Made by a program: the position numbers and the translations under genes
In this document: positions 1 to 64,000 of the stretch, one piece after another
Layout of the letters: each line of letters starts with the position of its first letter
How positions within the stretch are numbered: position 1 is the stretch's first letter
NCBI RefSeq assembly: GCF_009789075.1
Contig: NZ_WNXQ01000001.1
Location: 372,001-436,000, forward strand
Origin: Pseudooceanicola pacificus
GTDB lineage: Bacteria > Pseudomonadota > Alphaproteobacteria > Rhodobacterales > Rhodobacteraceae
DNA: 64,000 nt
Reading direction: 5' to 3'
The notes under the pieces: model-generated
What the model was told of the DNA's origin: nothing
Databases searched by the model: none
Seen by the model: only the letters and a program-made list of their open reading frames with translations

Positions 1-795
1 CCCGGCCATGCGGATATCACCTACTGGCAGAAATACGGTATCCGCGACTATCGCGGCGGCGGCCGGTCCTCGGCCCGCGAAACGGCGGCGCGGGTGGCGG
101 CCGGCGGGCTGGCGCGCGCGGCGCTCAAGGCGCTGGCGCCGCAGGTGACGATCCGGGGCTACATGGTGCAGATGGGCCCGCACCGGATCGACCGCGACCG
201 GTTCGACATCGACGAGATCGAGCGCAATCCCTTCTGGGTGCCCGATGCCGTGGCCGCCGGAGACTGGGCCGACTACCTCGACGGGCTGCGCAAATCGGGC
301 AATTCGGTGGGCGCGGTGGTCGAGGTCGTGGCCTCGGGCGTGCCCGCGGGGCTGGGCGCGCCGATCTACGGCAAGCTCGACACCGACCTGGCCGCCGCGA
401 TGATGTCGATCAACGCGGTCAAGGGCGTCGAGATCGGCGAGGGCATGGGCGCGGCCGAGCTGACGGGCGAGGAGAATGCCGACGAGATCTTCATGGGGAA
501 CGACGGCCAGCCGGTCTATTCCTCGAACCACGCGGGCGGGATCCTGGGCGGGATCTCCACCGGGCAGGATCTGGTGGTGCGTTTCGCGGTCAAGCCGACC
601 TCGTCGATCCTGAAGACGCGCCAGACCATTACCAAGTCGGGCGAGGCCGCCGAGATCATCACCAAGGGCCGCCACGATCCCTGCGTCGGCATCCGCGCCG
701 TGCCGGTGGGCGAGGCGATGATGGCCTGCGTGGTGCTGGATCACCTGCTGCTGCATCGCGGGCAGATCGGCGACGCGGGCGGGCGGATCGGCTGA
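1..795 (+). CDS. aroC: Chorismate synthase, 5'-truncated by the window edge
   Basis: This is the C-terminal 264 residues of chorismate synthase, the last shared step of the shikimate pathway, which turns 5-enolpyruvylshikimate-3-phosphate into chorismate using reduced FMN. The frame is open from base 1. The family signature [14 protein letters not shown] lies near the visible start, and the later conserved blocks [15 protein letters not shown] and [15 protein letters not shown] are intact. Full-length homologues are about 360-370 residues, so roughly 100 N-terminal residues lie outside the window. It ends in TGA and is followed by about 230 bases of GC-rich spacer with no gene. aroQ of the same pathway lies 2.2 kb away, beyond ade. 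Confidence 0.96.
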
Positions 796-1029
796 GCTGA
801 CCCGGGGATTGCTGGCGCGCGTCCCGGCGCCGGCGGGCAGGCGGCCATTTCCGGCGGGCCGGTTTGCCTGTCTGGGCGGTGCCGGTGTCGGGGCCCCCTG
901 AACCTGCCTCCGCCCTCCCGGAGTCGGGGCGGTTCCACCGCCGCCAGGGGCCACCGCCGGCCGATATTCCGCCGCCGGGCAGCGCAGAAGGCCCCCGGGA
1001 TCAGCCAGCTTTCGCCGCGCTCCGGCCCC

Positions 1030-2730
1030 TCAGGTGATGATCTCGAACTTCGTCACGTCGACCATGCCGCGATCGGTGATCTTCAGCGCCGGGATCACCG
1101 GCAGGGCGAGGAAGGCGAGCTGCAGGAAAGGTTCCTCCAGCGTCACGCCCAGCGAACGGGCGGCGGCGCGCAGGGCGACCAGGTCGTCATGCACCGCCTC
1201 GAAGGGCGACAGGCTCATCAGCCCGGCGACCGGCAGCGGCAGTTCGGCCTGCACGCGGCCATTCTCGACCACGACGAATCCGCCTTCGATCTGGCCGAGG
1301 CGGTTGGCGGCCAGGGCCATGTCCTCGTAATCCGCGCCGACCACCGCGATATTGTGGTGGTCGTGACAGACGGTCGAGGCGATGGCCCCCCGCTTCAGCC
1401 CGAAGCCCTTGACGAAGCCGGTCGCGATGTTGCCGTTGCGCCCGTGCCGTTCGATCACCGCGATCTTGACCAGGTCGCGGGCGGTGTCAGGGCGCTTGTC
1501 GCCGTCCTCGATGGCAATTGTCTCGTGCAGGTGCTCGGTGATGATCTTGCCTTCGAGGATGCCGATCACATCGGTCGCCTCGCGGTTGCCGGTGGTGCGG
1601 AAATCCTCGGGCTCCACCGTCGGCGCCCGGACGGAGTTGCGCCCGACCGGCGCGGTGCGGGCGCGGGTGCGGAACGCCTCTTCGCCCACCCGCACGCCGC
1701 CGGCAAAGACCATCTCGGCGCGGCAGTCCTCCAGCGTCGGCAGCACGACGATATCGGCCCGCTTGCCCGGCGCGATCATGCCGCGATCCTTGAGCCCGAA
1801 GGCCTCGGCGGCGGACAGCGAGGCGGCGCGATAGGCGGCCAGCGGCGAGGTGCCCAGGCGGATCATCTCGCGGATCATGTAATCGAGGTGCCCGTGTTCG
1901 CCGATGTCCAGCGGGTTGCGGTCGTCGGTGCACAGGCACAGATAGGGCGAGGTCGCCTCGCTCAGGATCGGTTGCAGGGCGTGCAGGTCCTTGGACACCG
2001 ACCCCTCGCGGATCAGCACGCGCATGCCCTTGCGCAGTTTCTCCATCGCCTCTTCGGCGGTGGTGGCCTCGTGCTCTGTCCGGATCCCGGCCGAGATATA
2101 GGCGTTGAGGTCCCGGCCCAGCAGTTGCGGGCAATGGCCGTCGATATGGCGGCCCCGGAACGCCTCAAGCTTTTCCATGCAGCCGGGATCCTGAAAGATC
2201 ACGCCGGGATAGTTCATGAACTCGGCCAGCCCGATCACCTTGGGATCGTCGGCCAGGGGCAGCAGGTCCTGCGCCCCGATCTCGGCCCCTGCGGTTTCCA
2301 TATGGCTGGAGGGCACGCAGGAGGACAGGTTGACCCGGATATCCAGCACCGTCTGACGCGCACAGGCGAGGAAATATTCGATCCCCGGCACGCCGATCAC
2401 ATTGGCGATCTCGTGCGGGTCGCAGATCACCGTGGTCACGCCGCGCGGGGTGACGCAGCGGTCGAATTCATGCGGGGTGACAAGCGAGCTTTCGATATGC
2501 AGATGGGTGTCGATGAACCCGGGGACGAGGATCATCCCGGAAACGTCGATCTCCTGCTTGCCGTGGTAGGTGTCGCAGGTGCCGACGATGGTGTCGCCGC
2601 AGATCGCCACATCGCCGTCCAGCAGCGCGCCGGTCATCAGGTCCAGCACCTTGCCGCCCTTGAGCACGATATCGGCGGGCGCATCCCCCCTGCCCTGCGC
2701 GATGAGATCGGAAAGCGGCGTGGACGACAT
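1030..2730 (-). CDS. ade: Adenine deaminase
   Basis: Hydrolyses adenine to hypoxanthine and ammonia in purine salvage; amidohydrolase superfamily, cytoplasmic. The 566-residue product is close to the family length of about 570-590. Metal-site signatures are visible: His76-x-His78 in [19 protein letters not shown] around residue 104, [10 protein letters not shown], and the C-terminal [14 protein letters not shown]. The frame stays open upstream of this start, but homology to the family begins at [10 protein letters not shown], and a weak AGAGG sits just upstream of the ATG. It is transcribed alone, convergent with aroC and divergent from aroQ. Confidence 0.93.
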
Positions 2731-2949
2731 GGAGACCTCTGGCGATTTGACCCGGATGGCGCCACGAGACCCCAATCCCGGCAGAGTGTCCAGACGCGGC
2801 ATTGCGGCATGTCCCCGCTCCGTCGGGGCCGGCGCACCGGTCCGATTCAGAGGGACAACCGGCATGCAGGGCCGGGTTGCATTCCCGTGCCTTGCAAACC
2901 GGGCCGGAACGCGCGACCACTCGAAGGGCGAGGCGACGAAGGACCCGGC

Positions 2950-3390
2950 ATGACCAAGACGATCCTGTTCCTGAACGGACCCAACCTGAACCTGCTGGGC
3001 AAGCGGCAGGTCGAGATCTACGGCGACGTGACGCTGGAGCAGATCGAAAACGACTGCCGCGCCCTGGGCGACAGCCTGGGCCTGGCGGTGGAGTTCCGGC
3101 AATCCAATCACGAAGGCGGTCTGGTCGACATGATCCACGAGGCGCGCGGCACGCGCGACGGGATCATCATCAACCCCGGGGCCTATTCGCATACCTCGGT
3201 GGCGATCCTCGACGCGCTGAACACCTTCGAGGCGCCGGTGCTGGAGGTTCACATCTCGAACATCCACAAACGCGAGGCATTCCGCCATCACTCCTACGTC
3301 TCGCAAAGGGCCGAGGGCGTGATGGCCGGGTTCGGGACCGAGGGCTACCAGCTGGCCCTGCGCCGCATGGCGACCCTGCTGGCGGAATGA
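2950..3390 (+). CDS. aroQ: 3-dehydroquinate dehydratase, type II
   Basis: Type II dehydroquinase removes water from 3-dehydroquinate in the shikimate pathway. It is a dodecameric, cofactor-free cytoplasmic enzyme. The 146-residue length is typical. Visible motifs are [14 protein letters not shown] at the N terminus, Tyr24 (the expected catalytic tyrosine) in [25 protein letters not shown], and the catalytic-histidine stretch [14 protein letters not shown] near residue 100. The ATG is preceded by GAAGGA at good spacing. The upstream gene ade runs the other way, so the 219-base gap must hold two promoters. Confidence 0.96.
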
Positions 3391-3415
3391 GGCGCCCGGG
3401 CGCGGCGGCGGCGCG

Positions 3416-4834
3416 ATGACGACACCGGGCACGCCACTTCCGCTCGATGCCAGGATCACCGGGCTGCTGGCCCTGGCGATGATCCTGCTGACCATCCTGT
3501 CGCTCTGGCAGGGGCCGGCCTGGGCCGGGCCGGCGGCGGGGCTGCTCCTGGTGCCGATGCTGGCGCTGATGGCGATCCGGGCCAATCCGTGGCGGCTGAT
3601 CTTTCTGGCGGTGGGCGTGGCACTGATGATCGCCGCGGCGGCGACTCACCCCGACTGGCAGGCCGAGATCCTGGCCGCGCTGGAACGCGGGGCCTTCATC
3701 GGCACCTACTTCGCCGCGCTGGCCACGTTGCGGCATGCGGCGGATACCTCTCCCACCATCCGGACCTGCGGGTACTATCTGGCGCATCAGCCACCCGGGC
3801 GGCGTTATATCGCGCTGACCGCCGGGGGGCAGGCCTTTGCCCTGCTGCTGAACTATGGCGCGATCCCGCTGCTGTCGAGCCTGGCCATCGCCGGGTCGCG
3901 CGACGAGCCGGACCTCGAAGTCCGGAAGGTGCGGCAGCGGCGGATGCTGCTGGCGATCCAGCGCGGATTCGGCTCGATGCTGCCCTGGTCGCCGCTGGCC
4001 TTTGCCGTCGCGCTGACCAGCGCCCTGGTGCCGGGCGTCTCCTGGGGCCGGGCGCTGCCCTATGCGTTGGTGTCCAGCGTGCTGCTTGTGGCCATCGGCT
4101 GGGCGCTCGACACGCTGTTCAAGCCGCGGCTAAGCCATCCCGCACAGCCGCGCAAACCCGGCGAGGCCGGGAGCTGGACCGCCGTTCTGCCCCTGCTGGG
4201 CCTGCTGGTCGGGCTGATGTCGCTGACCATGGTGCTGCACGAGGTGACGGGGCTGAAGGTCACCGCCATCGTACTGCTGGTCGTCCCGGTGATCGCCATC
4301 GGCTGGTTCGCCATTCAGGCGCCGCCCGGCGGGCGGATCGAGGGCGCGACCGCGCGGACCCGGCGCTATGTGCTGTTCGATCTGCCCGGCTATCGGGACG
4401 AGATGATCCTGCTGCCGATGGCCGGGGTCATCGGGTCGCTCGGCGGCACGCTGCTGGCGCCGGCCATCGCCGCCTCGGGCGTCGACCTGTCGGCGATTCC
4501 GGGCTGGCTGATCCTGCTGGCGCTGGTCTGGCTGACCCCGCTGGGCGGGCAGATCGGCATGAACCCGATCCTTGCCGTCACCCTGATGATCCCGCTGATC
4601 CCGCCCGCCGCCGCCATCGGCCTACACCCGAACGCGATCTTCATCGCGATCACCGCGGGCTGGGCGCTGTCGGCCTCCAGCTCGCCCTACACCGCGACGA
4701 CCCTGATGCTGGGCAGCTATGCGGGCGTCTCGGCCCGCCGGGTCGGGCTGGTCTGGAACGGGGCCTATACGCTGATGTCGGGGCTTGTCCTGTCGGGCTG
4801 GGTGGTGGCGATGTGGGCCTTCGGGCTGGGCTGA
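3416..4834 (+). CDS. Polytopic membrane transporter, ion-transporter-like
   Basis: A 472-residue inner-membrane protein with about 11-12 hydrophobic segments in two halves, separated by cytoplasmic loops around residues 160-185 and 235-255. The second half has the pattern [17 protein letters not shown] followed by [18 protein letters not shown]. Small-residue and proline re-entrant motifs of this kind occur in the ion-transporter (DASS/ArsB/NhaD-like) superfamily. I infer an anion or organic acid carrier, but the substrate cannot be read from sequence. It starts 25 bases after aroQ and may be co-transcribed. The ribosome-binding site is weak. Confidence 0.7.
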
Positions 4835-4874
4835 CGGCCCGCGGTCCGGCAAGGACTTTACCCCGGCCCGCTTT

Positions 4875-4890
4875 GGCCGGATAACCGGCC
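4875..4890. other. Short perfect hairpin downstream of the transporter gene
   Basis: GGCCGG-ATAA-CCGGCC is a six-base-pair stem with a four-base loop, 40 bases after the transporter stop and about 60 bases before the FAH-family start. It has no T-run, so it may be a weak terminator or only a stabilising hairpin. Confidence 0.35.
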
Positions 4891-4951
4891 CAGAGACGAC
4901 GCGCCCGCCCTGGCGGTGCGCCAGGCATCCAGCAACCCCGAAAGGACCGTG

Positions 4952-5644
4952 ATGAGCCTCTTCGCCCTGCCCCCCATCCCCGATGTGCCCGTGAAGGGCG
5001 AGACCGAGGGCTATCCCGTGCGCCGCATCTTCTGCGTCGGGCGCAACTATGCCGCCCATGCCGCCGAGATGGGCAACGAGGTCGACCGCGAGGCGCCCTT
5101 CTACTTCACCAAATCGCCTGCGCATCTGGTGCTGAGCGGGGCCGAACTGCCCTATCCCCCCGGCACCTCGGATTATCACCACGAGATGGAATTCGTCGTC
5201 GCCCTCGGCGCCCCGGTGTTCCGCTGCACGAAGGAAGAGGCACAGGCCGCGATCTACGGCTATGCCTGCGGGCTGGACATGACGCGGCGCGACCTGCAGG
5301 GCGCGGCCAAGGACAAGAAGCGCCCCTGGAGCCTGGGCAAGGATGTCGAGGGCGCGGCGGTGATTGCCACGATCACCAAGGCGGCGGAATTCGGCGCGGT
5401 GGCCGACCAGCGCATCGCCCTGTCGGTGGACGGCACGGTGAAACAGGACGCCACCCTGACCGAACTGATCCATTCCGTGACCGACGTGATCGCGCATCTG
5501 TCGCAGTTCTATCACCTGGGCGCGGGCGATCTGATCTACACCGGCACCCCCGCCGGCGTCGGCGCGGTCTCGGCAGGGGCCCGGCTGGAAGGCACGATCG
5601 ACGGGCTGGACCCGGTACTGCTGAGCCTGACCGCCCCCGAATAG
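4952..5644 (+). CDS. Fumarylacetoacetate hydrolase family protein
   Basis: A 230-residue FAH-fold enzyme, the length of the small bacterial members (acylpyruvate hydrolases, oxaloacetate decarboxylases, hydratase/isomerases). It shows IFCVGRNYAAHAAEMG near residue 24, FYFTKSPAHLV, the HHEMEFVVALG metal-binding block, GYACGLDMTRRDLQ, and GDLIYTGTPAGVG near the C terminus. These carry the acidic metal ligands and substrate loop of the superfamily. Start chosen at the ATG after GAAAGGA; homology begins there. The exact substrate is not resolved, and acylpyruvase is the likeliest reading. Confidence 0.88.
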   Translation: MSLFALPPIPDVPVKGETEGYPVRRIFCVGRNYAAHAAEMGNEVDREAPFYFTKSPAHLVLSGAELPYPPGTSDYHHEMEFVVALGAPVFRCTKEEAQAAIYGYACGLDMTRRDLQGAAKDKKRPWSLGKDVEGAAVIATITKAAEFGAVADQRIALSVDGTVKQDATLTELIHSVTDVIAHLSQFYHLGAGDLIYTGTPAGVGAVSAGARLEGTIDGLDPVLLSLTAPE

Positions 5645-5647
5645 GCG

Positions 5648-6361
5648 TTACCGGGCCGGGGCCGCATGGCTGCCGGCCCGCGCCGGGCGGCGCAGCAGCA
5701 GCATCTCGGCCCGGCCCTTGACCAGCCACGAGACGCCGAAGGCCCAGACGCCCACGGCCTCGCACCAGAAGACAACCGAATTGTCGAGGACGAAGGCCCG
5801 GGCCGACTCGCTCCCCAGGGCCTTGTGATAGGCGGCAATCGAGGCGACGACCCCCATGGCCACGATCAGGAACCCGCAGCCGCGATAGATGCGGCGGCGC
5901 ACCGGCTTGGCCGTGCGGGCGAATTTGAACAGGCACATGTAGGCCAGCGCATAGAGGAAGACCTGCGCGCTGATGTAATGCCCGATCACCGCCGCCTTGA
6001 GCCCCAGGGCGAATTGCGAAAAGGTCACCACCGCCGGCTCGGGCGGCTCGCTGGGACAGAGGGCGATCAGGATCGCGGCGGCCCCGGCCAGGGTGGCGAC
6101 AAAATCGTCGGACAGCCTCTCGCCCTCGGCGCGGACATGGCCCTTGTAGGACACCAGGAACATGCCGATGGCGACCAGGCTGCCGACAAAGATGTCGCGC
6201 TGCATGGAATGGTAGTAATCGCTGAGCGAAGGCATGATGCGGGCATCCGAGATCAGCCCCGGCACCATCAGCAGGAAGGGGAAGAGCACCCCCAGAAAGC
6301 CAAGCGCCTGCCGCACGCGGTAATAGGACAAGATCATCTCGTCCCGGGTCCGGTCGTCCAT
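5648..6361 (-). CDS. Six-helix integral membrane protein, unknown function
   Basis: A 237-residue protein with six likely membrane helices (about residues 18-36, 57-73, 87-103, 128-146, 161-177 and 195-214) and a basic C-terminal tail. Between helices 1 and 2 is a polar segment with SLSDYYHSMQRDIFVGSL. I recognise no catalytic motif and assign no function. The frame extends upstream, but MDDRTRDEMILSYYR is the best start, with GAGAGA ahead of it. It is convergent with the FAH-family gene (3 bases apart) and divergent from the rimP operon. Confidence 0.72.
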   Translation of the reverse strand: MDDRTRDEMILSYYRVRQALGFLGVLFPFLLMVPGLISDARIMPSLSDYYHSMQRDIFVGSLVAIGMFLVSYKGHVRAEGERLSDDFVATLAGAAAILIALCPSEPPEPAVVTFSQFALGLKAAVIGHYISAQVFLYALAYMCLFKFARTAKPVRRRIYRGCGFLIVAMGVVASIAAYHKALGSESARAFVLDNSVVFWCEAVGVWAFGVSWLVKGRAEMLLLRRPARAGSHAAPAR

Positions 6362-6440
6362 CTCCGGTCTCTCACGCCATTGTGTCTGTGCGGCCAAGTC
6401 TAGGCCCGCGCCGATTCCGCGCAAGCCGGGGAATCTGGAC

Positions 6441-6469
6441 TTGCGCAGGGGGGTGATTCTCTCTATATG
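6441..6469 (+). promoter_or_regulatory. Candidate sigma-70 promoter of the rimP-nusA-infB operon
   Basis: TTGCGC (6441-6446) and TATATG (6464-6469) are separated by exactly 17 bases and lie about 100 bases upstream of the rimP ATG, in a divergent intergenic region. The match to the consensus is good for this GC-rich DNA. It would give a leader of about 90 bases. Confidence 0.5.
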
Positions 6470-6523
6470 CACGCCAACAGCGGCGTGTTGAGGCTCCTGC
6501 CAAAACGCTCCACCGGATGCTTC

Positions 6524-6547
6524 AACGGGCCGCGCGCCCGTTTTTTT
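6524..6547 (+). terminator. Intrinsic terminator inside the rimP leader (candidate attenuator)
   Basis: AACGGGC-CGCGC-GCCCGTT followed by an uninterrupted T-run is a textbook rho-independent terminator. It sits only about 20 bases before the rimP start codon and downstream of the best promoter. The gene upstream runs the other way, so this cannot be its terminator. It would stop most transcripts started at 6441-6469, which suggests attenuation and a short leader RNA. A small upstream hairpin CAACA-GCGGCG-TGTTG (6474-6489) also forms. Confidence 0.75.
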
Positions 6548-6565
6548 GCGTCCGAAGGACACCCC

Positions 6566-7135
6566 ATGAACGACATGATCGCCAAAGCCGCCATCGACCG
6601 GCGCCTGGCCGAGATCGTCACCCCCGTGATCGAGGATCTGGGGTTCGAGCTGGTGCGCATCCGCCTGATGGGCGGACAGACCAAGACGCTGCAGATCATG
6701 GCCGAGAAACCCGAGGGCGGGATCGAGGTCGACGACTGCGCCGCCATCTCGAACGCGGTTTCCGCCACGCTGGATGTCGAGGATCCGATCCTCGACGCCT
6801 ATACGCTGGAAGTGTCGAGCCCCGGCATCGACCGCCCGCTGACCCGTCTCAAGGATTTCGAGACCTTCGAGGGTTACGAAGCCAAGATCGAGACCGCCGA
6901 GCTGATCGACGGCCGCAAGCGCTTCAAGGGCATGCTGGCGGGGGTCGAGGATGACGAGGTGCTGATCAACATCGAGGAAGGCACCGTCGGACTGAAGTTC
7001 GAATGGCTGGCCGACGCCAAGCTGGTGCTGACCGACGAGCTGATCAAGGAAATGCTGAAGGCCCGCAAGGATGCGGGCGTGCTGAACGAGAGTGCCTTTG
7101 ACGAGATCGAGGCCGAGGAAGAGACAGATGAATGA
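6566..7135 (+). CDS. rimP: Ribosome maturation factor RimP
   Basis: Assembly factor for the 30S ribosomal subunit. The 189-residue product has the RimP N-terminal domain ([33 protein letters not shown] near residue 80-95) and an SH3-like C-terminal domain, then an acidic tail ending EEETDE. Start is the ATG after GAAGGA. Gene order rimP-nusA-ylxR-infB is the classical bacterial arrangement. The stop overlaps the next small gene by 8 bases. Confidence 0.96.
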
Positions 7136-7268
7136 GCTGAAACCCGTGCAGGCGCCGATGGCGGCGGATCTGATGCGGATGATCGAATCGCAGGCCGTGG
7201 CCGCAGCACGCTGGGTCGTGCCGGCCTGCCTGCTGGCGGGACTTGTGATCGGCGCGGTCGGAAACTGA
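7128..7268 (+). CDS. 46-residue single-pass membrane peptide between rimP and nusA
   Basis: An open frame [20 protein letters not shown]... starts inside the last codons of rimP (8-base overlap) and ends 27 bases before nusA. Residues 29-44 ([16 protein letters not shown]) form one hydrophobic helix after an amphipathic, methionine-rich N terminus. The overlap and the fit between the two flanking genes suggest translational coupling. I know no function. It could be a chance frame, but stop codons close it neatly in an operon where spacers are otherwise short. Confidence 0.5.
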
Positions 7269-7295
7269 CGCGTTTATTGGGAAAGGCTGACTGAC

Positions 7296-8918
7296 ATGGC
7301 AATCACCTCTGCAAACCAGCTTGAGCTGCTGCAAACCGCCGAGGCCGTCGCACGGGAAAAGATGATCGACCCGGCGCTGGTCGTGGAGGCGATGGAAGAG
7401 TCGCTCGCCCGTGCCGCCAAGAGCCGCTACGGCAGCGAGATGGACATCCGCGTGGCCATCGACCGCAAGACCGGCCGCGCGACCTTTACCCGGGTGCGCA
7501 CGGTGGTCGAGGACGACCTGCTGGAGAACTACCAGGCAGAGCTGACCGTCGCGCAGGCCAAGCAGTACATGGCAGACCCCAAGGTGGGCGACACCTTCGT
7601 CGAAGAGGTCCCCCCGGTCGAGATGGGCCGCATCGCCGCCCAGTCCGCCAAGCAGGTGATCCTGCAGAAGGTCCGCGAAGCCGAACGTGACCGCCAGTAC
7701 GAGGAATTCAAGGACCGCGCCGGCACCATCATCAACGGTGTCGTCAAGCGCGAGGAATACGGCAACGTCATCGTCGACGTGGGCCGGGGCGAGGCGATCC
7801 TGCGCCGCAACGAAAAGATCGGCCGCGAGGCCTATCGCCCCAACGACCGGATTCGCTGCTACATCAAGGACGTGCGCCGCGAGCAGCGCGGGCCGCAGAT
7901 CTTCCTGTCGCGCACCGATCCGCAGTTCATGGCCGAGCTGTTCAAGATGGAAGTGCCCGAGATCTACGACGGCATCATCGAGATCAAGGCCGTCGCCCGC
8001 GATCCCGGGTCGCGCGCCAAGATCGCCGTGATTTCCTATGACAACTCCATCGACCCGGTTGGCGCCTGCGTGGGTATGCGCGGGTCGCGCGTGCAGGCCG
8101 TGGTGAACGAGCTGCAGGGCGAAAAGATCGACATCATTCCGTGGAACGAGGATCAGCCGACCTTCCTGGTGAACGCGCTGCAGCCGGCCGAGGTCACCAA
8201 GGTGGTCCTGGACGAGGATGCCGAGCGGATCGAGGTCGTCGTGCCCGACGAGCAGCTTTCGCTCGCCATCGGCCGCCGCGGCCAGAACGTGCGCCTGGCC
8301 TCGCAGCTGACCGGTCTCGACATCGACATCATGACCGAAGCCGAGGAATCCGAACGCCGCCAGAAGGAGTTCGAGGAGCGGACCAAGCTCTTCATGGACA
8401 CGCTGGACCTGGACGAGTTCTTTGCCCAGCTTCTGGTTTCGGAAGGTTTCACCAACCTGGAAGAAGTCGCCTATGTCGAGCAGGACGAACTGCTGGTCAT
8501 CGACGGCGTCGACGAAAGCACCGCCCAGGAGCTGCAGATGCGGGCCCGGGAATTCCTGGAAGCCCAGGCCAAGGCCGCGCTGGAACACGCCCGTGAACTG
8601 GGAGTCGAGGACAGCCTGGTTGAATTCGAGGGCCTGACACCCCAGATGATCGAGGCACTGGCCGAGGACGGCGTGAAATCGCTGGAAGATTTCGCGACCT
8701 GCGCCGACTGGGAACTGGCCGGCGGCTGGACCACCGTCGACGGCGAGCGGGTCAAGGACGAAGGCCTGCTGGAGAAATTCGACATGTCGCTGGACGAGGC
8801 TCAGCACCTCGTGATGACCGCCCGGGTCATGCTGGGCTGGGTCGATCCGACCGAACTGGAAGCCGAAGAAGACGGTGACGAGGACGGCGATGCAGTCGAG
8901 GAGGAGGCCGAGGCCTGA
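7296..8918 (+). CDS. nusA: Transcription termination/antitermination protein NusA
   Basis: RNA-polymerase-binding elongation factor acting in pausing, termination and antitermination. 540 residues. In order: N-terminal polymerase-binding domain (1 to about 130), S1 domain ([19 protein letters not shown]), two KH domains ([32 protein letters not shown]), and two C-terminal acidic helix-hairpin repeats (about 365-425 and 440-510) of the kind found in proteobacterial NusA. It ends in a Glu/Asp-rich tail. Starts at ATG 28 bases after the small membrane-peptide gene. Confidence 0.98.
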
Positions 8919-8943
8919 GGCCCCGGCCCCGGAGGACGGACGC

Positions 8944-9567
8944 ATGACCCGCGGTGGCGCCTCCAAGGACCGCTCGGACGGAGCCGAGCGCAAATGTATC
9001 GTGACCGGCGAAAGTCAGCCCAAGGGCGGCCTCGTCCGGTTCGTGGTTTCGCCTGACGGGCTGCTGGTTCCGGATGTTCTGGAAAAGCTGCCCGGCCGCG
9101 GCATCTGGGTCAGCGCGACTCGCTCCGCGCTGGATCAGGCGGTAAAGAAGAAGACCTTTGCCCGCGCCGCGCGGCAGCCGATCACCCTGCCGGAGGGGCT
9201 GACCGATATCGTCGAGTCCGCCGTTCTGCGCCACGTGGTCGAGCTGATCGCCCTGGCGCGCAAGTCGGGCGATGCCGTTTCGGGCTTCGAGAAGGTCAAG
9301 GACTGGCTGTCCAAGGACATCGCCGATGTCCTGATCCAGGCCTCTGATGGCTCGGGCCGGGGCAAGTCGAAGCTCTCTACCCCATATGGGGGAAGCTTCA
9401 TCGGCTGGCTGACGGCGGACGAAATCGGCTTGGCCTTCGGACGTGAAACTGCGATACACGCGGCTCTCGCGTCTGGTGGTTTGGCAAAACGTGTTGTAGA
9501 GGAGGCGGCAAGGCTGAAAGGCCTGCGCGCCGAGACGGCGGGGATTCCCGCCCGAGAGGATAAATGA
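8944..9567 (+). CDS. YlxR-type RNA-binding protein fused to an L7Ae-like domain
   Basis: 207 residues. The N-terminal half is a DUF448/YlxR domain ([40 protein letters not shown]), a small nucleic-acid-binding fold encoded between nusA and infB in many bacteria. The C-terminal half (about residues 90-190, [20 protein letters not shown]... [13 protein letters not shown]) resembles the ribosomal L7Ae/L30e fold, an arrangement usual in alphaproteobacteria. The ATG after GGAGGACGGACGC was chosen; in-frame starts inside nusA are less likely. The stop overlaps the first infB start by ATGA. RNA binding is inferred from family. Confidence 0.88.
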
Positions 9568-12101
9568 ACTACATGAGCGACCAAGACGGCAAAAAGACTT
9601 TGGGTGTACGTGGAGGGGGTTCCCGGCCGGGGAACGTGAAGCAGAGCTTCAGCCACGGACGTACCAAGAATGTCGTGGTGGAGACCAAGCGCAAGCGCGT
9701 TGTCGCGCCCAAGCCCGGTGCGGGTTCGGCAGGCGGCAAGGGGTCCGGCTCGGGTGTGAACCTCGGTGATCCGTCGAAACGCCCCGCAGGCATTTCCGAC
9801 GCCGAGATGGAGCGCCGCCTGAAGGCATTGCAGGCCGCGAAGGCCCGCGAGGTCGAAGAGACCGCCCAGCGTGAGCGCGAGGAACGCGAGCGCGAGGAAG
9901 AGCGCCAGCGTCGCCGCGAGGAAGCGGAACAGAAGGAACGCGAGGAGCGCGAGCGCGAAGAAGCCCTCAAGGCCAAGGCCGAAGAGGAAGAGCGCCAGAA
10001 GCGCGAAGCCGAGGAAGCCGCCAAGCGCGCGGCCGCCGCAGCTGCCGCGCCCGCTGCCGAACAGGTCGAAGACCGTGGCCCGCGTGGCGGTGCCGCACCC
10101 TCGGCGCCCCGTGGCGGCAAGCCCGGTGGCGGCGCACCCGACCGCAACGACCGTGACGACCGCGCCGGCCGCGGCAAGGGCCGTGGCGACGATGGCGGCC
10201 GCCGTGCCGGCAAGCTGACCCTGAACCAGGCGCTTTCGGGCGGCGAAGGCGGGCGTCAGAAATCCCTGGCCGCGATGAAGCGGAAACAGGAACGCGCCCG
10301 GCAGAAGGCCATGGGCGGCCCCGTCCAGCGCGAAAAGGTCGTGCGCGACGTGCAGGTCCCCGAGGCGATCACCGTGGGCGAGCTGGCCAACCGTATGGCC
10401 GAGCGTGTCGCCGACGTCGTCAAGGCGCTGATGCAGAACGGCATGATGGTCACGCAGAACCAGACCATCGACGCCGATACCGCGGAACTGATCGTCGAGG
10501 ATTTCGGCCACCACGTCGTGCGTGTTTCGGATGCCGATGTCGAACAGGTGATCGAATCCGCCGACGACAAGCCCGAGGATCTGGTCAACCGTCCGCCGGT
10601 GATCACCGTCATGGGCCATGTCGACCACGGCAAGACCTCGCTGCTGGATGCGATCCGCAACGCCAAGGTCGTGTCGGGCGAGGCCGGGGGCATCACCCAG
10701 CATATCGGCGCCTATCAGGTGCAGACCGAGGGCGGCCAGCTGCTGACCTTCCTCGACACTCCGGGCCACGCCGCCTTTACCTCGATGCGCTCGCGTGGCG
10801 CCCAGGTGACGGACATCGTGGTGCTGGTGGTCGCGGCGGATGACGCCGTGATGCCGCAGACGGTCGAGGCGATCAACCACGCCAAGGCCGCCAAGGTGCC
10901 GATGATCGTGGCGATCAACAAGATCGACAAGCCCGAAGCGAACCCGACCAAGGTGCGCACCGACCTGCTGCAACACGAAGTGGTTGTCGAACAGATGTCG
11001 GGCGACGTGCAGGATGTCGAAGTGTCGGCCCATACCGGCGACGGCCTGGACGACCTGCTGGAAGCCATCGCGCTGCAGGCCGAACTGCTGGAGCTGAAAG
11101 CCAACCCCGATCGCGCCGCGCAGGGTGCGGTGATCGAGGCGCAGCTGGACGTGGGCCGTGGCCCGGTCGCCACCGTTCTGATCCAGAACGGCACGCTGCA
11201 TCAGGGCGACATCTTCGTCGTCGGCGAACAGTACGGCAAGGTCCGCGCGCTGGTGAACGACAAGGGCGACCGCGTCAAGGAAGCCGGTCCCTCGGTTCCG
11301 GTCGAGGTGCTTGGCCTCAACGGCACGCCCGAGGCGGGCGACGTCCTGAACGTCGTCTCGACCGAGGCGCAGGCCCGCGAGATCGCCGAATACCGTGCCC
11401 AGGCCGCCAAGGACAAGCGCGCCGCAGCCGGTGCCGCGACGACCCTGGAACAGCTGATGCAGCGCGCCAAGGAAGACGAGAACGTCACCGAGATGCCGAT
11501 CGTCGTGAAGGCGGATGTGCAGGGCTCGGCCGAGGCAATCGTCCAGGCGATGGAAAAGATCGGCAACGACGAGGTGCGCGTGCGCGTGCTGCACTCGGGT
11601 GTCGGCGCCATCACCGAAAGCGACATCGGCCTGGCCGAGGCGTCGGGCGCGCCGGTCTTCGGCTTCAACGTCCGGGCCAATGCCCCGGCCCGCAACAGCG
11701 CCAATCAGAAGGGCGTGGAAATCCGCTATTACAGCGTGATCTACGATCTGGTGGACGACGTGAAGGCGGCGGCCTCGGGCCTGCTGTCTGCCGAAATCCG
11801 CGAGACCTTCATCGGCTATGCCCAGATCAAGGAGGTCTTCAAGGTCTCCAACGTCGGCAAGGTCGCAGGCTGCCTGGTCACCGAAGGCGTCGCACGCCGC
11901 TCGGCCGGTGTGCGCCTGCTGCGCGACGACGTGGTGATCCACGAGGGCACCCTGAAGACGCTCAAGCGCTTCAAGGACGAAGTCGCCGAAGTGCAGTCGG
12001 GCCAGGAATGCGGCATGGCGTTCGAGAATTACGAAGACATCCGCCCCGGCGATGTCATCGAGATCTTCGAGCGCGAGGAAGTCACCCGCACACTCGCCTG
12101 A
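9564..12101 (+). CDS. infB: Translation initiation factor IF-2
   Basis: GTPase that brings initiator tRNA to the 30S subunit. 845 residues. The N terminus is a long Glu/Arg-rich charged coil (about 75-155) and a Gly/Asp/Arg low-complexity stretch, then the IF2 N-domain. The G domain begins at [19 protein letters not shown] near residue 346, followed by DTPGHAAF and NKID, then the C-terminal tRNA-binding domains. Two starts compete: ATG 9564 overlaps the previous stop, and ATG 9573 gives [11 protein letters not shown], which matches how relatives usually begin. AGGA at 9557 is rather close to the first and far from the second. Confidence 0.98.
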
Positions 12102-12127
12102 CCTCCGTCACCGTCACCAACGTTCAG

Positions 12128-12155
12128 GGACCCGGCCTCCGCGCCGGGTCCTTTT
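12128..12155. terminator. Intrinsic terminator after infB
   Basis: GGACCCGGC-CTCCGC-GCCGGGTCC followed by TTTT: a nine-base-pair GC-rich stem, six-base loop and T-run 27 bases after the infB stop. The convergent EamA gene ends just beyond, so the hairpin may serve both directions, although the T-run faces the plus strand. Confidence 0.88.
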
Positions 12156-12169
12156 CGTTTGCGCAGGTG

Positions 12170-13051
12170 TCAGGCCGTGAGGACCAGCACCACCCCGATG
12201 ACCGATATCGCGATCCCGGCAAAGGCAGCCCGCGACAGCGTCCGGTCGCCGTGGATCGCGCGGTTCAGCACCACGATCATCAAGGGATAGGTCGCCACGA
12301 CGGGCGCCACGGTGGTCACCGGCCCCATCGTCAGCGCGGTGTAGAGGAACAGCAGCGCCAGCCCGTTGCTGATGCCGATGACGCAGAACCACAGCATCCC
12401 GCGCGTGCGGGGCACCGGGGCGCGCACCATCGTGCGGCGCACCAGCAGCAGCATCGAGGCCGAGACGACATAGCTGACGGTCGATGCGGCAAAGGCATTG
12501 GGCCAGTCCGCCAGCCCCAGCTTGACCACGGGCTGTGCCAGCCCCCGGAACAGCGCCGCCGCCAGCGGCAACAGCAGGATCCAGAGCGCCCCGCCCGGGT
12601 GGCTGCGCACCCGGTCCAGCGCCATGATCACCAGCCCGGCGCAGACCGCCAGCACGCCGATCAACTGCGACGGATGCGGGATATCGCCCAGCAACAGGAC
12701 CGCAAAGCCCACGGCAAACAGCGGTGTCAGGTTGCCCAGGGCGCCCGCCAGGTTCGCGCCAAGCCGCAGGTTCCCGGCGAAGTTCAGCAGCGTCACCATC
12801 GCCGGATAGATCACCCCGGCCAGGGCAAAGAGCAGGATCGCCCCGCCATCGGCATTGCCGAGGTCGAGGGTGAAGGGCGCCAGCAGCAGGAAGAAGACGG
12901 CCGAAGACGGCACGCTGATCGAGGCCCCCACCAGCGGCGGCGCGGCGCGCAGACCGAAAGGGGTCAGTACGATGCCCAGGGCAAAGAAGAACGCAGCGAT
13001 GAGCGCCACGATAAGCAGGGAAAGCGCCATCTCGTCCCATCGGCCAGGCAT
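12170..13051 (-). CDS. EamA/DMT-family transporter
   Basis: A 293-residue inner-membrane protein with about ten helices in two EamA repeats, the architecture of drug/metabolite transporters (about 280-300 residues). GDIPHPSQLIGVLAVCAGLVIM and VTTVAPVVATYPLMIVVLNR are typical end-of-repeat helices. Two starts are possible: ATG at 13051, or ATG at 13030 (MALSLLIVALIAAF) with GGGACGAG directly upstream. The second places the first helix at the N terminus. An 8-bp tandem repeat lies about 60-120 bases upstream. Substrate unknown. Confidence 0.86.
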   Translation of the reverse strand: MPGRWDEMALSLLIVALIAAFFFALGIVLTPFGLRAAPPLVGASISVPSSAVFFLLLAPFTLDLGNADGGAILLFALAGVIYPAMVTLLNFAGNLRLGANLAGALGNLTPLFAVGFAVLLLGDIPHPSQLIGVLAVCAGLVIMALDRVRSHPGGALWILLLPLAAALFRGLAQPVVKLGLADWPNAFAASTVSYVVSASMLLLVRRTMVRAPVPRTRGMLWFCVIGISNGLALLFLYTALTMGPVTTVAPVVATYPLMIVVLNRAIHGDRTLSRAAFAGIAISVIGVVLVLTA

Positions 13052-13112
13052 TCAGGTCCGGCGATATTATCCGCGCGCCCGGCAGGCGCCAGCCCTCGCC
13101 ACATATGTGACG

Positions 13113-13156
13113 GGGCTACAGGGCTACAGGGCTACAGGGCTACAGGGCTACAGGGC
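13113..13156. repeat. 8-bp tandem repeat (GGGCTACA)5.5
   Basis: Five exact head-to-tail copies of GGGCTACA (13113-13152) plus a partial sixth. It lies about 60-120 bases upstream of the EamA transporter start on the minus strand, between that gene and the terminator of the next small gene. Perfect short-unit repeats are prone to slippage, so copy number may vary between strains. Confidence 0.9.
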
Positions 13157-13162
13157 CGCATA

Positions 13163-13193
13163 ACGAAAAACGGCCCGCCGAAACAAGGCCGTT
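13163..13193 (-). terminator. Intrinsic terminator of the 46-residue gene
   Basis: Read on the minus strand: AACGGCC, an 11-base loop, GGCCGTT, then TTTCG, giving a T5 run (AAAAA at 13166-13170 on the plus strand). It lies 90 bases downstream of the small gene ending at 13282 and faces the right way for it. Confidence 0.7.
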
Positions 13194-13281
13194 TCCGTAT
13201 TCCGTTGAGTGTCGGAATGCGCCCTTCGCGCCCCATCCGACGCTGTGGTCACATCACGTTTCGCGCCCCGGGGGGCGCCGA

Positions 13282-13422
13282 TCAGGCGGCGGCTGCCTGG
13301 CTGACCGGAGTGCCGACAAAAATCCTGTCGCCAACACGTACCTCGACCCGGCCGTCCGACAGAGTCCTGACGAACATGCCCTGAACCGAGACACAGCTTC
13401 CCATTGTGATAGTCCGATGCAT
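13282..13422 (-). CDS. 46-residue conserved-looking small protein
   Basis: Encodes MHRTITMGSCVSVQGMFVRT... followed by GRVEVRVGDRIFVGTPV and an alanine-rich end. A strong GGAGGG site lies 6-7 bases before the ATG, a promoter with a palindrome lies just upstream, and a T5 terminator lies downstream, so this is a complete transcription unit. The alternating hydrophobic pattern suggests a small beta-rich (SH3/S1-like) fold; there is no membrane segment or signal peptide. I do not recognise the family and assign no function. Confidence 0.68.
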   Translation of the reverse strand: MHRTITMGSCVSVQGMFVRTLSDGRVEVRVGDRIFVGTPVSQAAAA

Positions 13423-13454
13423 TTCAATCCCTCCCCAGAGAATTGGTGCGTCCG

Positions 13455-13486
13455 GTTATACAACCAATCGGTTAACCGATCACTTA
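13455..13486 (-). promoter_or_regulatory. Promoter with palindromic operator for the 46-residue gene
   Basis: On the minus strand a TATAAC -10 box (13455-13460) is preceded, 17 bases upstream, by GTGATC, a poor -35. The spacer is filled by the perfect 14-base palindrome ATCGGTTAACCGAT (13467-13480), which overlaps an AACC-N4-GGTT dyad (13463-13474). A palindrome between the -35 and -10 boxes is a classical repressor site. Transcription would begin about 25 bases before the start codon. Confidence 0.55.
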
Positions 13487-13604
13487 AATTTTCGATCCAA
13501 TCTGCCAAAAGAGTGTGAGTTATGTGACAAATTTCGCCTAAATGTTGATCAACCCGCCCGAAATCCACAAAATCCGCCGCGATTCACAAAAATGCCGCAT
13601 TGCG

Positions 13605-14003
13605 TCATAGCCAATCGCGGAGAATCGGAATCAGCGGCAGGTCGGCGGGCGGCATGGGGTAATCGCGCATGTCGCGGGGGCGGACCCACTTCAGAACCTG
13701 CCCTTCGCGCGCCTGCGGCGTGCCCTCCCACTTGCGGCAGGCAAAGAGCGGCATCAGCAGGTGGAACGAGTCATAACCGTGCGAGGCAAAGGTCAGCGGC
13801 GCCAGGCAGGACTGCCAGGTGTCGATGCCCAGTTCCTCTTTCAGCTCGCGGATCAGGGCGGCCTCGGGCGTTTCGCCCGGTTCGACCTTGCCGCCGGGGA
13901 ATTCCCAAAGGCCCGCCAGCGACTTGCCCTCGGGTCTCTGGGCCAGCAGCACGCGCCCGTCGATGTCGATCAGCGCGACCGCCGAAACCAGGACGACCCT
14001 CAT
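13605..14003 (-). CDS. mutT: NUDIX hydrolase, MutT type
   Basis: Sanitises the nucleotide pool by hydrolysing oxidised dGTP (8-oxo-dGTP) to the monophosphate. The 132-residue product carries a full Nudix box from GGKVEPGETPEAAL to IRELKEELGI, with the REL-x-EE core needed for magnesium binding. Length and the N-terminal VSAVALIDIDGRVLLAQRP match the MutT branch. Its start overlaps the argJ stop by one base (TGATG), so it is translationally coupled and last in the parvulin-argJ-mutT operon. Confidence 0.9.
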   Translation of the reverse strand: MRVVLVSAVALIDIDGRVLLAQRPEGKSLAGLWEFPGGKVEPGETPEAALIRELKEELGIDTWQSCLAPLTFASHGYDSFHLLMPLFACRKWEGTPQAREGQVLKWVRPRDMRDYPMPPADLPLIPILRDWL

Positions 14004-15232
14004 CAGGAGCGATAATCCGCGTTGATGTCGATGTAGCCGTGGGTCAGGTCGCAGGTCCATACGGTGGCGGCCCCGCCGCCCATGCCCAGATCGACCTTTA
14101 TCGACAGCTCCTGCCCCTTCATGTGGGCGGCGCCGTCGGCCTCCTTGTAGTCGGCCGAGGCCCAGCCCTTGTCGGCCACCAGCACGTCGCCGAACCAGAT
14201 CGAGATCAGGTCGCGGTCGGCCGGGGCGCCGGATTTGCCGATCGCCATGACGATGCGGCCCCAGTTCGGATCCTCGCCCGCGATGGCGGTCTTGACCAGC
14301 GGAGAGTTGGCGATGGCCATCGCATGGGTCCGCGCATCGGCGTCCGAGGGCGCGCCGCTGACGTGGATTTCCACAAATTTCGTCGCGCCTTCGCCGTCCT
14401 TCACCACCTGGTGGGCGAGGTCCAGCATCACGCCGCGCAAAGCCTCGATGAAGGCGGTGTTGCCTTCCGTCACCCGCACGCCCGAAGCGCCGGTCGCCGC
14501 CATCAGCAGAGTGTCCGAGGTCGAGGTGTCGCTGTCCACGGTGATGCAGTTGAAGGTCAGATCCGACAGGGTCGACACCATGTCCTGCAGCACCGGGCGT
14601 TCCACCGCGGCGTCGGTGAAGATGTAGACCAGCATCGTCGCCATGTCGGGCGCGATCATGCCCGAGCCCTTGGCGATGCCCGCGATCCTGACCACCTGGC
14701 CGTCGATCATGACTTCGGCCGAGGCCCCCTTGGGGAAGGTGTCGGTGGTCATGATGGCCTTGGCGGCTTCTTCGATCTTGCCTTCGTCCAGCACGGCAGC
14801 CAGATCGCCCAGCTTGGCGGTGATCCGCTCGGCGGGCAGCTTTTCCCCGATCACCCCGGTCGAGGAGGAAAAGACGCGATCCTCGGGCAGCCCCAGGACC
14901 GCGGCGGCGGCGGAGGTCACGGCGCGAGTCGCCTCGATCCCGTTGCGCCCGGTAAAGGCGTTGGCATTGCCCGAGTTCACCACGATGGCGGCACCGGCAT
15001 CGCCGTCGCCGCCGATCTTGGCCTGGCAATCCAGCACCGGGGCAGACCGGGTGCTGGATTTGGTAAAGACCCCGGCCATCGTCGTGCCGGGGGCCAGGCG
15101 GGCCAGCATCACGTCGGTTCGCCCGGCATATCGCACCCCCGCCGCAACGGTGGCGAAGGATGCGCCGCGGATCACCGGTAGCGCCGGAAACGCCGCGGGG
15201 GCGAGGGGAGAGACGGGATACTTGCCAGCCAT
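14003..15232 (-). CDS. argJ: Bifunctional glutamate N-acetyltransferase / amino-acid acetyltransferase
   Basis: Ornithine acetyltransferase of the cyclic arginine pathway: moves the acetyl group from N-acetylornithine to glutamate. 409 residues, the family length. The self-cleavage site and nucleophile are visible at Ala198-Thr199 in KGSGMIAPDMATMLVYIFTD, along with NSGNANAFTG and the C-terminal DLTHGYIDINADYRS. The precursor splits at this Thr into alpha and beta chains. It starts 5 bases after the parvulin stop and overlaps mutT by one base. Confidence 0.96.
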   Translation of the reverse strand: MAGKYPVSPLAPAAFPALPVIRGASFATVAAGVRYAGRTDVMLARLAPGTTMAGVFTKSSTRSAPVLDCQAKIGGDGDAGAAIVVNSGNANAFTGRNGIEATRAVTSAAAAVLGLPEDRVFSSSTGVIGEKLPAERITAKLGDLAAVLDEGKIEEAAKAIMTTDTFPKGASAEVMIDGQVVRIAGIAKGSGMIAPDMATMLVYIFTDAAVERPVLQDMVSTLSDLTFNCITVDSDTSTSDTLLMAATGASGVRVTEGNTAFIEALRGVMLDLAHQVVKDGEGATKFVEIHVSGAPSDADARTHAMAIANSPLVKTAIAGEDPNWGRIVMAIGKSGAPADRDLISIWFGDVLVADKGWASADYKEADGAAHMKGQELSIKVDLGMGGGAATVWTCDLTHGYIDINADYRS

Positions 15233-15237
15233 GAACC

Positions 15238-16143
15238 TTACTCCAGAAGGTCGGAATTCGTCAGCAGTGTCGGGTCGACGCCCTTGGCACCGCTGCGGTC
15301 GATTTCGGCCTTTTGGGTCAGTTCGTCAATATGCGCTTCGACGGCGACACGCTGGAGTTCGTTGACGATCTCGTCGCGGACCTCTTCCAGCTTGGGCGCC
15401 GACTTCTCGCGGGTCTCGTTCAGCATGATGACATGCCAGCCGAACTGCGTCTTGACCGGGGTGGCGGAATGGGCGCCCGGCTCCATCTCGGCCACGGCGG
15501 TTTCGAATTCGGGCACCATCATGCCCTTGCCGAACCAGCCCAGATCGCCGCCGTTGGGACCCGAGGGACCGGTGGAATGCTCTTTCGCCAGCTCGGCGAA
15601 ATCGGCGCCGTTGTCCAGCTCCTCGATCAGCTTCTTGGCCTCGTCCTCGGTCTCGACCAGGATATGGGCCGCGCGATACTCGACCTCGGGCTCGGCGCTG
15701 GAATATTTCTCGGAATAGGCGGCCTCGATCTCGTCCTCGGTCACGGCGCCGGCCAGGAAGTCATCGACCGCCTCGCCCGCGATGAGGGCACGGCGCTCGT
15801 TTTCGAGCGTCAGGTCGACCCGCTTGGGCACCTCGCCCTGGAACGACTTTTCAAGCACCGCCTGCTGCACCAGCTGGTCGAGGATACCCTGGAACAGAAC
15901 GTCGGGCGGCAGCTGGTTGTATTGCTGCGGCAGGCCCAGGCGGACCAGGATCATGTGGCCCAGGGTGATGTCGGTGCCGTCCACGGTCGCCACGACGGTC
16001 GAGGCATCGGCCGGGGTGGCGGCGGTTTCCACCTGGCTCTCGGTCGCCGCGGTGCCCGTGTCGCTGCTCTGGGCCAGAGCGGGCAGAGGCAGCGCCAGGG
16101 CCAGGGCAACGAGTCCGGGACGAAGCGGGGTGAGATATGACAT
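15238..16143 (-). CDS. Periplasmic parvulin-type peptidyl-prolyl isomerase
   Basis: A 301-residue exported foldase of the PpiC/SurA type. Residues 1-24 form a signal peptide ending LPALA, followed by a Thr/Ala-rich linker, an N-terminal helical chaperone segment, and a parvulin domain (about residues 148-250: YRAAHILVETEDEAKKLIEE, GGDLGWFGKGMMVPEFE, TQFGWHVI). The start was set at MSYLTPLRPG because AGGAAGGA sits just upstream and the signal peptide begins there. First gene of an operon with argJ and mutT, divergent from secA; proximity to secA fits an export role. Confidence 0.92.
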   Translation of the reverse strand: MSYLTPLRPGLVALALALPLPALAQSSDTGTAATESQVETAATPADASTVVATVDGTDITLGHMILVRLGLPQQYNQLPPDVLFQGILDQLVQQAVLEKSFQGEVPKRVDLTLENERRALIAGEAVDDFLAGAVTEDEIEAAYSEKYSSAEPEVEYRAAHILVETEDEAKKLIEELDNGADFAELAKEHSTGPSGPNGGDLGWFGKGMMVPEFETAVAEMEPGAHSATPVKTQFGWHVIMLNETREKSAPKLEEVRDEIVNELQRVAVEAHIDELTQKAEIDRSGAKGVDPTLLTNSDLLE

Positions 16144-16192
16144 AAGCGGTCCTTCCTTCAACCGTGCGCGGGAATGCCCCATTGGCACGGCG

Positions 16193-16220
16193 TTGACACT
16201 ATCGGGTCACCCCCTTACAT
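16193..16220 (+). promoter_or_regulatory. Candidate sigma-70 promoter for secA
   Basis: A perfect TTGACA (16193-16198) is followed after 16 bases by TTACAT (16215-16220). It lies in the divergent parvulin/secA gap about 110 bases before the secA start. The -10 box is only a partial match. Confidence 0.45.
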
Positions 16221-16332
16221 CGCCTTATGTTAAAGGCGTAGGGGGCCATTCCGGCCCGTTCTATGGGTGGCGGCACGGCCAGACAACCCCGCGCATTCGC
16301 ACGAAACCGTCAATGACCGGAACGGACGCACC

Positions 16333-19050
<2,718 letters not shown>

Positions 19051-19060
19051 CGACCGCGCG

Positions 19061-19088
19061 GGGAAAGCGGCCCGGCCGCTTTCCCTTT
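19061..19088 (+). terminator. Intrinsic terminator after secA
   Basis: GGGAAAGCGG-CCCGG-CCGCTTTCCC followed by TTTG, a ten-base-pair stem 10 bases after the secA stop. The T-run is short, but the stem is strong. Confidence 0.75.
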
Positions 19089-19197
19089 GCAAACAGACGC
19101 ATAGTCGCCCCAATGAGTCCGCCCGCCGGACACAAACAGGCCAAACTTTGCTGACATCTTCCTTCTTCGTCGGCGCAAGACCGGGAAAGAGGGTAGA

Positions 19198-20211
19198 ATG
19201 ATCATCATCCGCAAGATCGCTTTGGCGACCGCTGTCGTCAGCACCGCTGTTGCCGTCGGGTTCCTGATGCAGCGCGATGCTGACCGATCCGCGCCGCTGC
19301 AATCCGCCACCCCGGTCGAGGAAACCGTGCTGTCGCTCGACACCGGCGGCGACGGCGCCGATCTGGACCTGCAGGACATCATCCTGACCTCGGCCAGCGA
19401 TCCCGGCCCCCTGGCCGGCAAGGGCCGCGCCGTGGCCGCGCCGACCGTGGCGCCCCGGATGACCCATCCTTCGGCCGAACGCAGCGACACCGCCCCGGCC
19501 CCGATCGAGGCTCCGGACGTATCCCGCGCCGACTGCCCCGTCACGATGGAGGCCGTCACCCGCCCCGGCGCGATGGTCCGGCTTGACCTGCACGCGCCCT
19601 GCCAGCCGCTGGACCGCGTGACCTTTCACCACGAGGGCATGACCTTCACCGAGGTGCTGGATGCCAACGGCGCGATCCGCGTCGACGTGCCCGCGCTGCA
19701 GGTCGATGCGGTCTTCATCGCCGCCCTGCCGAACGGCGAGGGCGCGATCACCGCGGCCGAGGTGCCGGCCCTGAAATTCCTGGATCGCGCGGTGCTGCAA
19801 TGGTCCGGCATCGGCGGGTTCGAAATGCACGCGTTGGAATATGGCGCCGATTTCAACACCGACGGGCACATCTGGTCCGGCCACACCGCCAGCCCCGGCG
19901 CCGCCGAACGCGGGCGCGGCGGCTTCCTGACCCTGCTGGGCGACGATGCGCTGCTGACCAGCAATCTGGCGCAGGTCTACACCTACCCGAGTGCCACCGC
20001 CCGCGCCGCAGGCGAGGTGGACCTGTCGATCGAGGTCGAGGTCACCCGCACGAACTGCACCGATGTGCTGAAGGCGACCAGCCTGCAGACCAGCCCCACC
20101 GGCAAGATCGTCAAGCAGGCGATGCAGGTGCCCATGCCGGGCTGCGATGCAGTGGGCGATTTTCTGGTGTTGAATAATCCCGCAAATGATCTGAAACTCG
20201 CCAGCAACTGA
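19198..20211 (+). CDS. Exported/membrane-anchored protein of unknown function downstream of secA
   Basis: 337 residues. The N terminus (IIIRKIALATAVVSTAVAVGFLM) is an uncleaved anchor or signal peptide with a basic start. A low-complexity linker runs to about residue 100. The rest is a periplasmic, beta-rich domain with cysteines near residues 114, 136, 284 and 316 that could form disulfides. Relatives in Rhodobacterales are often labelled translocase because of the secA neighbourhood, but I see no translocase motif. The ATG follows AGAGGG. It and the next gene share a frame and are separated by only 21 bases, so they form one unit. Confidence 0.72.
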   Translation: MIIIRKIALATAVVSTAVAVGFLMQRDADRSAPLQSATPVEETVLSLDTGGDGADLDLQDIILTSASDPGPLAGKGRAVAAPTVAPRMTHPSAERSDTAPAPIEAPDVSRADCPVTMEAVTRPGAMVRLDLHAPCQPLDRVTFHHEGMTFTEVLDANGAIRVDVPALQVDAVFIAALPNGEGAITAAEVPALKFLDRAVLQWSGIGGFEMHALEYGADFNTDGHIWSGHTASPGAAERGRGGFLTLLGDDALLTSNLAQVYTYPSATARAAGEVDLSIEVEVTRTNCTDVLKATSLQTSPTGKIVKQAMQVPMPGCDAVGDFLVLNNPANDLKLASN

Positions 20212-20232
20212 GGCGAGCTTCGGACCAAATCT

Positions 20233-21810
20233 TTGTTGCAGGACGGACGTGCGGCGAAATTCGCCGCACTTTTCCTTTGGATCGCATTCACCCTGTCGGG
20301 CCCCCGGGCCGGGCTGGCGCAGGACGTGACGCTGCTGTCGCGCGACGGCTCGGTCGAGGTCAGCGGCACGCTGCTGGGGTTCGACGGCGAATACTATCGC
20401 ATCGACACGGTTTACGGAGAGCTGACGGTCGACGGCTCGGGCGTGATCTGCGACGGGCCGGGCTGCCCCGATCTGCAGGCCTATGTCGCTGAACTGGCGA
20501 TCTCGGGCGCCTCGACCACCGGCGAGGTGCTGCTGCCCGCGCTGGTCGAAGGCTTTGCCCTGCGCAACGGCTACGGCGTCAGCCGCGAGGACCTGAGCCC
20601 CACCCGCGTGGTCTATACCCTGATCGAAAAGGCCGAGAACCGGATCGCGGCGCGGTTCTCCATCCATTCGGCCAATACCGACGAGGGCTTTGCCGATCTG
20701 CTGGCGAACGAGGCCGATCTGGTGATGGCCCTGCGCGAGGTCCGCGATGAAGAGGCCGACCGCGCCCTGGATGCCGGGCTGGGCGACCTGCGCGGGCGCA
20801 ACCGCTCGCGCGTGCTGGCGCTGGATGCGCTGGTGCCCATCGTCGCCCCCGGCAACCCGGTGCGCGAGATCACGGTGCCCGACCTGGCCCATGTGTTTTC
20901 CGGCGCCATCGACAACTGGCAGGCGCTTGGCGGGCCGGATGCGCCAATTGCGGTGCATCTGCGGGATGCGGCCTCGGGCCTGGGGCAGGCGGCCGAGGAT
21001 CGCCTGCTGGGCCCGATCTCGGCCAACCTGCGCAGCGACGCCACGCGGCACAAGACGGATGCGGCGCTGGTCAAGGCGGTGCTGCGCGATCCCTTTGCCA
21101 TCGGCCTCGCCTCGGCCTCGGGGATCGGCAATGCGGTGGCGCTCGGGCTGGCTGGGAACTGCGGTTTCACCATCCACGCCACCCGCCGCAACGCCAAGAC
21201 CGAGGACTATCCGCTGACCGCGCCGGTGTTCCTCTACAGCCCCGCCCGGCGGCTGCCCAAGCTGGCGCGCGAATTCCTGGCCTATATCCGCACCCCCGCC
21301 GCGCAGCTGGTGATCCGGCGCACCGGATTCACCGACCAGTCGCCGGAAGAGGTGTCCATCGACGACCAGGGCGACAGATTCGCCAATGCCATCGCCCGCG
21401 CGGGGGACGAGATCGGCCTGACCGAACTGAAACGGATGGTCACCACGCTGGCGCCGCTGCGGCGGCTGACGATCACCTACCGTTTCGAAACCGGATCGGC
21501 GGCGCTGGATCCGCAATCCCGGTCGAACGTGCAGCAACTGGCGGCGGCACTGGAATCGGGCATGTTCGACGGGCGCAAGCTGGTCTTTGTCGGCTTTTCG
21601 GACGGCGAGGGCCAGGCCGAGGGCAACCGCAACATCGCGCAGCGGCGCGCCGAATCCGTGCTGCGCGCCGTGAAGGCCGCCGCCGAGACCGCCAATTTCG
21701 ACCAGCTCGAACTTGGGGTCGAAACCTTTGGCGAGGCGATGCCGATGGCCTGCGATGACAGCGCCTGGGGCCGCCAGGTCAACCGGCGGGTCGAGGTCTG
21801 GCTGCGCTGA
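20233..21810 (+). CDS. PstS-like phosphate-binding domain fused to an OmpA peptidoglycan-binding domain; TTG start
   Basis: 525 residues: a signal peptide (about 1-29, ending GPRAGLA), a short beta domain, a type 2 periplasmic-binding domain like phosphate-binding PstS (about 95-370: SANTDEGFADLLANEADLVM, VPDLAHVFSGAIDNWQAL), and a C-terminal OmpA-like domain (about 410-525: ITYRFETGSAALDPQSRSNV, NRRVEVWLR). An in-frame TGA (the end of the previous gene) lies 21 bases upstream and there is no ATG or GTG before the signal peptide, so translation must begin at TTG 20233 or TTG 20236. I infer a periplasmic ligand sensor tethered to the cell wall; phosphate as ligand is unproven. Confidence 0.82.
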   Translation: MLQDGRAAKFAALFLWIAFTLSGPRAGLAQDVTLLSRDGSVEVSGTLLGFDGEYYRIDTVYGELTVDGSGVICDGPGCPDLQAYVAELAISGASTTGEVLLPALVEGFALRNGYGVSREDLSPTRVVYTLIEKAENRIAARFSIHSANTDEGFADLLANEADLVMALREVRDEEADRALDAGLGDLRGRNRSRVLALDALVPIVAPGNPVREITVPDLAHVFSGAIDNWQALGGPDAPIAVHLRDAASGLGQAAEDRLLGPISANLRSDATRHKTDAALVKAVLRDPFAIGLASASGIGNAVALGLAGNCGFTIHATRRNAKTEDYPLTAPVFLYSPARRLPKLAREFLAYIRTPAAQLVIRRTGFTDQSPEEVSIDDQGDRFANAIARAGDEIGLTELKRMVTTLAPLRRLTITYRFETGSAALDPQSRSNVQQLAAALESGMFDGRKLVFVGFSDGEGQAEGNRNIAQRRAESVLRAVKAAAETANFDQLELGVETFGEAMPMACDDSAWGRQVNRRVEVWLR

Positions 21811-21919
21811 CCGCCGGACGGGCCGCAGCGTTTTCTGCGTTTGCACAGCAAGGTGTTGCCGCAGCGCCGCAACGCAGGCATCCTGACCCTGCACCGACTC
21901 CGTTTCCGGGGATACGATC

Positions 21920-22918
21920 ATGCGAGCCGTTCTTCTGACCGGGTATGGCGGACCCGAGAAAACGCGCCTGACGTCTGTCGACAAGCCAAGCATCGGCGCC
22001 GGTGACCTGCTGGTGCGGGTGACGGGCGCCGGGCTGAACCCGCTCGACTACAAGACCCGAAAGGGCGAGGTCAGGGTGATCCTGCGCCGCCGCCTGCCCT
22101 TTGTCCTGGGCAACGAGCTGTCGGGCGAGGTGGTCGATGCCGGGCAAGACGTCCGCGATTTCGCCGTCGGCGACCGCGTCATCGGGCGGGTCGAGAAATC
22201 GCGCCTTGGCGGTTTTGCCGAATATGCCGCCATCGACGCCTCGGTCACGGCCCATGCGCCTGCCTCGATCCCCCTGGCCGACGCGGCCGGCCTGCCGCTG
22301 GCCGGGCTGACCGCCCTGCAGGCGCTGAGCGAGCTGCAGGCCGGCCCCGGCCGCCATATCCTGATCACCGGCGGCGCCGGCGGTGTCGGCACCCTGGCCA
22401 TCCAGATCGCCCGCATCCTGGGAGCCGAGATCACCACCACCGCCTCTCCCCGCGGCGAGGCGCTGGTGCGGGACCTCGGGGCCGATCACGTGATCGACTA
22501 CACCACAACCGACCTGGCCAGTGTCGAAACCCGCTTCGACGGGGTGTTCGACCTGATGGGGGGCAAGACGCTGAACGCCTGTTTCCGCCTGTGCAAACCG
22601 GGCGGCACGGTGCTGACGATTGCCGGCATGCCCGATGCCTATACCGCACGGCACGACCTGGGCGCCGGGTGGATCCTGCAACTGCTGTTCGACCTGGCCG
22701 CGCGCCGCTACCGGCAGCTGGCACGAGAGCATGGCGTGACCTATCGCTACATGTTCATGCGGCCCGACGGCCCGGGCCTGACCCGGCTGGTGAAATGGGT
22801 CGACGCGGGCAAGCTGCGCCTGATCGTCGACAGCCGTCACCCGTTTGACGATTTCCCCAAGGCCATGGCCCATCTGGAATCCGGCCATGCCAAGGGCAAG
22901 GTCCTGCTGCGGATGTAG
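21920..22918 (+). CDS. NAD(P)-dependent MDR-family oxidoreductase, quinone-reductase-like
   Basis: 332 residues of the zinc-independent medium-chain dehydrogenase/reductase type. N-terminal GroES-like domain (GLNPLDYKTRKG; LGNELSGEVVDAGQDV), then a Rossmann domain with ITGGAGGVGTLAIQIAR near residue 152 for NAD(P)H. The usual catalytic-zinc cysteine and histidine are absent, as in quinone oxidoreductases. C-terminal HPFDDFPKAMAHLESGHAKGK is characteristic. Single gene, convergent with polA (7 bases apart). Substrate not determined. Confidence 0.9.
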   Translation: MRAVLLTGYGGPEKTRLTSVDKPSIGAGDLLVRVTGAGLNPLDYKTRKGEVRVILRRRLPFVLGNELSGEVVDAGQDVRDFAVGDRVIGRVEKSRLGGFAEYAAIDASVTAHAPASIPLADAAGLPLAGLTALQALSELQAGPGRHILITGGAGGVGTLAIQIARILGAEITTTASPRGEALVRDLGADHVIDYTTTDLASVETRFDGVFDLMGGKTLNACFRLCKPGGTVLTIAGMPDAYTARHDLGAGWILQLLFDLAARRYRQLAREHGVTYRYMFMRPDGPGLTRLVKWVDAGKLRLIVDSRHPFDDFPKAMAHLESGHAKGKVLLRM

Positions 22919-22925
22919 CCCGGGG

Positions 22926-25724
22926 TCAGTGCGCCTCGGCCCAGTTGGCGCCCTTGCCGGCGTCGACCACCAGCGGCACCGCCAGCTTCACCGCCGGATC
23001 GGCGGCCCCCTCCATCACCTCGCGGGCGACCTTGATCACCGCGTCCTCGGCGCCTTGGTCGACCTCGAACAGCAGTTCGTCATGCACCTGCAGCAGCATC
23101 CGGGCGGGCAGATGCGCGATGGCGTCGTCCATGCGGATCATCGCGCGCCGGATCACATCGGCCGCAGTGCCCTGGATCGGCGCGTTGATCGCCGCCCGCC
23201 GGGCAAAGCCGGCATGCGGGCCCTTGGCGTTGATCTCGGGCGTGTTGATCCGCCGCCCGAACAGCGTCTGGACAAACCCGTGCTCCTTGGCAAAGGCCAC
23301 GGTGTCGTCCATGTATTCCCGGATCCCCGGGAAGCGCTCGAAATACCGGTCGATGAAGCCCTGCGCCTCGGCGCGCGGGATCCGCAGGTTGCGCGCCAGG
23401 CCAAAGCCGCTGATGCCGTAGATCACGCCAAAGTTGATCGCCTTGGCCTGACGCCGGACATCGGGCGTCATCTCCGCCATCGGCACGTTGAACATCTCTG
23501 ACGCGGTCGCCGCGTGAATGTCCTGCCCGTCGCGGAACGCCTCCTTCAGCGCCTCGATCCCCGCGATATGGGCCAGGATGCGCAGCTCGATCTGCGAATA
23601 ATCCAGCGACAGCAGCACCTTGCCGCTGTCAGCCACAAAGGCCTCGCGGATGCGCCGCCCCTCTTCCGTCCGCACCGGAATGTTCTGCAGGTTCGGATCG
23701 GTCGAAGCCAGCCGCCCGGTGTTCGCCCCGGCGATGGAATAGCTCGTATGCACCCGCCCCGTTTCGGGGTTGATATGCTCCTGCAGCGCGTCGGTATAGG
23801 TCGACTTCAGCTTGCTCACCTGCCGCCAGTCGAGGATCCGGCGCGGCAGTTCATGCTCGGTCGCCAGGTCCTCCAGCACGTCGGCCCCGGTGCCATAGGC
23901 GCCGGTCTTGCCCCGCTTGCCCCCGGGCAGGGACATCTTGTCGAACAGGATCTCGCCCAGCTGCTTGGGCGATCCCACGTTGAAGGTCTCTCCCGCCAGC
24001 TCGTGGATCTCGGCCTCCAGCCGGGCCATCGTCTGGCTGAAGGCATTGGACATCCGGCTCAGCGTGTTGCGGTCGACCTTGATGCCCGCCATCTCCATCC
24101 GCGCCAGCACCGGCACCAGCGGCCGTTCCAGCGTCTCGTAGACGGTTGTCACCTTGCGCAGATGCAGCTGGGGCTTCATCACCTGCCACAGGCGCAGGGT
24201 GATGTCGGCATCCTCGGCGGCGTATTTCACCGCATCGGCGATCTTCACCTTGTCGAAGGTGATCATGCTCTTGCCCGATCCCAGCAGCGACTTGATCGGG
24301 ATCGGCGTGTGCGACAGATAGCGCTCGGCCAGCGCATCCATCCCGTGCCCGTGCTCCCCCGCATGCTGGGCATAGGAGATCAGCATCGTGTCGTCGATCG
24401 GCGCCACCTGCACGCCATAGCGGGCAAAGATCTTGGCGTCGTATTTCATGTTCTGCCCGATCTTGAGGACGGCATCGTCCTCCAGCACCGGCTTCAGCGC
24501 ATCCAGCACGGCGTTCAGGGGCAGCTGCCCCGCGGCCAGCGCATCGTCGCTGAACAGCCCCTCGCCGTCGCCCGCCCGATGGGCCAGGGGGATGTAGCAG
24601 GCCTGCCCCGCCTCGCAGGCCAGCGAGATCCCCACCAGATCGGCGGTCATCTCGTTCAGCCCGGTGGTCTCGGTATCCACGGCGACATAGCCCCGCTCGC
24701 GGATCCGCGCGATCCAGACCTCCAGCGCGGCCATGTCGGCCACGCATTCATAGGCCTCCGGGTCGATCGCCGGGGCCTCGGGCGCATCCGGCAGGTCGGG
24801 CGCGGTGGCGGGCGCCTCGGGGATCTCGGGCGCCTCGACACCCAGGCTGTCGGAGATCCGCTTGCTCAGCGTGCGGAACTCCATTTCGGCGAGGAAGCCC
24901 AGCAGAACCTCGGCCTCGGGCGCCTTCACCTCCAGGTCGTCCAAGGTGAAATCCAGCGGCGTCTCGCAATCCAGCTGCACCAGCCGCTTGGACAGCTCGA
25001 TCTGGGCGCGGTTCTCGACCAGGGTCTGCCGCCGCTTGGGCTGCTTGACCTCCTCGGCCCGGTCCAGCAGCGTCTCCAGATCGCCATACTCGTTGATCAG
25101 CAGCGCGGCCGTCTTGATCCCGATCCCCGGCGCGCCCGGCACGTTGTCCACACTGTCGCCCGCCAGCGCCTGCACATCGACCACACGGTCGGGATAGACG
25201 CCGAACTTCTCGAACACCCCGTCGCGGTCGATGCGCAGGTTCTTCATCGCATCCAGCATCTCGACCCCGTCGCCGACCAGCTGCATCAGGTCCTTGTCGG
25301 AGCTGATGATCGTCACCCGCCCCCCGGCCGCGCGCGCCTGGCAGGACAGGGTGGCGATGATGTCATCCGCCTCATAGCCCTCCAGCTCCTTGCAGGCGAC
25401 GTTGAACGCCTCGGTCGCGCGGCGGGTCAGCGGGATCTGCGGGCGCAGATCCTCGGGCATCGCCTCGCGGTTGGCCTTGTAGAGGTCGTACATGTCGTTG
25501 CGAAAGGTATGGCTGCCCTTGTCGAAGATGACGGCCACATGGGTCGGCGCATCCGGCCCGGTGTTCCCCTCGACATAGCGATGCAGCATGTTGCAAAAGC
25601 CGCTGACCGCCCCGATCGGCACCCCGTCCGACTTCCGCGTCAGCGGCGGCAGGGCGTGATAGGCGCGAAAGATGAAGGCCGAGCCGTCGATCAGATGCAG
25701 ATGGCACCCCTTGCCGAATCCCAT
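22926..25724 (-). CDS. polA: DNA polymerase I
   Basis: Repair and Okazaki-fragment processing polymerase. 932 residues with all three activities: 5'-3' flap nuclease (1 to about 290; LIDGSAFIFRAYHA, GYEADDIIATL, SSDKDLMQL), a 3'-5' proofreading domain with an intact DTETTGL exonuclease motif near residue 370, and the polymerase domain (DYSQIELRILAHIAG, RRQAKAINFGVIYGISGFGL, QVHDELLFEV). A Pro/Ala-rich linker separates the nuclease and exonuclease domains. The ATG at 25724 follows GGGAG and gives the family N terminus. Confidence 0.97.
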   Translation of the reverse strand: MGFGKGCHLHLIDGSAFIFRAYHALPPLTRKSDGVPIGAVSGFCNMLHRYVEGNTGPDAPTHVAVIFDKGSHTFRNDMYDLYKANREAMPEDLRPQIPLTRRATEAFNVACKELEGYEADDIIATLSCQARAAGGRVTIISSDKDLMQLVGDGVEMLDAMKNLRIDRDGVFEKFGVYPDRVVDVQALAGDSVDNVPGAPGIGIKTAALLINEYGDLETLLDRAEEVKQPKRRQTLVENRAQIELSKRLVQLDCETPLDFTLDDLEVKAPEAEVLLGFLAEMEFRTLSKRISDSLGVEAPEIPEAPATAPDLPDAPEAPAIDPEAYECVADMAALEVWIARIRERGYVAVDTETTGLNEMTADLVGISLACEAGQACYIPLAHRAGDGEGLFSDDALAAGQLPLNAVLDALKPVLEDDAVLKIGQNMKYDAKIFARYGVQVAPIDDTMLISYAQHAGEHGHGMDALAERYLSHTPIPIKSLLGSGKSMITFDKVKIADAVKYAAEDADITLRLWQVMKPQLHLRKVTTVYETLERPLVPVLARMEMAGIKVDRNTLSRMSNAFSQTMARLEAEIHELAGETFNVGSPKQLGEILFDKMSLPGGKRGKTGAYGTGADVLEDLATEHELPRRILDWRQVSKLKSTYTDALQEHINPETGRVHTSYSIAGANTGRLASTDPNLQNIPVRTEEGRRIREAFVADSGKVLLSLDYSQIELRILAHIAGIEALKEAFRDGQDIHAATASEMFNVPMAEMTPDVRRQAKAINFGVIYGISGFGLARNLRIPRAEAQGFIDRYFERFPGIREYMDDTVAFAKEHGFVQTLFGRRINTPEINAKGPHAGFARRAAINAPIQGTAADVIRRAMIRMDDAIAHLPARMLLQVHDELLFEVDQGAEDAVIKVAREVMEGAADPAVKLAVPLVVDAGKGANWAEAH

Positions 25725-25836
25725 GCCGCTCTCCCTCTCGCGGGGGTCGGGCGCGCCCCCCTGCTTCCTCTTGCCAGAAATATGCCCGCCGGAGGCATCG
25801 CGGCCGCCAGGCCGCGACCCGGGGCGCAACCGCGCT

Positions 25837-26040
25837 TCAGGCCTTCAGGCCCGGGTTTTCCGCCGTCTCGCCCTCACGGCCCTTCAGAACGTATCTCGCG
25901 TCGCAATAGCCGCATTCGACGTAGCCGGTCTCTTCCGGGATATGCAGCCAGACCCGGGGATGCCCAAGCGCACCTTCGCCGCCGTCGCAGGCGACCTTGT
26001 GGCTCTCGACGATCTTCGTTTCGGGGGCGTCAAAGCTCAT
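25837..26040 (-). CDS. Small zinc-finger domain protein
   Basis: 67 residues with a CHCC zinc site: Cys18, His27, Cys43 and Cys46 in [15 protein letters not shown] and [11 protein letters not shown]. This is the fold of the NDUFS6-like zinc-finger family, whose mitochondrial member belongs to respiratory complex I. Free-standing alphaproteobacterial versions are common. Complex I assembly is an inference by family only. It lies upstream of polA on the same strand with a 112-base gap. Confidence 0.88.
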
Positions 26041-26111
26041 CCGGGGCATTCCTTTTTCCGACCGCGGCAACGGGGCCGAATATGGGCGATTGCCGCGGTC
26101 GGGGCAAGGCG

Positions 26112-26597
26112 TCAAAGCGCGGGCGGCGCCTCTCCGGACCGGGTCACCCGCGCCTGGAAGCAGTTGTTCCGGGCCGAGCGGATATCGACAAATGCCACGC
26201 GCGGCTCGGCCAGCAGCGCCGCCGCCCGTGCGGGGATATCGCCCACCGGCACGATGCCCCCGGTGCCATAGACGATACGCTCCCCGGCGGAGTATCCCTT
26301 CACCAGGTACTCCGGGCTTGCCAGCGCCGGCGGGATGCCCTCGCCCTCCCAGGCGGCGCAGTCCGCGGCGCAGAGGAAGACCGGCCCCACCTCGGCATAG
26401 GGCTGCGGCGCGCTGAAGGGGCGCCATGCCAGGATCAGCATTCCCGCGCCCTCGGGGATCATCCGCAGGCAATGGCGGCAGGGATTGGCCCCGCCGTCCG
26501 ATGTAGCGCGTTCGGGCAGCTGCCCGTTGGCATCCGGCGCCCCGGCGCGAAAGGCGCGGGCCACGGCTGTCGGCATCGGGTGAATCGTCACGTCCAT
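26112..26597 (-). CDS. DUF1203 family protein
   Basis: 161 residues. It shows the family pattern [52 protein letters not shown] and a C-terminal [12 protein letters not shown]. The CRHC pair and conserved cysteines suggest metal or thiol chemistry, but no biochemical function is known to me. Excellent AGGAGGT site six bases before the ATG. It is divergent from the GFA pair. Confidence 0.82.
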
Positions 26598-26774
26598 CTC
26601 GGACCTCCTTGCAATGATCGCGCCGCCATATGACCCGGGCGCCGTCTCCCGCTCGACCCGGATTCTGCGCAATGCGGGACGGCGGGCGGGGCGAGGGCGC
26701 AGCCGAGCGCCGGACGGCGTCCCTTCCCTGTCCCGGCCCCACGGCATACCATCCCGCCAACAGGGGAGGATTCG

Positions 26775-27182
26775 ATGGTCTGGACAGGTGGATGCTACTG
26801 CGGGGCCGTGCGCTACCGCGCCGAGGGCAAGGCGCTGTTCAAGGCCCAGTGCCATTGCCGTGAATGCCAGTACATCAGCGGCGGCGGCCCGAATTATTTC
26901 CTGATGGTCGGCCATGAGGGTTTCGCATGGACGGCGGCCGAACCGGCCGCATTTGCCCGCAGCGACCTCGACAGCCCTGTCACCCGCCGCTTCTGTGCGA
27001 CCTGCGGCACCCATATCGCCACCGAACGGCCCGGCGCGCGCACCTATGTGCTCAAGGCCGGGACGCTGGACGATCCGGCCAGCTATGGCGGCCCCACGGC
27101 CGCGATCTACATGTGCGACACCCAGGCCTTCCACCTCGTGCCCGAGGGCCTTCCCGCCTTCGACAAACTTCCCCCGCGCTGA
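26775..27182 (+). CDS. GFA family (glutathione-dependent formaldehyde-activating-like) protein, copy 1
   Basis: 135-residue zinc protein with the seven-cysteine GFA pattern: Cys7, Cys9, Cys26, Cys28, Cys31, Cys76 and Cys79 ([27 protein letters not shown]). The founder, Gfa, was thought to promote glutathione-formaldehyde adduct formation; most members are uncharacterised. It shares the Ser-Gly-Gly-Gly, SDLDSP and KAGTLDDPA blocks with the gene directly downstream, so the pair is a tandem duplication. Confidence 0.88.
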
Positions 27183-27198
27183 CGACAGGAGAGATCAG

Positions 27199-27606
27199 AT
27201 GACCACCACCACCGGAGGCTGCTATTGCGGTGCCACCCGCTACGCGCTGGAGGGCGAGCCGCTGCGCCGTACCGCCTGCTACTGCCGCGAATGCCAGTAC
27301 CTCAGCGGCGGCGGGGCCAATTACGTCATGGCCTACACGCCCGAGAATTTCACCTGGACCAAAGGCACCCCGACGGATTTCGCCCGCTCGGACCTCGACG
27401 CCCCGCGCAAGCGGCAGTTCTGCCCGACCTGCGGCACCCATATCACCACCGTGCGCCCGGACGGTTCGATGGTCATGGTCAAGGCGGGCACGCTGGACGA
27501 TCCGGCCTTCTACGGCCAGCCCGAGAACATCATCCAGACCGCGGATGCCCAGCCCTTCCACCTCTTCCCCGAGGGCGTTCCGGCCTCGGAACGCTTCCCG
27601 GGCTAG
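27199..27606 (+). CDS. GFA family protein, copy 2
   Basis: 135 residues, same length and cysteine layout as its neighbour (Cys8, Cys10, Cys27, Cys29, Cys32, Cys75, Cys78) with clear full-length similarity, for example CRECQYLSGGGANY and [12 protein letters not shown]. The 16-base gap and AGGAGAG site imply co-translation. Differences concentrate in the region before the CPTCGTHI motif, which hints at different substrates. Convergent with the HIT gene. Confidence 0.88.
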   Translation: MTTTTGGCYCGATRYALEGEPLRRTACYCRECQYLSGGGANYVMAYTPENFTWTKGTPTDFARSDLDAPRKRQFCPTCGTHITTVRPDGSMVMVKAGTLDDPAFYGQPENIIQTADAQPFHLFPEGVPASERFPG

Positions 27607-27622
27607 GCTCTGACCCCAGGGC

Positions 27623-28000
27623 CTAGTCGGGCTGCACCATGCGGCCCATGCTGCGGCCGCCCAGGACATGGACATGCAGGTGGGGCACCTCCTGCACGCC
27701 ATGCGCCCCGGCATTCGAGATGAAGCGGCAACCCTCGCCATCGCTGGCGGTCACGCCCGTCATCTCGCAGACCTTGCCCACCGCGCGGGTGAAATCCACG
27801 ATCTCGGCATCGCTCGCGGCCTCGGCGAAATGATCGTAGGTGACATAGGGCCCCTTGGGGATCACCAGCACATGCACCGGGGCCTGCGGGCGGATGTCCT
27901 CGAAGGCCAGCGAATGCTTGGTTTCCAGAACCGTCTTGTTGGGGATCTCGCCCCGCAGGATCTTCGCAAAGATGTTCTGGTCGTCGTAAGTGTAACCCAT
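27623..28000 (-). CDS. HIT-family nucleotide hydrolase/transferase
   Basis: 125-residue histidine-triad protein of the HINT type, which cleaves purine nucleoside phosphoramidates or acyl-nucleotides. The catalytic triad HLHVHVLGGRSMGRM lies at the C terminus, and FAKILRGEIPNKTV is the typical N-terminal block. ATG chosen because GAGGAG sits just before it; the upstream in-frame ATG lacks a site. The start is 8 bases after the glycosyltransferase stop, so the two are probably co-transcribed. Confidence 0.93.
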   Translation of the reverse strand: MGYTYDDQNIFAKILRGEIPNKTVLETKHSLAFEDIRPQAPVHVLVIPKGPYVTYDHFAEAASDAEIVDFTRAVGKVCEMTGVTASDGEGCRFISNAGAHGVQEVPHLHVHVLGGRSMGRMVQPD

Positions 28001-28008
28001 ATCGCTCC

Positions 28009-29586
28009 TCAATCGACGAAAAGGTGCTCCATCGCCGCGATGTCGCGCGCGGTCTCACGCGGGAGCGAGAGAAATTGCGACAGCGGACCGGCATTCTGCT
28101 CGGCGCTGTCGGACTGGCGGATCCGGTAGAAGTGTTCAAGTCCCTCGTCGCGGATCCGGTCCGTCTCGAAGGCGATATCGTTGCGGATCGTCGGCAGCAG
28201 CCGTTCCAGCGTATCCTTCGACGTGGTCTCGCCTGCCAGCCCGACACGCTTGGCATGGCCGATCAGGTACTCTTCGGTGAACTGGCACTCGACCTCCAGC
28301 AGCTTGGTGACCGAGCGGTCGCCGGCAAAATCCTTGATCAGCTCCAGCGAGTTCGGGTCCAGGCAGATGATCATCCGGTCCGTGTTGTAATAGTCGAACA
28401 GCATCCGCATCAGCGCCCGGCGGTGCCGCGTCCGCTTGCCCAATGAACGCTGGATGCCGCCCAGATCGGGCAGTTTGGTGTCTTCCTCGTGGAACAGATA
28501 TTCGATCGCGGGCAGGTTTGTGACCTGGCGGATCCGGTCCAGCAGGCGTTTCGCCACGTGCCACTTCTTGCAGATCACGATCATCAGCTCGCGCTCGCGG
28601 CCCAGCGAATTCTCGGCCTCCCAGAACCGCAGGCCAAAACGGCGCCCGATGCGGCCCCGGTTGGTGAGGAACTTGAACAGGCTCCGCCCCTCGTTCGAGA
28701 TCTGGAAGTTCACGCCCTTGGCGGCATAGAGCTGACCCAGGCGGCGCTTCAGCTGCTGCGCCTCGGGGCTGATCTTGCGGGCGAACAGGAAATCCTGGCT
28801 GAGCAGCAGGTCGTAGTGATCGTTGTAGAACGTCACCGGCATGCCGTAATCGGTGAACATCAGGAAGGTCAGCGTGCGCGACCGGATCTCGGGACCCGGC
28901 ACCAGGTGGCGCACAAGCGTCTGGAAAAACGTCTCGTCCGGGATCCAGGTGGTGCGGAAAAAGCGCATCACGTCCTTGCGGGCGCGGGTGAATTCCAGGA
29001 TCGCCTCGACCGTGCGGCGGCGCAGGCACCACCACTGGCTGCCGATCTGGATTTGCAGATCCTCGGGGATCTTGCGCTCCAGCCCCAGCCGGCGCTGCCA
29101 TTCCAGCGACTGGTAGAACAGCCACTTGCGCCCGCGCTCGTTGAAGTAGTGGCGGTAGATCAGCCGCTCTTCCTTGATGCCGGTCTTGATCCAGTCGCTT
29201 TCGAAAAAGTCGAAGCTCTCGACATAGTCGACATCGGAGCGGTTCAGGTAGTCATGGGCGAACTCGGCCGATTTCACCGCCATGCAGTCGCCTGACAGCA
29301 TGTAGAAATGGGTCGCCCGGGGAAAGGCGTCGACGGCGGCCTCGATGGCGTGGAGCGTCGCCTGCACCAGCGACCACTCGCCCCAGCCGCATTTGATCCG
29401 GCGGCGGGCAAAGGTCACCCGGGGGTTGTTCGCCAGCGCTTCGCGGATCCGCTTGTAGTGTTCGGGCTTGGCGCGGGCGTCGAAGTGGATCGACATGTAG
29501 TCGCCCACGGCGGTAAGCCGTTCAGCCTGTTCGATAATGGCGGCCGGGTCCTTGTGGCACAGCAATATGAAAGCGATGCTCGCCAT
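28009..29586 (-). CDS. Core-2/I-branching glycosyltransferase with a long C-terminal domain
   Basis: 525 residues. The N-terminal ~270 residues match the Branch (GT14) fold: IAFILLCHKDPAAII, a conserved KCGWGEWSLVQATL, HFYMLSGDCMAVKS, GSQWWCLRRRTVEAIL and the IPDETFFQTLV block that carries the proposed catalytic acid. The C-terminal ~220 residues are a separate soluble domain I cannot name with certainty; similar fusions occur in Rhodobacterales. It has no signal peptide or membrane helix, so it acts in the cytoplasm, probably on a surface polysaccharide or lipid-linked precursor. Divergent from the sulfotransferase, convergent in function. Confidence 0.85.
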   Translation of the reverse strand: MASIAFILLCHKDPAAIIEQAERLTAVGDYMSIHFDARAKPEHYKRIREALANNPRVTFARRRIKCGWGEWSLVQATLHAIEAAVDAFPRATHFYMLSGDCMAVKSAEFAHDYLNRSDVDYVESFDFFESDWIKTGIKEERLIYRHYFNERGRKWLFYQSLEWQRRLGLERKIPEDLQIQIGSQWWCLRRRTVEAILEFTRARKDVMRFFRTTWIPDETFFQTLVRHLVPGPEIRSRTLTFLMFTDYGMPVTFYNDHYDLLLSQDFLFARKISPEAQQLKRRLGQLYAAKGVNFQISNEGRSLFKFLTNRGRIGRRFGLRFWEAENSLGRERELMIVICKKWHVAKRLLDRIRQVTNLPAIEYLFHEEDTKLPDLGGIQRSLGKRTRHRRALMRMLFDYYNTDRMIICLDPNSLELIKDFAGDRSVTKLLEVECQFTEEYLIGHAKRVGLAGETTSKDTLERLLPTIRNDIAFETDRIRDEGLEHFYRIRQSDSAEQNAGPLSQFLSLPRETARDIAAMEHLFVD

Positions 29587-29729
29587 AGGGCGTGTAACTC
29601 CGGCAACGGAAAAGGTCTTCCTTAGTGATAAGCACGAACGCTGATTGATTAAACCGGATAAGTTTGCTTTTTAGGTGGGCAAGCCTGTAGGGCCGAAAAA
29701 ACAGGCTGGACGCCGGAGGCAGAGCAAAC

Positions 29730-30548
29730 ATGGGTTTTCCCGGAACCTGGATGACCGAGAGCGAGAGTGTCGTGTACCGTGTGGTGCCGAAATGCGCCTG
29801 CTCGACCATCGGTCAGATCATGTTTTATTCCGACCACGGCGCGTTTTTCGACGGTGACATCCATGACGCCACCGGCGGCATGCACAAATGGGCCATCGAG
29901 GACAGCCAGAAGTTGATCGAGGACAACGTGCGCGGGCACAAGTCCTATGCCTTCACCTGCGTGCGCAACCCCTATACCCGCATCTTGTCGTCCTTCTTCG
30001 ACAAGATCTGCGGCATCCAGCGCAACGGCAACCGCTATCGCGGCAACCTGGTGCCCCTGCTGATCCAGAAATACGGGATCGAGGTCGGCGGCCCCGACGG
30101 CAAGGACGAGTTCGACCAGATCAAGTCGTTCCGCCGCTTCCTGCTGTTCGCCCGTGACACCATCCGCTGGCGCCGCCCGATGGAGCCCGACATCCACTGG
30201 TCGGCGATGGCCGGCCATATCTCGACCTATATCGTGAACGGCGGGCGCTACGACCACATCTTCTGGACCGAAAGCTTCAACGACGGGATGCAGGTCGTGC
30301 TGGACAGCATCGACAGCCGCCACGCGATCGACCTGAAGGAAATACCTCGCTTCAACGAAAGCGAGGGGCACGGCCCCAAGCGCGCGCATCCGGTCGAGGA
30401 CTATTTCGACGATCTGTCGATGCACCTGGTCTACGAAATCTACAAACGCGACTTCGACCTGTTCAAATACGATTTCGAGAACCCGGCCAACAAGATGCCG
30501 ATCGCCGAGATCGACCTGGACGAAGTCCACGCCAAGCTGGGCGAATAG
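29730..30548 (+). CDS. Sulfotransferase family 2 protein
   Basis: 272 residues of the carbohydrate (Golgi-type, family 2) sulfotransferase fold, which transfers sulfate from PAPS. The 5'-phosphosulfate loop VPKCACSTIGQIM is at about residues 19-31, and the 3'-phosphate motif CVRNPYTRILSSFFDKIC is at about 77-94. A domain-typical HWSAM and a Phe/Tyr-rich C-terminal end (YEIYKRDFDLFKYDF) follow. It lies between a glycosyltransferase and a methyltransferase, so sulfation of a surface glycan is a reasonable inference. Confidence 0.85.
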   Translation: MGFPGTWMTESESVVYRVVPKCACSTIGQIMFYSDHGAFFDGDIHDATGGMHKWAIEDSQKLIEDNVRGHKSYAFTCVRNPYTRILSSFFDKICGIQRNGNRYRGNLVPLLIQKYGIEVGGPDGKDEFDQIKSFRRFLLFARDTIRWRRPMEPDIHWSAMAGHISTYIVNGGRYDHIFWTESFNDGMQVVLDSIDSRHAIDLKEIPRFNESEGHGPKRAHPVEDYFDDLSMHLVYEIYKRDFDLFKYDFENPANKMPIAEIDLDEVHAKLGE

Positions 30549-30578
30549 GCCCGCCCCCCGGGGGCGCGGGCCCGGGGT

Positions 30579-31448
30579 TCAGATGTCGTTCCGGTCGTAG
30601 GTCGGCGGGATGTAGCTTGTCTGGATATCGCGTGCGAGGCCGCGCGCGCTTTCGCTTCCGGGATTGGCCGATTTCTTGAGGATGCAGATGAAGTCCATGT
30701 TGTAGGTGGGCTGCAGCATGATCATCTCGAACTGGATCAACCCGAGGTCGATGAAGTCGCCGATCAGCTCCGCGAACACCGGCGGGTCGAAATGCGACTG
30801 GTGGACAAAGGCATCCCGCGCGGTTTCGCCCCCGTTGTCCAGCAGGGCCTTCACATCGGCGATCCAGTCCTTGCGCTTGGCGACCAGCCGCCGGTCGGCC
30901 TGCTCGGCCGTCCAGCCGCCGATCTTCACCCCGTCGGGGCGCACGCCGTAGCGCATCTCGTCGACAAAGGCCTGGATCGACCCCTTGTCGCGCTGCTCGA
31001 TATAGGCCTCGACAAAGGCGCCAAGCAGCGTGGTCTGCTTCAGGCAGTCGAAGCAGAAGTTCTTGTCGGGGATCACCATCGCGTAAAGCCCGTCATCCAC
31101 CAGCACCTCGCCGACCTCGCGCAGGTGGCCGATCAGATTGGGGATGTGTTCGACCACATGGGACGAGGCGGCCCAGTCGAACCGCTCCCCCTCTGTCAGC
31201 TCGGCCAGCGTCTTGGTCCGGTCGAGGATGAAGTCGATCTCTTCCACCAGGTCGGGATTGCGGCCCTGCTGTTCCATCAGCTTCCTGAGGGCGCCGGTGC
31301 CACGGCTTTCGACGTATTTGACCTGTTTCCCCTCGCTCTTGCGGAACATGGGGTCGACGTGGGGCCCGAGCTCCAGGCCGCGCTTCGACTCGGCGTCGAT
31401 ATACGTCGCGATGGTCTGAATCTTTTCTTTGCGGGTAAAATGAAGCAT
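30579..31448 (-). CDS. Class I SAM-dependent methyltransferase
   Basis: 289 residues with a Rossmann methyltransferase N-half: motif I GLELGPHVDPMF (about 24-35), an acidic second strand, and FDWAASSHVVEHIPNLIGHL with the post-motif VEHI typical of methyltransferase 11/23 members. The C-half (from about residue 150) is a separate alpha/beta segment seen in sugar- or glycan-linked enzymes. ATG 31448 was chosen; a TTG six bases upstream is possible. Convergent with the sulfotransferase; target not known. Confidence 0.78.
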   Translation of the reverse strand: MLHFTRKEKIQTIATYIDAESKRGLELGPHVDPMFRKSEGKQVKYVESRGTGALRKLMEQQGRNPDLVEEIDFILDRTKTLAELTEGERFDWAASSHVVEHIPNLIGHLREVGEVLVDDGLYAMVIPDKNFCFDCLKQTTLLGAFVEAYIEQRDKGSIQAFVDEMRYGVRPDGVKIGGWTAEQADRRLVAKRKDWIADVKALLDNGGETARDAFVHQSHFDPPVFAELIGDFIDLGLIQFEMIMLQPTYNMDFICILKKSANPGSESARGLARDIQTSYIPPTYDRNDI

Positions 31449-31533
31449 GTCCAACTGCCGTCTATTGTGTTCGGGCGGACGTTATTCGCATCCGCAACAT
31501 TCAGGCAATCGACAAATGGCCGCTGCCGGGGCA

Positions 31534-31560
31534 GGCCCGTCCCGTATGCCGGAACGGGCC
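31534..31560. terminator. Hairpin downstream of the peroxiredoxin gene
   Basis: GGCCCGTCCCG-TATGC-CGGAACGGGCC forms an 11-base-pair stem with one G-T pair, 11 bases after the peroxiredoxin stop. No T-run on either side, so termination is likely but not certain. Confidence 0.45.
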
Positions 31561-31571
31561 CGGAACCGTTC

Positions 31572-32225
31572 TCAGGCCGGGGCCTTGGCGAAGCGCAGGT
31601 AGGGCAGCTTCTTGTCCAGCTTGCCGTATTTCGCTTCGGCTGCCGCATCGTCCAGCGACAGGGCCACGATCACGTCGTCGCCCGGCACCCAGTTGGCCGG
31701 GGCGGCAATCGGTTTCTCATAGGTCGCCTGCAGCGCGTCCAGCGCGCGCAGCACCTCGCCGAAATTCCGGCCGATGGTCATCGGGTAGGTCATCATCAGC
31801 TTCAGCTTCTTGTCCGGCCCGACGATGAACACGGAACGCACCGTGGCGCTGTCGTTGGGGGTCGGGTTGTCGGGCAGATAGGCCTCCGACGGCAGCATGT
31901 CGAACAGCTTGGCCACTTCCAGGTTCTTGTCCGCGATGATCGGGAACCCGGCCTTGGCGCCGGCAAAGCTTTCGATGTCACCCTTCCATTTCACGTGATC
32001 CTCGGCGCTGTCGACCGAGATGCCGATGACCTTGGTCCCGCGCTTGGCCCATTCGTCGGCCAGCTGGGCCACGGCGCCGAATTCGGTGGTGCAGACCGGG
32101 GTGAAATCCTTGGGGTGCGAAAACATGATCGCCCAGTTGTCGCCAATGAAATCATGGAACTTGATTTCGCCCTGGTCGGTCTCGGCGGTAAAGTTCGGGA
32201 CGGTGTCGTTGATGCGCAGTGCCAT
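31572..32225 (-). CDS. 1-Cys peroxiredoxin (Prx6 type)
   Basis: 217-residue thiol peroxidase that reduces hydroperoxides. The peroxidatic cysteine is Cys45 in HPKDFTPVCTTEFGA. There is no other cysteine in the protein, so it works by the 1-Cys mechanism and needs an external reductant. The Prx6 C-terminal dimerisation arm (ANWVPGDDVIVALSL) is present. Transcribed divergently from the aldehyde dehydrogenase; the 171-base gap holds both promoters. Confidence 0.94.
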   Translation of the reverse strand: MALRINDTVPNFTAETDQGEIKFHDFIGDNWAIMFSHPKDFTPVCTTEFGAVAQLADEWAKRGTKVIGISVDSAEDHVKWKGDIESFAGAKAGFPIIADKNLEVAKLFDMLPSEAYLPDNPTPNDSATVRSVFIVGPDKKLKLMMTYPMTIGRNFGEVLRALDALQATYEKPIAAPANWVPGDDVIVALSLDDAAAEAKYGKLDKKLPYLRFAKAPA

Positions 32226-32396
32226 GTGAGTCCTCCGTATGGTTCCGCGTTCCTCGCCACCCTAGATAGACGGCACAAGGCGGCTTTGCACCCCCCCGCC
32301 GCTTGCACAGGCATGGGCGGAGTGACACAGTGTCGCCAGACTCGCGGAAGGTCCGCTCGCATTGCGGAAATCTGCGGATGGAAAAGGGAGAATACC

Positions 32397-33836
32397 ATGA
32401 TCGAGAAACGCCAGTTCTATATCGATGGCGCCTGGGTCGCGCCGAAGGATGGCCGCGACCACAATGTCATCGACCCGTCGACCGAAGAGCCCTGCGCGGT
32501 GATTTCGCTGGGCGGCCAGGGTGACGTGGACGCTGCCGTTGCCGCCGCCAAGAAGGCCTTCCCGGCCTGGATGGCGACCCCGGCAGAAGAGCGCATCGCG
32601 CTGGTCGAGAAGTTCCTGGAAATCTACACCGCCCGCGGCGCGGAAATGGCCGAAGCGATTTCGACCGAGATGGGCGCCCCCATCGACATGGCCAAGACCC
32701 AGCAGGTCGGCGCCGGGATGGGCCACACCAAGAATTTCATCCGCGCGGCCAAGGAATTCCAGTTCAACCGTCCGCTCAGCGAGAAATCGCCCGACACGCG
32801 GATCATCTACGAGCCGATCGGCGTCTGCGCCCTGATCACGCCGTGGAACTGGCCGATGAACCAGGTCACGCTCAAGGTCATCGCGGCCCTGATCGCAGGC
32901 TGCACCATGGTTCTGAAACCTTCCGAGGAAAGCCCGCTGAACGGTCTGCTCTTTGCCGAGATGATCGACCAGGCCGGATTCCCCAAGGGTGTGTTCAACC
33001 TGGTGAACGGCGATGGCGCGGGCGTGGGCACCATGCTGACCACGCATAAAGATGTCGACATGGTCAGCTTCACCGGCTCGACCCGGGCCGGCATCGCGAT
33101 CTCGAAAGCTGCCGCCGAAAGCCTGAAGCGCGTGCACCTGGAACTGGGTGGCAAGGGCGCCAACGTGATCTTCGAGGATGCCGACGATGCCGCCGTCAAG
33201 CGCGGCGTGCTGCACATGATGAACAACTCGGGCCAGTCCTGCAACGCGCCCAGCCGGATGCTGGTGCAGCGCGGGGCCTATGACAAGGCGGTGGAAACCG
33301 CGGCCGAGGTTGCCGGCATGGTCAGCGTCGGGTCGGCCCATGACAGCGGCCGCCACATCGGGCCGGTGGTGAACGAGACCCAGTTCAACAAGATCCAGGA
33401 CCTGATCCAGAAGGGCATCGACGAGGGCGCGCGCCTTGTCGCCGGCGGCACCGGGCGGCCCGACGGGCTGAACCGCGGCTTTTTCGTCAAGCCGACGGTC
33501 TTTGCCGACGTGACCAACCAGATGACCATCGCGCGCGAAGAGATCTTTGGCCCGGTCCTGTCGATCATTCCCTTCGACACCGAGGAAGAGGCTGTCGAGA
33601 TCGCCAATGACACGCCCTATGGCCTGACCAACTATGTCCAGACGCAGGACTCGGCCAAGGCACAGCGCATGGCGACTTCGCTGCGGTCGGGCATGGTCGA
33701 GATGAACGGCCAGCCGCGCGGGCCGGGCGCGCCCTTCGGCGGCATGAAGGCATCGGGCAACGGCCGCGAAGGCGGTGTCTGGGGTCTGGAAGACTTCATG
33801 GAGGTCAAGGCCGTTTCGGGCTGGGCGGCCGAGTAA
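32397..33836 (+). CDS. NAD(P)-dependent aldehyde dehydrogenase
   Basis: 479 residues of the ALDH superfamily. Cofactor-binding ITPWNWPMNQVTLKV (about 142-156), FTGSTRAG, catalytic glutamate in LELGGKGANVIFED (about 250) and nucleophilic cysteine in NNSGQSCNAPSRM (about 284) are all intact; EEIFGPVLSIIPF follows. Substrate cannot be told from sequence; broad aliphatic or betaine-type aldehydes are possible. Start is ATG after GGGAG. The frame is open far upstream, but only noise precedes this start. Confidence 0.94.
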   Translation: MIEKRQFYIDGAWVAPKDGRDHNVIDPSTEEPCAVISLGGQGDVDAAVAAAKKAFPAWMATPAEERIALVEKFLEIYTARGAEMAEAISTEMGAPIDMAKTQQVGAGMGHTKNFIRAAKEFQFNRPLSEKSPDTRIIYEPIGVCALITPWNWPMNQVTLKVIAALIAGCTMVLKPSEESPLNGLLFAEMIDQAGFPKGVFNLVNGDGAGVGTMLTTHKDVDMVSFTGSTRAGIAISKAAAESLKRVHLELGGKGANVIFEDADDAAVKRGVLHMMNNSGQSCNAPSRMLVQRGAYDKAVETAAEVAGMVSVGSAHDSGRHIGPVVNETQFNKIQDLIQKGIDEGARLVAGGTGRPDGLNRGFFVKPTVFADVTNQMTIAREEIFGPVLSIIPFDTEEEAVEIANDTPYGLTNYVQTQDSAKAQRMATSLRSGMVEMNGQPRGPGAPFGGMKASGNGREGGVWGLEDFMEVKAVSGWAAE

Positions 33837-33883
33837 GCGCCCCGGGGCCACTCCGGCCCCGCAACGATTCCGAACGCCACAGG

Positions 33884-33905
33884 GGGCAGCCAGCGGCTGC
33901 CCTTT
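33884..33905 (+). terminator. Intrinsic terminator after the aldehyde dehydrogenase
   Basis: GGGCAGCC-AGC-GGCTGCCC-TTT: an eight-base-pair stem with a three-base loop, then a short T-run, 48 bases after the stop codon. A second GC hairpin, CGGGGCC-ACTCC-GGCCCCG (33843-33861), precedes it. Confidence 0.75.
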
Positions 33906-34590
33906 GTCATGTCGTGATGCCGGATTTGCCCGAAGGGAAAGACAGGACGGCGCCCACACCCTGAGGTGCGGGCGACCGTCCGGGTCGGCAAGGCCACCTC
34001 TTACTCTTCACCAAACAACCGTGCACATTGCCGCTTCGACTTCATCGGCGAACCGAATGCGGCGCATAAGCCCTGCACGCAGAGGTGATGTGGTATTCCG
34101 GGACAACCAACGGATGCGCACACCAGATTGACACTGTTAACAAATCATTACCCAAGAAACACAACAACTCGTAACCACGGCAAACTTGCCGCTATATCTA
34201 GGTGTGCAGGTCCATTCGTGCCCACGTTTCCCGACCCACATCCTAACATTTGTCGGACATTGTGTTCCAAATGTGACCAGCATTTTGCGAATTGAGGTTC
34301 CGCTCTGGTTGCAAAAGGTACTATCGGAAAATGCCCCACTAAACGATTGAATACACCCCAGAAATCTTGCCACATTTTCAATCCGCACTTTTGCACACCC
34401 GGCGTTGCACGTTTCGGGCAGCTTGGGAAAAACACTCCGGGATAGTTGATTTCGACAATCAGTTTCCTCCGATCCGTCCTCATGCTCATGGAAGGCGGAA
34501 CATTTTTCACCGGGACAATCCGCCCCGGCTCGCTTAGCCTGATCTTGTCCGGAAGCGGACAGGGGTGATTCTGACAGTCGGAGAGTGGAT
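33906..34590. other. Low-GC intergenic stretch without a supportable gene
   Basis: About 680 bases between the aldehyde dehydrogenase terminator and the next gene. From about 34130 to 34560 the GC content falls by eye to roughly 45-50 percent, far below its neighbours. Minus-strand frames exist (for example 34148-34510), but they have no ribosome-binding site and no recognisable family. A TTGACA at 34128 has no fitting -10 box. It may hold a promoter region or a decayed insertion. Confidence 0.5.
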
Positions 34591-35232
34591 TTGGCGGCGA
34601 GGTCCGACCGGGAAGAATGGGCTGCGCTCTCGCTTGTGCTTGCGTGGGTCTGCGCGGCCTGGGGCATCGTGGTGATGGTCGGGGGCTGGCTTTTGAACCT
34701 GGACATCCTGCTGGGTCTTGCGCCCGGGTTCCGCATGGTTCCCAGCACCGCCCTGTGCTTCATCCTCCTCGGCTTCGGGCTTGGGCTTGCCTGGTCCTGC
34801 GAGCCGTCGCGGGCCAAGCTGGCCTATCGCATCGGCTATGTCGTCGTCGCCATCGCGGTTGCGAACCTGGCCACCTTCATCGTGCGTGACCCGGCCGGGC
34901 TGGACCGGGTGCTGATGCCCTGGATCGGGCCGCTCGACATGATGTCGCCGGCGACCTCGATCGGGATGCTGATGGCCAGCTACTGCCTGTTCGCCGTGAT
35001 GGCGCCGGACAATCCCGATCCCGACGGCATGCTCTATTTCTCGGTCCTCGGCGCCTCCACCGGCTTCGGTGTCGTGGCGGCCAGCCTGCTGGACCCGCTG
35101 GCGCTGGTCGATTTCAACTTCTTCCGGTCGATGTCGGTCTACACGGCGATCCTGTTCGTGGTGTATTTCGTCGCCATCCTCGCCTACCCGGCCGAACGGC
35201 TTGGACGGGTGGTCTATCGCCGGCGCATCTGA
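34591..35232 (+). CDS. Orphan multi-helix membrane domain resembling a sensor-kinase N terminus
   Basis: 213 residues with five or six hydrophobic helices. Near the N terminus, FRMVPSTALCFILLGFGLGL closely resembles the NTALCFLLLGLAL motif in membrane sensing domains that precede PAS, kinase or GGDEF modules in other bacteria, but here no such module follows. There is no ATG. TTG 34591 has GGAG seven bases upstream; GTG 34585 is also possible but too close to that site. Gap of 68 bases to the kinase-like gene on the same strand. Function unknown. Confidence 0.62.
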   Translation: MAARSDREEWAALSLVLAWVCAAWGIVVMVGGWLLNLDILLGLAPGFRMVPSTALCFILLGFGLGLAWSCEPSRAKLAYRIGYVVVAIAVANLATFIVRDPAGLDRVLMPWIGPLDMMSPATSIGMLMASYCLFAVMAPDNPDPDGMLYFSVLGASTGFGVVAASLLDPLALVDFNFFRSMSVYTAILFVVYFVAILAYPAERLGRVVYRRRI

Positions 35233-35300
35233 TCCGGCATTGCCTCGGGGCGCGGTTGCGGGATACACCGCCCCGACCCAGCAGACGAGGCATCCTCTCC

Positions 35301-36341
35301 GTGACAGGCCAATCCCAGGACAGCGATTTCGTGACCGTCACGGTGCTGAAACGCGATGCCTTTTCGGAAACGGTGACCGGGCATCTGGCCGGGGATCCCG
35401 CTACCCGCCTGGCCCTGCGCAAGCTGGACGAACTGCCCCTCTGGTCACGCCCCATCGCCCGCTTTCTGGCCCGGCGCGAGGTGCGCGCGCTGAGAGAGGT
35501 GCAGGGCATCACCGGCACGCCGCAGCTGTTGCGATCCGACCGGCAGGGCATCCTGCGCAGCTGGTCCGAGGGCACGCCGCTGCAACTGGCGCGCCCGGCC
35601 ACGCCCGCCTTCTACCGCGACGCCCGCCGCCTGCTGCGCGAGCTGCGGCATCGGGGCGTGACCCACAACGACATCGCCAAGCCGCAGAACTGGCTGATGA
35701 CGCCCGAGGGGCTGGCGGCGGTGATCGATTTCCAGCTGGCCTCGGTCCACCGGCGGCGGGGCAAGCTGTTCCGCGTGATGGCGCGCGAGGATCTGCGCCA
35801 CCTGCTGAAGCAGAAGCGCGCCTTTGCGCCCCACCTGCTGACCCCGTCGGAACGGCGGATGCTGGACCGCAAGGCCCTGCCCGCCCGCGTCTGGATGGCC
35901 ACGGCCAAGCCGCTTTACAACTACGTCACGCGGCGCCTGATGAACTGGTCGGATGGCGAGGGCACCGGCGACCGTCTGGAATACGACGGCCCGCCCATCG
36001 TGGCGGCCATCGAGGGGTCCGGCGCGGTGACGGGCTATTTCGTCACCACCTACGCCCTGCCCTCGCAAGGGGTCGGGGTCTATGTGTTTGCCGAAACCGC
36101 CCTGTCGCAGGCCGAGCTCAGGGCGCTGATCCCCGAGTCGAACGCCGACCTGGTGCAGCCCGTCGCCGATCTGCCGCGCACGCCCGAGGGGCTGGCCCGC
36201 GCCGATCTGCTGGCGCTGGTCGCCACCAACCGGCTGGACGAGCTGGAAGAGGCGCTGAAACGCGAACCCGACATGCGCGCGCCGATGGCGCCGATCATCG
36301 CGCACCGGCTGAACCTGACGGACCGGATCCTGCGCCGCTAG
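35301..36341 (+). CDS. Protein-kinase-like protein (RIO/lipopolysaccharide-kinase type)
   Basis: 346 residues from a GTG start. A eukaryotic-like kinase core is visible: HNDIAKPQNWL (catalytic Asp124, Asn130) and IDFQLASVH in place of DFG (Asp143). A regular glycine-rich loop is not obvious, as in RIO-like and heptose/Kdo kinases, so either protein or sugar phosphorylation is possible. The C-terminal ~110 residues (VAAIEGSGAVTGYFVTTYAL onward) are a separate domain I do not recognise. The gene follows the orphan membrane domain and is convergent with the RND permease. Confidence 0.72.
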   Translation: MTGQSQDSDFVTVTVLKRDAFSETVTGHLAGDPATRLALRKLDELPLWSRPIARFLARREVRALREVQGITGTPQLLRSDRQGILRSWSEGTPLQLARPATPAFYRDARRLLRELRHRGVTHNDIAKPQNWLMTPEGLAAVIDFQLASVHRRRGKLFRVMAREDLRHLLKQKRAFAPHLLTPSERRMLDRKALPARVWMATAKPLYNYVTRRLMNWSDGEGTGDRLEYDGPPIVAAIEGSGAVTGYFVTTYALPSQGVGVYVFAETALSQAELRALIPESNADLVQPVADLPRTPEGLARADLLALVATNRLDELEEALKREPDMRAPMAPIIAHRLNLTDRILRR

Positions 36342-39300
36342 GCGGTGGCGGCCTGCATCTCGCGCGCCAGGCGTTTTTCTTCCTCGACCTTGGGCTTGGT
36401 GAACCGGGCCAGCAGCAGATAGGCCACCGGCGTCAGGTACAGGGTCGAAATCGTGGCCAGCCCCAGCCCGCCGACGATGACCCAGCCAAGCGCCTCGCGC
36501 GCCTCGGCCCCCGCGCCCGAGGACAGGATCAGCGGCACGCCGCCCAGCACGGTCGAGGTCATGGTCATCATCACCGGGCGCAGCCGGATGGTGGATGCCT
36601 CGAAGATCGCATCGCGCAGATCCCGGCCCTGGTCGCGCAGAGCATTGGCGAATTCCACGATCAGGATCCCGTTCTTGGCCATGATGCCGATCAGCATGAC
36701 CAGCCCGATCTGGGAATAGACGTTCAGCGTCAGCCCCGTCAGCACCAGCGCGATGGCGGCGCAGGCCAGGCCCAGCGGTACGGTCGACATGACCACGATG
36801 GCCGAGATGAAGCTTTCGAACTGCGCCGAAAGCACGAGAAAGACCACCACGATGGCAAAGCCGAAGGTCAGCAGCATCCCGCCCGAAGTCTGGTCGAGCG
36901 TGGCCGCCTCGGCCAGGGGGACGATGCGGTTCTCCTCCGACAGGATCTCGTCGCCCAGGCGTTCGACCTCGTCCATCGCGCTGCCCAGCGACAGGGCCGG
37001 CGTCAGCCCGGCGGTGATCTCGACGGATCGGTTCTGCCCTTCGCGGTTCAGCTCGGGCGCGACGGCGCGTTCGGTCAGCCGCACGAAGGTCGACATCGGC
37101 ACCATCTGCCCGTCGCCCGCCCGGATGAAGACGTTTTCCAGGTCCGAGGGATCGTTCACCGGGGTCGAGGTCGACAGCATCTGAATGTCGTAGCTGGTAT
37201 TCTCGATGAAGACCTCGCCCACCGACCGCCCGTCGAGCACGGCCTGCAGCGCCTCGCCCAGCCCGGTGATGTCGATGCCCAGGTCCGAGGCGCGGGTGCG
37301 GTCGATCTCGATGAACAGCTGTGGCAGCGTGGTTTCGTATTCCAGCCGCACCTGCCCCATGGCCGGGTTCTGCGACATGGCGGCGGTCAGCCGGTCGGCC
37401 ACATCGGCCAACTGGCTGTAATTGTTGCCGGTGATGGCAAAGGACAGCCCCCGCCCGGCGCCCCGGATGCCCAGGGAATTCGGCTGGATGGCAAAGGCGC
37501 GCACGCCGATCACGTTGCGCAGCCCGCGGTTGATGTCGCCGACGATCTCGTCCTGCGAGCGGGTGCGTTCGTCCCACGGGGCCAGCGACATGACCATGAA
37601 CCCGCGCGAATTCGACCCGAAGCCGGTGATCGAAAAGACCGACACGATTTCGCCGCTGTCCCTGAGCGGGCCGAGGGTATCCTCGATCTCCTGCATCTTC
37701 GAGGTGGTGTAGTTCAGCGACACGCCCTGCGGCGCGGTGACCGACAGCAGGGCGACGGCGCGGTCCTCGCGCGGGGTCAGCTCCTGCTTGATGGCGCCCG
37801 ACATCATGACAGCGGTCAGGGCAAAGAGCACGGCGATGACCAGGATCACCAGCGGCATGTTCAGCGACCAGCGCAGCGTGGCGGCGTAGAACCCGCCCAG
37901 CCGGTTGCCCAGCCAGACCATCGGCCCGCGTGGGTTGTGGTCGATAGGGCGGGTCAGCAGGCGGCTTGCCAGCACCGGGCAGAGCGTCAGCGCCACGACC
38001 GAGGACAGCATGACCGCGATGGCCAGGGTAAAGCCGAATTCGCGGAACAGCCCGCCCACCTGCCCCGGCAGAAAGGACAGCGGGATGAACACAGCCGCAA
38101 GCGTCGCCGTCGTGGTGACGACGGCAAAGAACACCTCTTGCGTGCCCAGCACGGCGGCGGCGCGGGGGCCCACGCCCATGCCACGGCGGCGGACGATGTT
38201 TTCCAGCACCACGATGGCATCGTCGACCACCATGCCCGTCGCCAGCACCAGCGCCAGCAGCGTCAGGATATTGACCGAAAAGCCGACAAGGTAGAGCGCG
38301 GCGATGGTGCCGATCAGGGCCACCGGCATGGTCAGCGCGGGGATCAGCGTCGCGCGGATGTCGCGCAGGAAGACGTAGATGATGGCGATCACGATGGCGA
38401 CGGCCAGGATCAGCGTCAGCATCACCTCGCTGATCGAGCCGTTGATGAACTGCGCGTCATCCGAGGTGATGAAGATATCCACGTCCTCGGGCAGGGTCTG
38501 GGACAGCTCGTCCACCACACGGTGCACGTTTTCGGAAATCTCCAGCGTGTTGGATGTCGCCTGCCGGATCACGCCGATGCCGATGCCGGTCTGGCCGTTG
38601 GCGCGCAGCACCGTCTCGTTCGGTGCGGGGCCAAGCTCCACCTTGGCCACGTCGCCCAGCACCACGTTGTCGGCCACCTCCAGCGCCTCGAAGGCCTCGC
38701 TGGTTGCCACCAGCGCGGTGGTGCGCACGTTGATCGACTGGCGGTCCCCAGACAGGTCCCCCGCCGGCACGTCATAGGCCACGTCGCCAAGCGCGGCGCG
38801 CAGGTTGGCCAGCGTCAGCCCGCGCGAGGCAAGTTCGCGCTGGTCGATATCGACGCGAAAGATCGGTTCGCGGTCGCCATAGATCTGCAGGTCGGCCACC
38901 CCCTCGATCGAGATCAGGCGGTCCTCGACCCGGTCGGTCACGATGCGCGTCAGCTCTTGCGGCGAGCGGGTGGCCGAGGTGACGGCCAGGCGCAGCACCG
39001 GCTGAGCATTGGCATCGGCCTTGACGATTTCCGGCACCTCCGCCCCGTCCGGCAGGTTGTTGGCGATCCGCGCCATCGCGTCGCGCGTGTCGGTGGCAGC
39101 GACGTCCAGATCGACGTCGTCGCCGAATTCCAGGGTCACCCGGCTGCGCCCGTAACGCGAGTTGGACGAGATCGTGCGGATGCCCGACACCCGGCCCACC
39201 GCGCCCTCGACGCGCGAGGTCAGTTCCTGGTCCACCGTTTCGGGCGAGGCGCCGGCATAGCGGGTCGTCACCGTCACCACGGGCCGGTCGACATCGGGCA

Positions 39301-39682
39301 GTTCGCGGATCTCGACCCCCGCCAGCCCGGCGAGGCCCGCGATCACGATCAGGGCCGACAGGACCAGCGCCAGGATCGGGCGCTTGACGAACAGGGCGGT
39401 GCCGCCGCTGACGGCTGCGGCGGGCTCTTCCCCTGCCGGTTCGGGGCGTGTGGCGGCGACGGCAGGCGCCTCGGGGTCCGGCACCGGCGCGGTGCGGATG
39501 TCGGGCGCGGCCTCGGCGGGTGCGCGCGGGCGGGCGGGGGCCTCGTCGAAATCCCACAGGATCAGGCGTTCGGGGGGCGGGACCGGATCGTCCTCGGGGG
39601 CGGGGGAATGGGCCGGGGCCTCCAGGGTGACCTCGGGTTCGGGTTTCGGCGCGGGGCCGAACAGCTTGCGGAACCAGCTCAT
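36338..39682 (-). CDS. RND efflux pump inner-membrane permease with an N-terminal extension
   Basis: 1114 residues of the HAE1/AcrB-type family: proton-driven export across the inner membrane. From residue about 97 (LFVKRPILALVLS) it follows the family, with 12 helices and two porter domains. The proton relay aspartates are in GMVVDDAIVVLENI, and the lysine is in IGIMAKNGILIVEFAN. The first ~95 residues are a Pro/Glu/Ala-rich, probably cytoplasmic extension absent from standard members. The last 4 bases overlap the kinase-like gene's stop region. It follows the adaptor gene by 19 bases. Confidence 0.93.
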   Translation of the reverse strand: MSWFRKLFGPAPKPEPEVTLEAPAHSPAPEDDPVPPPERLILWDFDEAPARPRAPAEAAPDIRTAPVPDPEAPAVAATRPEPAGEEPAAAVSGGTALFVKRPILALVLSALIVIAGLAGLAGVEIRELPDVDRPVVTVTTRYAGASPETVDQELTSRVEGAVGRVSGIRTISSNSRYGRSRVTLEFGDDVDLDVAATDTRDAMARIANNLPDGAEVPEIVKADANAQPVLRLAVTSATRSPQELTRIVTDRVEDRLISIEGVADLQIYGDREPIFRVDIDQRELASRGLTLANLRAALGDVAYDVPAGDLSGDRQSINVRTTALVATSEAFEALEVADNVVLGDVAKVELGPAPNETVLRANGQTGIGIGVIRQATSNTLEISENVHRVVDELSQTLPEDVDIFITSDDAQFINGSISEVMLTLILAVAIVIAIIYVFLRDIRATLIPALTMPVALIGTIAALYLVGFSVNILTLLALVLATGMVVDDAIVVLENIVRRRGMGVGPRAAAVLGTQEVFFAVVTTTATLAAVFIPLSFLPGQVGGLFREFGFTLAIAVMLSSVVALTLCPVLASRLLTRPIDHNPRGPMVWLGNRLGGFYAATLRWSLNMPLVILVIAVLFALTAVMMSGAIKQELTPREDRAVALLSVTAPQGVSLNYTTSKMQEIEDTLGPLRDSGEIVSVFSITGFGSNSRGFMVMSLAPWDERTRSQDEIVGDINRGLRNVIGVRAFAIQPNSLGIRGAGRGLSFAITGNNYSQLADVADRLTAAMSQNPAMGQVRLEYETTLPQLFIEIDRTRASDLGIDITGLGEALQAVLDGRSVGEVFIENTSYDIQMLSTSTPVNDPSDLENVFIRAGDGQMVPMSTFVRLTERAVAPELNREGQNRSVEITAGLTPALSLGSAMDEVERLGDEILSEENRIVPLAEAATLDQTSGGMLLTFGFAIVVVFLVLSAQFESFISAIVVMSTVPLGLACAAIALVLTGLTLNVYSQIGLVMLIGIMAKNGILIVEFANALRDQGRDLRDAIFEASTIRLRPVMMTMTSTVLGGVPLILSSGAGAEAREALGWVIVGGLGLATISTLYLTPVAYLLLARFTKPKVEEEKRLAREMQAATA

Positions 39683-39701
39683 GCCCGGCGCACCCCCAGC
39701 G

Positions 39702-40886
39702 TCACAGCTTTTGCGTCGGCGCGGGGGTGGCGGCCCCCATCGCGGCCGCATCGCCCTCAACCGCGACATCGGCGCCGGGGCGCAGGGTCTGCACGCCCTC
39801 GATCACCACCCGGTCGCCGGGCTTCAGGTCGCCGCTCACCAGCACATCCGCCGCGTTGCGCTGGCGGATCTGCACCGCCACGCGCTGCGCCTTGCCGTCG
39901 CGCACGACCCAGACGAAGGCCCCGTCGCTGGACCACTGAACCGCCAGCGGATCGACCGAGGGGAACTGCTCCCCCGGAAAGGCCAGCGAGACCGACAGCG
40001 CCATGCCGTCGCGCAGGCGGTCGCCCTCGTTGGCGAGGCGGCCGAGCACGCGGATGGTGCGGCTGTTGCGGTCGATGACGTTGTCGATGGCGCTGACCTC
40101 GCCGTTGATCTTCACCCCGCCGAGCGCCAGCGGCTCGGCCGTCAGGGGCATGCCGGGCGACAGCTTGGGCAGCACCCGTTCGGGCACGCGAAAATCGATC
40201 AGGATCTCGCTGCGGTCAGCTATGACGGCCAGGTTGTCCTGGGCCGCGGTGCGGTCGCCGACCTCGTATTCCAGGATGCCCATCCAGCCCGAGATCGGGG
40301 CCACCACGGTGCGGCGCTCCAGGTCGAACTCGGCCTGGCGTACGGCCAGCTCGGCGGTGCGCAGCTCCAGCTCGGCCTCGTGCATCGCGACAACCGAAGC
40401 CGCGCCCGAGGAACGCAGACGCTCCAGCCGTTCGGCCGAGGACTGGGCGTCGCTCAGCATCAGGCGGGCGCGGTCCAGGGCGATGACCTCGGCCCGGTCG
40501 TCCAGCCGGAACAGGGTCGACCCTTCCTCGACATGCTCGCCCGGGGCAAAGCCGATCTCGACAATCCGGCCCGAGGCCTCGGCCTTGACGCTGACGGAGC
40601 GCACCGCGCGCCCGTCACCGATGGCCGTGATCCGGTCGTTCAGCGTGCCGGTGCCGACCTCGGCCGCGATCACCCGGGACGCGCCGCCGCCGCGCCGGGC
40701 AGAGGCCTGGGCGGGGGCCTCGGCCGCCTGGGCGGGGTCGATGCCCAGCATGTCGTAGATGCCCGCCTGTTCCAGCCAGGGCTGGGCGGCGGGGACATAC
40801 ATGATCCACAGCGCCAGGGTTCCCGCGATGACAACCGCGGCCACGATCAGCTGTCGCAGTCCGGACTTGAGCCATGCGATGAACAT
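39702..40886 (-). CDS. RND efflux periplasmic adaptor (membrane fusion protein)
   Basis: 394 residues: an N-terminal membrane anchor (LIVAAVVIAGTLALWIMYV), a lipoyl/barrel-sandwich half (VSVKAEASGRIVEIGFAPGEHVEEG), a short coiled-coil hairpin (about 140-190), the second half TVVAPISGWMGILEYEVGD, a beta-barrel, and a membrane-proximal end. It joins the permease to an outer-membrane channel; no TolC-type gene is in the window. ATG 40886 chosen over an upstream GTG. First gene of the pump operon. Confidence 0.93.
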   Translation of the reverse strand: MFIAWLKSGLRQLIVAAVVIAGTLALWIMYVPAAQPWLEQAGIYDMLGIDPAQAAEAPAQASARRGGGASRVIAAEVGTGTLNDRITAIGDGRAVRSVSVKAEASGRIVEIGFAPGEHVEEGSTLFRLDDRAEVIALDRARLMLSDAQSSAERLERLRSSGAASVVAMHEAELELRTAELAVRQAEFDLERRTVVAPISGWMGILEYEVGDRTAAQDNLAVIADRSEILIDFRVPERVLPKLSPGMPLTAEPLALGGVKINGEVSAIDNVIDRNSRTIRVLGRLANEGDRLRDGMALSVSLAFPGEQFPSVDPLAVQWSSDGAFVWVVRDGKAQRVAVQIRQRNAADVLVSGDLKPGDRVVIEGVQTLRPGADVAVEGDAAAMGAATPAPTQKL

Positions 40887-41040
40887 GGGAGGAGCCACCT
40901 TTCAGATGCCCGCGCGGGGGGCGTGAAGACCGCGGGAGCATAGCATCGGTCCCGCCATTTGCACCATATCTCTTGCTCAGGCCGCACATCCTCACGCAGC
41001 GGTGACCGCGCGTGTGCGGTACTGCATCCAAAGGGTGCAG

Positions 41041-41502
41041 TCAGCGCGTCTCGGTGCGGCTGCGCAGAAAATCACGGACATCCAGCAGGGATTTCTCGTC
41101 CATCGAGACATAGACCAGCGACATGTTGGTCCGCTCGCGCACCATGCTGCCGGGATAGGGCAGATAGCTCAGCTCGCGCGAGCCGAAGGAGGGCGAGGCG
41201 GTGCCGACCTGCCATTCGGTCTTCAGCTCGACATCCACCAGTTTCAGCGCGGTCTTGCCGCCCTGTCCGGGGCGCTCGAACGGGACTCCGGCGAGACGCA
41301 GATAGGCCGACTTGTCCGCCGCCTGCACGAAGCCGTCGATGAATTGCGTGGTCAGGACCTGCAGATCCGCCGCGTCGTCCTCGGGGTGGAGGTGCGAATG
41401 CAGGTGATCGGCGTCGTGGTGGTGGTTGTGGTCGTGCGGGTGGTGGTCGTGGCGATGGTGGCCGTAGTCGTGGGAATGCGAATGCGGGTGATCATGAGGC
41501 AT
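41041..41502 (-). CDS. Histidine-rich protein downstream of gdmH, candidate nickel-handling protein
   Basis: 153 residues. The first 40 contain 19 histidines with interspersed Asp (MPHDHPHSHSHDYGHHRHDH...), a pattern of metal-storage or metallochaperone tails. Residues about 46-153 form a soluble alpha/beta domain (DLQVLTTQFIDGFVQAADKS, ALKLVDVELKTEWQVG, TNMSLVYVSMDEKSLLDVRD) I do not recognise; it has no cysteine, signal peptide or helix anchor. AAGGAA precedes the ATG. It is the last minus-strand gene after the guanidine hydrolase, which needs nickel, so nickel storage or delivery is inferred but unproven. Confidence 0.7.
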   Translation of the reverse strand: MPHDHPHSHSHDYGHHRHDHHPHDHNHHHDADHLHSHLHPEDDAADLQVLTTQFIDGFVQAADKSAYLRLAGVPFERPGQGGKTALKLVDVELKTEWQVGTASPSFGSRELSYLPYPGSMVRERTNMSLVYVSMDEKSLLDVRDFLRSRTETR

Positions 41503-41935
41503 GTCGTGGTTCCTTGATCAGGACAGAGGGGATCGGGCGCATTGGCTGCCCAGCATCCCGGCTGTCGGTTGCGTGGACCGCGCCCTGCCCTCCCGGCGCA
41601 GAGGGCCGCGCCCTCTGGGCGGGCGCGGCGAGACGGCGGCGCCGGGGCGGTTTGTCGTGGAAGCATCGGATGACGGGCCTGCTGCGCAAGACATCGCCAA
41701 AGCGCCCTTCCGCGCGGAGGGGAAGGCGCGGCCCGGGACTGGCCGCCCCGCGCCCAAGGGTTGAAATGCGGATGCCCGGGACGGGAAAGGCGTCGCCATC
41801 CGGCAGCCAGGGCCGGGGACTACCGGGCCAGAAGTGTTGCGCGGCAGGCAGGCCGACGGGCTGCTTGCCGGCCCGCACCCGGGCCGGGCCGCCGCGCCGG
41901 TCAGCCTCTCGCCAACCGGCCCTCCGATCCCGCCC
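41503..41935. other. GC-rich spacer between gdmH and the His-rich gene
   Basis: 433 bases without a supportable gene. It holds a perfect hairpin AGAGGGC-CGC-GCCCTCT (41600-41616) and one copy of a repeat also found at 44215-44250. No convincing promoter was seen for the His-rich gene, which would otherwise depend on readthrough. Confidence 0.5.
41671..41707 (+). repeat. Dispersed intergenic repeat, copy A
   Basis: The core running from TGACGGGCCTGCTGCGCA to GACATCGCCAAAGCGCCC matches copy B on the opposite strand (44215-44250) at about 31 of 37 positions by eye. Both copies lie in non-coding spacers that flank the ATPase-gdmH pair, making them inverted repeats around it. Confidence 0.5.
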
Positions 41936-43174
41936 TTACTTCGCATTCGACCAGCGTTTCCCCTCGAATTCGCCATGCGGGATGCTCACCGGCTTGTCGA
42001 TATGCTGCTTGTGCTTGCCCAGCGTCCCGTTCGACACCATCGCCCCCAGCACATCCACGATCACCCGGGTGCCCAACAGCGCGGTGATGTCCGACGTGTC
42101 GTAGGGCGGCGAGACCTCGACCAGCTCCATCCCGCAGATGCCCTGCGCCGCGACCTTGGACGCCAGCGCCAGCGCCTCGCGCGGGAGGAACCCGCCAGGT
42201 TCGGGCCAGCCGGTGCCGGGCACGAAGCCGCAGTCGATCGAGTCTATGTCAAAGGACATATAGACCATGTCGACCCCGTCCCAGGCCATTTCCAGCGCCA
42301 TCTCGGCGGTCTTGTCGACGCCCATCTTCTCCATGTCCGACATGGTGATGATATTGGTCTGCCGCTCGCGCGCGACCTTCACCGCCTCGCGCGGGACCTG
42401 CCAGCCGCCGATGCCCACCTGCACCAGGTTCTTGGCCGGCACGTTGGGCATGTTGGTGGCATGGAACCACGGGGTGGTGTGCATCCGCTCGTCCAGGTCC
42501 TTTTCCTGGATGTCGGCGTGACGGTCGAAATGCACGATCCCGATCTTCTTCGAGGTGCATTCCGCGATCCCCCGCACGCAGGGGAAGCCGATGGAATGGT
42601 CGCCCCCGATCATGATCGGCAGCGAGCCCGAGCTGAACACATGGCTCACCGCGCGGCTGATCTGGTCAAAGGACTTTTCCAGGTTCGCCGGGATCGTGAA
42701 GACGTCGCCCGCATCGCAGAGCGTCATCTGCTCGCGCAGATCGACCCCGATTTCATAATTGTAGGGCGTATAGAGCGCGCTGATCTTGCGCACACCCTGC
42801 GGGCCGAACCGCGTGCCGGGGCGGTAGGTCGTGCCGCCGTCGAAGGGGATGCCCAGCACGGTCGCGTCGTAATGCTGCACCTCGGTGACGTCCTCGGCAT
42901 AGGGTGCCTTGAGGAAGGTGTTGATGCCCGCGTAATGCGGCAGCTCGCCCCGGGCGAAGGTGGGGATCGATTTGTCCTCGATGCTGTCCGCGCCGGTCAG
43001 GCCCATGCGGAGCGCCCATTTGCGTTCCTCTTCCCAGCGGTCGCCGGGGATGTCCTTTTCGGCCTGCATCGCCCGCCAGCCGCCCAGCTTGGTCAGGTCG
43101 GGATGGTGATGGCGCCGCTCGTCGCGGCCCATCAGGGCGGGGGTATGGGCGCGGCTGCGCTCGGTGCGTCTCAT
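41936..43174 (-). CDS. gdmH: Guanidine hydrolase of the ureohydrolase (agmatinase/arginase) superfamily
   Basis: 412 residues, against ~300-350 for agmatinase; the surplus is an ~80-residue N-terminal extension. All six superfamily metal ligands are present: His193 (IGGDHSIG), Asp217, His219 and Asp221 (HFDRHADIQ), Asp309 and Asp311 (SFDIDSID). The HFDRHAD variant and the blocks DERMHTTPWFHATNM and IGGWQVPREAVKV match what I recall of the nickel-dependent guanidine hydrolase GdmH of cyanobacteria. It would split guanidine to urea and ammonia. A guanidine-I riboswitch and an ABC importer lie upstream, and it overlaps the ATPase gene by ATGA. Agmatinase or guanidinobutyrase is the alternative. 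Confidence 0.82.
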   Translation of the reverse strand: MRRTERSRAHTPALMGRDERRHHHPDLTKLGGWRAMQAEKDIPGDRWEEERKWALRMGLTGADSIEDKSIPTFARGELPHYAGINTFLKAPYAEDVTEVQHYDATVLGIPFDGGTTYRPGTRFGPQGVRKISALYTPYNYEIGVDLREQMTLCDAGDVFTIPANLEKSFDQISRAVSHVFSSGSLPIMIGGDHSIGFPCVRGIAECTSKKIGIVHFDRHADIQEKDLDERMHTTPWFHATNMPNVPAKNLVQVGIGGWQVPREAVKVARERQTNIITMSDMEKMGVDKTAEMALEMAWDGVDMVYMSFDIDSIDCGFVPGTGWPEPGGFLPREALALASKVAAQGICGMELVEVSPPYDTSDITALLGTRVIVDVLGAMVSNGTLGKHKQHIDKPVSIPHGEFEGKRWSNAK

Positions 43175-43923
43175 GCGGAAAGCTCCTCGGTCTTCTGGTA
43201 GGGATAGCCGCCGTTCCGGGCGTCGAAATCGTAGGTGATCGTGGCACCATAGGCCTCGGGCGCGTCCGGATCCCAGCGGGTCTTGTCAAAGACCAGCACC
43301 CGGTCGCCCAGTTTGAAGCCCTCGGCCAGATCGTGGGTGACCATGAAGACGGTCATCCCGGTTTCGGCGCGCAGCTCGGTCAGGAAGTCGTGCATCTGCA
43401 ATCGCGTCCCCGGATCGAGCGCGCCAAAGGGTTCGTCCAGCAGCAGGATCCGCGGCTTGGCCTGCAGCGCCTGCCCGATGGCAAGCCGCTGCTGCATACC
43501 GCCCGACAGCGTCGCCGGATAGGCGCCGGCCACATGGGCAAGGCCGATCCTGTGCAGCGTCTCGTCGGCGCGCTGCAGGGCGGCGCGGCGTTCGGCCCCC
43601 GCGAACCGGCCCCAGCGGCGGGCAAAGCTTTCGCCCGCTACGATATTGTCGCGCACGGTCATGTGCGGAAAGACGGAATAGCGCTGGAACACCACGCCGC
43701 GCTCGCGCCCGGGCTCGCGGGCGGGCGGATTGCCGTCGATGCGGATGGTGCCCCGGGTCGGCTGCTCCTCGGCCAGCAGCAGGCGCAGGAAGGTCGACTT
43801 CCCGCAGCCCGAGGCGCCGACAATCGAGATGAACTCGCCCTCGGCCACATCCACGTTGACCCGCTCGATGATCGGGCGGGGGCCGTAGGACTGAAAGATG
43901 TTGCGGACCTCGACAAAGCTCAT
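43171..43923 (-). CDS. ABC transporter ATPase (nitrate/taurine type) of the guanidine-linked importer
   Basis: 250 residues. Walker A GASGCGKSTFLRLLL (about 37-51), Q-loop VVFQRYSVFPHM, signature LSGGMQQRLAIGQAL, Walker B ILLLDEPFGALD and the His switch FMVTHDLAEGF are intact. The C-terminal tail (RWDPDAPEAYGATITYDFDA) is like that of ATPases next to urea-carboxylase and guanidine genes. It hydrolyses ATP on the cytoplasmic face to power the permease encoded upstream. Its stop overlaps the gdmH start by four bases. A 445-base spacer separates it from the permease gene. Confidence 0.9.
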   Translation of the reverse strand: MSFVEVRNIFQSYGPRPIIERVNVDVAEGEFISIVGASGCGKSTFLRLLLAEEQPTRGTIRIDGNPPAREPGRERGVVFQRYSVFPHMTVRDNIVAGESFARRWGRFAGAERRAALQRADETLHRIGLAHVAGAYPATLSGGMQQRLAIGQALQAKPRILLLDEPFGALDPGTRLQMHDFLTELRAETGMTVFMVTHDLAEGFKLGDRVLVFDKTRWDPDAPEAYGATITYDFDARNGGYPYQKTEELSA

Positions 43924-44368
43924 GCTGCGGGTTCCGGGTCGGGGTGGCGCGGGGCGCGGCTGACGTGTCGGACGGCGGGCCCGCTTGTCCCCGCAAGCGG
44001 CAAGGCGGGGCGGTCTGGTCTGTGCAGCGCCGAATGCTTCGCAAGGCCAGTACGCCACAACGCCCCGGCATCACGCGACGGCGCAGGGCCGTCGGCACAC
44101 AGGAACCGCCCTTTCGCCCCGCGGCACGCCGGGCGGCGCCCGTCCGGCGCTGGCGCGCGTTCGGCCCTGAACCGCTCCACCGGAGCGTTTCCCAGACGGG
44201 CCCTCCCCCCGGGCGGGCGCCTGGCGATGTCCTGCGCCGCAAGACCGTCAATGCTGCTGTTGAGTGAACCGCCCAACACAAGCGGACCAAATGCCCTTCC
44301 ACGGTCGGGCGCGGCCCCTGCCGCCTTGGCCGAGGCGTCGGCGCGGTGACACGTCAGGCTGGCACGCA
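43924..44368. other. Long GC-rich spacer inside the guanidine transporter operon
   Basis: 445 bases between permease and ATPase genes that normally lie back to back. I see no gene. Frames here are open only because of base composition. It contains repeat copy B and a GCTCCACCGGAGC palindrome near 44174. Confidence 0.5.
44215..44250 (-). repeat. Dispersed intergenic repeat, copy B
   Basis: Minus-strand core running from TGACGGTCTTGCGGCGCA to GGACATCGCCAGGCGCCC, partner of copy A at 41671-41707 in the opposite orientation. Confidence 0.5.
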
Positions 44369-45181
44369 TCACAACCCCGCCCCCGTCCAGGGGAACGCCC
44401 GGCGCGACAGCGCCCTCAGCCCCCAGTCCATCAGGAAGGCCAGCAGCGTGATCCAGATCACGTAGGTCAGGATCACGTCCATCGCCAGATACCGGCGCAC
44501 CAGGAAGATGCGGTAACCCAGCCCGCCCTCGGCGGCGATGGCCTCGGCCGCGATCAGGAACAGCCAGGCGGGGCCCAGCCCCAGACGGATCGCCTGGATC
44601 AGCCGGGGCATCACCTGCGGCAGCACCACCCGCGTTGCGATCACCCAGGTCGAGGCGCCCAGCGTTTCCGCCTTCACGATCATTTCGCGCGGAATTTCCA
44701 GCGTGCGGGCCGACAGGTCGCGGATCATCACAGGGGCGATGCCCACCACGATCAGCACGATCTTGGACATCTCGCCCAGCCCGAAGATGATGAAGAGGAT
44801 CGGCAGCACCGCCAGCGGCGGCACCATCGAGACCACGGCGACAAACCCGCTCAGCGCCTTGCGGATATGGGGCAGCATGCCGATGGCCATGCCGAAGACC
44901 AGCGCCGACAGCGCCGCGATGCCGACGCCCAGACCCAGCCGCCGCAGGCTGTCCCAGGTGTCGTGCCAGAAGAGGATGCGCCCGGTCCGCCGGTCGCCCT
45001 GGCTGATCAGCCGGATCGCGGTGTCGAGGATGGTCGAGGGCGCGGGCAGCAGCTTGTCCTGCGGGTTCACTGCCAGGCGCATCTCGGACCCGATGACATA
45101 GGCCAGCAGCACGGCGGCAAAGGGCAGCATCGCCAGAGCGATGGCCAGCGGGCGGCCCGGGCGGCGGTTGATCAGGCGCAT
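44369..45181 (-). CDS. ABC transporter permease (nitrate/taurine type) of the guanidine-linked importer
   Basis: 270 residues with six helices and the family coupling loop (EAA motif) around KAETLGASTWVIATRVVLPQVMPRLIQAIRLGLG at residues 165-200. A periplasmic loop (about 35-75) precedes the canonical domain. One permease gene implies a homodimer. GGGGGGAT precedes the ATG. It sits between the substrate-binding protein (179-base gap) and the ATPase. Confidence 0.9.
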   Translation of the reverse strand: MRLINRRPGRPLAIALAMLPFAAVLLAYVIGSEMRLAVNPQDKLLPAPSTILDTAIRLISQGDRRTGRILFWHDTWDSLRRLGLGVGIAALSALVFGMAIGMLPHIRKALSGFVAVVSMVPPLAVLPILFIIFGLGEMSKIVLIVVGIAPVMIRDLSARTLEIPREMIVKAETLGASTWVIATRVVLPQVMPRLIQAIRLGLGPAWLFLIAAEAIAAEGGLGYRIFLVRRYLAMDVILTYVIWITLLAFLMDWGLRALSRRAFPWTGAGL

Positions 45182-45360
45182 GCATATCCCCCCAGCCCGT
45201 ACCGTGGCGCGGCGCGACAGCCCCCGGCCCCGGCGCGCAACAGGGCGGCCGGCCGGCCCGGAACCCCGGTCCGCCGCTGCCGCGGCACGGTGCAGCGGGC
45301 AGAAGCCCCCGCCGCGCCGCCGGTCGCGCGATATGCCGGATCAGGCCGCATGGCAGCCGC

Positions 45361-46422
45361 TCAGAGAGCGCCGTCCGCCGCCATCTGCGCATAGGTCGTG
45401 TCGTAGCGGAACTGCACATTGCCCGCGTCGCCCGTGGTCCCGCCATCGGGATATTCGACCCCGACGAAATCGGCCGAGGGCGCGCCCTCGCCCAGGATGC
45501 CCTTGTCGAAGAGGAAGTTCGCGACGGACACCATCGTCTCTTTCAGCGCGGGGTTCTCGGCAAAGGCCACCGCCTCGGCGGGATCGTAGAACATCGCCGT
45601 CGCCTCCAGCTGGCGCTTGTAGCCCTCCAGGTCGGTGCCCGCGGCCTCGGCCATCTCGGTCAGGGCGGCGTCGCCCTCGGGCGTGTCCGAGGACATCAGC
45701 GCCATCAGCTCGTACCAGGCGCCGGTCACGGCCTTGCCGAAATCGGGGTTGTCGGCCAGCGTCTGGGTGTTCACGAACATGATGTCGATGATCTCGCCCG
45801 GGATGTCCGCGCTGTCGTAGACCTTGTTGGCATCCGGCATCTCAAGGATCGTCTCGACCAGCGGGTTCCAGGTCACCACCGCCTCGACATCGTCGGTGCC
45901 GAAGGCCGCGACCATATCCGCGTCGGAGGTGTTGATCACGCCGCCCAGGTCCGCCTCGCCCAGCCCGACCTGTTCCAGCGCGCGCGCGAGCAGGTAGTGC
46001 GAGACCGAAAGCTCCACCAGGTTCACCGGCTTGCCCGCCAGGTCGGCCAGGCCGCCGTCGCCCTTGAGGATGATCGCGTCATTGCCGTTGGAATAGTCGC
46101 CCACGATCAGCGCGGTGCTGTCCACGCCGCCGCCCGCCGGGATCGACAGGGCGTCCATATTGGTGGCCGACACGCCGTCAAAGGCGCCCGCCGTGTACTG
46201 GTTGATCGACTCGATATAGTCGTTGATCTGCACGATCTCGACGTCGATGCCGTATTTCTCGGCCCATTTGTCCATGATGCCCGAGGTTTCGAGATAGCCC
46301 CAGGGCATCCAGCCGGCATAGATCGACCACGCCAGCTTGAATTCCGTCTTGGCCTCGGCCGCCGCCATCGACGCCGAAAGCGCCAGTGCAGCCGCAGAGG
46401 TGGCAAGGATAGTCCTGATCAT
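45361..46422 (-). CDS. ABC transporter substrate-binding protein (NMT1/TauA-like) of the guanidine-linked importer
   Basis: 353 residues with a signal peptide (1-22, ending ASMAAA) and a periplasmic-binding fold: FKLAWSIYAGWMPWGYLETS at the N terminus, QYTAGAFDGVSATNMDAL, VNLVELSVSHYLLARALEQVG, and FGTDDVEAVVTWNPLVETI. Proteins of this type lie beside urea carboxylase and guanidine genes. Trp residues in the first strand could stack on a planar cation such as guanidinium. GGGGAG precedes the ATG. It is the first gene after the riboswitch, so it should respond to guanidine. Confidence 0.88.
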   Translation of the reverse strand: MIRTILATSAAALALSASMAAAEAKTEFKLAWSIYAGWMPWGYLETSGIMDKWAEKYGIDVEIVQINDYIESINQYTAGAFDGVSATNMDALSIPAGGGVDSTALIVGDYSNGNDAIILKGDGGLADLAGKPVNLVELSVSHYLLARALEQVGLGEADLGGVINTSDADMVAAFGTDDVEAVVTWNPLVETILEMPDANKVYDSADIPGEIIDIMFVNTQTLADNPDFGKAVTGAWYELMALMSSDTPEGDAALTEMAEAAGTDLEGYKRQLEATAMFYDPAEAVAFAENPALKETMVSVANFLFDKGILGEGAPSADFVGVEYPDGGTTGDAGNVQFRYDTTYAQMAADGAL

Positions 46423-46510
46423 GTCTTTTCTCCCCGTCACGTCCCGCCGCATGATGGTCGCCGGTCCGCTGGCGGAACTGAAAGAGAATGGGCGCGGACG
46501 GACCGACGCA

Positions 46511-46620
46511 GTATTCTCCCGGGATTTTGGCCCGCCGTGTGCCCGCGCGGAATTTGCCGCGCCGGTGGCAACTTCTCGGACCTGACCCCGACCGTGACCG
46601 GCCGGGCGGAACCCTAAGTG
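46511..46620 (-). ncRNA. Guanidine-I (ykkC) riboswitch
   Basis: Read on the minus strand, the leader of the substrate-binding-protein gene shows the conserved blocks of the guanidine-I aptamer in order. CTTAGGGTTCCG is followed by a GC-rich hairpin, then CAGGTCCGAGAAGTTGCCACC-type sequence (46590-46560 region), a variable GC hairpin, ACACGGCGGG, CCAAAAT and finally CCCGGGAGAATAC. The aptamer ends about 90 bases before the start codon. Binding of guanidinium normally turns such genes on; the expression platform is not clear, since no T-rich terminator follows. Confidence 0.88.
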
Positions 46621-46883
46621 CCCTGCCCCCTCAGCCAAGCACGGCCCCGGCCCGGGGTGTGAGGGTTTTCTGCATGTGCCCCCCGGTTCATGCCGGAAAT
46701 CGCCCAAAAAGCGGGCGTCCCGGCGGCGATCCGCCCGCCCGGGCGCCATCCGGCGGGGCCGGGCCGGGGGACAGGAGCGGTGAAATGGCGCGGAATCGGG
46801 CGTTTGCGGGCTTGCATTTCGTCCGTCCCGGTTGAACTGTCCTGTCGCGTACTGACCGCCGCGTCGGCCACATCGAGGTATTC
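46621..46883. other. Divergent promoter region between the guanidine operon and modABC
   Basis: 263 bases. It must hold the minus-strand promoter of the riboswitch transcript and the plus-strand modA promoter. A TTGAAC at 46832 lacks a good -10 box, and I see no clear ModE-type palindrome. Confidence 0.4.
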
Positions 46884-47666
46884 ATGTTTCACAGTGTTTT
46901 CCCTTCCGCCCGGGGCATATCCGGGTGGATCGTCGCCGGCCTGCTGACCCTGGCAGGGCCGGTGCAGGCTGCGGATCTGACGATCTTTGCCGCCGCCAGC
47001 CTGCGCACCGCGCTCGATTCGGTGGTCGAGGAATGGGAAAGCACGACCGGACTGGACGCCGCCGTATCCTATGCCGGCAGCTCGGCCCTGGCCCGGCAGA
47101 TCGCCGAGGGCGCGCCGGCGGACATCTTCATTTCGGCCAATGTGGGCTGGATGGATCATGTCGCGGCACTTGGGCTGGTCAAGCAGGGCACGCGGGTCGA
47201 CATCCTGTCCAGTTCGCTGGTGCTGATCGCGCCGGGGGCCGAGGGCACGCCGATCCCGATCACCCAGGGGCTGAACCTTGCGGGCATGCTGGATGGCGGC
47301 AAGCTGGCGATGGCCCTGGTCGATGCGGTTCCGGCGGGCATCTACGGCAAGGCGGCGCTGACCGGGCTGGGCCTGTGGGACAGCGTGGCCGAACAGGTGG
47401 CCCAGGCCGACAACGCCCGGGCCGCGCTGGCGCTGGTCGCCACGGGCGAGGCTCCGCTGGGCGTGGTCTATGCCACCGATGCCAATGCCGAACCGCGCGT
47501 GCATGTGGTGGGCACCTTCCCCGCCGAAAGCTATCCGCCGATCATCTACCCCGCCGCGATCATCGCGGATGGCAATGTCGCGACGGCCACGGAGTTCATG
47601 ACGATGCTGCGCGGCGACATCGCCGACGAGATTTTCGCCGCCGAGGGCTTCACCGTACTGGAGTGA
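46884..47666 (+). CDS. modA: Molybdate ABC transporter substrate-binding protein
   Basis: 260 residues with a signal peptide (about 1-29, ending GPVQA) and the ModA fold: LTIFAAASLRTALDSVVEEW, SYAGSSALARQIAEGAPADIFISAN, and YATDANAEPRVHVVGTFP. The two conserved Ser of the molybdate site are present in AAASL and GSSAL. It delivers molybdate or tungstate to ModBC. modB follows after one base. Confidence 0.95.
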   Translation: MFHSVFPSARGISGWIVAGLLTLAGPVQAADLTIFAAASLRTALDSVVEEWESTTGLDAAVSYAGSSALARQIAEGAPADIFISANVGWMDHVAALGLVKQGTRVDILSSSLVLIAPGAEGTPIPITQGLNLAGMLDGGKLAMALVDAVPAGIYGKAALTGLGLWDSVAEQVAQADNARAALALVATGEAPLGVVYATDANAEPRVHVVGTFPAESYPPIIYPAAIIADGNVATATEFMTMLRGDIADEIFAAEGFTVLE

Positions 47667-47667
47667 C

Positions 47668-48366
47668 ATGACCGGCTTGCTTGGCCCCGAGGAATGGCAG
47701 GCGGTGGCCCTGTCGCTGAGGGTTGCCTTCTGGGCGACGCTCCTGTCGCTGCCGCCGGGCATCGCCGTGGCCGTGGCGCTGGCGCGCGGGCGTTTCCCGG
47801 GGCGGCAGCTGCTCAACGTGCTGGTGCATCTGCCGCTGGTGCTGCCGCCGGTTGTCACGGGCTACCTGCTGCTGCTGACCTTTGGCCGGCGCGGGCCGGC
47901 CGGGGCCTTTCTGGCGGATACCTTCGGCATCGTGCTGGCCTTTCGCTGGACCGGCGCGGCGCTGGCGGCGGCGATCATGGGCTTTCCGCTGATGGTGCGC
48001 GCCATCAGGCTGGCGGTCGAGGCGGTGGACAGCCGACTGGAGGAAGCCTCGGCCACGCTTGGCGCCTCGCCCCTGCGGGTGTTCCTGACGGTGACCCTGC
48101 CGCTGATCCTGCCCGGGGTGCTGGCCGGGGCGATCCTGTCCTTTGCCAAGGCCATGGGCGAATTCGGCGCCACCATCACCTTTGTGTCCAACATCCCGGG
48201 CGAGACGCAGACCCTGCCCTCGGCGATCTATGCCTTCCTGCAGGTGCCGGGGGGTGAATCCGCGGCGCTGCGGCTGGTGCTGATCTCGATCGCCATCGCG
48301 ATGCTGGCGCTTGTCGCCTCGGAATACCTGTCGCGGGCCGTGGCCCGGCGGATCGGCGCGGTATGA
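47668..48366 (+). CDS. modB: Molybdate ABC transporter permease
   Basis: 232 residues with about five to six helices and the ModB signature EFGATITFVSNIPGETQTLP near residue 172. The coupling motif EEASATLGASPLRVFLTVTLP lies around residue 125. Forms a homodimer in the inner membrane. Starts one base after modA and overlaps modC by ATGA. Confidence 0.95.
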   Translation: MTGLLGPEEWQAVALSLRVAFWATLLSLPPGIAVAVALARGRFPGRQLLNVLVHLPLVLPPVVTGYLLLLTFGRRGPAGAFLADTFGIVLAFRWTGAALAAAIMGFPLMVRAIRLAVEAVDSRLEEASATLGASPLRVFLTVTLPLILPGVLAGAILSFAKAMGEFGATITFVSNIPGETQTLPSAIYAFLQVPGGESAALRLVLISIAIAMLALVASEYLSRAVARRIGAV

Positions 48367-49460
48367 GCCTGTCGGTCGCGATACGCCACAGCTTTGGCAA
48401 TGTGACCGTCGACGCGGCATTTGACGCGCCCGAGGGGGTGACCGCCCTGTTCGGACGCTCCGGCGCGGGCAAGACCACGGTGGCCAATGCGGTGGCCGGG
48501 CTGCTTCGCCCGCAATCCGGGCGAATCGTGCTGCAGGGCCGGGTGCTGCTGGACAGCGGGCGGGGCGTGAACCTGCCGCCGCACCACCGCCGCATCGGCT
48601 ATGTCTTTCAGGAGGGGCGGCTGTTCCCGCATCTCTCGGTGCGCGGCAACCTGGCCTATCCCGGGCGGTTCGCCGGGCGGCGCCCCCCGGCGGCAGAGTT
48701 CGACCGCGTGGTCGGGATGCTGGGTATCGGGGATCTGCTGGACCGGCAACCGCAACGCCTGTCGGGCGGCGAGAAGCAGCGCGTCGCCATCGGCCGCGCC
48801 CTGCTGTCGGCCCCCGAGGCGCTGCTGATGGACGAACCGCTTGCCGCGCTCGACGCCGCGCGGAAGGAAGAGATCCTGCCCTATCTCGAAGCGCTGCGCG
48901 ACGAGGCGCGGATCCCCATCCTCTATGTCTCGCATGCGATGGACGAGGTCGCGCGCCTGGCCACCACGCTGGTGCTGATGTCGGGCGGGCGGGTCCTGCG
49001 CGCCGGACCGGCGGCCGAGCTGCTGGCCGACCCCGAGCTGGCCCCGATGATCGGCCTGCGCGACGCCGGGGCGCTGCTGTCGGGGCGGCTGACCCGGCAT
49101 CACCCCGACGGGCTGAGCGAGGTCGCCGTGTCGGGCGGCCCGCTGTTCCTGCCGCATGTGGCGGCGGATCCCGGCACCGCGCTGCGCATCCGGATCGAGG
49201 CGCAGGACATCATCCTGTCGCGCAACCGGCCCGAGGGGCTGTCGGCGCTGAACATCCTGCCCGCCACGGTCACCGCCGTGCACAGCGGCGAGGGCCCCGG
49301 CGTGATGATCCAGCTGCGCACCGGGGACGAGATGCTGCTGGCCCGCCTCACCCGCCGCTCGGCCGAGGCGCTGGCCCTTGTCCCGGGCACGCCCTGCCAC
49401 GCGGTGGTCAAGTCGGTGGCGGTGGCGCGCGGCAATGTGGGCCGGGCAAAAAACGACTGA
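48363..49460 (+). CDS. modC: Molybdate ABC transporter ATPase
   Basis: 365 residues. Walker A GRSGAGKTTVANAVAGL (about 31-47), signature LSGGEKQRVAIGRAL, Walker B LLMDEPLAALD, and a C-terminal TOBE/molybdopterin-binding-like regulatory domain (about 290-365, LNILPATVTAVHSGEGPGVM). Such a domain can sense molybdate and slow transport when it is plentiful. Overlaps modB by four bases. Confidence 0.95.
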   Translation: MSLSVAIRHSFGNVTVDAAFDAPEGVTALFGRSGAGKTTVANAVAGLLRPQSGRIVLQGRVLLDSGRGVNLPPHHRRIGYVFQEGRLFPHLSVRGNLAYPGRFAGRRPPAAEFDRVVGMLGIGDLLDRQPQRLSGGEKQRVAIGRALLSAPEALLMDEPLAALDAARKEEILPYLEALRDEARIPILYVSHAMDEVARLATTLVLMSGGRVLRAGPAAELLADPELAPMIGLRDAGALLSGRLTRHHPDGLSEVAVSGGPLFLPHVAADPGTALRIRIEAQDIILSRNRPEGLSALNILPATVTAVHSGEGPGVMIQLRTGDEMLLARLTRRSAEALALVPGTPCHAVVKSVAVARGNVGRAKND

Positions 49461-49526
49461 GGCCGGTTGTTTCGACCACCGATAAAAGCCAATGTTCCGC
49501 CGGGACAGCAGCACCGGGACAGAGAC

Positions 49527-50273
49527 GTGACCACGACCACAAAGACCCCCGCCCTCAGCGGCATTCACAACGTCAGGGATCTGGGCGGCCACCCGCTGGC
49601 CGGTGGCGGCAGCACCCGCTACGGCGCCTTCCTGCGCGGCGACGCCCTGCGCGGGCTGGACAGCGACGGGCTGCGCGCGCTGCTCGACTCGGGTCTGAGA
49701 ACCATCGTCGACCTGCGCTCCCATGCCGAGGTGGCGGACGGGCCGAACCCGCTGGCCGGGCATTCCGACATCGCCTATCACCACATCCCGCTTTACGACG
49801 GACTTGCCACGATCGAGGCGATGGCCGAGGCGCATCCCAACGGGTTCGACATGGGCCTGCGCTATCGCGCCGCGATGGACAGCTGCCAGCCCGCGCTGGC
49901 CGAGGCGCTGGGCCTGCTGGCACAGGCGGGCGAGGGCACGGCCCTGTTCCATTGCACCGCCGGCAAGGACCGGACCGGGGTGATCGCCGCCCTTCTGCTG
50001 GGCCATGCCGGTGTCGGCGCCGAGGCGGTTGTCGCCGATTACGCGATGACGGCCAGCTATGGCGCCGGGCTGATCGACGTGCTCAGGCAAAAGGCGCTGG
50101 CCCGGGGCACCGATCCCGACCGGGCGGAACGCGTGCTGGCCTCGCGCCCCGAGACGATGCAGGCGACGCTGATCTGGCTGGACCAGACCTATGGCGGCGC
50201 GACCTCCTACATGCAGCGCATCGGTGTCAGCTCGGGGGATTGCGACGCGCTCAGGGCCCGGCTGGCGGGCTGA
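49527..50273 (+). CDS. Tyrosine-protein phosphatase (Y_phosphatase3 type)
   Basis: 248 residues from GTG 49527. The P-loop FHCTAGKDRTG gives nucleophile Cys143 and Arg149, and the N-terminal NVRDLGGHPLAGG is characteristic of the bacterial family that includes phosphoinositide/tyrosine phosphatases such as LipA of Listeria. The Lys and Asp in the loop fit a dual substrate range. No signal peptide, so cytoplasmic. A TTG 60 bases upstream is an alternative start. It follows modC by 66 bases; no functional link is evident. Confidence 0.87.
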   Translation: MTTTTKTPALSGIHNVRDLGGHPLAGGGSTRYGAFLRGDALRGLDSDGLRALLDSGLRTIVDLRSHAEVADGPNPLAGHSDIAYHHIPLYDGLATIEAMAEAHPNGFDMGLRYRAAMDSCQPALAEALGLLAQAGEGTALFHCTAGKDRTGVIAALLLGHAGVGAEAVVADYAMTASYGAGLIDVLRQKALARGTDPDRAERVLASRPETMQATLIWLDQTYGGATSYMQRIGVSSGDCDALRARLAG

Positions 50274-50324
50274 ACGGCCGTCGCCGCGCCCGGCCCGGGG
50301 TGACGCGGATCAGTGACAGCTTCC

Positions 50325-50352
50325 TTGACAGCGCGCCGTCGAGCGACATGAT
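50325..50352 (+). promoter_or_regulatory. Candidate sigma-70 promoter of the sugar-type ABC operon
   Basis: A perfect TTGACA (50325-50330), a 16-base spacer and CATGAT (50347-50352) lie about 190 bases before the substrate-binding-protein start. It is the best match in the 265-base gap after the phosphatase gene; nothing else was seen there. Confidence 0.4.
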
Positions 50353-50538
50353 TGACCCCACGGGGCCCAGGCCGGACCGGTCGGCCCGATCCACCGGGCG
50401 CGTTCGCGGGCCCGGTCAGATGTCGCCCCTGGGGCGGCAGGGAGGAGATCGCGACACCTCGCCCGCGCCGGGCTGCCGGAGTGCGATGTCATCCCGCTTG
50501 CCGAACTGAAATCGACCTGTGTCCCGTGGGAGGATGAC

Positions 50539-51888
50539 ATGACCCTTTTCAATATCCGCACACCCCTTGTAGCCGCCCTGGCCCTCACCACCTCGGCCCT
50601 GGCCGTGCAGGCGGCCGACCTGCGGTTCTGGACGACCGAGGAACAGCCCGAGCGGCTGGCCCGCCAGCAGGAGATGGCCAAGAAGTTCGAAGAGATGAGC
50701 GGCAATTCGGTCGAGGTGATCCCGGTGACCGAAAGCGAGCTGGGCACCCGCGCCACCGCGGCCTATGCCGCCGGCGACCTGCCCGACGTGATCTACCACA
50801 CGCTGCAATACGCCCTGCCCTGGGCCGAGGCCGGGATCCTCGACAGCGAGGCCGCGACCGAGGTGGTCGAGGAGCTGGGCGAGGACACCTTTGCCCCCGG
50901 CGCGCTGGAGATGGCGGCCTTTGACGGCGGTGTCGCCTCGGTCCCGGTGGATGGCTGGACGCAGATGATCCTCTATCGCAAGGATCTGTTCGAAGAGGCC
51001 GGGCTTGAGCCGCCGACCACCTATGCCAATGTGGTCGCCGCCATCGACAAGCTGAGCAACCCGCCCGAGATGTACGGATTCGTCGCCGCGACCAAGGTCG
51101 ACGACAACTTCATGTCCCAGGTGCTGGAACATGTCTTCCTTGCCAATGGTATCTCTCCGGTCGGGCCGGACGGGTTCAAGCCGCTGGACGAGAAAAAGAC
51201 GGTCGAGGCGCTGGAGTTCTACAAGAAGATTGCCGAGGCGAGCCCTCCGGGCGATCTGTTCTGGAAGCAGTCGCGCGAGGTTTATTTCGCCGGGGATGCG
51301 GCAATGATCATCTGGTCGCCCTTCATCCTGGACGAGCTGGCCGGGCTGCGCGACAGCGCCCCGCCCACGATCACCGACGACCCGACCAGCGGCGAACTGG
51401 CGTCGAAGACCGGGATCGTGACCAACTTTGCCGGGCCCTCGAACCCCGACGGCGCCGCATGGGCCGAGATGAACCTCTTCGGGATCACCGCCGATGCCGA
51501 GCTGGACGAGGCGATGGATTTCGTGAAGTTCTCGATGGGCGACGGCTACATGAGCACCCTGTCGATCGCGCCCGAGGGCAAGTTTCCGATCCGCCGCGGC
51601 ACCGCCGAGGAGCCCGAGAAATTTGCCGATGCCTGGTCGAAGCTGGACGTGGGTGTCGACCGCAAGGCCCCGCTGGCGGACCTCTATGCGCCCGAGATGA
51701 TCTCGGAAATCGTGGGCGGGCTGGATGTCGCGAAACGCTGGGGGGTCGAGGAAGGGCAGCTGGCGCTTGCCTCGAAGATGGTGAACACGCAGATCATCAA
51801 CCGTCTGGTGCGGGAATATATCGACGGCGCGCGCAGCGCCGAAGAGACCGTTGCCATGATGAACGACGAACTCTCCAAGGTTCAGTGA
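50539..51888 (+). CDS. Sugar-type ABC transporter substrate-binding protein
   Basis: 449 residues of family 1 solute-binding proteins (maltose/multiple-sugar type). Signal peptide about 1-25 ending LAVQA, then LRFWTTEEQPERLARQQEMAKKFEE, YAAGDLPDVIYHTLQ, VPVDGWTQMILYRKDLFEEAGL, and a C-terminal hydrophobic-charged end. It would bind a saccharide or polyol in the periplasm and hand it to the two permeases encoded downstream. The gene starts an operon of binding protein, two permeases and an ATPase. Substrate not readable. Confidence 0.9.
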   Translation: MTLFNIRTPLVAALALTTSALAVQAADLRFWTTEEQPERLARQQEMAKKFEEMSGNSVEVIPVTESELGTRATAAYAAGDLPDVIYHTLQYALPWAEAGILDSEAATEVVEELGEDTFAPGALEMAAFDGGVASVPVDGWTQMILYRKDLFEEAGLEPPTTYANVVAAIDKLSNPPEMYGFVAATKVDDNFMSQVLEHVFLANGISPVGPDGFKPLDEKKTVEALEFYKKIAEASPPGDLFWKQSREVYFAGDAAMIIWSPFILDELAGLRDSAPPTITDDPTSGELASKTGIVTNFAGPSNPDGAAWAEMNLFGITADAELDEAMDFVKFSMGDGYMSTLSIAPEGKFPIRRGTAEEPEKFADAWSKLDVGVDRKAPLADLYAPEMISEIVGGLDVAKRWGVEEGQLALASKMVNTQIINRLVREYIDGARSAEETVAMMNDELSKVQ

Positions 51889-51913
51889 TGAGACCCGACG
51901 GCAGGGGCCGCGC

Positions 51914-53203
51914 ATGAGCGTGGCCCCCGATCCGGCCACCGAACCCGCCCCGGTTCAGCCGCCGCCCGCCGCGACACCGCCCGGCGGGCGGGGCGCGCTC
52001 GCCCGGCGCGAGGCGCGGTTGGCCTGGCAGCTGCTGCTGCCGACGGTTCTGGCAGTGTCGCTGGTGGTGATCGTGCCGCTGCTGGCGATCTTCTGGATAT
52101 CGTTCAAGCCGGTGGGCCTGGCCGACCTGCGCCCGCCCGCGCCGGTGGTGCGCGAGCGGCTGCGCGGGGATGCGGCGGAGGGCGACCTGCGGATCGAGTA
52201 CCGGCTGCGCAATTCGTCCCGCGACGAGCCGATCCGGGGTGTCACGCTGAGCGATACGCTGCCGGATGGCATTGCCGTGAGCGGCGAAATCACCGGGCCC
52301 TGCACGGTCGAGGGGAACGCGATAAGCTGCGATTTCGGCGATCTGGAGGGCGGCGCGCGGGCCGAGGCCGAGATCCCCGTGACCCTGACGGGCGATGCCG
52401 AGGCGCTGGAAGCGGCGGCCGAGGGGTCGGAGCCCGTGGTGACGGGCGAGGCCAGGAACATCCTGACCAACGGCGAATTCACCCTGGCCAATTTCGCCCG
52501 CATCTTCGACGGGTCGGAGTTCTGGGGCGTGATCGGGGTGACGATCTTTTACACCTTCTTCGGCACGGTGGGCGCGCTGGTGGTGGGCCTGTTCGCCGCG
52601 ATGCTGCTGGACCGGTCGTTCCGCGGGCAGGGCATCCTGCGCGGGCTGTTCCTGTTTCCCTATGTGGCGCCGGTGATCGCCGTGGCCTTCACCTGGGTCA
52701 CGCTGTTCGATCCCTTCTCGGGCTCGGCCAATGCGCTGCTGCTGCAGATGGGGGTGACGCAGGAGGCGATCAACTTCTTCGGGCAGAAGCCGCTGGCCTT
52801 GATCATGGTCACGCTGTTCGAGGTCTGGCGGTACTTTCCCCTGTCGTTCCTGTTCATCCTGGCGCGCATGCAGTCGATCGACACCGACATGTACGAGGCG
52901 GCGGACATGGATGGCGCCTCGCCCTTCCAGAAGTTCTGGTACCTTTCGGTGCCGCAGCTGCTGGGGATCCTGTCGGTGCTGTTCCTGCTGCGGTTCATCT
53001 GGACCTTCAACAAGTTCGACGACATCTTCCTGCTGACCGGGGGCAATGCGGGCACGCGGGTGCTGACGGTGAATGTCTACGAGCAGGCCTTTGCCGTGTC
53101 CAACATCGGGGCGGGGGCGGCCGTGGCGGTGGTGATCTTCGCCTGCCTGGTGCTGTTTTCGGTCTTCTTCTTCCGGGTGATGAGCCGGGAGGAAGGGTTG
53201 TGA
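51914..53203 (+). CDS. Sugar ABC transporter permease (MalF-like) with a DUF11-like periplasmic insert
   Basis: 429 residues. TM1 is at about 37-64. Residues about 80-180 are a periplasmic domain resembling the DUF11/immunoglobulin-like repeat (IEYRLRNSSRDEPIRG, DTLPDGIAV, Cys130 and Cys139, SCDFGDLEGG). The MalF-type permease core follows from about 205, with the coupling motif EAADMDGASPFQKFWYLSVPQL. MalF itself has a large periplasmic loop here, but of a different fold. The insert may touch the binding protein. ATG follows GCAGGGG; 25-base gap to the previous stop. Confidence 0.87.
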   Translation: MSVAPDPATEPAPVQPPPAATPPGGRGALARREARLAWQLLLPTVLAVSLVVIVPLLAIFWISFKPVGLADLRPPAPVVRERLRGDAAEGDLRIEYRLRNSSRDEPIRGVTLSDTLPDGIAVSGEITGPCTVEGNAISCDFGDLEGGARAEAEIPVTLTGDAEALEAAAEGSEPVVTGEARNILTNGEFTLANFARIFDGSEFWGVIGVTIFYTFFGTVGALVVGLFAAMLLDRSFRGQGILRGLFLFPYVAPVIAVAFTWVTLFDPFSGSANALLLQMGVTQEAINFFGQKPLALIMVTLFEVWRYFPLSFLFILARMQSIDTDMYEAADMDGASPFQKFWYLSVPQLLGILSVLFLLRFIWTFNKFDDIFLLTGGNAGTRVLTVNVYEQAFAVSNIGAGAAVAVVIFACLVLFSVFFFRVMSREEGL

Positions 53204-53312
53204 GCGCCGGGCAGTGCCATGTTGCGCCGCCCTGTTCGGGCGTCGCGCGGCGGGGGGCTCTGCCCCCCGCACCCCCCGGGATATTTCCGGCCAGAGGAAG
53301 GGGGAGGCGCGC

Positions 53313-54524
53313 ATGAGATGGATGCGGCATGGCATGGTGGCCGGGCCGGTGCTGGGGGTCCTGTGGTGCCTGACCGTTGCGGTGACGGTGGCAGTTGCTA
53401 TGAGCTTTGTCACCGGGAGCGGGTTCCGCCCGGGGCTGATCGGCGTGCTGGTCGCGGGGGCCGCGATCGGCTGGCCCGCCCTGCGCGTCAGCCGGCCGGT
53501 CCGGGTGGGAATCGGGGTGATCGTCGTCGCGGCGCTGAGCCTGGCCGGGTTCGGCCCGGTGCTGCCCGGCCCGGGCGTGGCGATGGCCTCGTTGGCCGTG
53601 GCGGTGCTGGCCACGGGCGGCGCACTTGGCGCGGGGGTGGCGGTGATCATGGCCGGCTGCCCGCCCGGCGCGATGACACGGCACCAGTTCGAGGCGGCGG
53701 TGATCCGGTTCCTCGTGGGCTTTGGCTATGTCTTCTTCACCGCCATCGTGGTGATCCCCTTCTTCGTCATGGTGATGACCAGCCTGAAATCGCAGCAGGC
53801 GTTGCTGCAGAACCCGCTGGATTTCTCGGTCGACCTGTCGCGGGGGACGGACCTGTTCCGGTCCTATGTCGAGCTGTTCCGCGATTTCCGGTTCGGCAGC
53901 TATCTCTGGACCTCGTTCTACGTCTCGGTGCTGACGGTGCTGATCACGCTGGCCTTCAGCGTGCCCGGCGCCTATGCGGTCGCGCGGCTCAGGTTCCGGG
54001 GGCGGGCGGCGTTTTCGCGTTCGATCCTGCTGATCTACATGGTGCCGATGATCGTGCTGGCCCTGCCGATCTATATCGCCTTTTCCATGACCGGGCTGCG
54101 CAACACTTTGTTCGGCATCGTCATCGTCTACCCGGTGACCACGATCCCGGTCGCGCTCTACATGCTGCAGGGCTATTTCCGCGGCCTGCCGGGCGAGGTG
54201 GAGGAGGCCGGGCTGATGGACGGGCTGAGCCGGCTGGCGGTGATCTGGAAGATCACCCTGCCGCTGTCGCTGCCGGCGCTGGCCTCGGTCTCGCTCTATG
54301 TCTTCATGATCGCTTGGAACGAGTTCCTGCTGGCCTTCATGCTGCTGGACGATCCGTCGAAATTCACCCTCACCCGGGGGGTGGCGATGCTGAATTCCAG
54401 CGAGATCCCGCGCCAGCACCTGATGGCGGGCGCGGTGATCGCGACGGTGCCGATCATGGCGCTGTTCCTGGGGCTGGAGCGGTTCATGACGCGCGGCCTG
54501 ACGGCCGGGTCGGTGAAAGGATAG
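53313..54524 (+). CDS. Sugar ABC transporter permease (MalG-like) with extra N-terminal helices
   Basis: 403 residues against ~280 for typical MalG. Residues 1-115 form about four extra hydrophobic helices; the canonical domain begins near 132 ([21 protein letters not shown]). The family coupling motif [21 protein letters not shown] is at about 305. The first ATG with GGGGGAGG upstream gives this start. The longer upstream frame has no site. The 109-base gap after the first permease is GC-rich and holds no gene. Confidence 0.87.
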
Positions 54525-54528
54525 TCGG

Positions 54529-55578
54529 ATGGGTGCGATCACGCTGAAGGGCGTCGAGAAATGGTTCGGGCCGGCGCAGGTGATCAAGGGGATCGACCTG
54601 GAGGTCGGCGCCGGCGAATTTGTCGTCTTCGTCGGGCCTTCGGGCTGTGGCAAGTCCACCCTGCTGCGGATGATCGGCGGGCTGGAAGACACCAGCCGCG
54701 GGCAGATCCTGATCGACGGCAGCGATGTGACCGACCAGCCGCCCAGCGGGCGCGGGCTGACCATGGTGTTCCAGAGCTACGCGCTTTACCCGCATATGAC
54801 GGTCGGGGAAAACATGGGCTTCTCGCTCAAGACCGCCGGGGCGCCGAAACCCGAGATCGAGGCCAAGGTGGCCGCCGCCGCCGAAGTGCTGAAGCTGGAG
54901 CCCCTGCTGGAGCGCCGCCCCAAGGATCTGAGCGGCGGGCAGCGGCAGCGCGTCGCCATCGGGCGGTCCATCGTGCGCGAGCCGACGGCATTCCTGTTCG
55001 ACGAGCCGCTGTCGAACCTGGACGCCGCGCTCAGGGTCGAGATGCGCTATGAGATCGCCAAGCTGCACCGGCGGCTGAAGAAGGCGATGATCTACGTCAC
55101 CCACGACCAGGTCGAGGCGATGACCCTGGCGGACCGGATCGTGGTGCTGGACGCCGGGCGGATCGCGCAGGTCGGCTCGCCCCGCGCGCTGTACGAGCGG
55201 CCGGCGAACCTGTTCGTTGCGCAGTTCATCGGCTCGCCCAAGATGAATGTCATGGCGTGCAGCGCCTCGGGCGGGGACTGGTCGCTGGAGGCCGGGCGCG
55301 GCGGCAGCGGGGCGCCGGACGGGTCCGTACGGGTCGGCATCAGGCCGGAGCATGTGACGCTCGCCGCACCGGGAGAGGGGCAGTGCGACGGGATGGTCGA
55401 CGTGGTCGAATATCTTGGCGCGGACAGCTTTGTCGTGCTCGATTGCGGGCCCTCGGGGCCAATCACCGTGCGGGTGACCGGCGACACCGACCTGGCCCCC
55501 GGGGACCGCGCCGGGCTGGTGTTCGATCCGGCGCGGCTGGTGTTCTTCGATGACGCCGGTCTGGCTTTGTGGGCGTGA
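54529..55578 (+). CDS. Sugar ABC transporter ATPase (MalK/UgpC-like)
   Basis: 349 residues. Walker [18 protein letters not shown] (about 38-54), Q-loop [14 protein letters not shown], signature [15 protein letters not shown], Walker [13 protein letters not shown]-loop [10 protein letters not shown], and a C-terminal OB-type regulatory domain (about 235-349). One ATPase gene powers both permeases as a homodimer. Starts 4 bases after the second permease stop. Confidence 0.93.
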
Positions 55579-55599
55579 CCGTACCCAAGGGTACGGTCA
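55576..55599. terminator. Perfect 11-bp inverted repeat overlapping the ATPase stop codon
   Basis: TGACCGTACCC-AA-GGGTACGGTCA begins at the stop codon itself and is followed by TTTG. It is the likely terminator of the ABC operon, although the T-run is short and a dyad this symmetric could also be a protein-binding site. Confidence 0.55.
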
Positions 55600-55711
55600 T
55601 TTGAGCCGTGCGCAAAGCGGCCAAGGGGCGGGCCCGATCTGACGCGCGGGGCAGGGCCGCTCTGGCCCGTGTCCTAAAAGCCCTGAACCTTACGCAGGCG
55701 GCCGGCGCGGA

Positions 55712-58700
55712 CTAGGCCTTGCGGCCCCAGCCGCCGCCGCCCGGTGTCAGCATTTCGAACGCATCGCCGGACTTCAGCGACACCTCGGCATTGCCCGGCA
55801 CCACCTCGCGCGTGCCATCCGCCCGCAGCACCGCGTTTTCCCCGCAGGCCCCCGGTTCGCCGCCATCCCCGCCCGGCGGCGGGACCAGGCGGTGCGAGGA
55901 CAGGGTGGTGACGGTGACATCCTCCAGGAACCGGACCACGCGGTGAATGCCGTCGCCGCCATGCCATGTGCCGCCGCCGCCCGACCCGGCCCGCAGGCCG
56001 AACCGGTCGACGCGGACCGGAAAGCGGGTTTCCAGCACCTCGGGGTCGGTCATCAACGTGTTGGTCATGTGCGAATGCACCCCTGACGCGCCGTCGAACC
56101 CCGGGCCCGCGCCGGTGCCGCCCGCGATGGTTTCGTAGTTCTGGAAGCGGGCGTTGCCCCAGACGAAGTTGTTCATCGTCCCCTGCGATCCGGCAATCAC
56201 CCCGAGCGCGCCGAACAGGCAGTCGGCAATCGCCTGGCTGACCTCGGTATTGCCCGAGATCACGGCGGCCGGGTGCACCGGGTTGATCATCGAGGCCTCG
56301 GGCAGGACCAGCTTCAACGGTTTCAGGCAGCCCTCGTTCATCGGGATGTCGCGCCCGACCAGCGTGCGGAAGACATAGAGCGTCACCGCCGTGGTGATGG
56401 AGCGCGGCGCATTGTAATTGCCCGGATGCTGCGGCGAGGTGCCGGTGAAATCCAGCACCGCCTCGCCCTTGTCGGCATCGACGGAGATACGCACCCGTAT
56501 CTGCGATCCGTCGTCCAGCGGATAGGTGCATGCGCCGTCCTTGAGCGAGGTGATGACCTGGCGCACGCTGGCCTCGGCATTGGCCTGCACATGGGCCATA
56601 TAGGCCAGCACCGTGTCGGTCCCGAAGGTGTCGATCATGCGCCCGACCTCGGCGATGCCGGTGGCATTGGCGGCGACCTGCGCCTCCAGGTCGGCGAGGT
56701 TGTCGTCGATGTTGCGGCAGGGATAGGTGCCCGAGCCGAGCAGCGCGCGCGTTTCGGCCTCGCGCAGGGTGCCGCCGCGCACCAGCAGGAAGTTGTCGAT
56801 GACGACGCCCTCCTCCTCGATATGGCGCGAGTCGGGCGGGGCGGAGCCGGGGGTGCGCCCGCCGATATCCGCATGATGCCCGCGCGAGCCGACATAGAAC
56901 AGGATCTCTTGCCCCGCCTTGTCGAAGACGGGGGTGATCACGGTCACGTCCGGCAGGTGGGTGCCGCCGTTGAACGGTGCGTTCAGCATATAGGCATCGC
57001 CGGGGCGTATCTGACCCGCGTTCAGCCGCGCCACGGTGCGCACCGAGTCGGACATCGAGCCGAGGTGCACCGGAACATGCGGCGCATTGGCGACAAGGTT
57101 GCCCTGCCCGTCGAAGAGGGCGCAGGAGAAATCCAGCCGTTCCTTGATGTTGACCGAATAGGCCGTGTTGGCCAGCGTCGCGCCCATCTGTTCGGCGATG
57201 GACATGAAGAGATTGTTGAACACCTCCAGCAGGATCGGGTCGGCCTCGGTGCCAAGCGCATGTTCGCCCTGCCGCGCCTCCGTCCGGTCGAGGATCAGGT
57301 TGCCCGCAGTGTCGATCCGGGCAGACCAGCCGGGTTCGATCACGTTCGTGCCGGTGGATTCGGTGATGATCGCAGGCCCGGTAACCTTGACCCCGGCGGC
57401 CAGGGTATCGCGGTCGTAGAGCGGCACCTCGCGCGCGCTGCCGCCCATATGGGTCGGCAGATGGGCAAGCGGTTCACCACTGTGCGACCCTGCGGGCACG
57501 GGGGCCTCGGCATCGTCGGTGGTGCCGATGGCCTCGACGCTCAGCATCTCGATCAGCAGCGCCCGGTCGGGATTGGCAAAGCCGAAGCGGGTCTCGTGCA
57601 GGGTGGTGAAGGCGTCCTTCATCCCGGCCGCGGTGTCAAAGGGCACCTCCAGCGTCTGGTGGGACCCGGAATAGCGCAGATGCGCCCGGGCTTCGGTACG
57701 TATGCGTCCGGCGGCAATGCCCTGACCTGCAACCTCGGTCACCGCCTCGTCCTGCATCCGCGCAATCTCGCGCCCGGCGGCGTCGGTGTCGTCCAGCGGC
57801 TTGCCGAACTGCGCCTCGCGCAGCGCCCGGATGTCGGCCAGGCCCATGCCGAAGGCCGACAATACCCCGGCGTAGGGATGGATGAAGACCCGCGTCATGC
57901 CAAGCGCATCGGCCACCAGACAGGCATGCTGCCCCCCGGCCCCGCCAAAGCAGTTGAGCGTGTAGCGTGTCACGTCATAGCCGCGTTCGACGCTGATCTT
58001 CTTGATTGCCTGCGCCATGTTCTGCACGGCGATGCGCAAAAAGCCTTCGGCGGTTTCCTCGGGCGTCAGGGCCGGCTTGCCGGTGGCTTCGGCGATCTCG
58101 GCGGCCAGCGCCTGGAACTTCTCGCGCACGATGTCGGCGTTCAGCGGTTCGTCGCCCTTTGGGCCAAAGACATGCGGGAAATGCGCGGGCGACAGCTTGC
58201 CCAGCATCACGTTGCAGTCGGTCACCGTCAGCGGCCCGCCGCGCCGGTAGCAGGCCGGCCCCGGATCGGCCCCGGCGCTTTCCGGCCCGACCTGATACCG
58301 CCCCTCGCGGAAGGCCAGGATCGACCCGCCGCCCGCCGCGACCGTATGGATATGCATCATGGGCGAGCGCATGCGCACCCCGGCGACCTGGGTTTCAAAG
58401 CTGCGCTCGTAGGCGCCCGCGTAATGGCACACATCGGTCGAGGTGCCGCCCATGTCGAACCCGATCAGCCGGTCGAACCCGGCAGCTTCGGCGGTGCGGA
58501 CCATGCCGACGACACCCCCGGCGGGGCCCGACAGGATCGCGTCGCGCCCCTGGAACAGCCTGGCATCCGTCAGACCGCCCGAGGACTGCATGAAGAACAG
58601 CCGTTCGCAGGCGCCATCGGCCCCCACATCCAGCGCCCCGGCGACCCGGTCGACATAGCGGCGCAGCACGGGCGAGAGATAGGCGTCGACCACGGCGGTA

Positions 58701-59320
58701 TCCCCCCGCGCGACCAGCTTGATCAGGCCCGAAGCCTGGTGCGAGGGGGTTATCTGGGTGAAACCTTCCTCGGCCGCGATCTCGGCGGCGCGCAGTTCAT
58801 GCACCGGATTCAGGTAGCCGTGCATCGTGGCGATGGCGACCGAGGCGATCCCCTCGGCCCGCGCGGCGCGCAGGGCGGCGCGGGTGGCCTCTTCGTCCAG
58901 CGGGGTCAGCACCGTGCCATCCGCGGCCAGCCGTTCGGGCAGTTCGGCCACGCGGGCGTAGAGCAGTTCGGGCAGGCGGATGTGCAGGTCGAACAGGCGC
59001 GGGCGGGCCTGGGTGCCGATTCGCAGCAGGTCGGCAAAGCCTTCGGTGATCAGCAGCAGCGTCGGCGTGCCCTTGCGCTCCAGCAGGGCGTTGGTGGCCA
59101 CCGTGGTGCCCATCTTGACCGCCTCGATCCCGCCCCGGGGGAAGTCCTGCACGCCCATGAGGCGGCGGATCCCTTCGACGGCGGCATCCTCGTAAAGCTC
59201 GGGATTCTCGGACAAAAGCTTGGTCGTGTGCAGGGCCCCGCCGGGCGCCCGTCCGACCAGGTCGGTAAAGGTGCCGCCACGGTCCACCCAGAACTGCCAC
59301 TTTTCCGTGCTGCCCGTCAT
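55712..59320 (-). CDS. Hydantoinase/5-oxoprolinase family protein, fused HyuA-HyuB
   Basis: 1202 residues, the size of fused ATP-dependent 5-oxoprolinase (OplAH). HyuA part: about 1-690, with actin-like nucleotide motifs ([15 protein letters not shown] near residue 14, [14 protein letters not shown]). HyuB part: about 700-1202 ([40 protein letters not shown]). It opens a lactam or hydantoin ring with ATP; 5-oxoproline to glutamate is the best-known case, but carboxylases such as acetophenone or acetone carboxylase are related. GGAGG precedes the ATG. Divergent from a TRAP importer, suggesting import and hydrolysis of the same compound. Confidence 0.9.
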
Positions 59321-59362
59321 CCGCCACGCCTCCGCTGAAAAAACCTGTTGCTTTTAGTTCCA

Positions 59363-59385
59363 GAACGTTGTCACTTTGTCAACGT
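59363..59385. promoter_or_regulatory. Inverted repeat in the oxoprolinase/TRAP divergent promoter
   Basis: AACGTTG-N9-CAACGTT is a perfect seven-base dyad midway in the 106-base gap between two divergent genes. AT-rich flanks suggest promoter DNA. It is a candidate operator for one regulator controlling both units; the regulator gene is not in view. Confidence 0.5.
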
Positions 59386-59426
59386 TATACCAACGAAGTG
59401 ACCCAACAGATCACAGGGAGACCACC

Positions 59427-60383
59427 ATGCTACGCTTTGCACTGCCGATTGCCGCGGCACTTGCCACGCCGCTTGCGGCCGAGAGCTGGGACATGCCCAC
59501 GCCCTATGGCGATACCACCTTCCACACCGTCAACATCATGGAATTCGCCAAGGAGATCGCCGAGACCACCAACGGCGCACTTGAGATCACCGTGCATTCG
59601 GCCGGCTCTCTCTTCCCGCATGGCGAGATCAAAAACGCCGTCCGCTCGCGCCAGGTGCCGATAGGCGAGTTCTTCCTGTCGACTCTGGCGAACGAGGACC
59701 TTGCCTTCGGCATGGATTCGCAGCCCTTCCTCGCGACCTCCTATGACGAGGCGGCCAAACTCTGGGAGGCGCAGAAGCCGGTGATCACCGAGCTGCTGGC
59801 CGAACAGAACCTGATGCCGCTTTACGCCGTGCCGTGGCCGGCGCAGGGGCTCTACACCAAGAAGGAAATCAAGACGGTCGCGGATCTGAGCGGGCTGCGC
59901 TTCCGCGCCTATAACGCCGCGCTGGAGGAATTCGCCGCCCTCGCCGGCGCCGCCCCGGTGCAGGTCGAGGCGCCGGATATCCCGCAGGCCTTTTCCACCG
60001 GCCAGGTCGAAGCGATGATCACCTCGCCCTCCACCGGCGCCAACTCCAAGGCCTGGGATTTCCTGTCGCATTACACCCCGATCAACGCCTGGGTGCCCAA
60101 GAACATCGTGGTGGTGAACAAGCGCATGTTCGACGCGCTGGACCCTTCCGTACAGCAGGCCGTGATGACCGCCGCCGCCAATGCCGAGGCGCGCGGGCTT
60201 GAGATGTCGATGGCCGAGGCGGATGCCAAGACCAAGGAGCTGGCCGACAACGGGATCATCGTCTACGAGCCCTCGCCGGACCTGGTCGCCGGGCTGAAGA
60301 AGATCGGCGCCGAGATGCTGGCGAAATGGAATGCCAATGCCTCGGACCAGGCAAAGGCCGTTCTGTCGGCTTACGAGAAGTGA
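59427..60383 (+). CDS. dctP: TRAP transporter substrate-binding protein, DctP type
   Basis: 318 residues. Signal peptide about 1-19 ending PLAA, then the DctP fold: GALEITVHSAGSLFPHGEIK, VRSRQVPIGEFFLSTL, GLRFRAYNAALEEFAAL with the arginine that normally pairs with the ligand carboxylate, and MITSPSTGANSKAWDFLSHYT. It binds a carboxylate-containing solute in the periplasm. ATG follows GGGAG. dctQ and dctM lie downstream after a 304-base gap rich in palindromes. Confidence 0.92.
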   Translation: MLRFALPIAAALATPLAAESWDMPTPYGDTTFHTVNIMEFAKEIAETTNGALEITVHSAGSLFPHGEIKNAVRSRQVPIGEFFLSTLANEDLAFGMDSQPFLATSYDEAAKLWEAQKPVITELLAEQNLMPLYAVPWPAQGLYTKKEIKTVADLSGLRFRAYNAALEEFAALAGAAPVQVEAPDIPQAFSTGQVEAMITSPSTGANSKAWDFLSHYTPINAWVPKNIVVVNKRMFDALDPSVQQAVMTAAANAEARGLEMSMAEADAKTKELADNGIIVYEPSPDLVAGLKKIGAEMLAKWNANASDQAKAVLSAYEK

Positions 60384-60389
60384 CCCAGG

Positions 60390-60412
60390 GGTCCCGGGCC
60401 TGCCCCGGGACC
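60390..60412. repeat. CCCGGG palindrome, copy 1
   Basis: GGTCCCGGG-CCTGC-CCCGGGACC, nine-base-pair stem, 7 bases after the dctP stop. It is placed to act as a partial terminator or RNA-end stabiliser, which would raise dctP over dctQM. Confidence 0.7.
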
Positions 60413-60490
60413 TTCGGCTTCGGTGAGGTGCGGTTGAGCCGCGCACCGTCGTCCCGGGGCCGGGCACCACGGTCGTCCTGCGAAACGTCA

Positions 60491-60509
60491 TCCCGGGCCT
60501 GACCCGGGA
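60491..60509. repeat. CCCGGG palindrome, copy 2
   Basis: TCCCGGG-CCTGA-CCCGGGA, seven-base-pair stem, same loop type and orientation as copy 1. Confidence 0.65.
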
Positions 60510-60557
60510 ACTCCCGGGGCCTTCCCCCGCCAAGGGCATGGCGCCTTTGACAACGAG

Positions 60558-60578
60558 GTCCCGGGTCAGGCCCGGGAC
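60558..60578. repeat. CCCGGG palindrome, copy 3, inverted
   Basis: GTCCCGGG-TCAGG-CCCGGGAC. The loop TCAGG is the complement of the CCTGA loop in copy 2, so this copy points the other way. The rest of the 304-base dctP-dctQ gap shows no gene. Confidence 0.65.
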
Positions 60579-60687
60579 AACGTCTGGCGCAAAGGGATGC
60601 CGCGCCCGACACCGCCCGCCTCAAGTGACAACACCATTGCCCAACCACCCCGCCCCATCCGAACATTCCGGCATCGAGGGAGAGACC

Positions 60688-61212
60688 ATGCGAAGACTAC
60701 TGGACGGCCTTTACCGCCTGTCGGGCGGCATCGCGGCGGCGTTGATCCTCGGGATCTGCCTGCTGATCTCGGCCCAGATCGTGCTCAACATCACCGCCCG
60801 CGTCATGGGCCCGGGGTGGAGCTGGACGATCCCTTCCTATGCCGATTTCTCGGGGTACATGCTGGCCAATGCCTCGTTCCTCGCCCTGGCCCATACGCTG
60901 CGGGAGGGCGGGCATATCCGCGTGTCGCTGGTCACTTCGCGCCTGCCCGCACGGGTCGCGCTGGTGGCCGAGGTCTTCTGCCTGGCCCTGGCCATCGGGC
61001 TGGCGGGGTTTGCGGGGTATTTTCTTGTCGGCCTCATGGGCGAGAGCCTGAAGTATGGCGACACCTCCACCGGGATCGTCGCGATCCCGCTATGGATTCC
61101 GCAGTCGGGCGTCACGCTGGGGGCGGGGATACTCGTCCTCGCCCTGCTCGACACGCTGGTCGGGACACTGCGCACCGGCGCGCCGGTCCTGCCCGAAGGT
61201 GGCGAGGCATGA
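60688..61212 (+). CDS. dctQ: TRAP transporter small permease, DctQ type
   Basis: 174 residues with four helices and the family landmarks WSWTIPSYADFSGYMLA and AHTLREGGHIRVSLVT. It pairs with DctM in the inner membrane and couples to the binding protein. GAGGGAG precedes the ATG. Its last four bases overlap the candidate small repeat-bearing gene. Confidence 0.92.
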   Translation: MRRLLDGLYRLSGGIAAALILGICLLISAQIVLNITARVMGPGWSWTIPSYADFSGYMLANASFLALAHTLREGGHIRVSLVTSRLPARVALVAEVFCLALAIGLAGFAGYFLVGLMGESLKYGDTSTGIVAIPLWIPQSGVTLGAGILVLALLDTLVGTLRTGAPVLPEGGEA

Positions 61213-61544
61213 GCGCGGCCCGGCAGGCCCCCGCGCGCCGCGTCCACAGCGGCACGGGGCCGGTCGACAGCACGTCGCGGCTGGCAAATGGCGTGGCCAT
61301 GTCGCGCGTGGCGGTGGACAGTCGCAAGGGCAGCGCACCCATAGGCAGCGCACGCGCGGGCATCGCACCCACAGGCGTCGCAAGCACCGGGACCGCACCC
61401 ACAGACAGCGCGCGCACCGGCACGGCAAGCACCGGCAGCGCGCGCGCGGCCCCTGGCCGGGGTGCGCCAGCCGGGATGCGCGGGACCGCCCTGCCCCCAG
61501 CCGTGACATCCCTCTTCCCGCTCAAGGACGCCCCGCATGTCTGA
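61209..61544 (+). CDS. Candidate 111-residue protein with pentapeptide repeats, between dctQ and dctM
   Basis: An open frame starts at an ATGA overlap with the dctQ stop and ends 8 bases into dctM, the pattern of a coupled operon gene. Residues about 41-80 are eight tandem five-residue repeats of the form Gly-x-Ala-(Pro/Arg/Ser)-x (GSAPI, GSARA, GIAPT, GVAST and so on). The rest is Arg/Ala/Pro-rich with no signal peptide or helix. TRAP operons normally have dctQ and dctM adjacent, so this is an insertion; it may be a gene or only expanded repeat DNA. Confidence 0.4.
   Translation: MSAARQAPARRVHSGTGPVDSTSRLANGVAMSRVAVDSRKGSAPIGSARAGIAPTGVASTGTAPTDSARTGTASTGSARAAPGRGAPAGMRGTALPPAVTSLFPLKDAPHV
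61329..61448 (+). repeat. Eight imperfect 15-bp tandem repeats
   Basis: Eight contiguous 15-base units such as GGCAGCGCACCCATA, GGCAGCGCACGCGCG and GGCATCGCACCCACA, in frame with the candidate 111-residue gene. Units differ at several positions, so the array is not a recent expansion. Confidence 0.8.
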
Positions 61545-62835
61545 TCCGTTGATCGCGCTGACGCTCCTCGCCCTGCTGATCGGGCTGCTGGCCCTCGGGG
61601 TCTGGGTCGCCTTTGCCCTGATGGCCGTGGCACTGGTCGCCATTGTCGCCTTCTCCAACGCGCCGGTCGGGCTGGTGATGGCCACCACGCTCTGGGGTCA
61701 TTCGCATGGCTGGGCGCTGGCGGCGCTGCCCCTGTTCATCCTGATGGGCGAGGTTCTGCTGCGATCCCGGCTGAGCCAGGACATGTTCAGCGGCATCGCC
61801 CCGTGGATCAGCCGCTTTCCGGGCCGCCTGCTGCATGTGAACATCCTGGGCTGCGCCATCTTCGCCGCAGTGTCGGGATCCTCCGCGGCCACGGCGGCGA
61901 CCATCGGGCGGATGTCGGTGCCCGAGCTGAAATCGCGCGGCTACCCGGAAAGCATGATCCTGGGCACGCTGGCCGGATCGGCCACGCTGGGCCTGCTGAT
62001 CCCGCCGTCGATCATCCTGATCGTCTATGGCGTCGCGACGGAACAGAGCATCGCGCGCCTCTTCATCGCCGGCGTTCTGCCGGGGGTGATGCTGGTGAGC
62101 CTCTTCGCGCTCTATGTCGCGGGCTATGCCTGGGCGCGCCCCGGGTCGATCCCGCGCGAGCCGTCCTTTACCTGGCGCGAACGCATCCATGCCTCGCGCC
62201 GGCTGATCCCGGTGGCGCTGCTGATCCTCGGGGTGATCGGGTCGATCTACACCGGCATCGCCTCGCCCACCGACGCGGCGGCGCTTGGCGTGATCCTGTC
62301 GGTGATCCTCGCCTTCGCCTCGGGCAGCTTCTCGTGGAAACTGTTTGGCGAGGCACTGATGTCGGCCACCCGGACCTCGGCCATGATCGCCTTCATCCTC
62401 GTCTCGGCGGCCTTCCTGTCGATTTCGATGGGGTTCACCGGGCTGCCGCGCAACCTCGCCGCCTGGATATCGACCCTGGGACTCAGCCAGGGGGCGCTGC
62501 TGGCGGCGCTCACGGTGTTCTTCGTGGTGCTGGGCTGCTTCCTCGACGGGATATCGGTGGTGGTGCTGACCACCTCGATCATCATGCCGATGGTGCAGGC
62601 GGCGGGGATCGACCCGCTGTGGTTCGGCATCTACCTGGTGATCGTGGTCGAGATGAGCCAGATCACCCCGCCGGTCGGGTTCAACCTGTTTGTCATCCAG
62701 GGGCTGACAGGAATCGACATCCTGCGCATCGCGGTCGCGGCCCTGCCGTTCTTTGGCCTGCTGTTGCTGGGGGTGTTGCTGATCACGCTGTTCCCGGGGA
62801 TCGTGACGTTCCTCCCTTCCGCCATGGGGCGGTGA
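61537..62835 (+). CDS. dctM: TRAP transporter large permease, DctM type
   Basis: 432 residues, about 12 helices, the elevator-type transport subunit of the TRAP system, driven by a sodium or proton gradient. Landmarks: PLFILMGEVLLRSRLS, AAVSGSSAATAATIGRMSVPE, GLLIPPSIILIVYG, and the C-terminal EMSQITPPVGFNLFVIQGL. AAGGA lies about 8 bases before the ATG. Last gene of the operon. Confidence 0.94.
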   Translation: MSDPLIALTLLALLIGLLALGVWVAFALMAVALVAIVAFSNAPVGLVMATTLWGHSHGWALAALPLFILMGEVLLRSRLSQDMFSGIAPWISRFPGRLLHVNILGCAIFAAVSGSSAATAATIGRMSVPELKSRGYPESMILGTLAGSATLGLLIPPSIILIVYGVATEQSIARLFIAGVLPGVMLVSLFALYVAGYAWARPGSIPREPSFTWRERIHASRRLIPVALLILGVIGSIYTGIASPTDAAALGVILSVILAFASGSFSWKLFGEALMSATRTSAMIAFILVSAAFLSISMGFTGLPRNLAAWISTLGLSQGALLAALTVFFVVLGCFLDGISVVVLTTSIIMPMVQAAGIDPLWFGIYLVIVVEMSQITPPVGFNLFVIQGLTGIDILRIAVAALPFFGLLLLGVLLITLFPGIVTFLPSAMGR

Positions 62836-62925
62836 GGGCAACGGCCCCTTCCCGACCCGGGCGGGGGCACAGGCCGGGGGCGGGCATCCAGCCGAATGAC
62901 GCATTCTGCGCAGCCCCGCGGCAGG

Positions 62926-62946
62926 CCCCTCCCCGGCGGGGAGGGG
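62926..62946. terminator. Bidirectional hairpin between dctM and the asparaginase gene
   Basis: CCCCTCCCC-GGC-GGGGAGGGG, a nine-base-pair stem between two convergent genes. It lacks a T-run. Confidence 0.5.
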
Positions 62947-62974
62947 TGCCGTTACCGCCCCGCAGCCACGGCCG

Positions 62975-63979
62975 TCACCAGCCCGAGGTCAGCGCCGCGG
63001 TCGGGTGGATCGCCCCGGCGGCCAGGCCCCGGCGGCTGGTAATCGGGGTGTTGAGGTAGGACTGCGCGACCGGGTTCGACGGGTCGAGCACGCCCAGCCC
63101 CGCCAGGATGGTCGCGATGGCGGTTTCGGCACCGCGCGTGGTGCCGTCCTCGATCTTCAGCGCGACGCCAAGGCCCCGTTCGGGCAGGATCGCGACAAAG
63201 ACCCCCTCGGCCCCGGTCTTGACCACGCCGCGGCCCTGCATCGCACGTATCAGCGCGGTACAGGCCCGGCCCTCGCCCGCGACAAGCTCGGGATGGGCCG
63301 ACATCGCCTGCACCAGCCGCGCGGCGGCGGTTTCGCGCGTGCCCTGCCCCTCGCGCGCGGCGGCGCAATAGGCCATCGCCCGGGCCAGACCCTCCAGCGT
63401 GGTGGCGAAGTTCGGGGCAGAACAGCCGTCGATGCCGTAGCCGGGGCTTTCCACGCCTGTCACCTCTTCGAACGCGGCGCGCACGGCTTTCTGCACCACA
63501 TGGTCGGTCTCGTGATACTCGCTCCCCCCGCCGAGATGCCGGTTCAGCGTCAGGAAGCCGGAGTGCTTGCCGGAACAGTTGTTGTGCAGCTGGCACGGCG
63601 TCTCTCCGGCGCGGATCAGCGCGTCGCGCGCCGGAATGTCGGCGGGTTCCTGCGGGCCGCAGCGCAGGTCGGGCTCTCCCAGCCCCAGCCCGGCCAGCCA
63701 TTGAGCGGCCAGGTCGGAATGGATCGCCGCGCCGTTGTGCGAGGCGCAGGCCAGCGCCAGGTGGCGCGTCTCCAGCCCGGCCGCATCGGCCGCGCCGCTT
63801 TCCACCAGCGGCAGGGCCTGGATCATCTTGCAGGACGAACGCGGATACATCACCAGCCCCGGATTTCCCCAGGCACGGACCAGCCCGCCGGAGGCATCCC
63901 AGACAACCGCATGGCCCCGATGGATGCTCTCGACCATGCCGCCGCGGGTCACCTCGACCATGGGCACAGCTTCGCTCAT
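62975..63979 (-). CDS. L-asparaginase II (ReAV-like, thermolabile type)
   Basis: 334 residues of the asparaginase II family typified by Rhizobium etli ReAV, unrelated to E. coli AnsA/AnsB. It hydrolyses asparagine to aspartate and ammonia. The expected catalytic elements are present: Ser48 and Lys51 in YPRSSCKMIQA, Cys135 and Lys138 in NNCSGKHSG, and Cys186 in YGIDGCSAPN, which with the former form the zinc site of ReAV. GGAGGAAC precedes the ATG. No signal peptide, so cytoplasmic. Its position beside a TRAP importer and 5-oxoprolinase suggests use of amide-bearing amino acids. Confidence 0.9.
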   Translation of the reverse strand: MSEAVPMVEVTRGGMVESIHRGHAVVWDASGGLVRAWGNPGLVMYPRSSCKMIQALPLVESGAADAAGLETRHLALACASHNGAAIHSDLAAQWLAGLGLGEPDLRCGPQEPADIPARDALIRAGETPCQLHNNCSGKHSGFLTLNRHLGGGSEYHETDHVVQKAVRAAFEEVTGVESPGYGIDGCSAPNFATTLEGLARAMAYCAAAREGQGTRETAAARLVQAMSAHPELVAGEGRACTALIRAMQGRGVVKTGAEGVFVAILPERGLGVALKIEDGTTRGAETAIATILAGLGVLDPSNPVAQSYLNTPITSRRGLAAGAIHPTAALTSGW

Positions 63980-64000
63980 ATGTTCCTCCAGTCAAATATT

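Follow-up and report, generated by a model that had tools for sequence, protein, structure and literature searches.

Among the described systems closest to the locus analysed here, the gdmH operon of Synechocystis sp. PCC 6803 unites a guanidine-I riboswitch, an ABC importer, GdmH and accessory metal genes in one unit; the genes named in passages of PMC12186494 and PMC8390497 are sll1077 (gdmH operon), hypA/hypB-type genes and the ABC genes sll1080-1082. Guanidine ABC importers in operons of such type have been described (PMC12186494, in part), and both GdmH and metformin hydrolase are said to need nickel chaperones (passages of PMC12186494 and PMC11399263). The Nitrospira inopinata locus, as presented in parts of PMC11410670, combines a guanidine-I riboswitch and a GdmH-type enzyme with an APC permease, and no chaperone gene is reported in those parts. 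The same source calls nickel loading of the Nitrospira guanidinase ‘unclear’, reports comammox bacteria to be without a recognisable nickel-loading protein, and states as an open question, for comammox, how guanidinases lacking recognisable nickel chaperones come by their nickel. Metformin and dimethylguanidine hydrolase operons (MefH, DmgH) co-encode nickel-dependent, heteromeric ureohydrolases with nickel chaperones, HypA/HypB being used there (PMC11399263, in part). HypA itself holds nickel by the N-terminal amine and His2 of its invariant MHE motif, and insertion of a Leu before this His leads to deficient nickel binding (passages of PMC5557546).

The locus described here belongs to Pseudooceanicola pacificus (GCF_009789075.1, NZ_WNXQ01000001.1). 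It lies within contig positions 372,001-436,000, the 64,000-nt stretch that was analysed as a whole (the window), and all operon positions are counted within this window. The order on the minus strand is guanidine-I aptamer, substrate-binding protein (SBP), permease, ATPase, GdmH-type hydrolase and a His-rich protein. The architecture of sensor, importer and hydrolase is largely known and is shared with the Synechocystis operon; the fifth gene is the new part and the most informative one. In the place of the HypA/HypB-type accessory genes of cyanobacteria, as known from the papers cited above, a single unrelated His-rich protein is encoded. The riboswitch and the hydrolase are also shared with Nitrospira inopinata, but an ABC importer is found here instead of the APC permease.

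Riboswitch, importer and hydrolase

The preliminary description of this DNA had proposed a ykkC guanidine-I aptamer in the leader of the SBP gene, with a covariance-model search set beforehand as the check. cmscan matched RF00442 at 46514-46628 of the minus strand (71.5 bits against a gathering score of 63, E 9.9e-11). The match covers the full model (1-107 of 107, not cut off) and is the sole Rfam match at gathering score within the window. The aptamer reaches 8 nt beyond the end given in that description. The covariance model identifies the element as a guanidine-I aptamer, and a response to guanidinium would be expected of it. A related aptamer is present in 104 of the 115 distinct related loci (including L117, whose match is truncated by the end of the contig), and wherever the pattern search gave a distance, it was located upstream of the SBP gene, 77-171 nt before the match.

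Downstream of the aptamer, CTGC (46508-46511) is able to close it on GCAG (46623-46626), and the inverted repeat GTTCCGCC (46471-46478) / GGCGGGAC (46441-46448) directly precedes a Shine-Dalgarno-like GGGGAGA. In its strict form, the repeat was found in 47 of 107 leaders. In a set of 38 leaders (chosen from 76, mostly the longer ones), standard pairing is kept by 33-37 of them at each of the 8 pairs, reflecting sequence identity with few compensatory changes, so the repeat is common but is no proof of a hairpin. Folding the leader as a single sequence gave no useful signal (z -0.75 and -0.56). An intrinsic terminator was rejected as the expression platform, none being found in 40900-46900. On the basis of the leader pairing and the inverted repeat, segment 46441-46511 (minus strand) is a possible expression platform through which switching might proceed.

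The importer genes, all on the minus strand, code for the 353 aa SBP (45361-46422; TIGR03427, 522.8 bits, cut-off 333.9), for which the start at 46422 was preferred to the longest-ORF start at 46749, a 270 aa ABC transporter permease (44369-45181; PF00528, 71.5 bits) and a 250 aa ATPase (43171-43923; PF00005, 118.5 bits). The ATPase and hydrolase reading frames overlap by 4 nt. The operon contains two long spacers on the same strand, one of 445 nt between the permease and ATPase genes (43924-44368) and one of 433 nt between gdmH and the His-rich gene (41503-41935), which have a 29-nt inverted repeat (86%) in common (41671-41699 / 44222-44250). The pattern of this repeat occurs at chance level in the window; in the whole genome it was found in 9 places, versus 0 with the reversed pattern, and a DNA search with the repeat gave three partial copies. 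Variant operons at loci L054 and L057 carry extra genes for two SDRs and a deacetylase-like enzyme.

The hydrolase gene (41936-43174, minus strand) codes for a 412 aa protein matching PF00491 (260.9 bits) and containing the HFDRHADIQ variant with which it was initially described as a long ureohydrolase. Its best PDB scores are 550.4 bits to 7esr/7oi1 (Synechocystis) and 539.6 bits to 9fek (Nitrospira), with identities of 65% and 63% to the two solved guanidinases. The next enzyme scores 178.0 bits, MefH and DmgH are farther in sequence (130-134 bits), and the best agmatinase chain reaches 133 bits versus 550 for guanidinase. In the alignment that includes both solved guanidinases, no change is seen at any of the six metal ligands noted earlier (H193, D217, H219, D221, D309 and D311) or at W323. 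By our reading of this alignment, W323 probably corresponds to the active-site Trp of guanidinases (Trp305/Trp313), named in a passage of PMC11410670. The hydrolase has the motif GTGWPEPGG where the three other ureohydrolases compared have GTGTP.

The tree proposed in the preliminary description, a quick one made without bootstrap and with no agmatinases among its rows, placed the hydrolase and the solved guanidinases together and split them from proclavaminate amidinohydrolase, guanidinobutyrase and guanidinopropionase with an SH-aLRT of 100. Support was 92 for the branch uniting Synechocystis GdmH with the alphaproteobacterial clade and 99 for the latter clade. Identities as agmatinase, arginase or formimidoylglutamase were rejected by the PDB scores and by NCBIfam models, all below cut-off, the agmatinase model TIGR01230 being missed narrowly (171.8 versus 174.3, 2.5 bits short). 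By its sequence, the protein is a GdmH-type guanidinase and would be expected to catalyse guanidine hydrolysis. The gene identities in the initially proposed operon of an ABC importer, a guanidine hydrolase and a His-rich protein were thus borne out, and the suggested route of sensing, importing and hydrolysing guanidine holds as far as sequence goes.

Two other substrates have to be considered. The hydrolase could act mainly on a substituted guanidine, as substrate changes come readily to ureohydrolases, the hydrolases of metformin and dimethylguanidine being examples (PMC11399263, in part), and the genes added in the L054 and L057 operons would fit such a role. We find this improbable in view of the high identity to the solved guanidinases, the GTGWPEPGG motif and the guanidine-I aptamer preceding the operon. 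Even less probable is urea as the substrate of the importer. It is suggested by the name of the TIGR03427 model, ‘putative urea ABC transporter substrate-binding protein’, but is hard to reconcile with the guanidine riboswitch upstream of the SBP gene in most related loci and with the guanidine ABC importers already known in such operons. The operon setting points to guanidine as the likely transported substrate.

The His-rich protein and its pairing with gdmH

The last gene (41041-41502, minus strand) is an ORF for a protein of 153 aa, with an N-terminal MPHDHPHSHSH... tract preceding a conserved domain that spans some 115 residues. No family was found for it in Pfam or NCBIfam, eight diverse members of the His-rich family matched no Pfam family at E up to 1, and PDB gave no significant match. 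The best Foldseek hits (E 0.07 for the whole chain and 0.14 for the core model) do not indicate a known fold. A COMM domain was considered, human CCC/Commander or COMMD chains being the top six for the core model, and rejected (E at least 0.14; at least 0.07 for the whole chain). There is likewise no PF01155 match, and hhalign gave a probability of 0.7% against six HypA proteins, a comparison of weak power since the profiles are shallow. The window protein has no cysteine and hence no CxxC zinc site, which together with its His tract sets it apart from HypA. No description of the gene was found among the titles, abstract beginnings and passages covered by our literature search.

At or shortly after the chosen start, 112 of the 115 distinct loci code for (M)[P/A]HD (104 loci) or MH (8 loci). 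L169 has no X-His start; L150 has none by the chosen start, but a later ATG gives MH. As a general rule, N-terminal methionine is removed before Pro or Ala. If this applies here, the second residue of the mature protein is predicted to be His, beside a free amine, in a position analogous to that in the HypA nickel site (PMC5557546, in part). All 81 aligned rows have His at ORF position 3, a few of them with the start set to the MPHD codon. An 11-nt overlap between the start and the gdmH stop is seen in 51 of the 115 loci and itself constrains the MPHD codons. It is not the only reason for their conservation, as of 46 loci without overlap 37 still have (M)[P/A]HD and 7 have MH. Ahead of the core there are between 1 and 28 His residues, as counted in 118 of 124 loci; L170, L171 and L174 have only 3, 4 and 1.

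gdmH is located in the same piece in 113 of the 115 distinct loci with the His-rich gene. The two genes overlap in 69 loci by the chosen starts (67 with the MPHD/MH codon taken as the start), are 0-30 nt apart in 32, 31-300 nt in 10 and more than 300 nt in 2, the remaining 2 having no gdmH in the piece. The frequent overlap of start and stop suggests coupled expression of the two genes. In most related loci they overlap or adjoin; in the window they are separated by the 433-nt spacer, so co-expression is less certain here.

The pairing extends to whole genomes. Among 198 genomes of the host's family, the His-rich protein was found in 28 and gdmH in 27 of the same, the 28th (G159) having a fragment only; the intact gene is beside gdmH in 26 of the 27 and at a contig edge in G098. 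Among 398 genomes of the phylum, 7 have gdmH, and the profile of the His-rich protein matched the same 7 plus, weakly, G382 (model positions 3-63 only). gdmH was found in 11 of 385 genomes of the class, and all 10 besides the host's own have an adjoining His-rich gene. Among close relatives (the best 80 of 566 gdmH contigs), the gene is at most 300 nt from the gdmH match in 80 of 80. In L152 and L153, which lie outside the other locus analyses, both genes are adjacent by match coordinates, and the pair is also present on plasmids of Limimaricola and Sinorhizobium fredii. No such gene was found in four of four actinobacterial GdmH loci. Judging by gene content, the His-rich protein is conserved in Alphaproteobacteria as a partner that occurs almost exclusively with GdmH.

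Nickel supply and the proposed role of the His-rich protein

tblastn with six alphaproteobacterial HypA sequences found no match in 98 gdmH loci, a set without family loci L030 and L032-L060. At the genome level (42 genomes with the His-rich gene, G159 with its fragment being left out), HypA scored above cut-off in 12 and not in 30. When only the 36 genomes that are 90% complete or better and no more than 5% contaminated are considered, HypA is matched in 11, in G052 with a score under the cut-off. Of the 12 genomes with HypA above cut-off, 11 have it and gdmH on different contigs; in G005, some 250 kb separate the two. None was found in the host's own genome, which is weak evidence as this is 66.85% complete; of its two cobW-domain proteins, one appears on reading to be CobW and the other a UreG encoded beside urease. 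Urease alpha is present in all 42 genomes.

Taken together, we consider it likely that this is a guanidine assimilation operon with a dedicated nickel-maturation factor of alphaproteobacterial GdmH as its fifth gene, replacing HypA/HypB. Guanidine would bind the aptamer and turn on the transcript or its translation, SBP, permease and ATPase would import guanidine, the dinuclear GdmH-type hydrolase would convert it to urea and ammonium, and the urease of the cell would free the remaining nitrogen. The His-rich N-terminus, beginning with Pro-His-Asp or Met-His once mature and continuing into the variable His tract, would bind Ni(II) and the conserved C-terminal domain would dock on apo-GdmH, the protein thus filling the role which HypA/HypB-type chaperones have for cyanobacterial GdmH. 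Linkage to gdmH is seen directly in the genomes; nickel binding, docking and delivery are predictions.

We consider the protein unlikely to serve for the storage or buffering of nickel (or zinc) to cover a high demand of guanidinase and urease, with no specific delivery to GdmH. Its low-complexity tract with such a variable number of His makes storage possible, and the universal presence of urease agrees with it, but the occurrence of the intact gene in the same 27 family genomes as gdmH, the conserved domain and the three loci with so few His residues point beyond storage. Slightly less likely still is a structural or regulatory GdmH subunit, involved in stability, oligomer state or substrate gating and binding metal incidentally. 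One-to-one pairing with gdmH, frequent start/stop overlap and the strong conservation of the domain would suit a subunit, but the Nitrospira enzyme reportedly forms a homohexamer similar to Synechocystis GdmH (PMC11410670, in part), and the invariant His at position 3 also argues for more than incidental metal binding. Among the points against nickel maturation, HypA encoded elsewhere in 12 of the 42 genomes might serve GdmH, and the His-rich protein has neither sequence similarity to HypA nor a significant fold match. The actinobacterial loci without the gene and the comammox bacteria without a recognisable loader (PMC11410670, in part) suggest that there are other ways to metallate GdmH.

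We lean, by a small margin, towards regarding the fifth gene as representing a new nickel metallochaperone family, unrelated to HypA in sequence and evolved together with alphaproteobacterial GdmH. Its X-His amine/imidazole site would be convergent with the HypA MHE motif, and it would load the guanidinase without a GTPase partner. The riboswitch and importer are in line with known biology. The His-rich gene may be the missing helper which loads GdmH with nickel, and, accompanying gdmH in almost every alphaproteobacterial locus studied, this one small gene makes a two-gene system for direct metal-loading tests. If this role is true, it would add a further nickel-chaperone family and provide a helper for expressing active guanidinases.

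Organisation and conservation of the guanidine operon

The minus-strand operon opens with a guanidine-I riboswitch (46514-46628; RF00442, 71.5 bits against a cut-off of 63), followed by genes for a binding protein (TIGR03427, 522.8 bits against a cut-off of 333.9), a permease, an ATPase, a 412-aa ureohydrolase and a 153-aa His-rich protein (41041-41502). The preliminary description of a riboswitch ahead of the binding protein gene, with an ABC importer, a hydrolase and a His-rich gene, is borne out by the covariance model and in all its gene calls. The operon is of a known kind, the classes of its sensor, importer and enzyme all being known already. Two long spacers within it (41510-41930 and 43924-44368) have a 29-nt inverted repeat in common (86%), and the former has three partial copies elsewhere in the genome (76-81% identity); this is possibly a dispersed intergenic repeat inserted into an otherwise compact operon. 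The divergent neighbour (46884-49460, plus strand; SBP_bac_11, then permease and ATPase by ORF reading) may be a molybdate-type ABC transporter.

The hydrolase scores 550 bits with Synechocystis GdmH (7esr/7oi1) and 540 with the Nitrospira guanidinase (9fek), against 178 for the next-best enzyme in the PDB comparison. The NCBIfam models of agmatinase, formimidoylglutamase and arginase fail to reach their thresholds, the agmatinase model narrowly (2.5 bits short). The six metal ligands and the GTGWPEPGG Trp are identical here and in both solved guanidinases. The HFDRHADIQ variant noted earlier along with the ligands differs from their HFDRHVDTQ at two positions, neither of them a ligand. A quick maximum-likelihood tree (37 rows) places the hydrolase inside an alphaproteobacterial clade (28 rows, SH-aLRT 99) adjoining Synechocystis GdmH (SH-aLRT 92), and separates three other ureohydrolases from the guanidinases (SH-aLRT 100). 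The expected grouping with GdmH holds in this tree, whose comparison enzymes are proclavaminate amidinohydrolase, guanidinobutyrase and guanidinopropionase but no agmatinase.

In each of the best 80 of 566 contigs by GdmH score, no more than 300 nt separate the His-rich gene from the gdmH match; in 77, the retrieved segment includes matches to the three ABC genes. In alphaproteobacterial groups outside Rhodobacteraceae the His-rich gene adjoins gdmH in 14 of 14 loci, 13 obtained by the gdmH search and one, Sinorhizobium fredii pNGR234b, by the His-rich protein search (34% identity across the matched stretch). The ABC genes are present in 13 of these; in the exception, L149, the aptamer lies directly 5' of gdmH.

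We examined 124 loci with the His-rich gene, 115 of them distinct after subtraction of nine duplicate contigs. A pattern detected the aptamer in 64 of the 124, and a covariance model derived from the window plus 38 pattern matches was then applied to the other 60; together they place it in 104 of the distinct loci. In five negative loci (L043, L052, L068, L138, L171) the contig ends within the leader or ahead of it, the L134 stretch lacks the binding protein gene, and L051, L054, L057, L172 and L175 gave no match at E 0.01. The leaders retain GCAG/CTGC arms able to close the aptamer. Of 107 leaders, 47 have, 5' of the Shine-Dalgarno sequence, the strict form of an inverted repeat, GUUCCGCC/GGCGG(A/G)AC. 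Within a selected set of 38 leaders out of 76, mostly the longer ones, the repeat pairs in the majority. Its 3' arm could alternatively base-pair with GGGUUCCGCC inside the aptamer; this points to a switch that exchanges one pairing for the other close to the ribosome-binding site. A terminator search at the operon found none.

Association of the His-rich gene with gdmH

The His-rich gene and gdmH accompany each other in both directions. Within the family, the His-rich protein occurs in 28 of 198 genomes: the 27 bearing gdmH and G159, where it is reduced to a fragment beside a riboswitch. Among 385 alphaproteobacterial genomes 11 have gdmH, and the His-rich gene adjoins it in all 10 other than P. 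pacificus itself. Seven of 398 Pseudomonadota genomes carry gdmH, and the His-rich protein profile matches the same seven, with one extra weak match in G382 (E 1.2e-4, model positions 3-63).

gdmH lies in the same piece in 113 of the 115 distinct loci. In L043 the His-rich gene is at a contig edge and gdmH of that genome is found at the end of another contig; L059 has a fragment (4091-4397) adjoining an aptamer, with no gdmH match, which is either what is left of a deleted operon or an artefact of assembly. With the chosen starts, the two genes overlap in 69 loci and are separated by 0-30 nt in 32, by 31-300 nt in 10 and by more than 300 nt in two, one being the window (433 nt).

Variant operons occur in two family genomes (L057, 5794-8760; L054, 5189-7549), where two short-chain dehydrogenases and a polysaccharide-deacetylase-family protein (PuuE-like, under cut-off) stand between a divergent ABC set (binding protein 43% identical) and the gdmH-His pair; L057 also has a CMD-family protein. 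These extra enzymes may release guanidine from another compound. The gdmH match in L054 (7619-8836; genome G194) has one internal stop, TAG, and the downstream His-rich frame is open. A plasmid-borne actinobacterial variant (L154, Rubrobacter indicoceani, 6851-14460) has a guanidine-I riboswitch, a gdmH-like gene, a sodium:solute symporter, formamidase and urease; the His-rich gene was not matched there.

The His-rich protein and its possible role in nickel loading

Pfam and NCBIfam searches assigned the His-rich protein to no family, nor did a Pfam search of eight diverse relatives (E up to 1); in the PDB, sequence matches are no better than E 0.58 (protein) and 0.089 (profile). The N-terminus and a core some 115 residues long are nearly invariant, and the number of His residues ahead of the core varies from 1 to 28 (118 of 124 loci with a placeable core start). 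L045 and L138 have an additional C-terminal His-rich tract. The AlphaFold2 core model (mean pLDDT 83.9, at least 90 for 61 of 115 residues; pTM 0.72) predicts two helices, long strands and a C-terminal helix. Foldseek returned nothing significant for it (best E 0.14), the top six being COMM-domain protein or human CCC/Commander complex chains. Such non-significant matches, including a bacterial COMMD-like protein, recur in both models (m557e39cc3f12, m3370a6318d8a).

Of the 115 distinct loci, 104 encode an N-terminus that reads M[P/A]HD and eight one that reads MH (or GTG-read VH); sometimes the motif sits a few residues downstream of the start that was chosen. The others are L150 (a later ATG would give MH), L169 (neither motif) and the L059 fragment. 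Where the overlap is 11 nt (51 loci), the motif could be a by-product of the gdmH stop codon. Of the 46 loci without overlap, 37 keep M[P/A]HD and seven MH, so it is not merely such a by-product. Met is normally cleaved before Pro and Ala and kept before His, so the mature chain would begin X-His in both groups. This predicted start would resemble in position the nickel site of HypA, formed by the N-terminal amine and His2 of the invariant MHE motif; HypA with Leu inserted ahead of His is reported to be deficient in nickel binding (PMC5557546). Sequence relation to HypA is undetectable, and therefore the likeness would be convergence.

Synechocystis GdmH and metformin hydrolase are described as dependent on co-encoded nickel chaperones (PMC12186494, PMC8390497, PMC11399263). 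HypA had no match in 98 gdmH loci (tblastn, six alphaproteobacterial queries). It scores above cut-off in 12 of 42 genomes with the His-rich gene, never near gdmH (11 on another contig, G005 about 250 kb apart). None was found in the P. pacificus assembly, 66.85% complete, whose two cobW-domain proteins are read as CobW and a UreG adjoining urease. Urease alpha is present in all 42, which would complete the route to ammonium.

Storage and a structural subunit are both possible roles for the His-rich protein. It is best read as a maturation factor of GdmH, because it is small, probably metal-binding, and fixed beside a nickel enzyme where relatives have known chaperones. The literature searched, which did not reach the founding GdmH paper, gave no description of such a partner. 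The His-rich partner makes the question of nickel loading directly testable.
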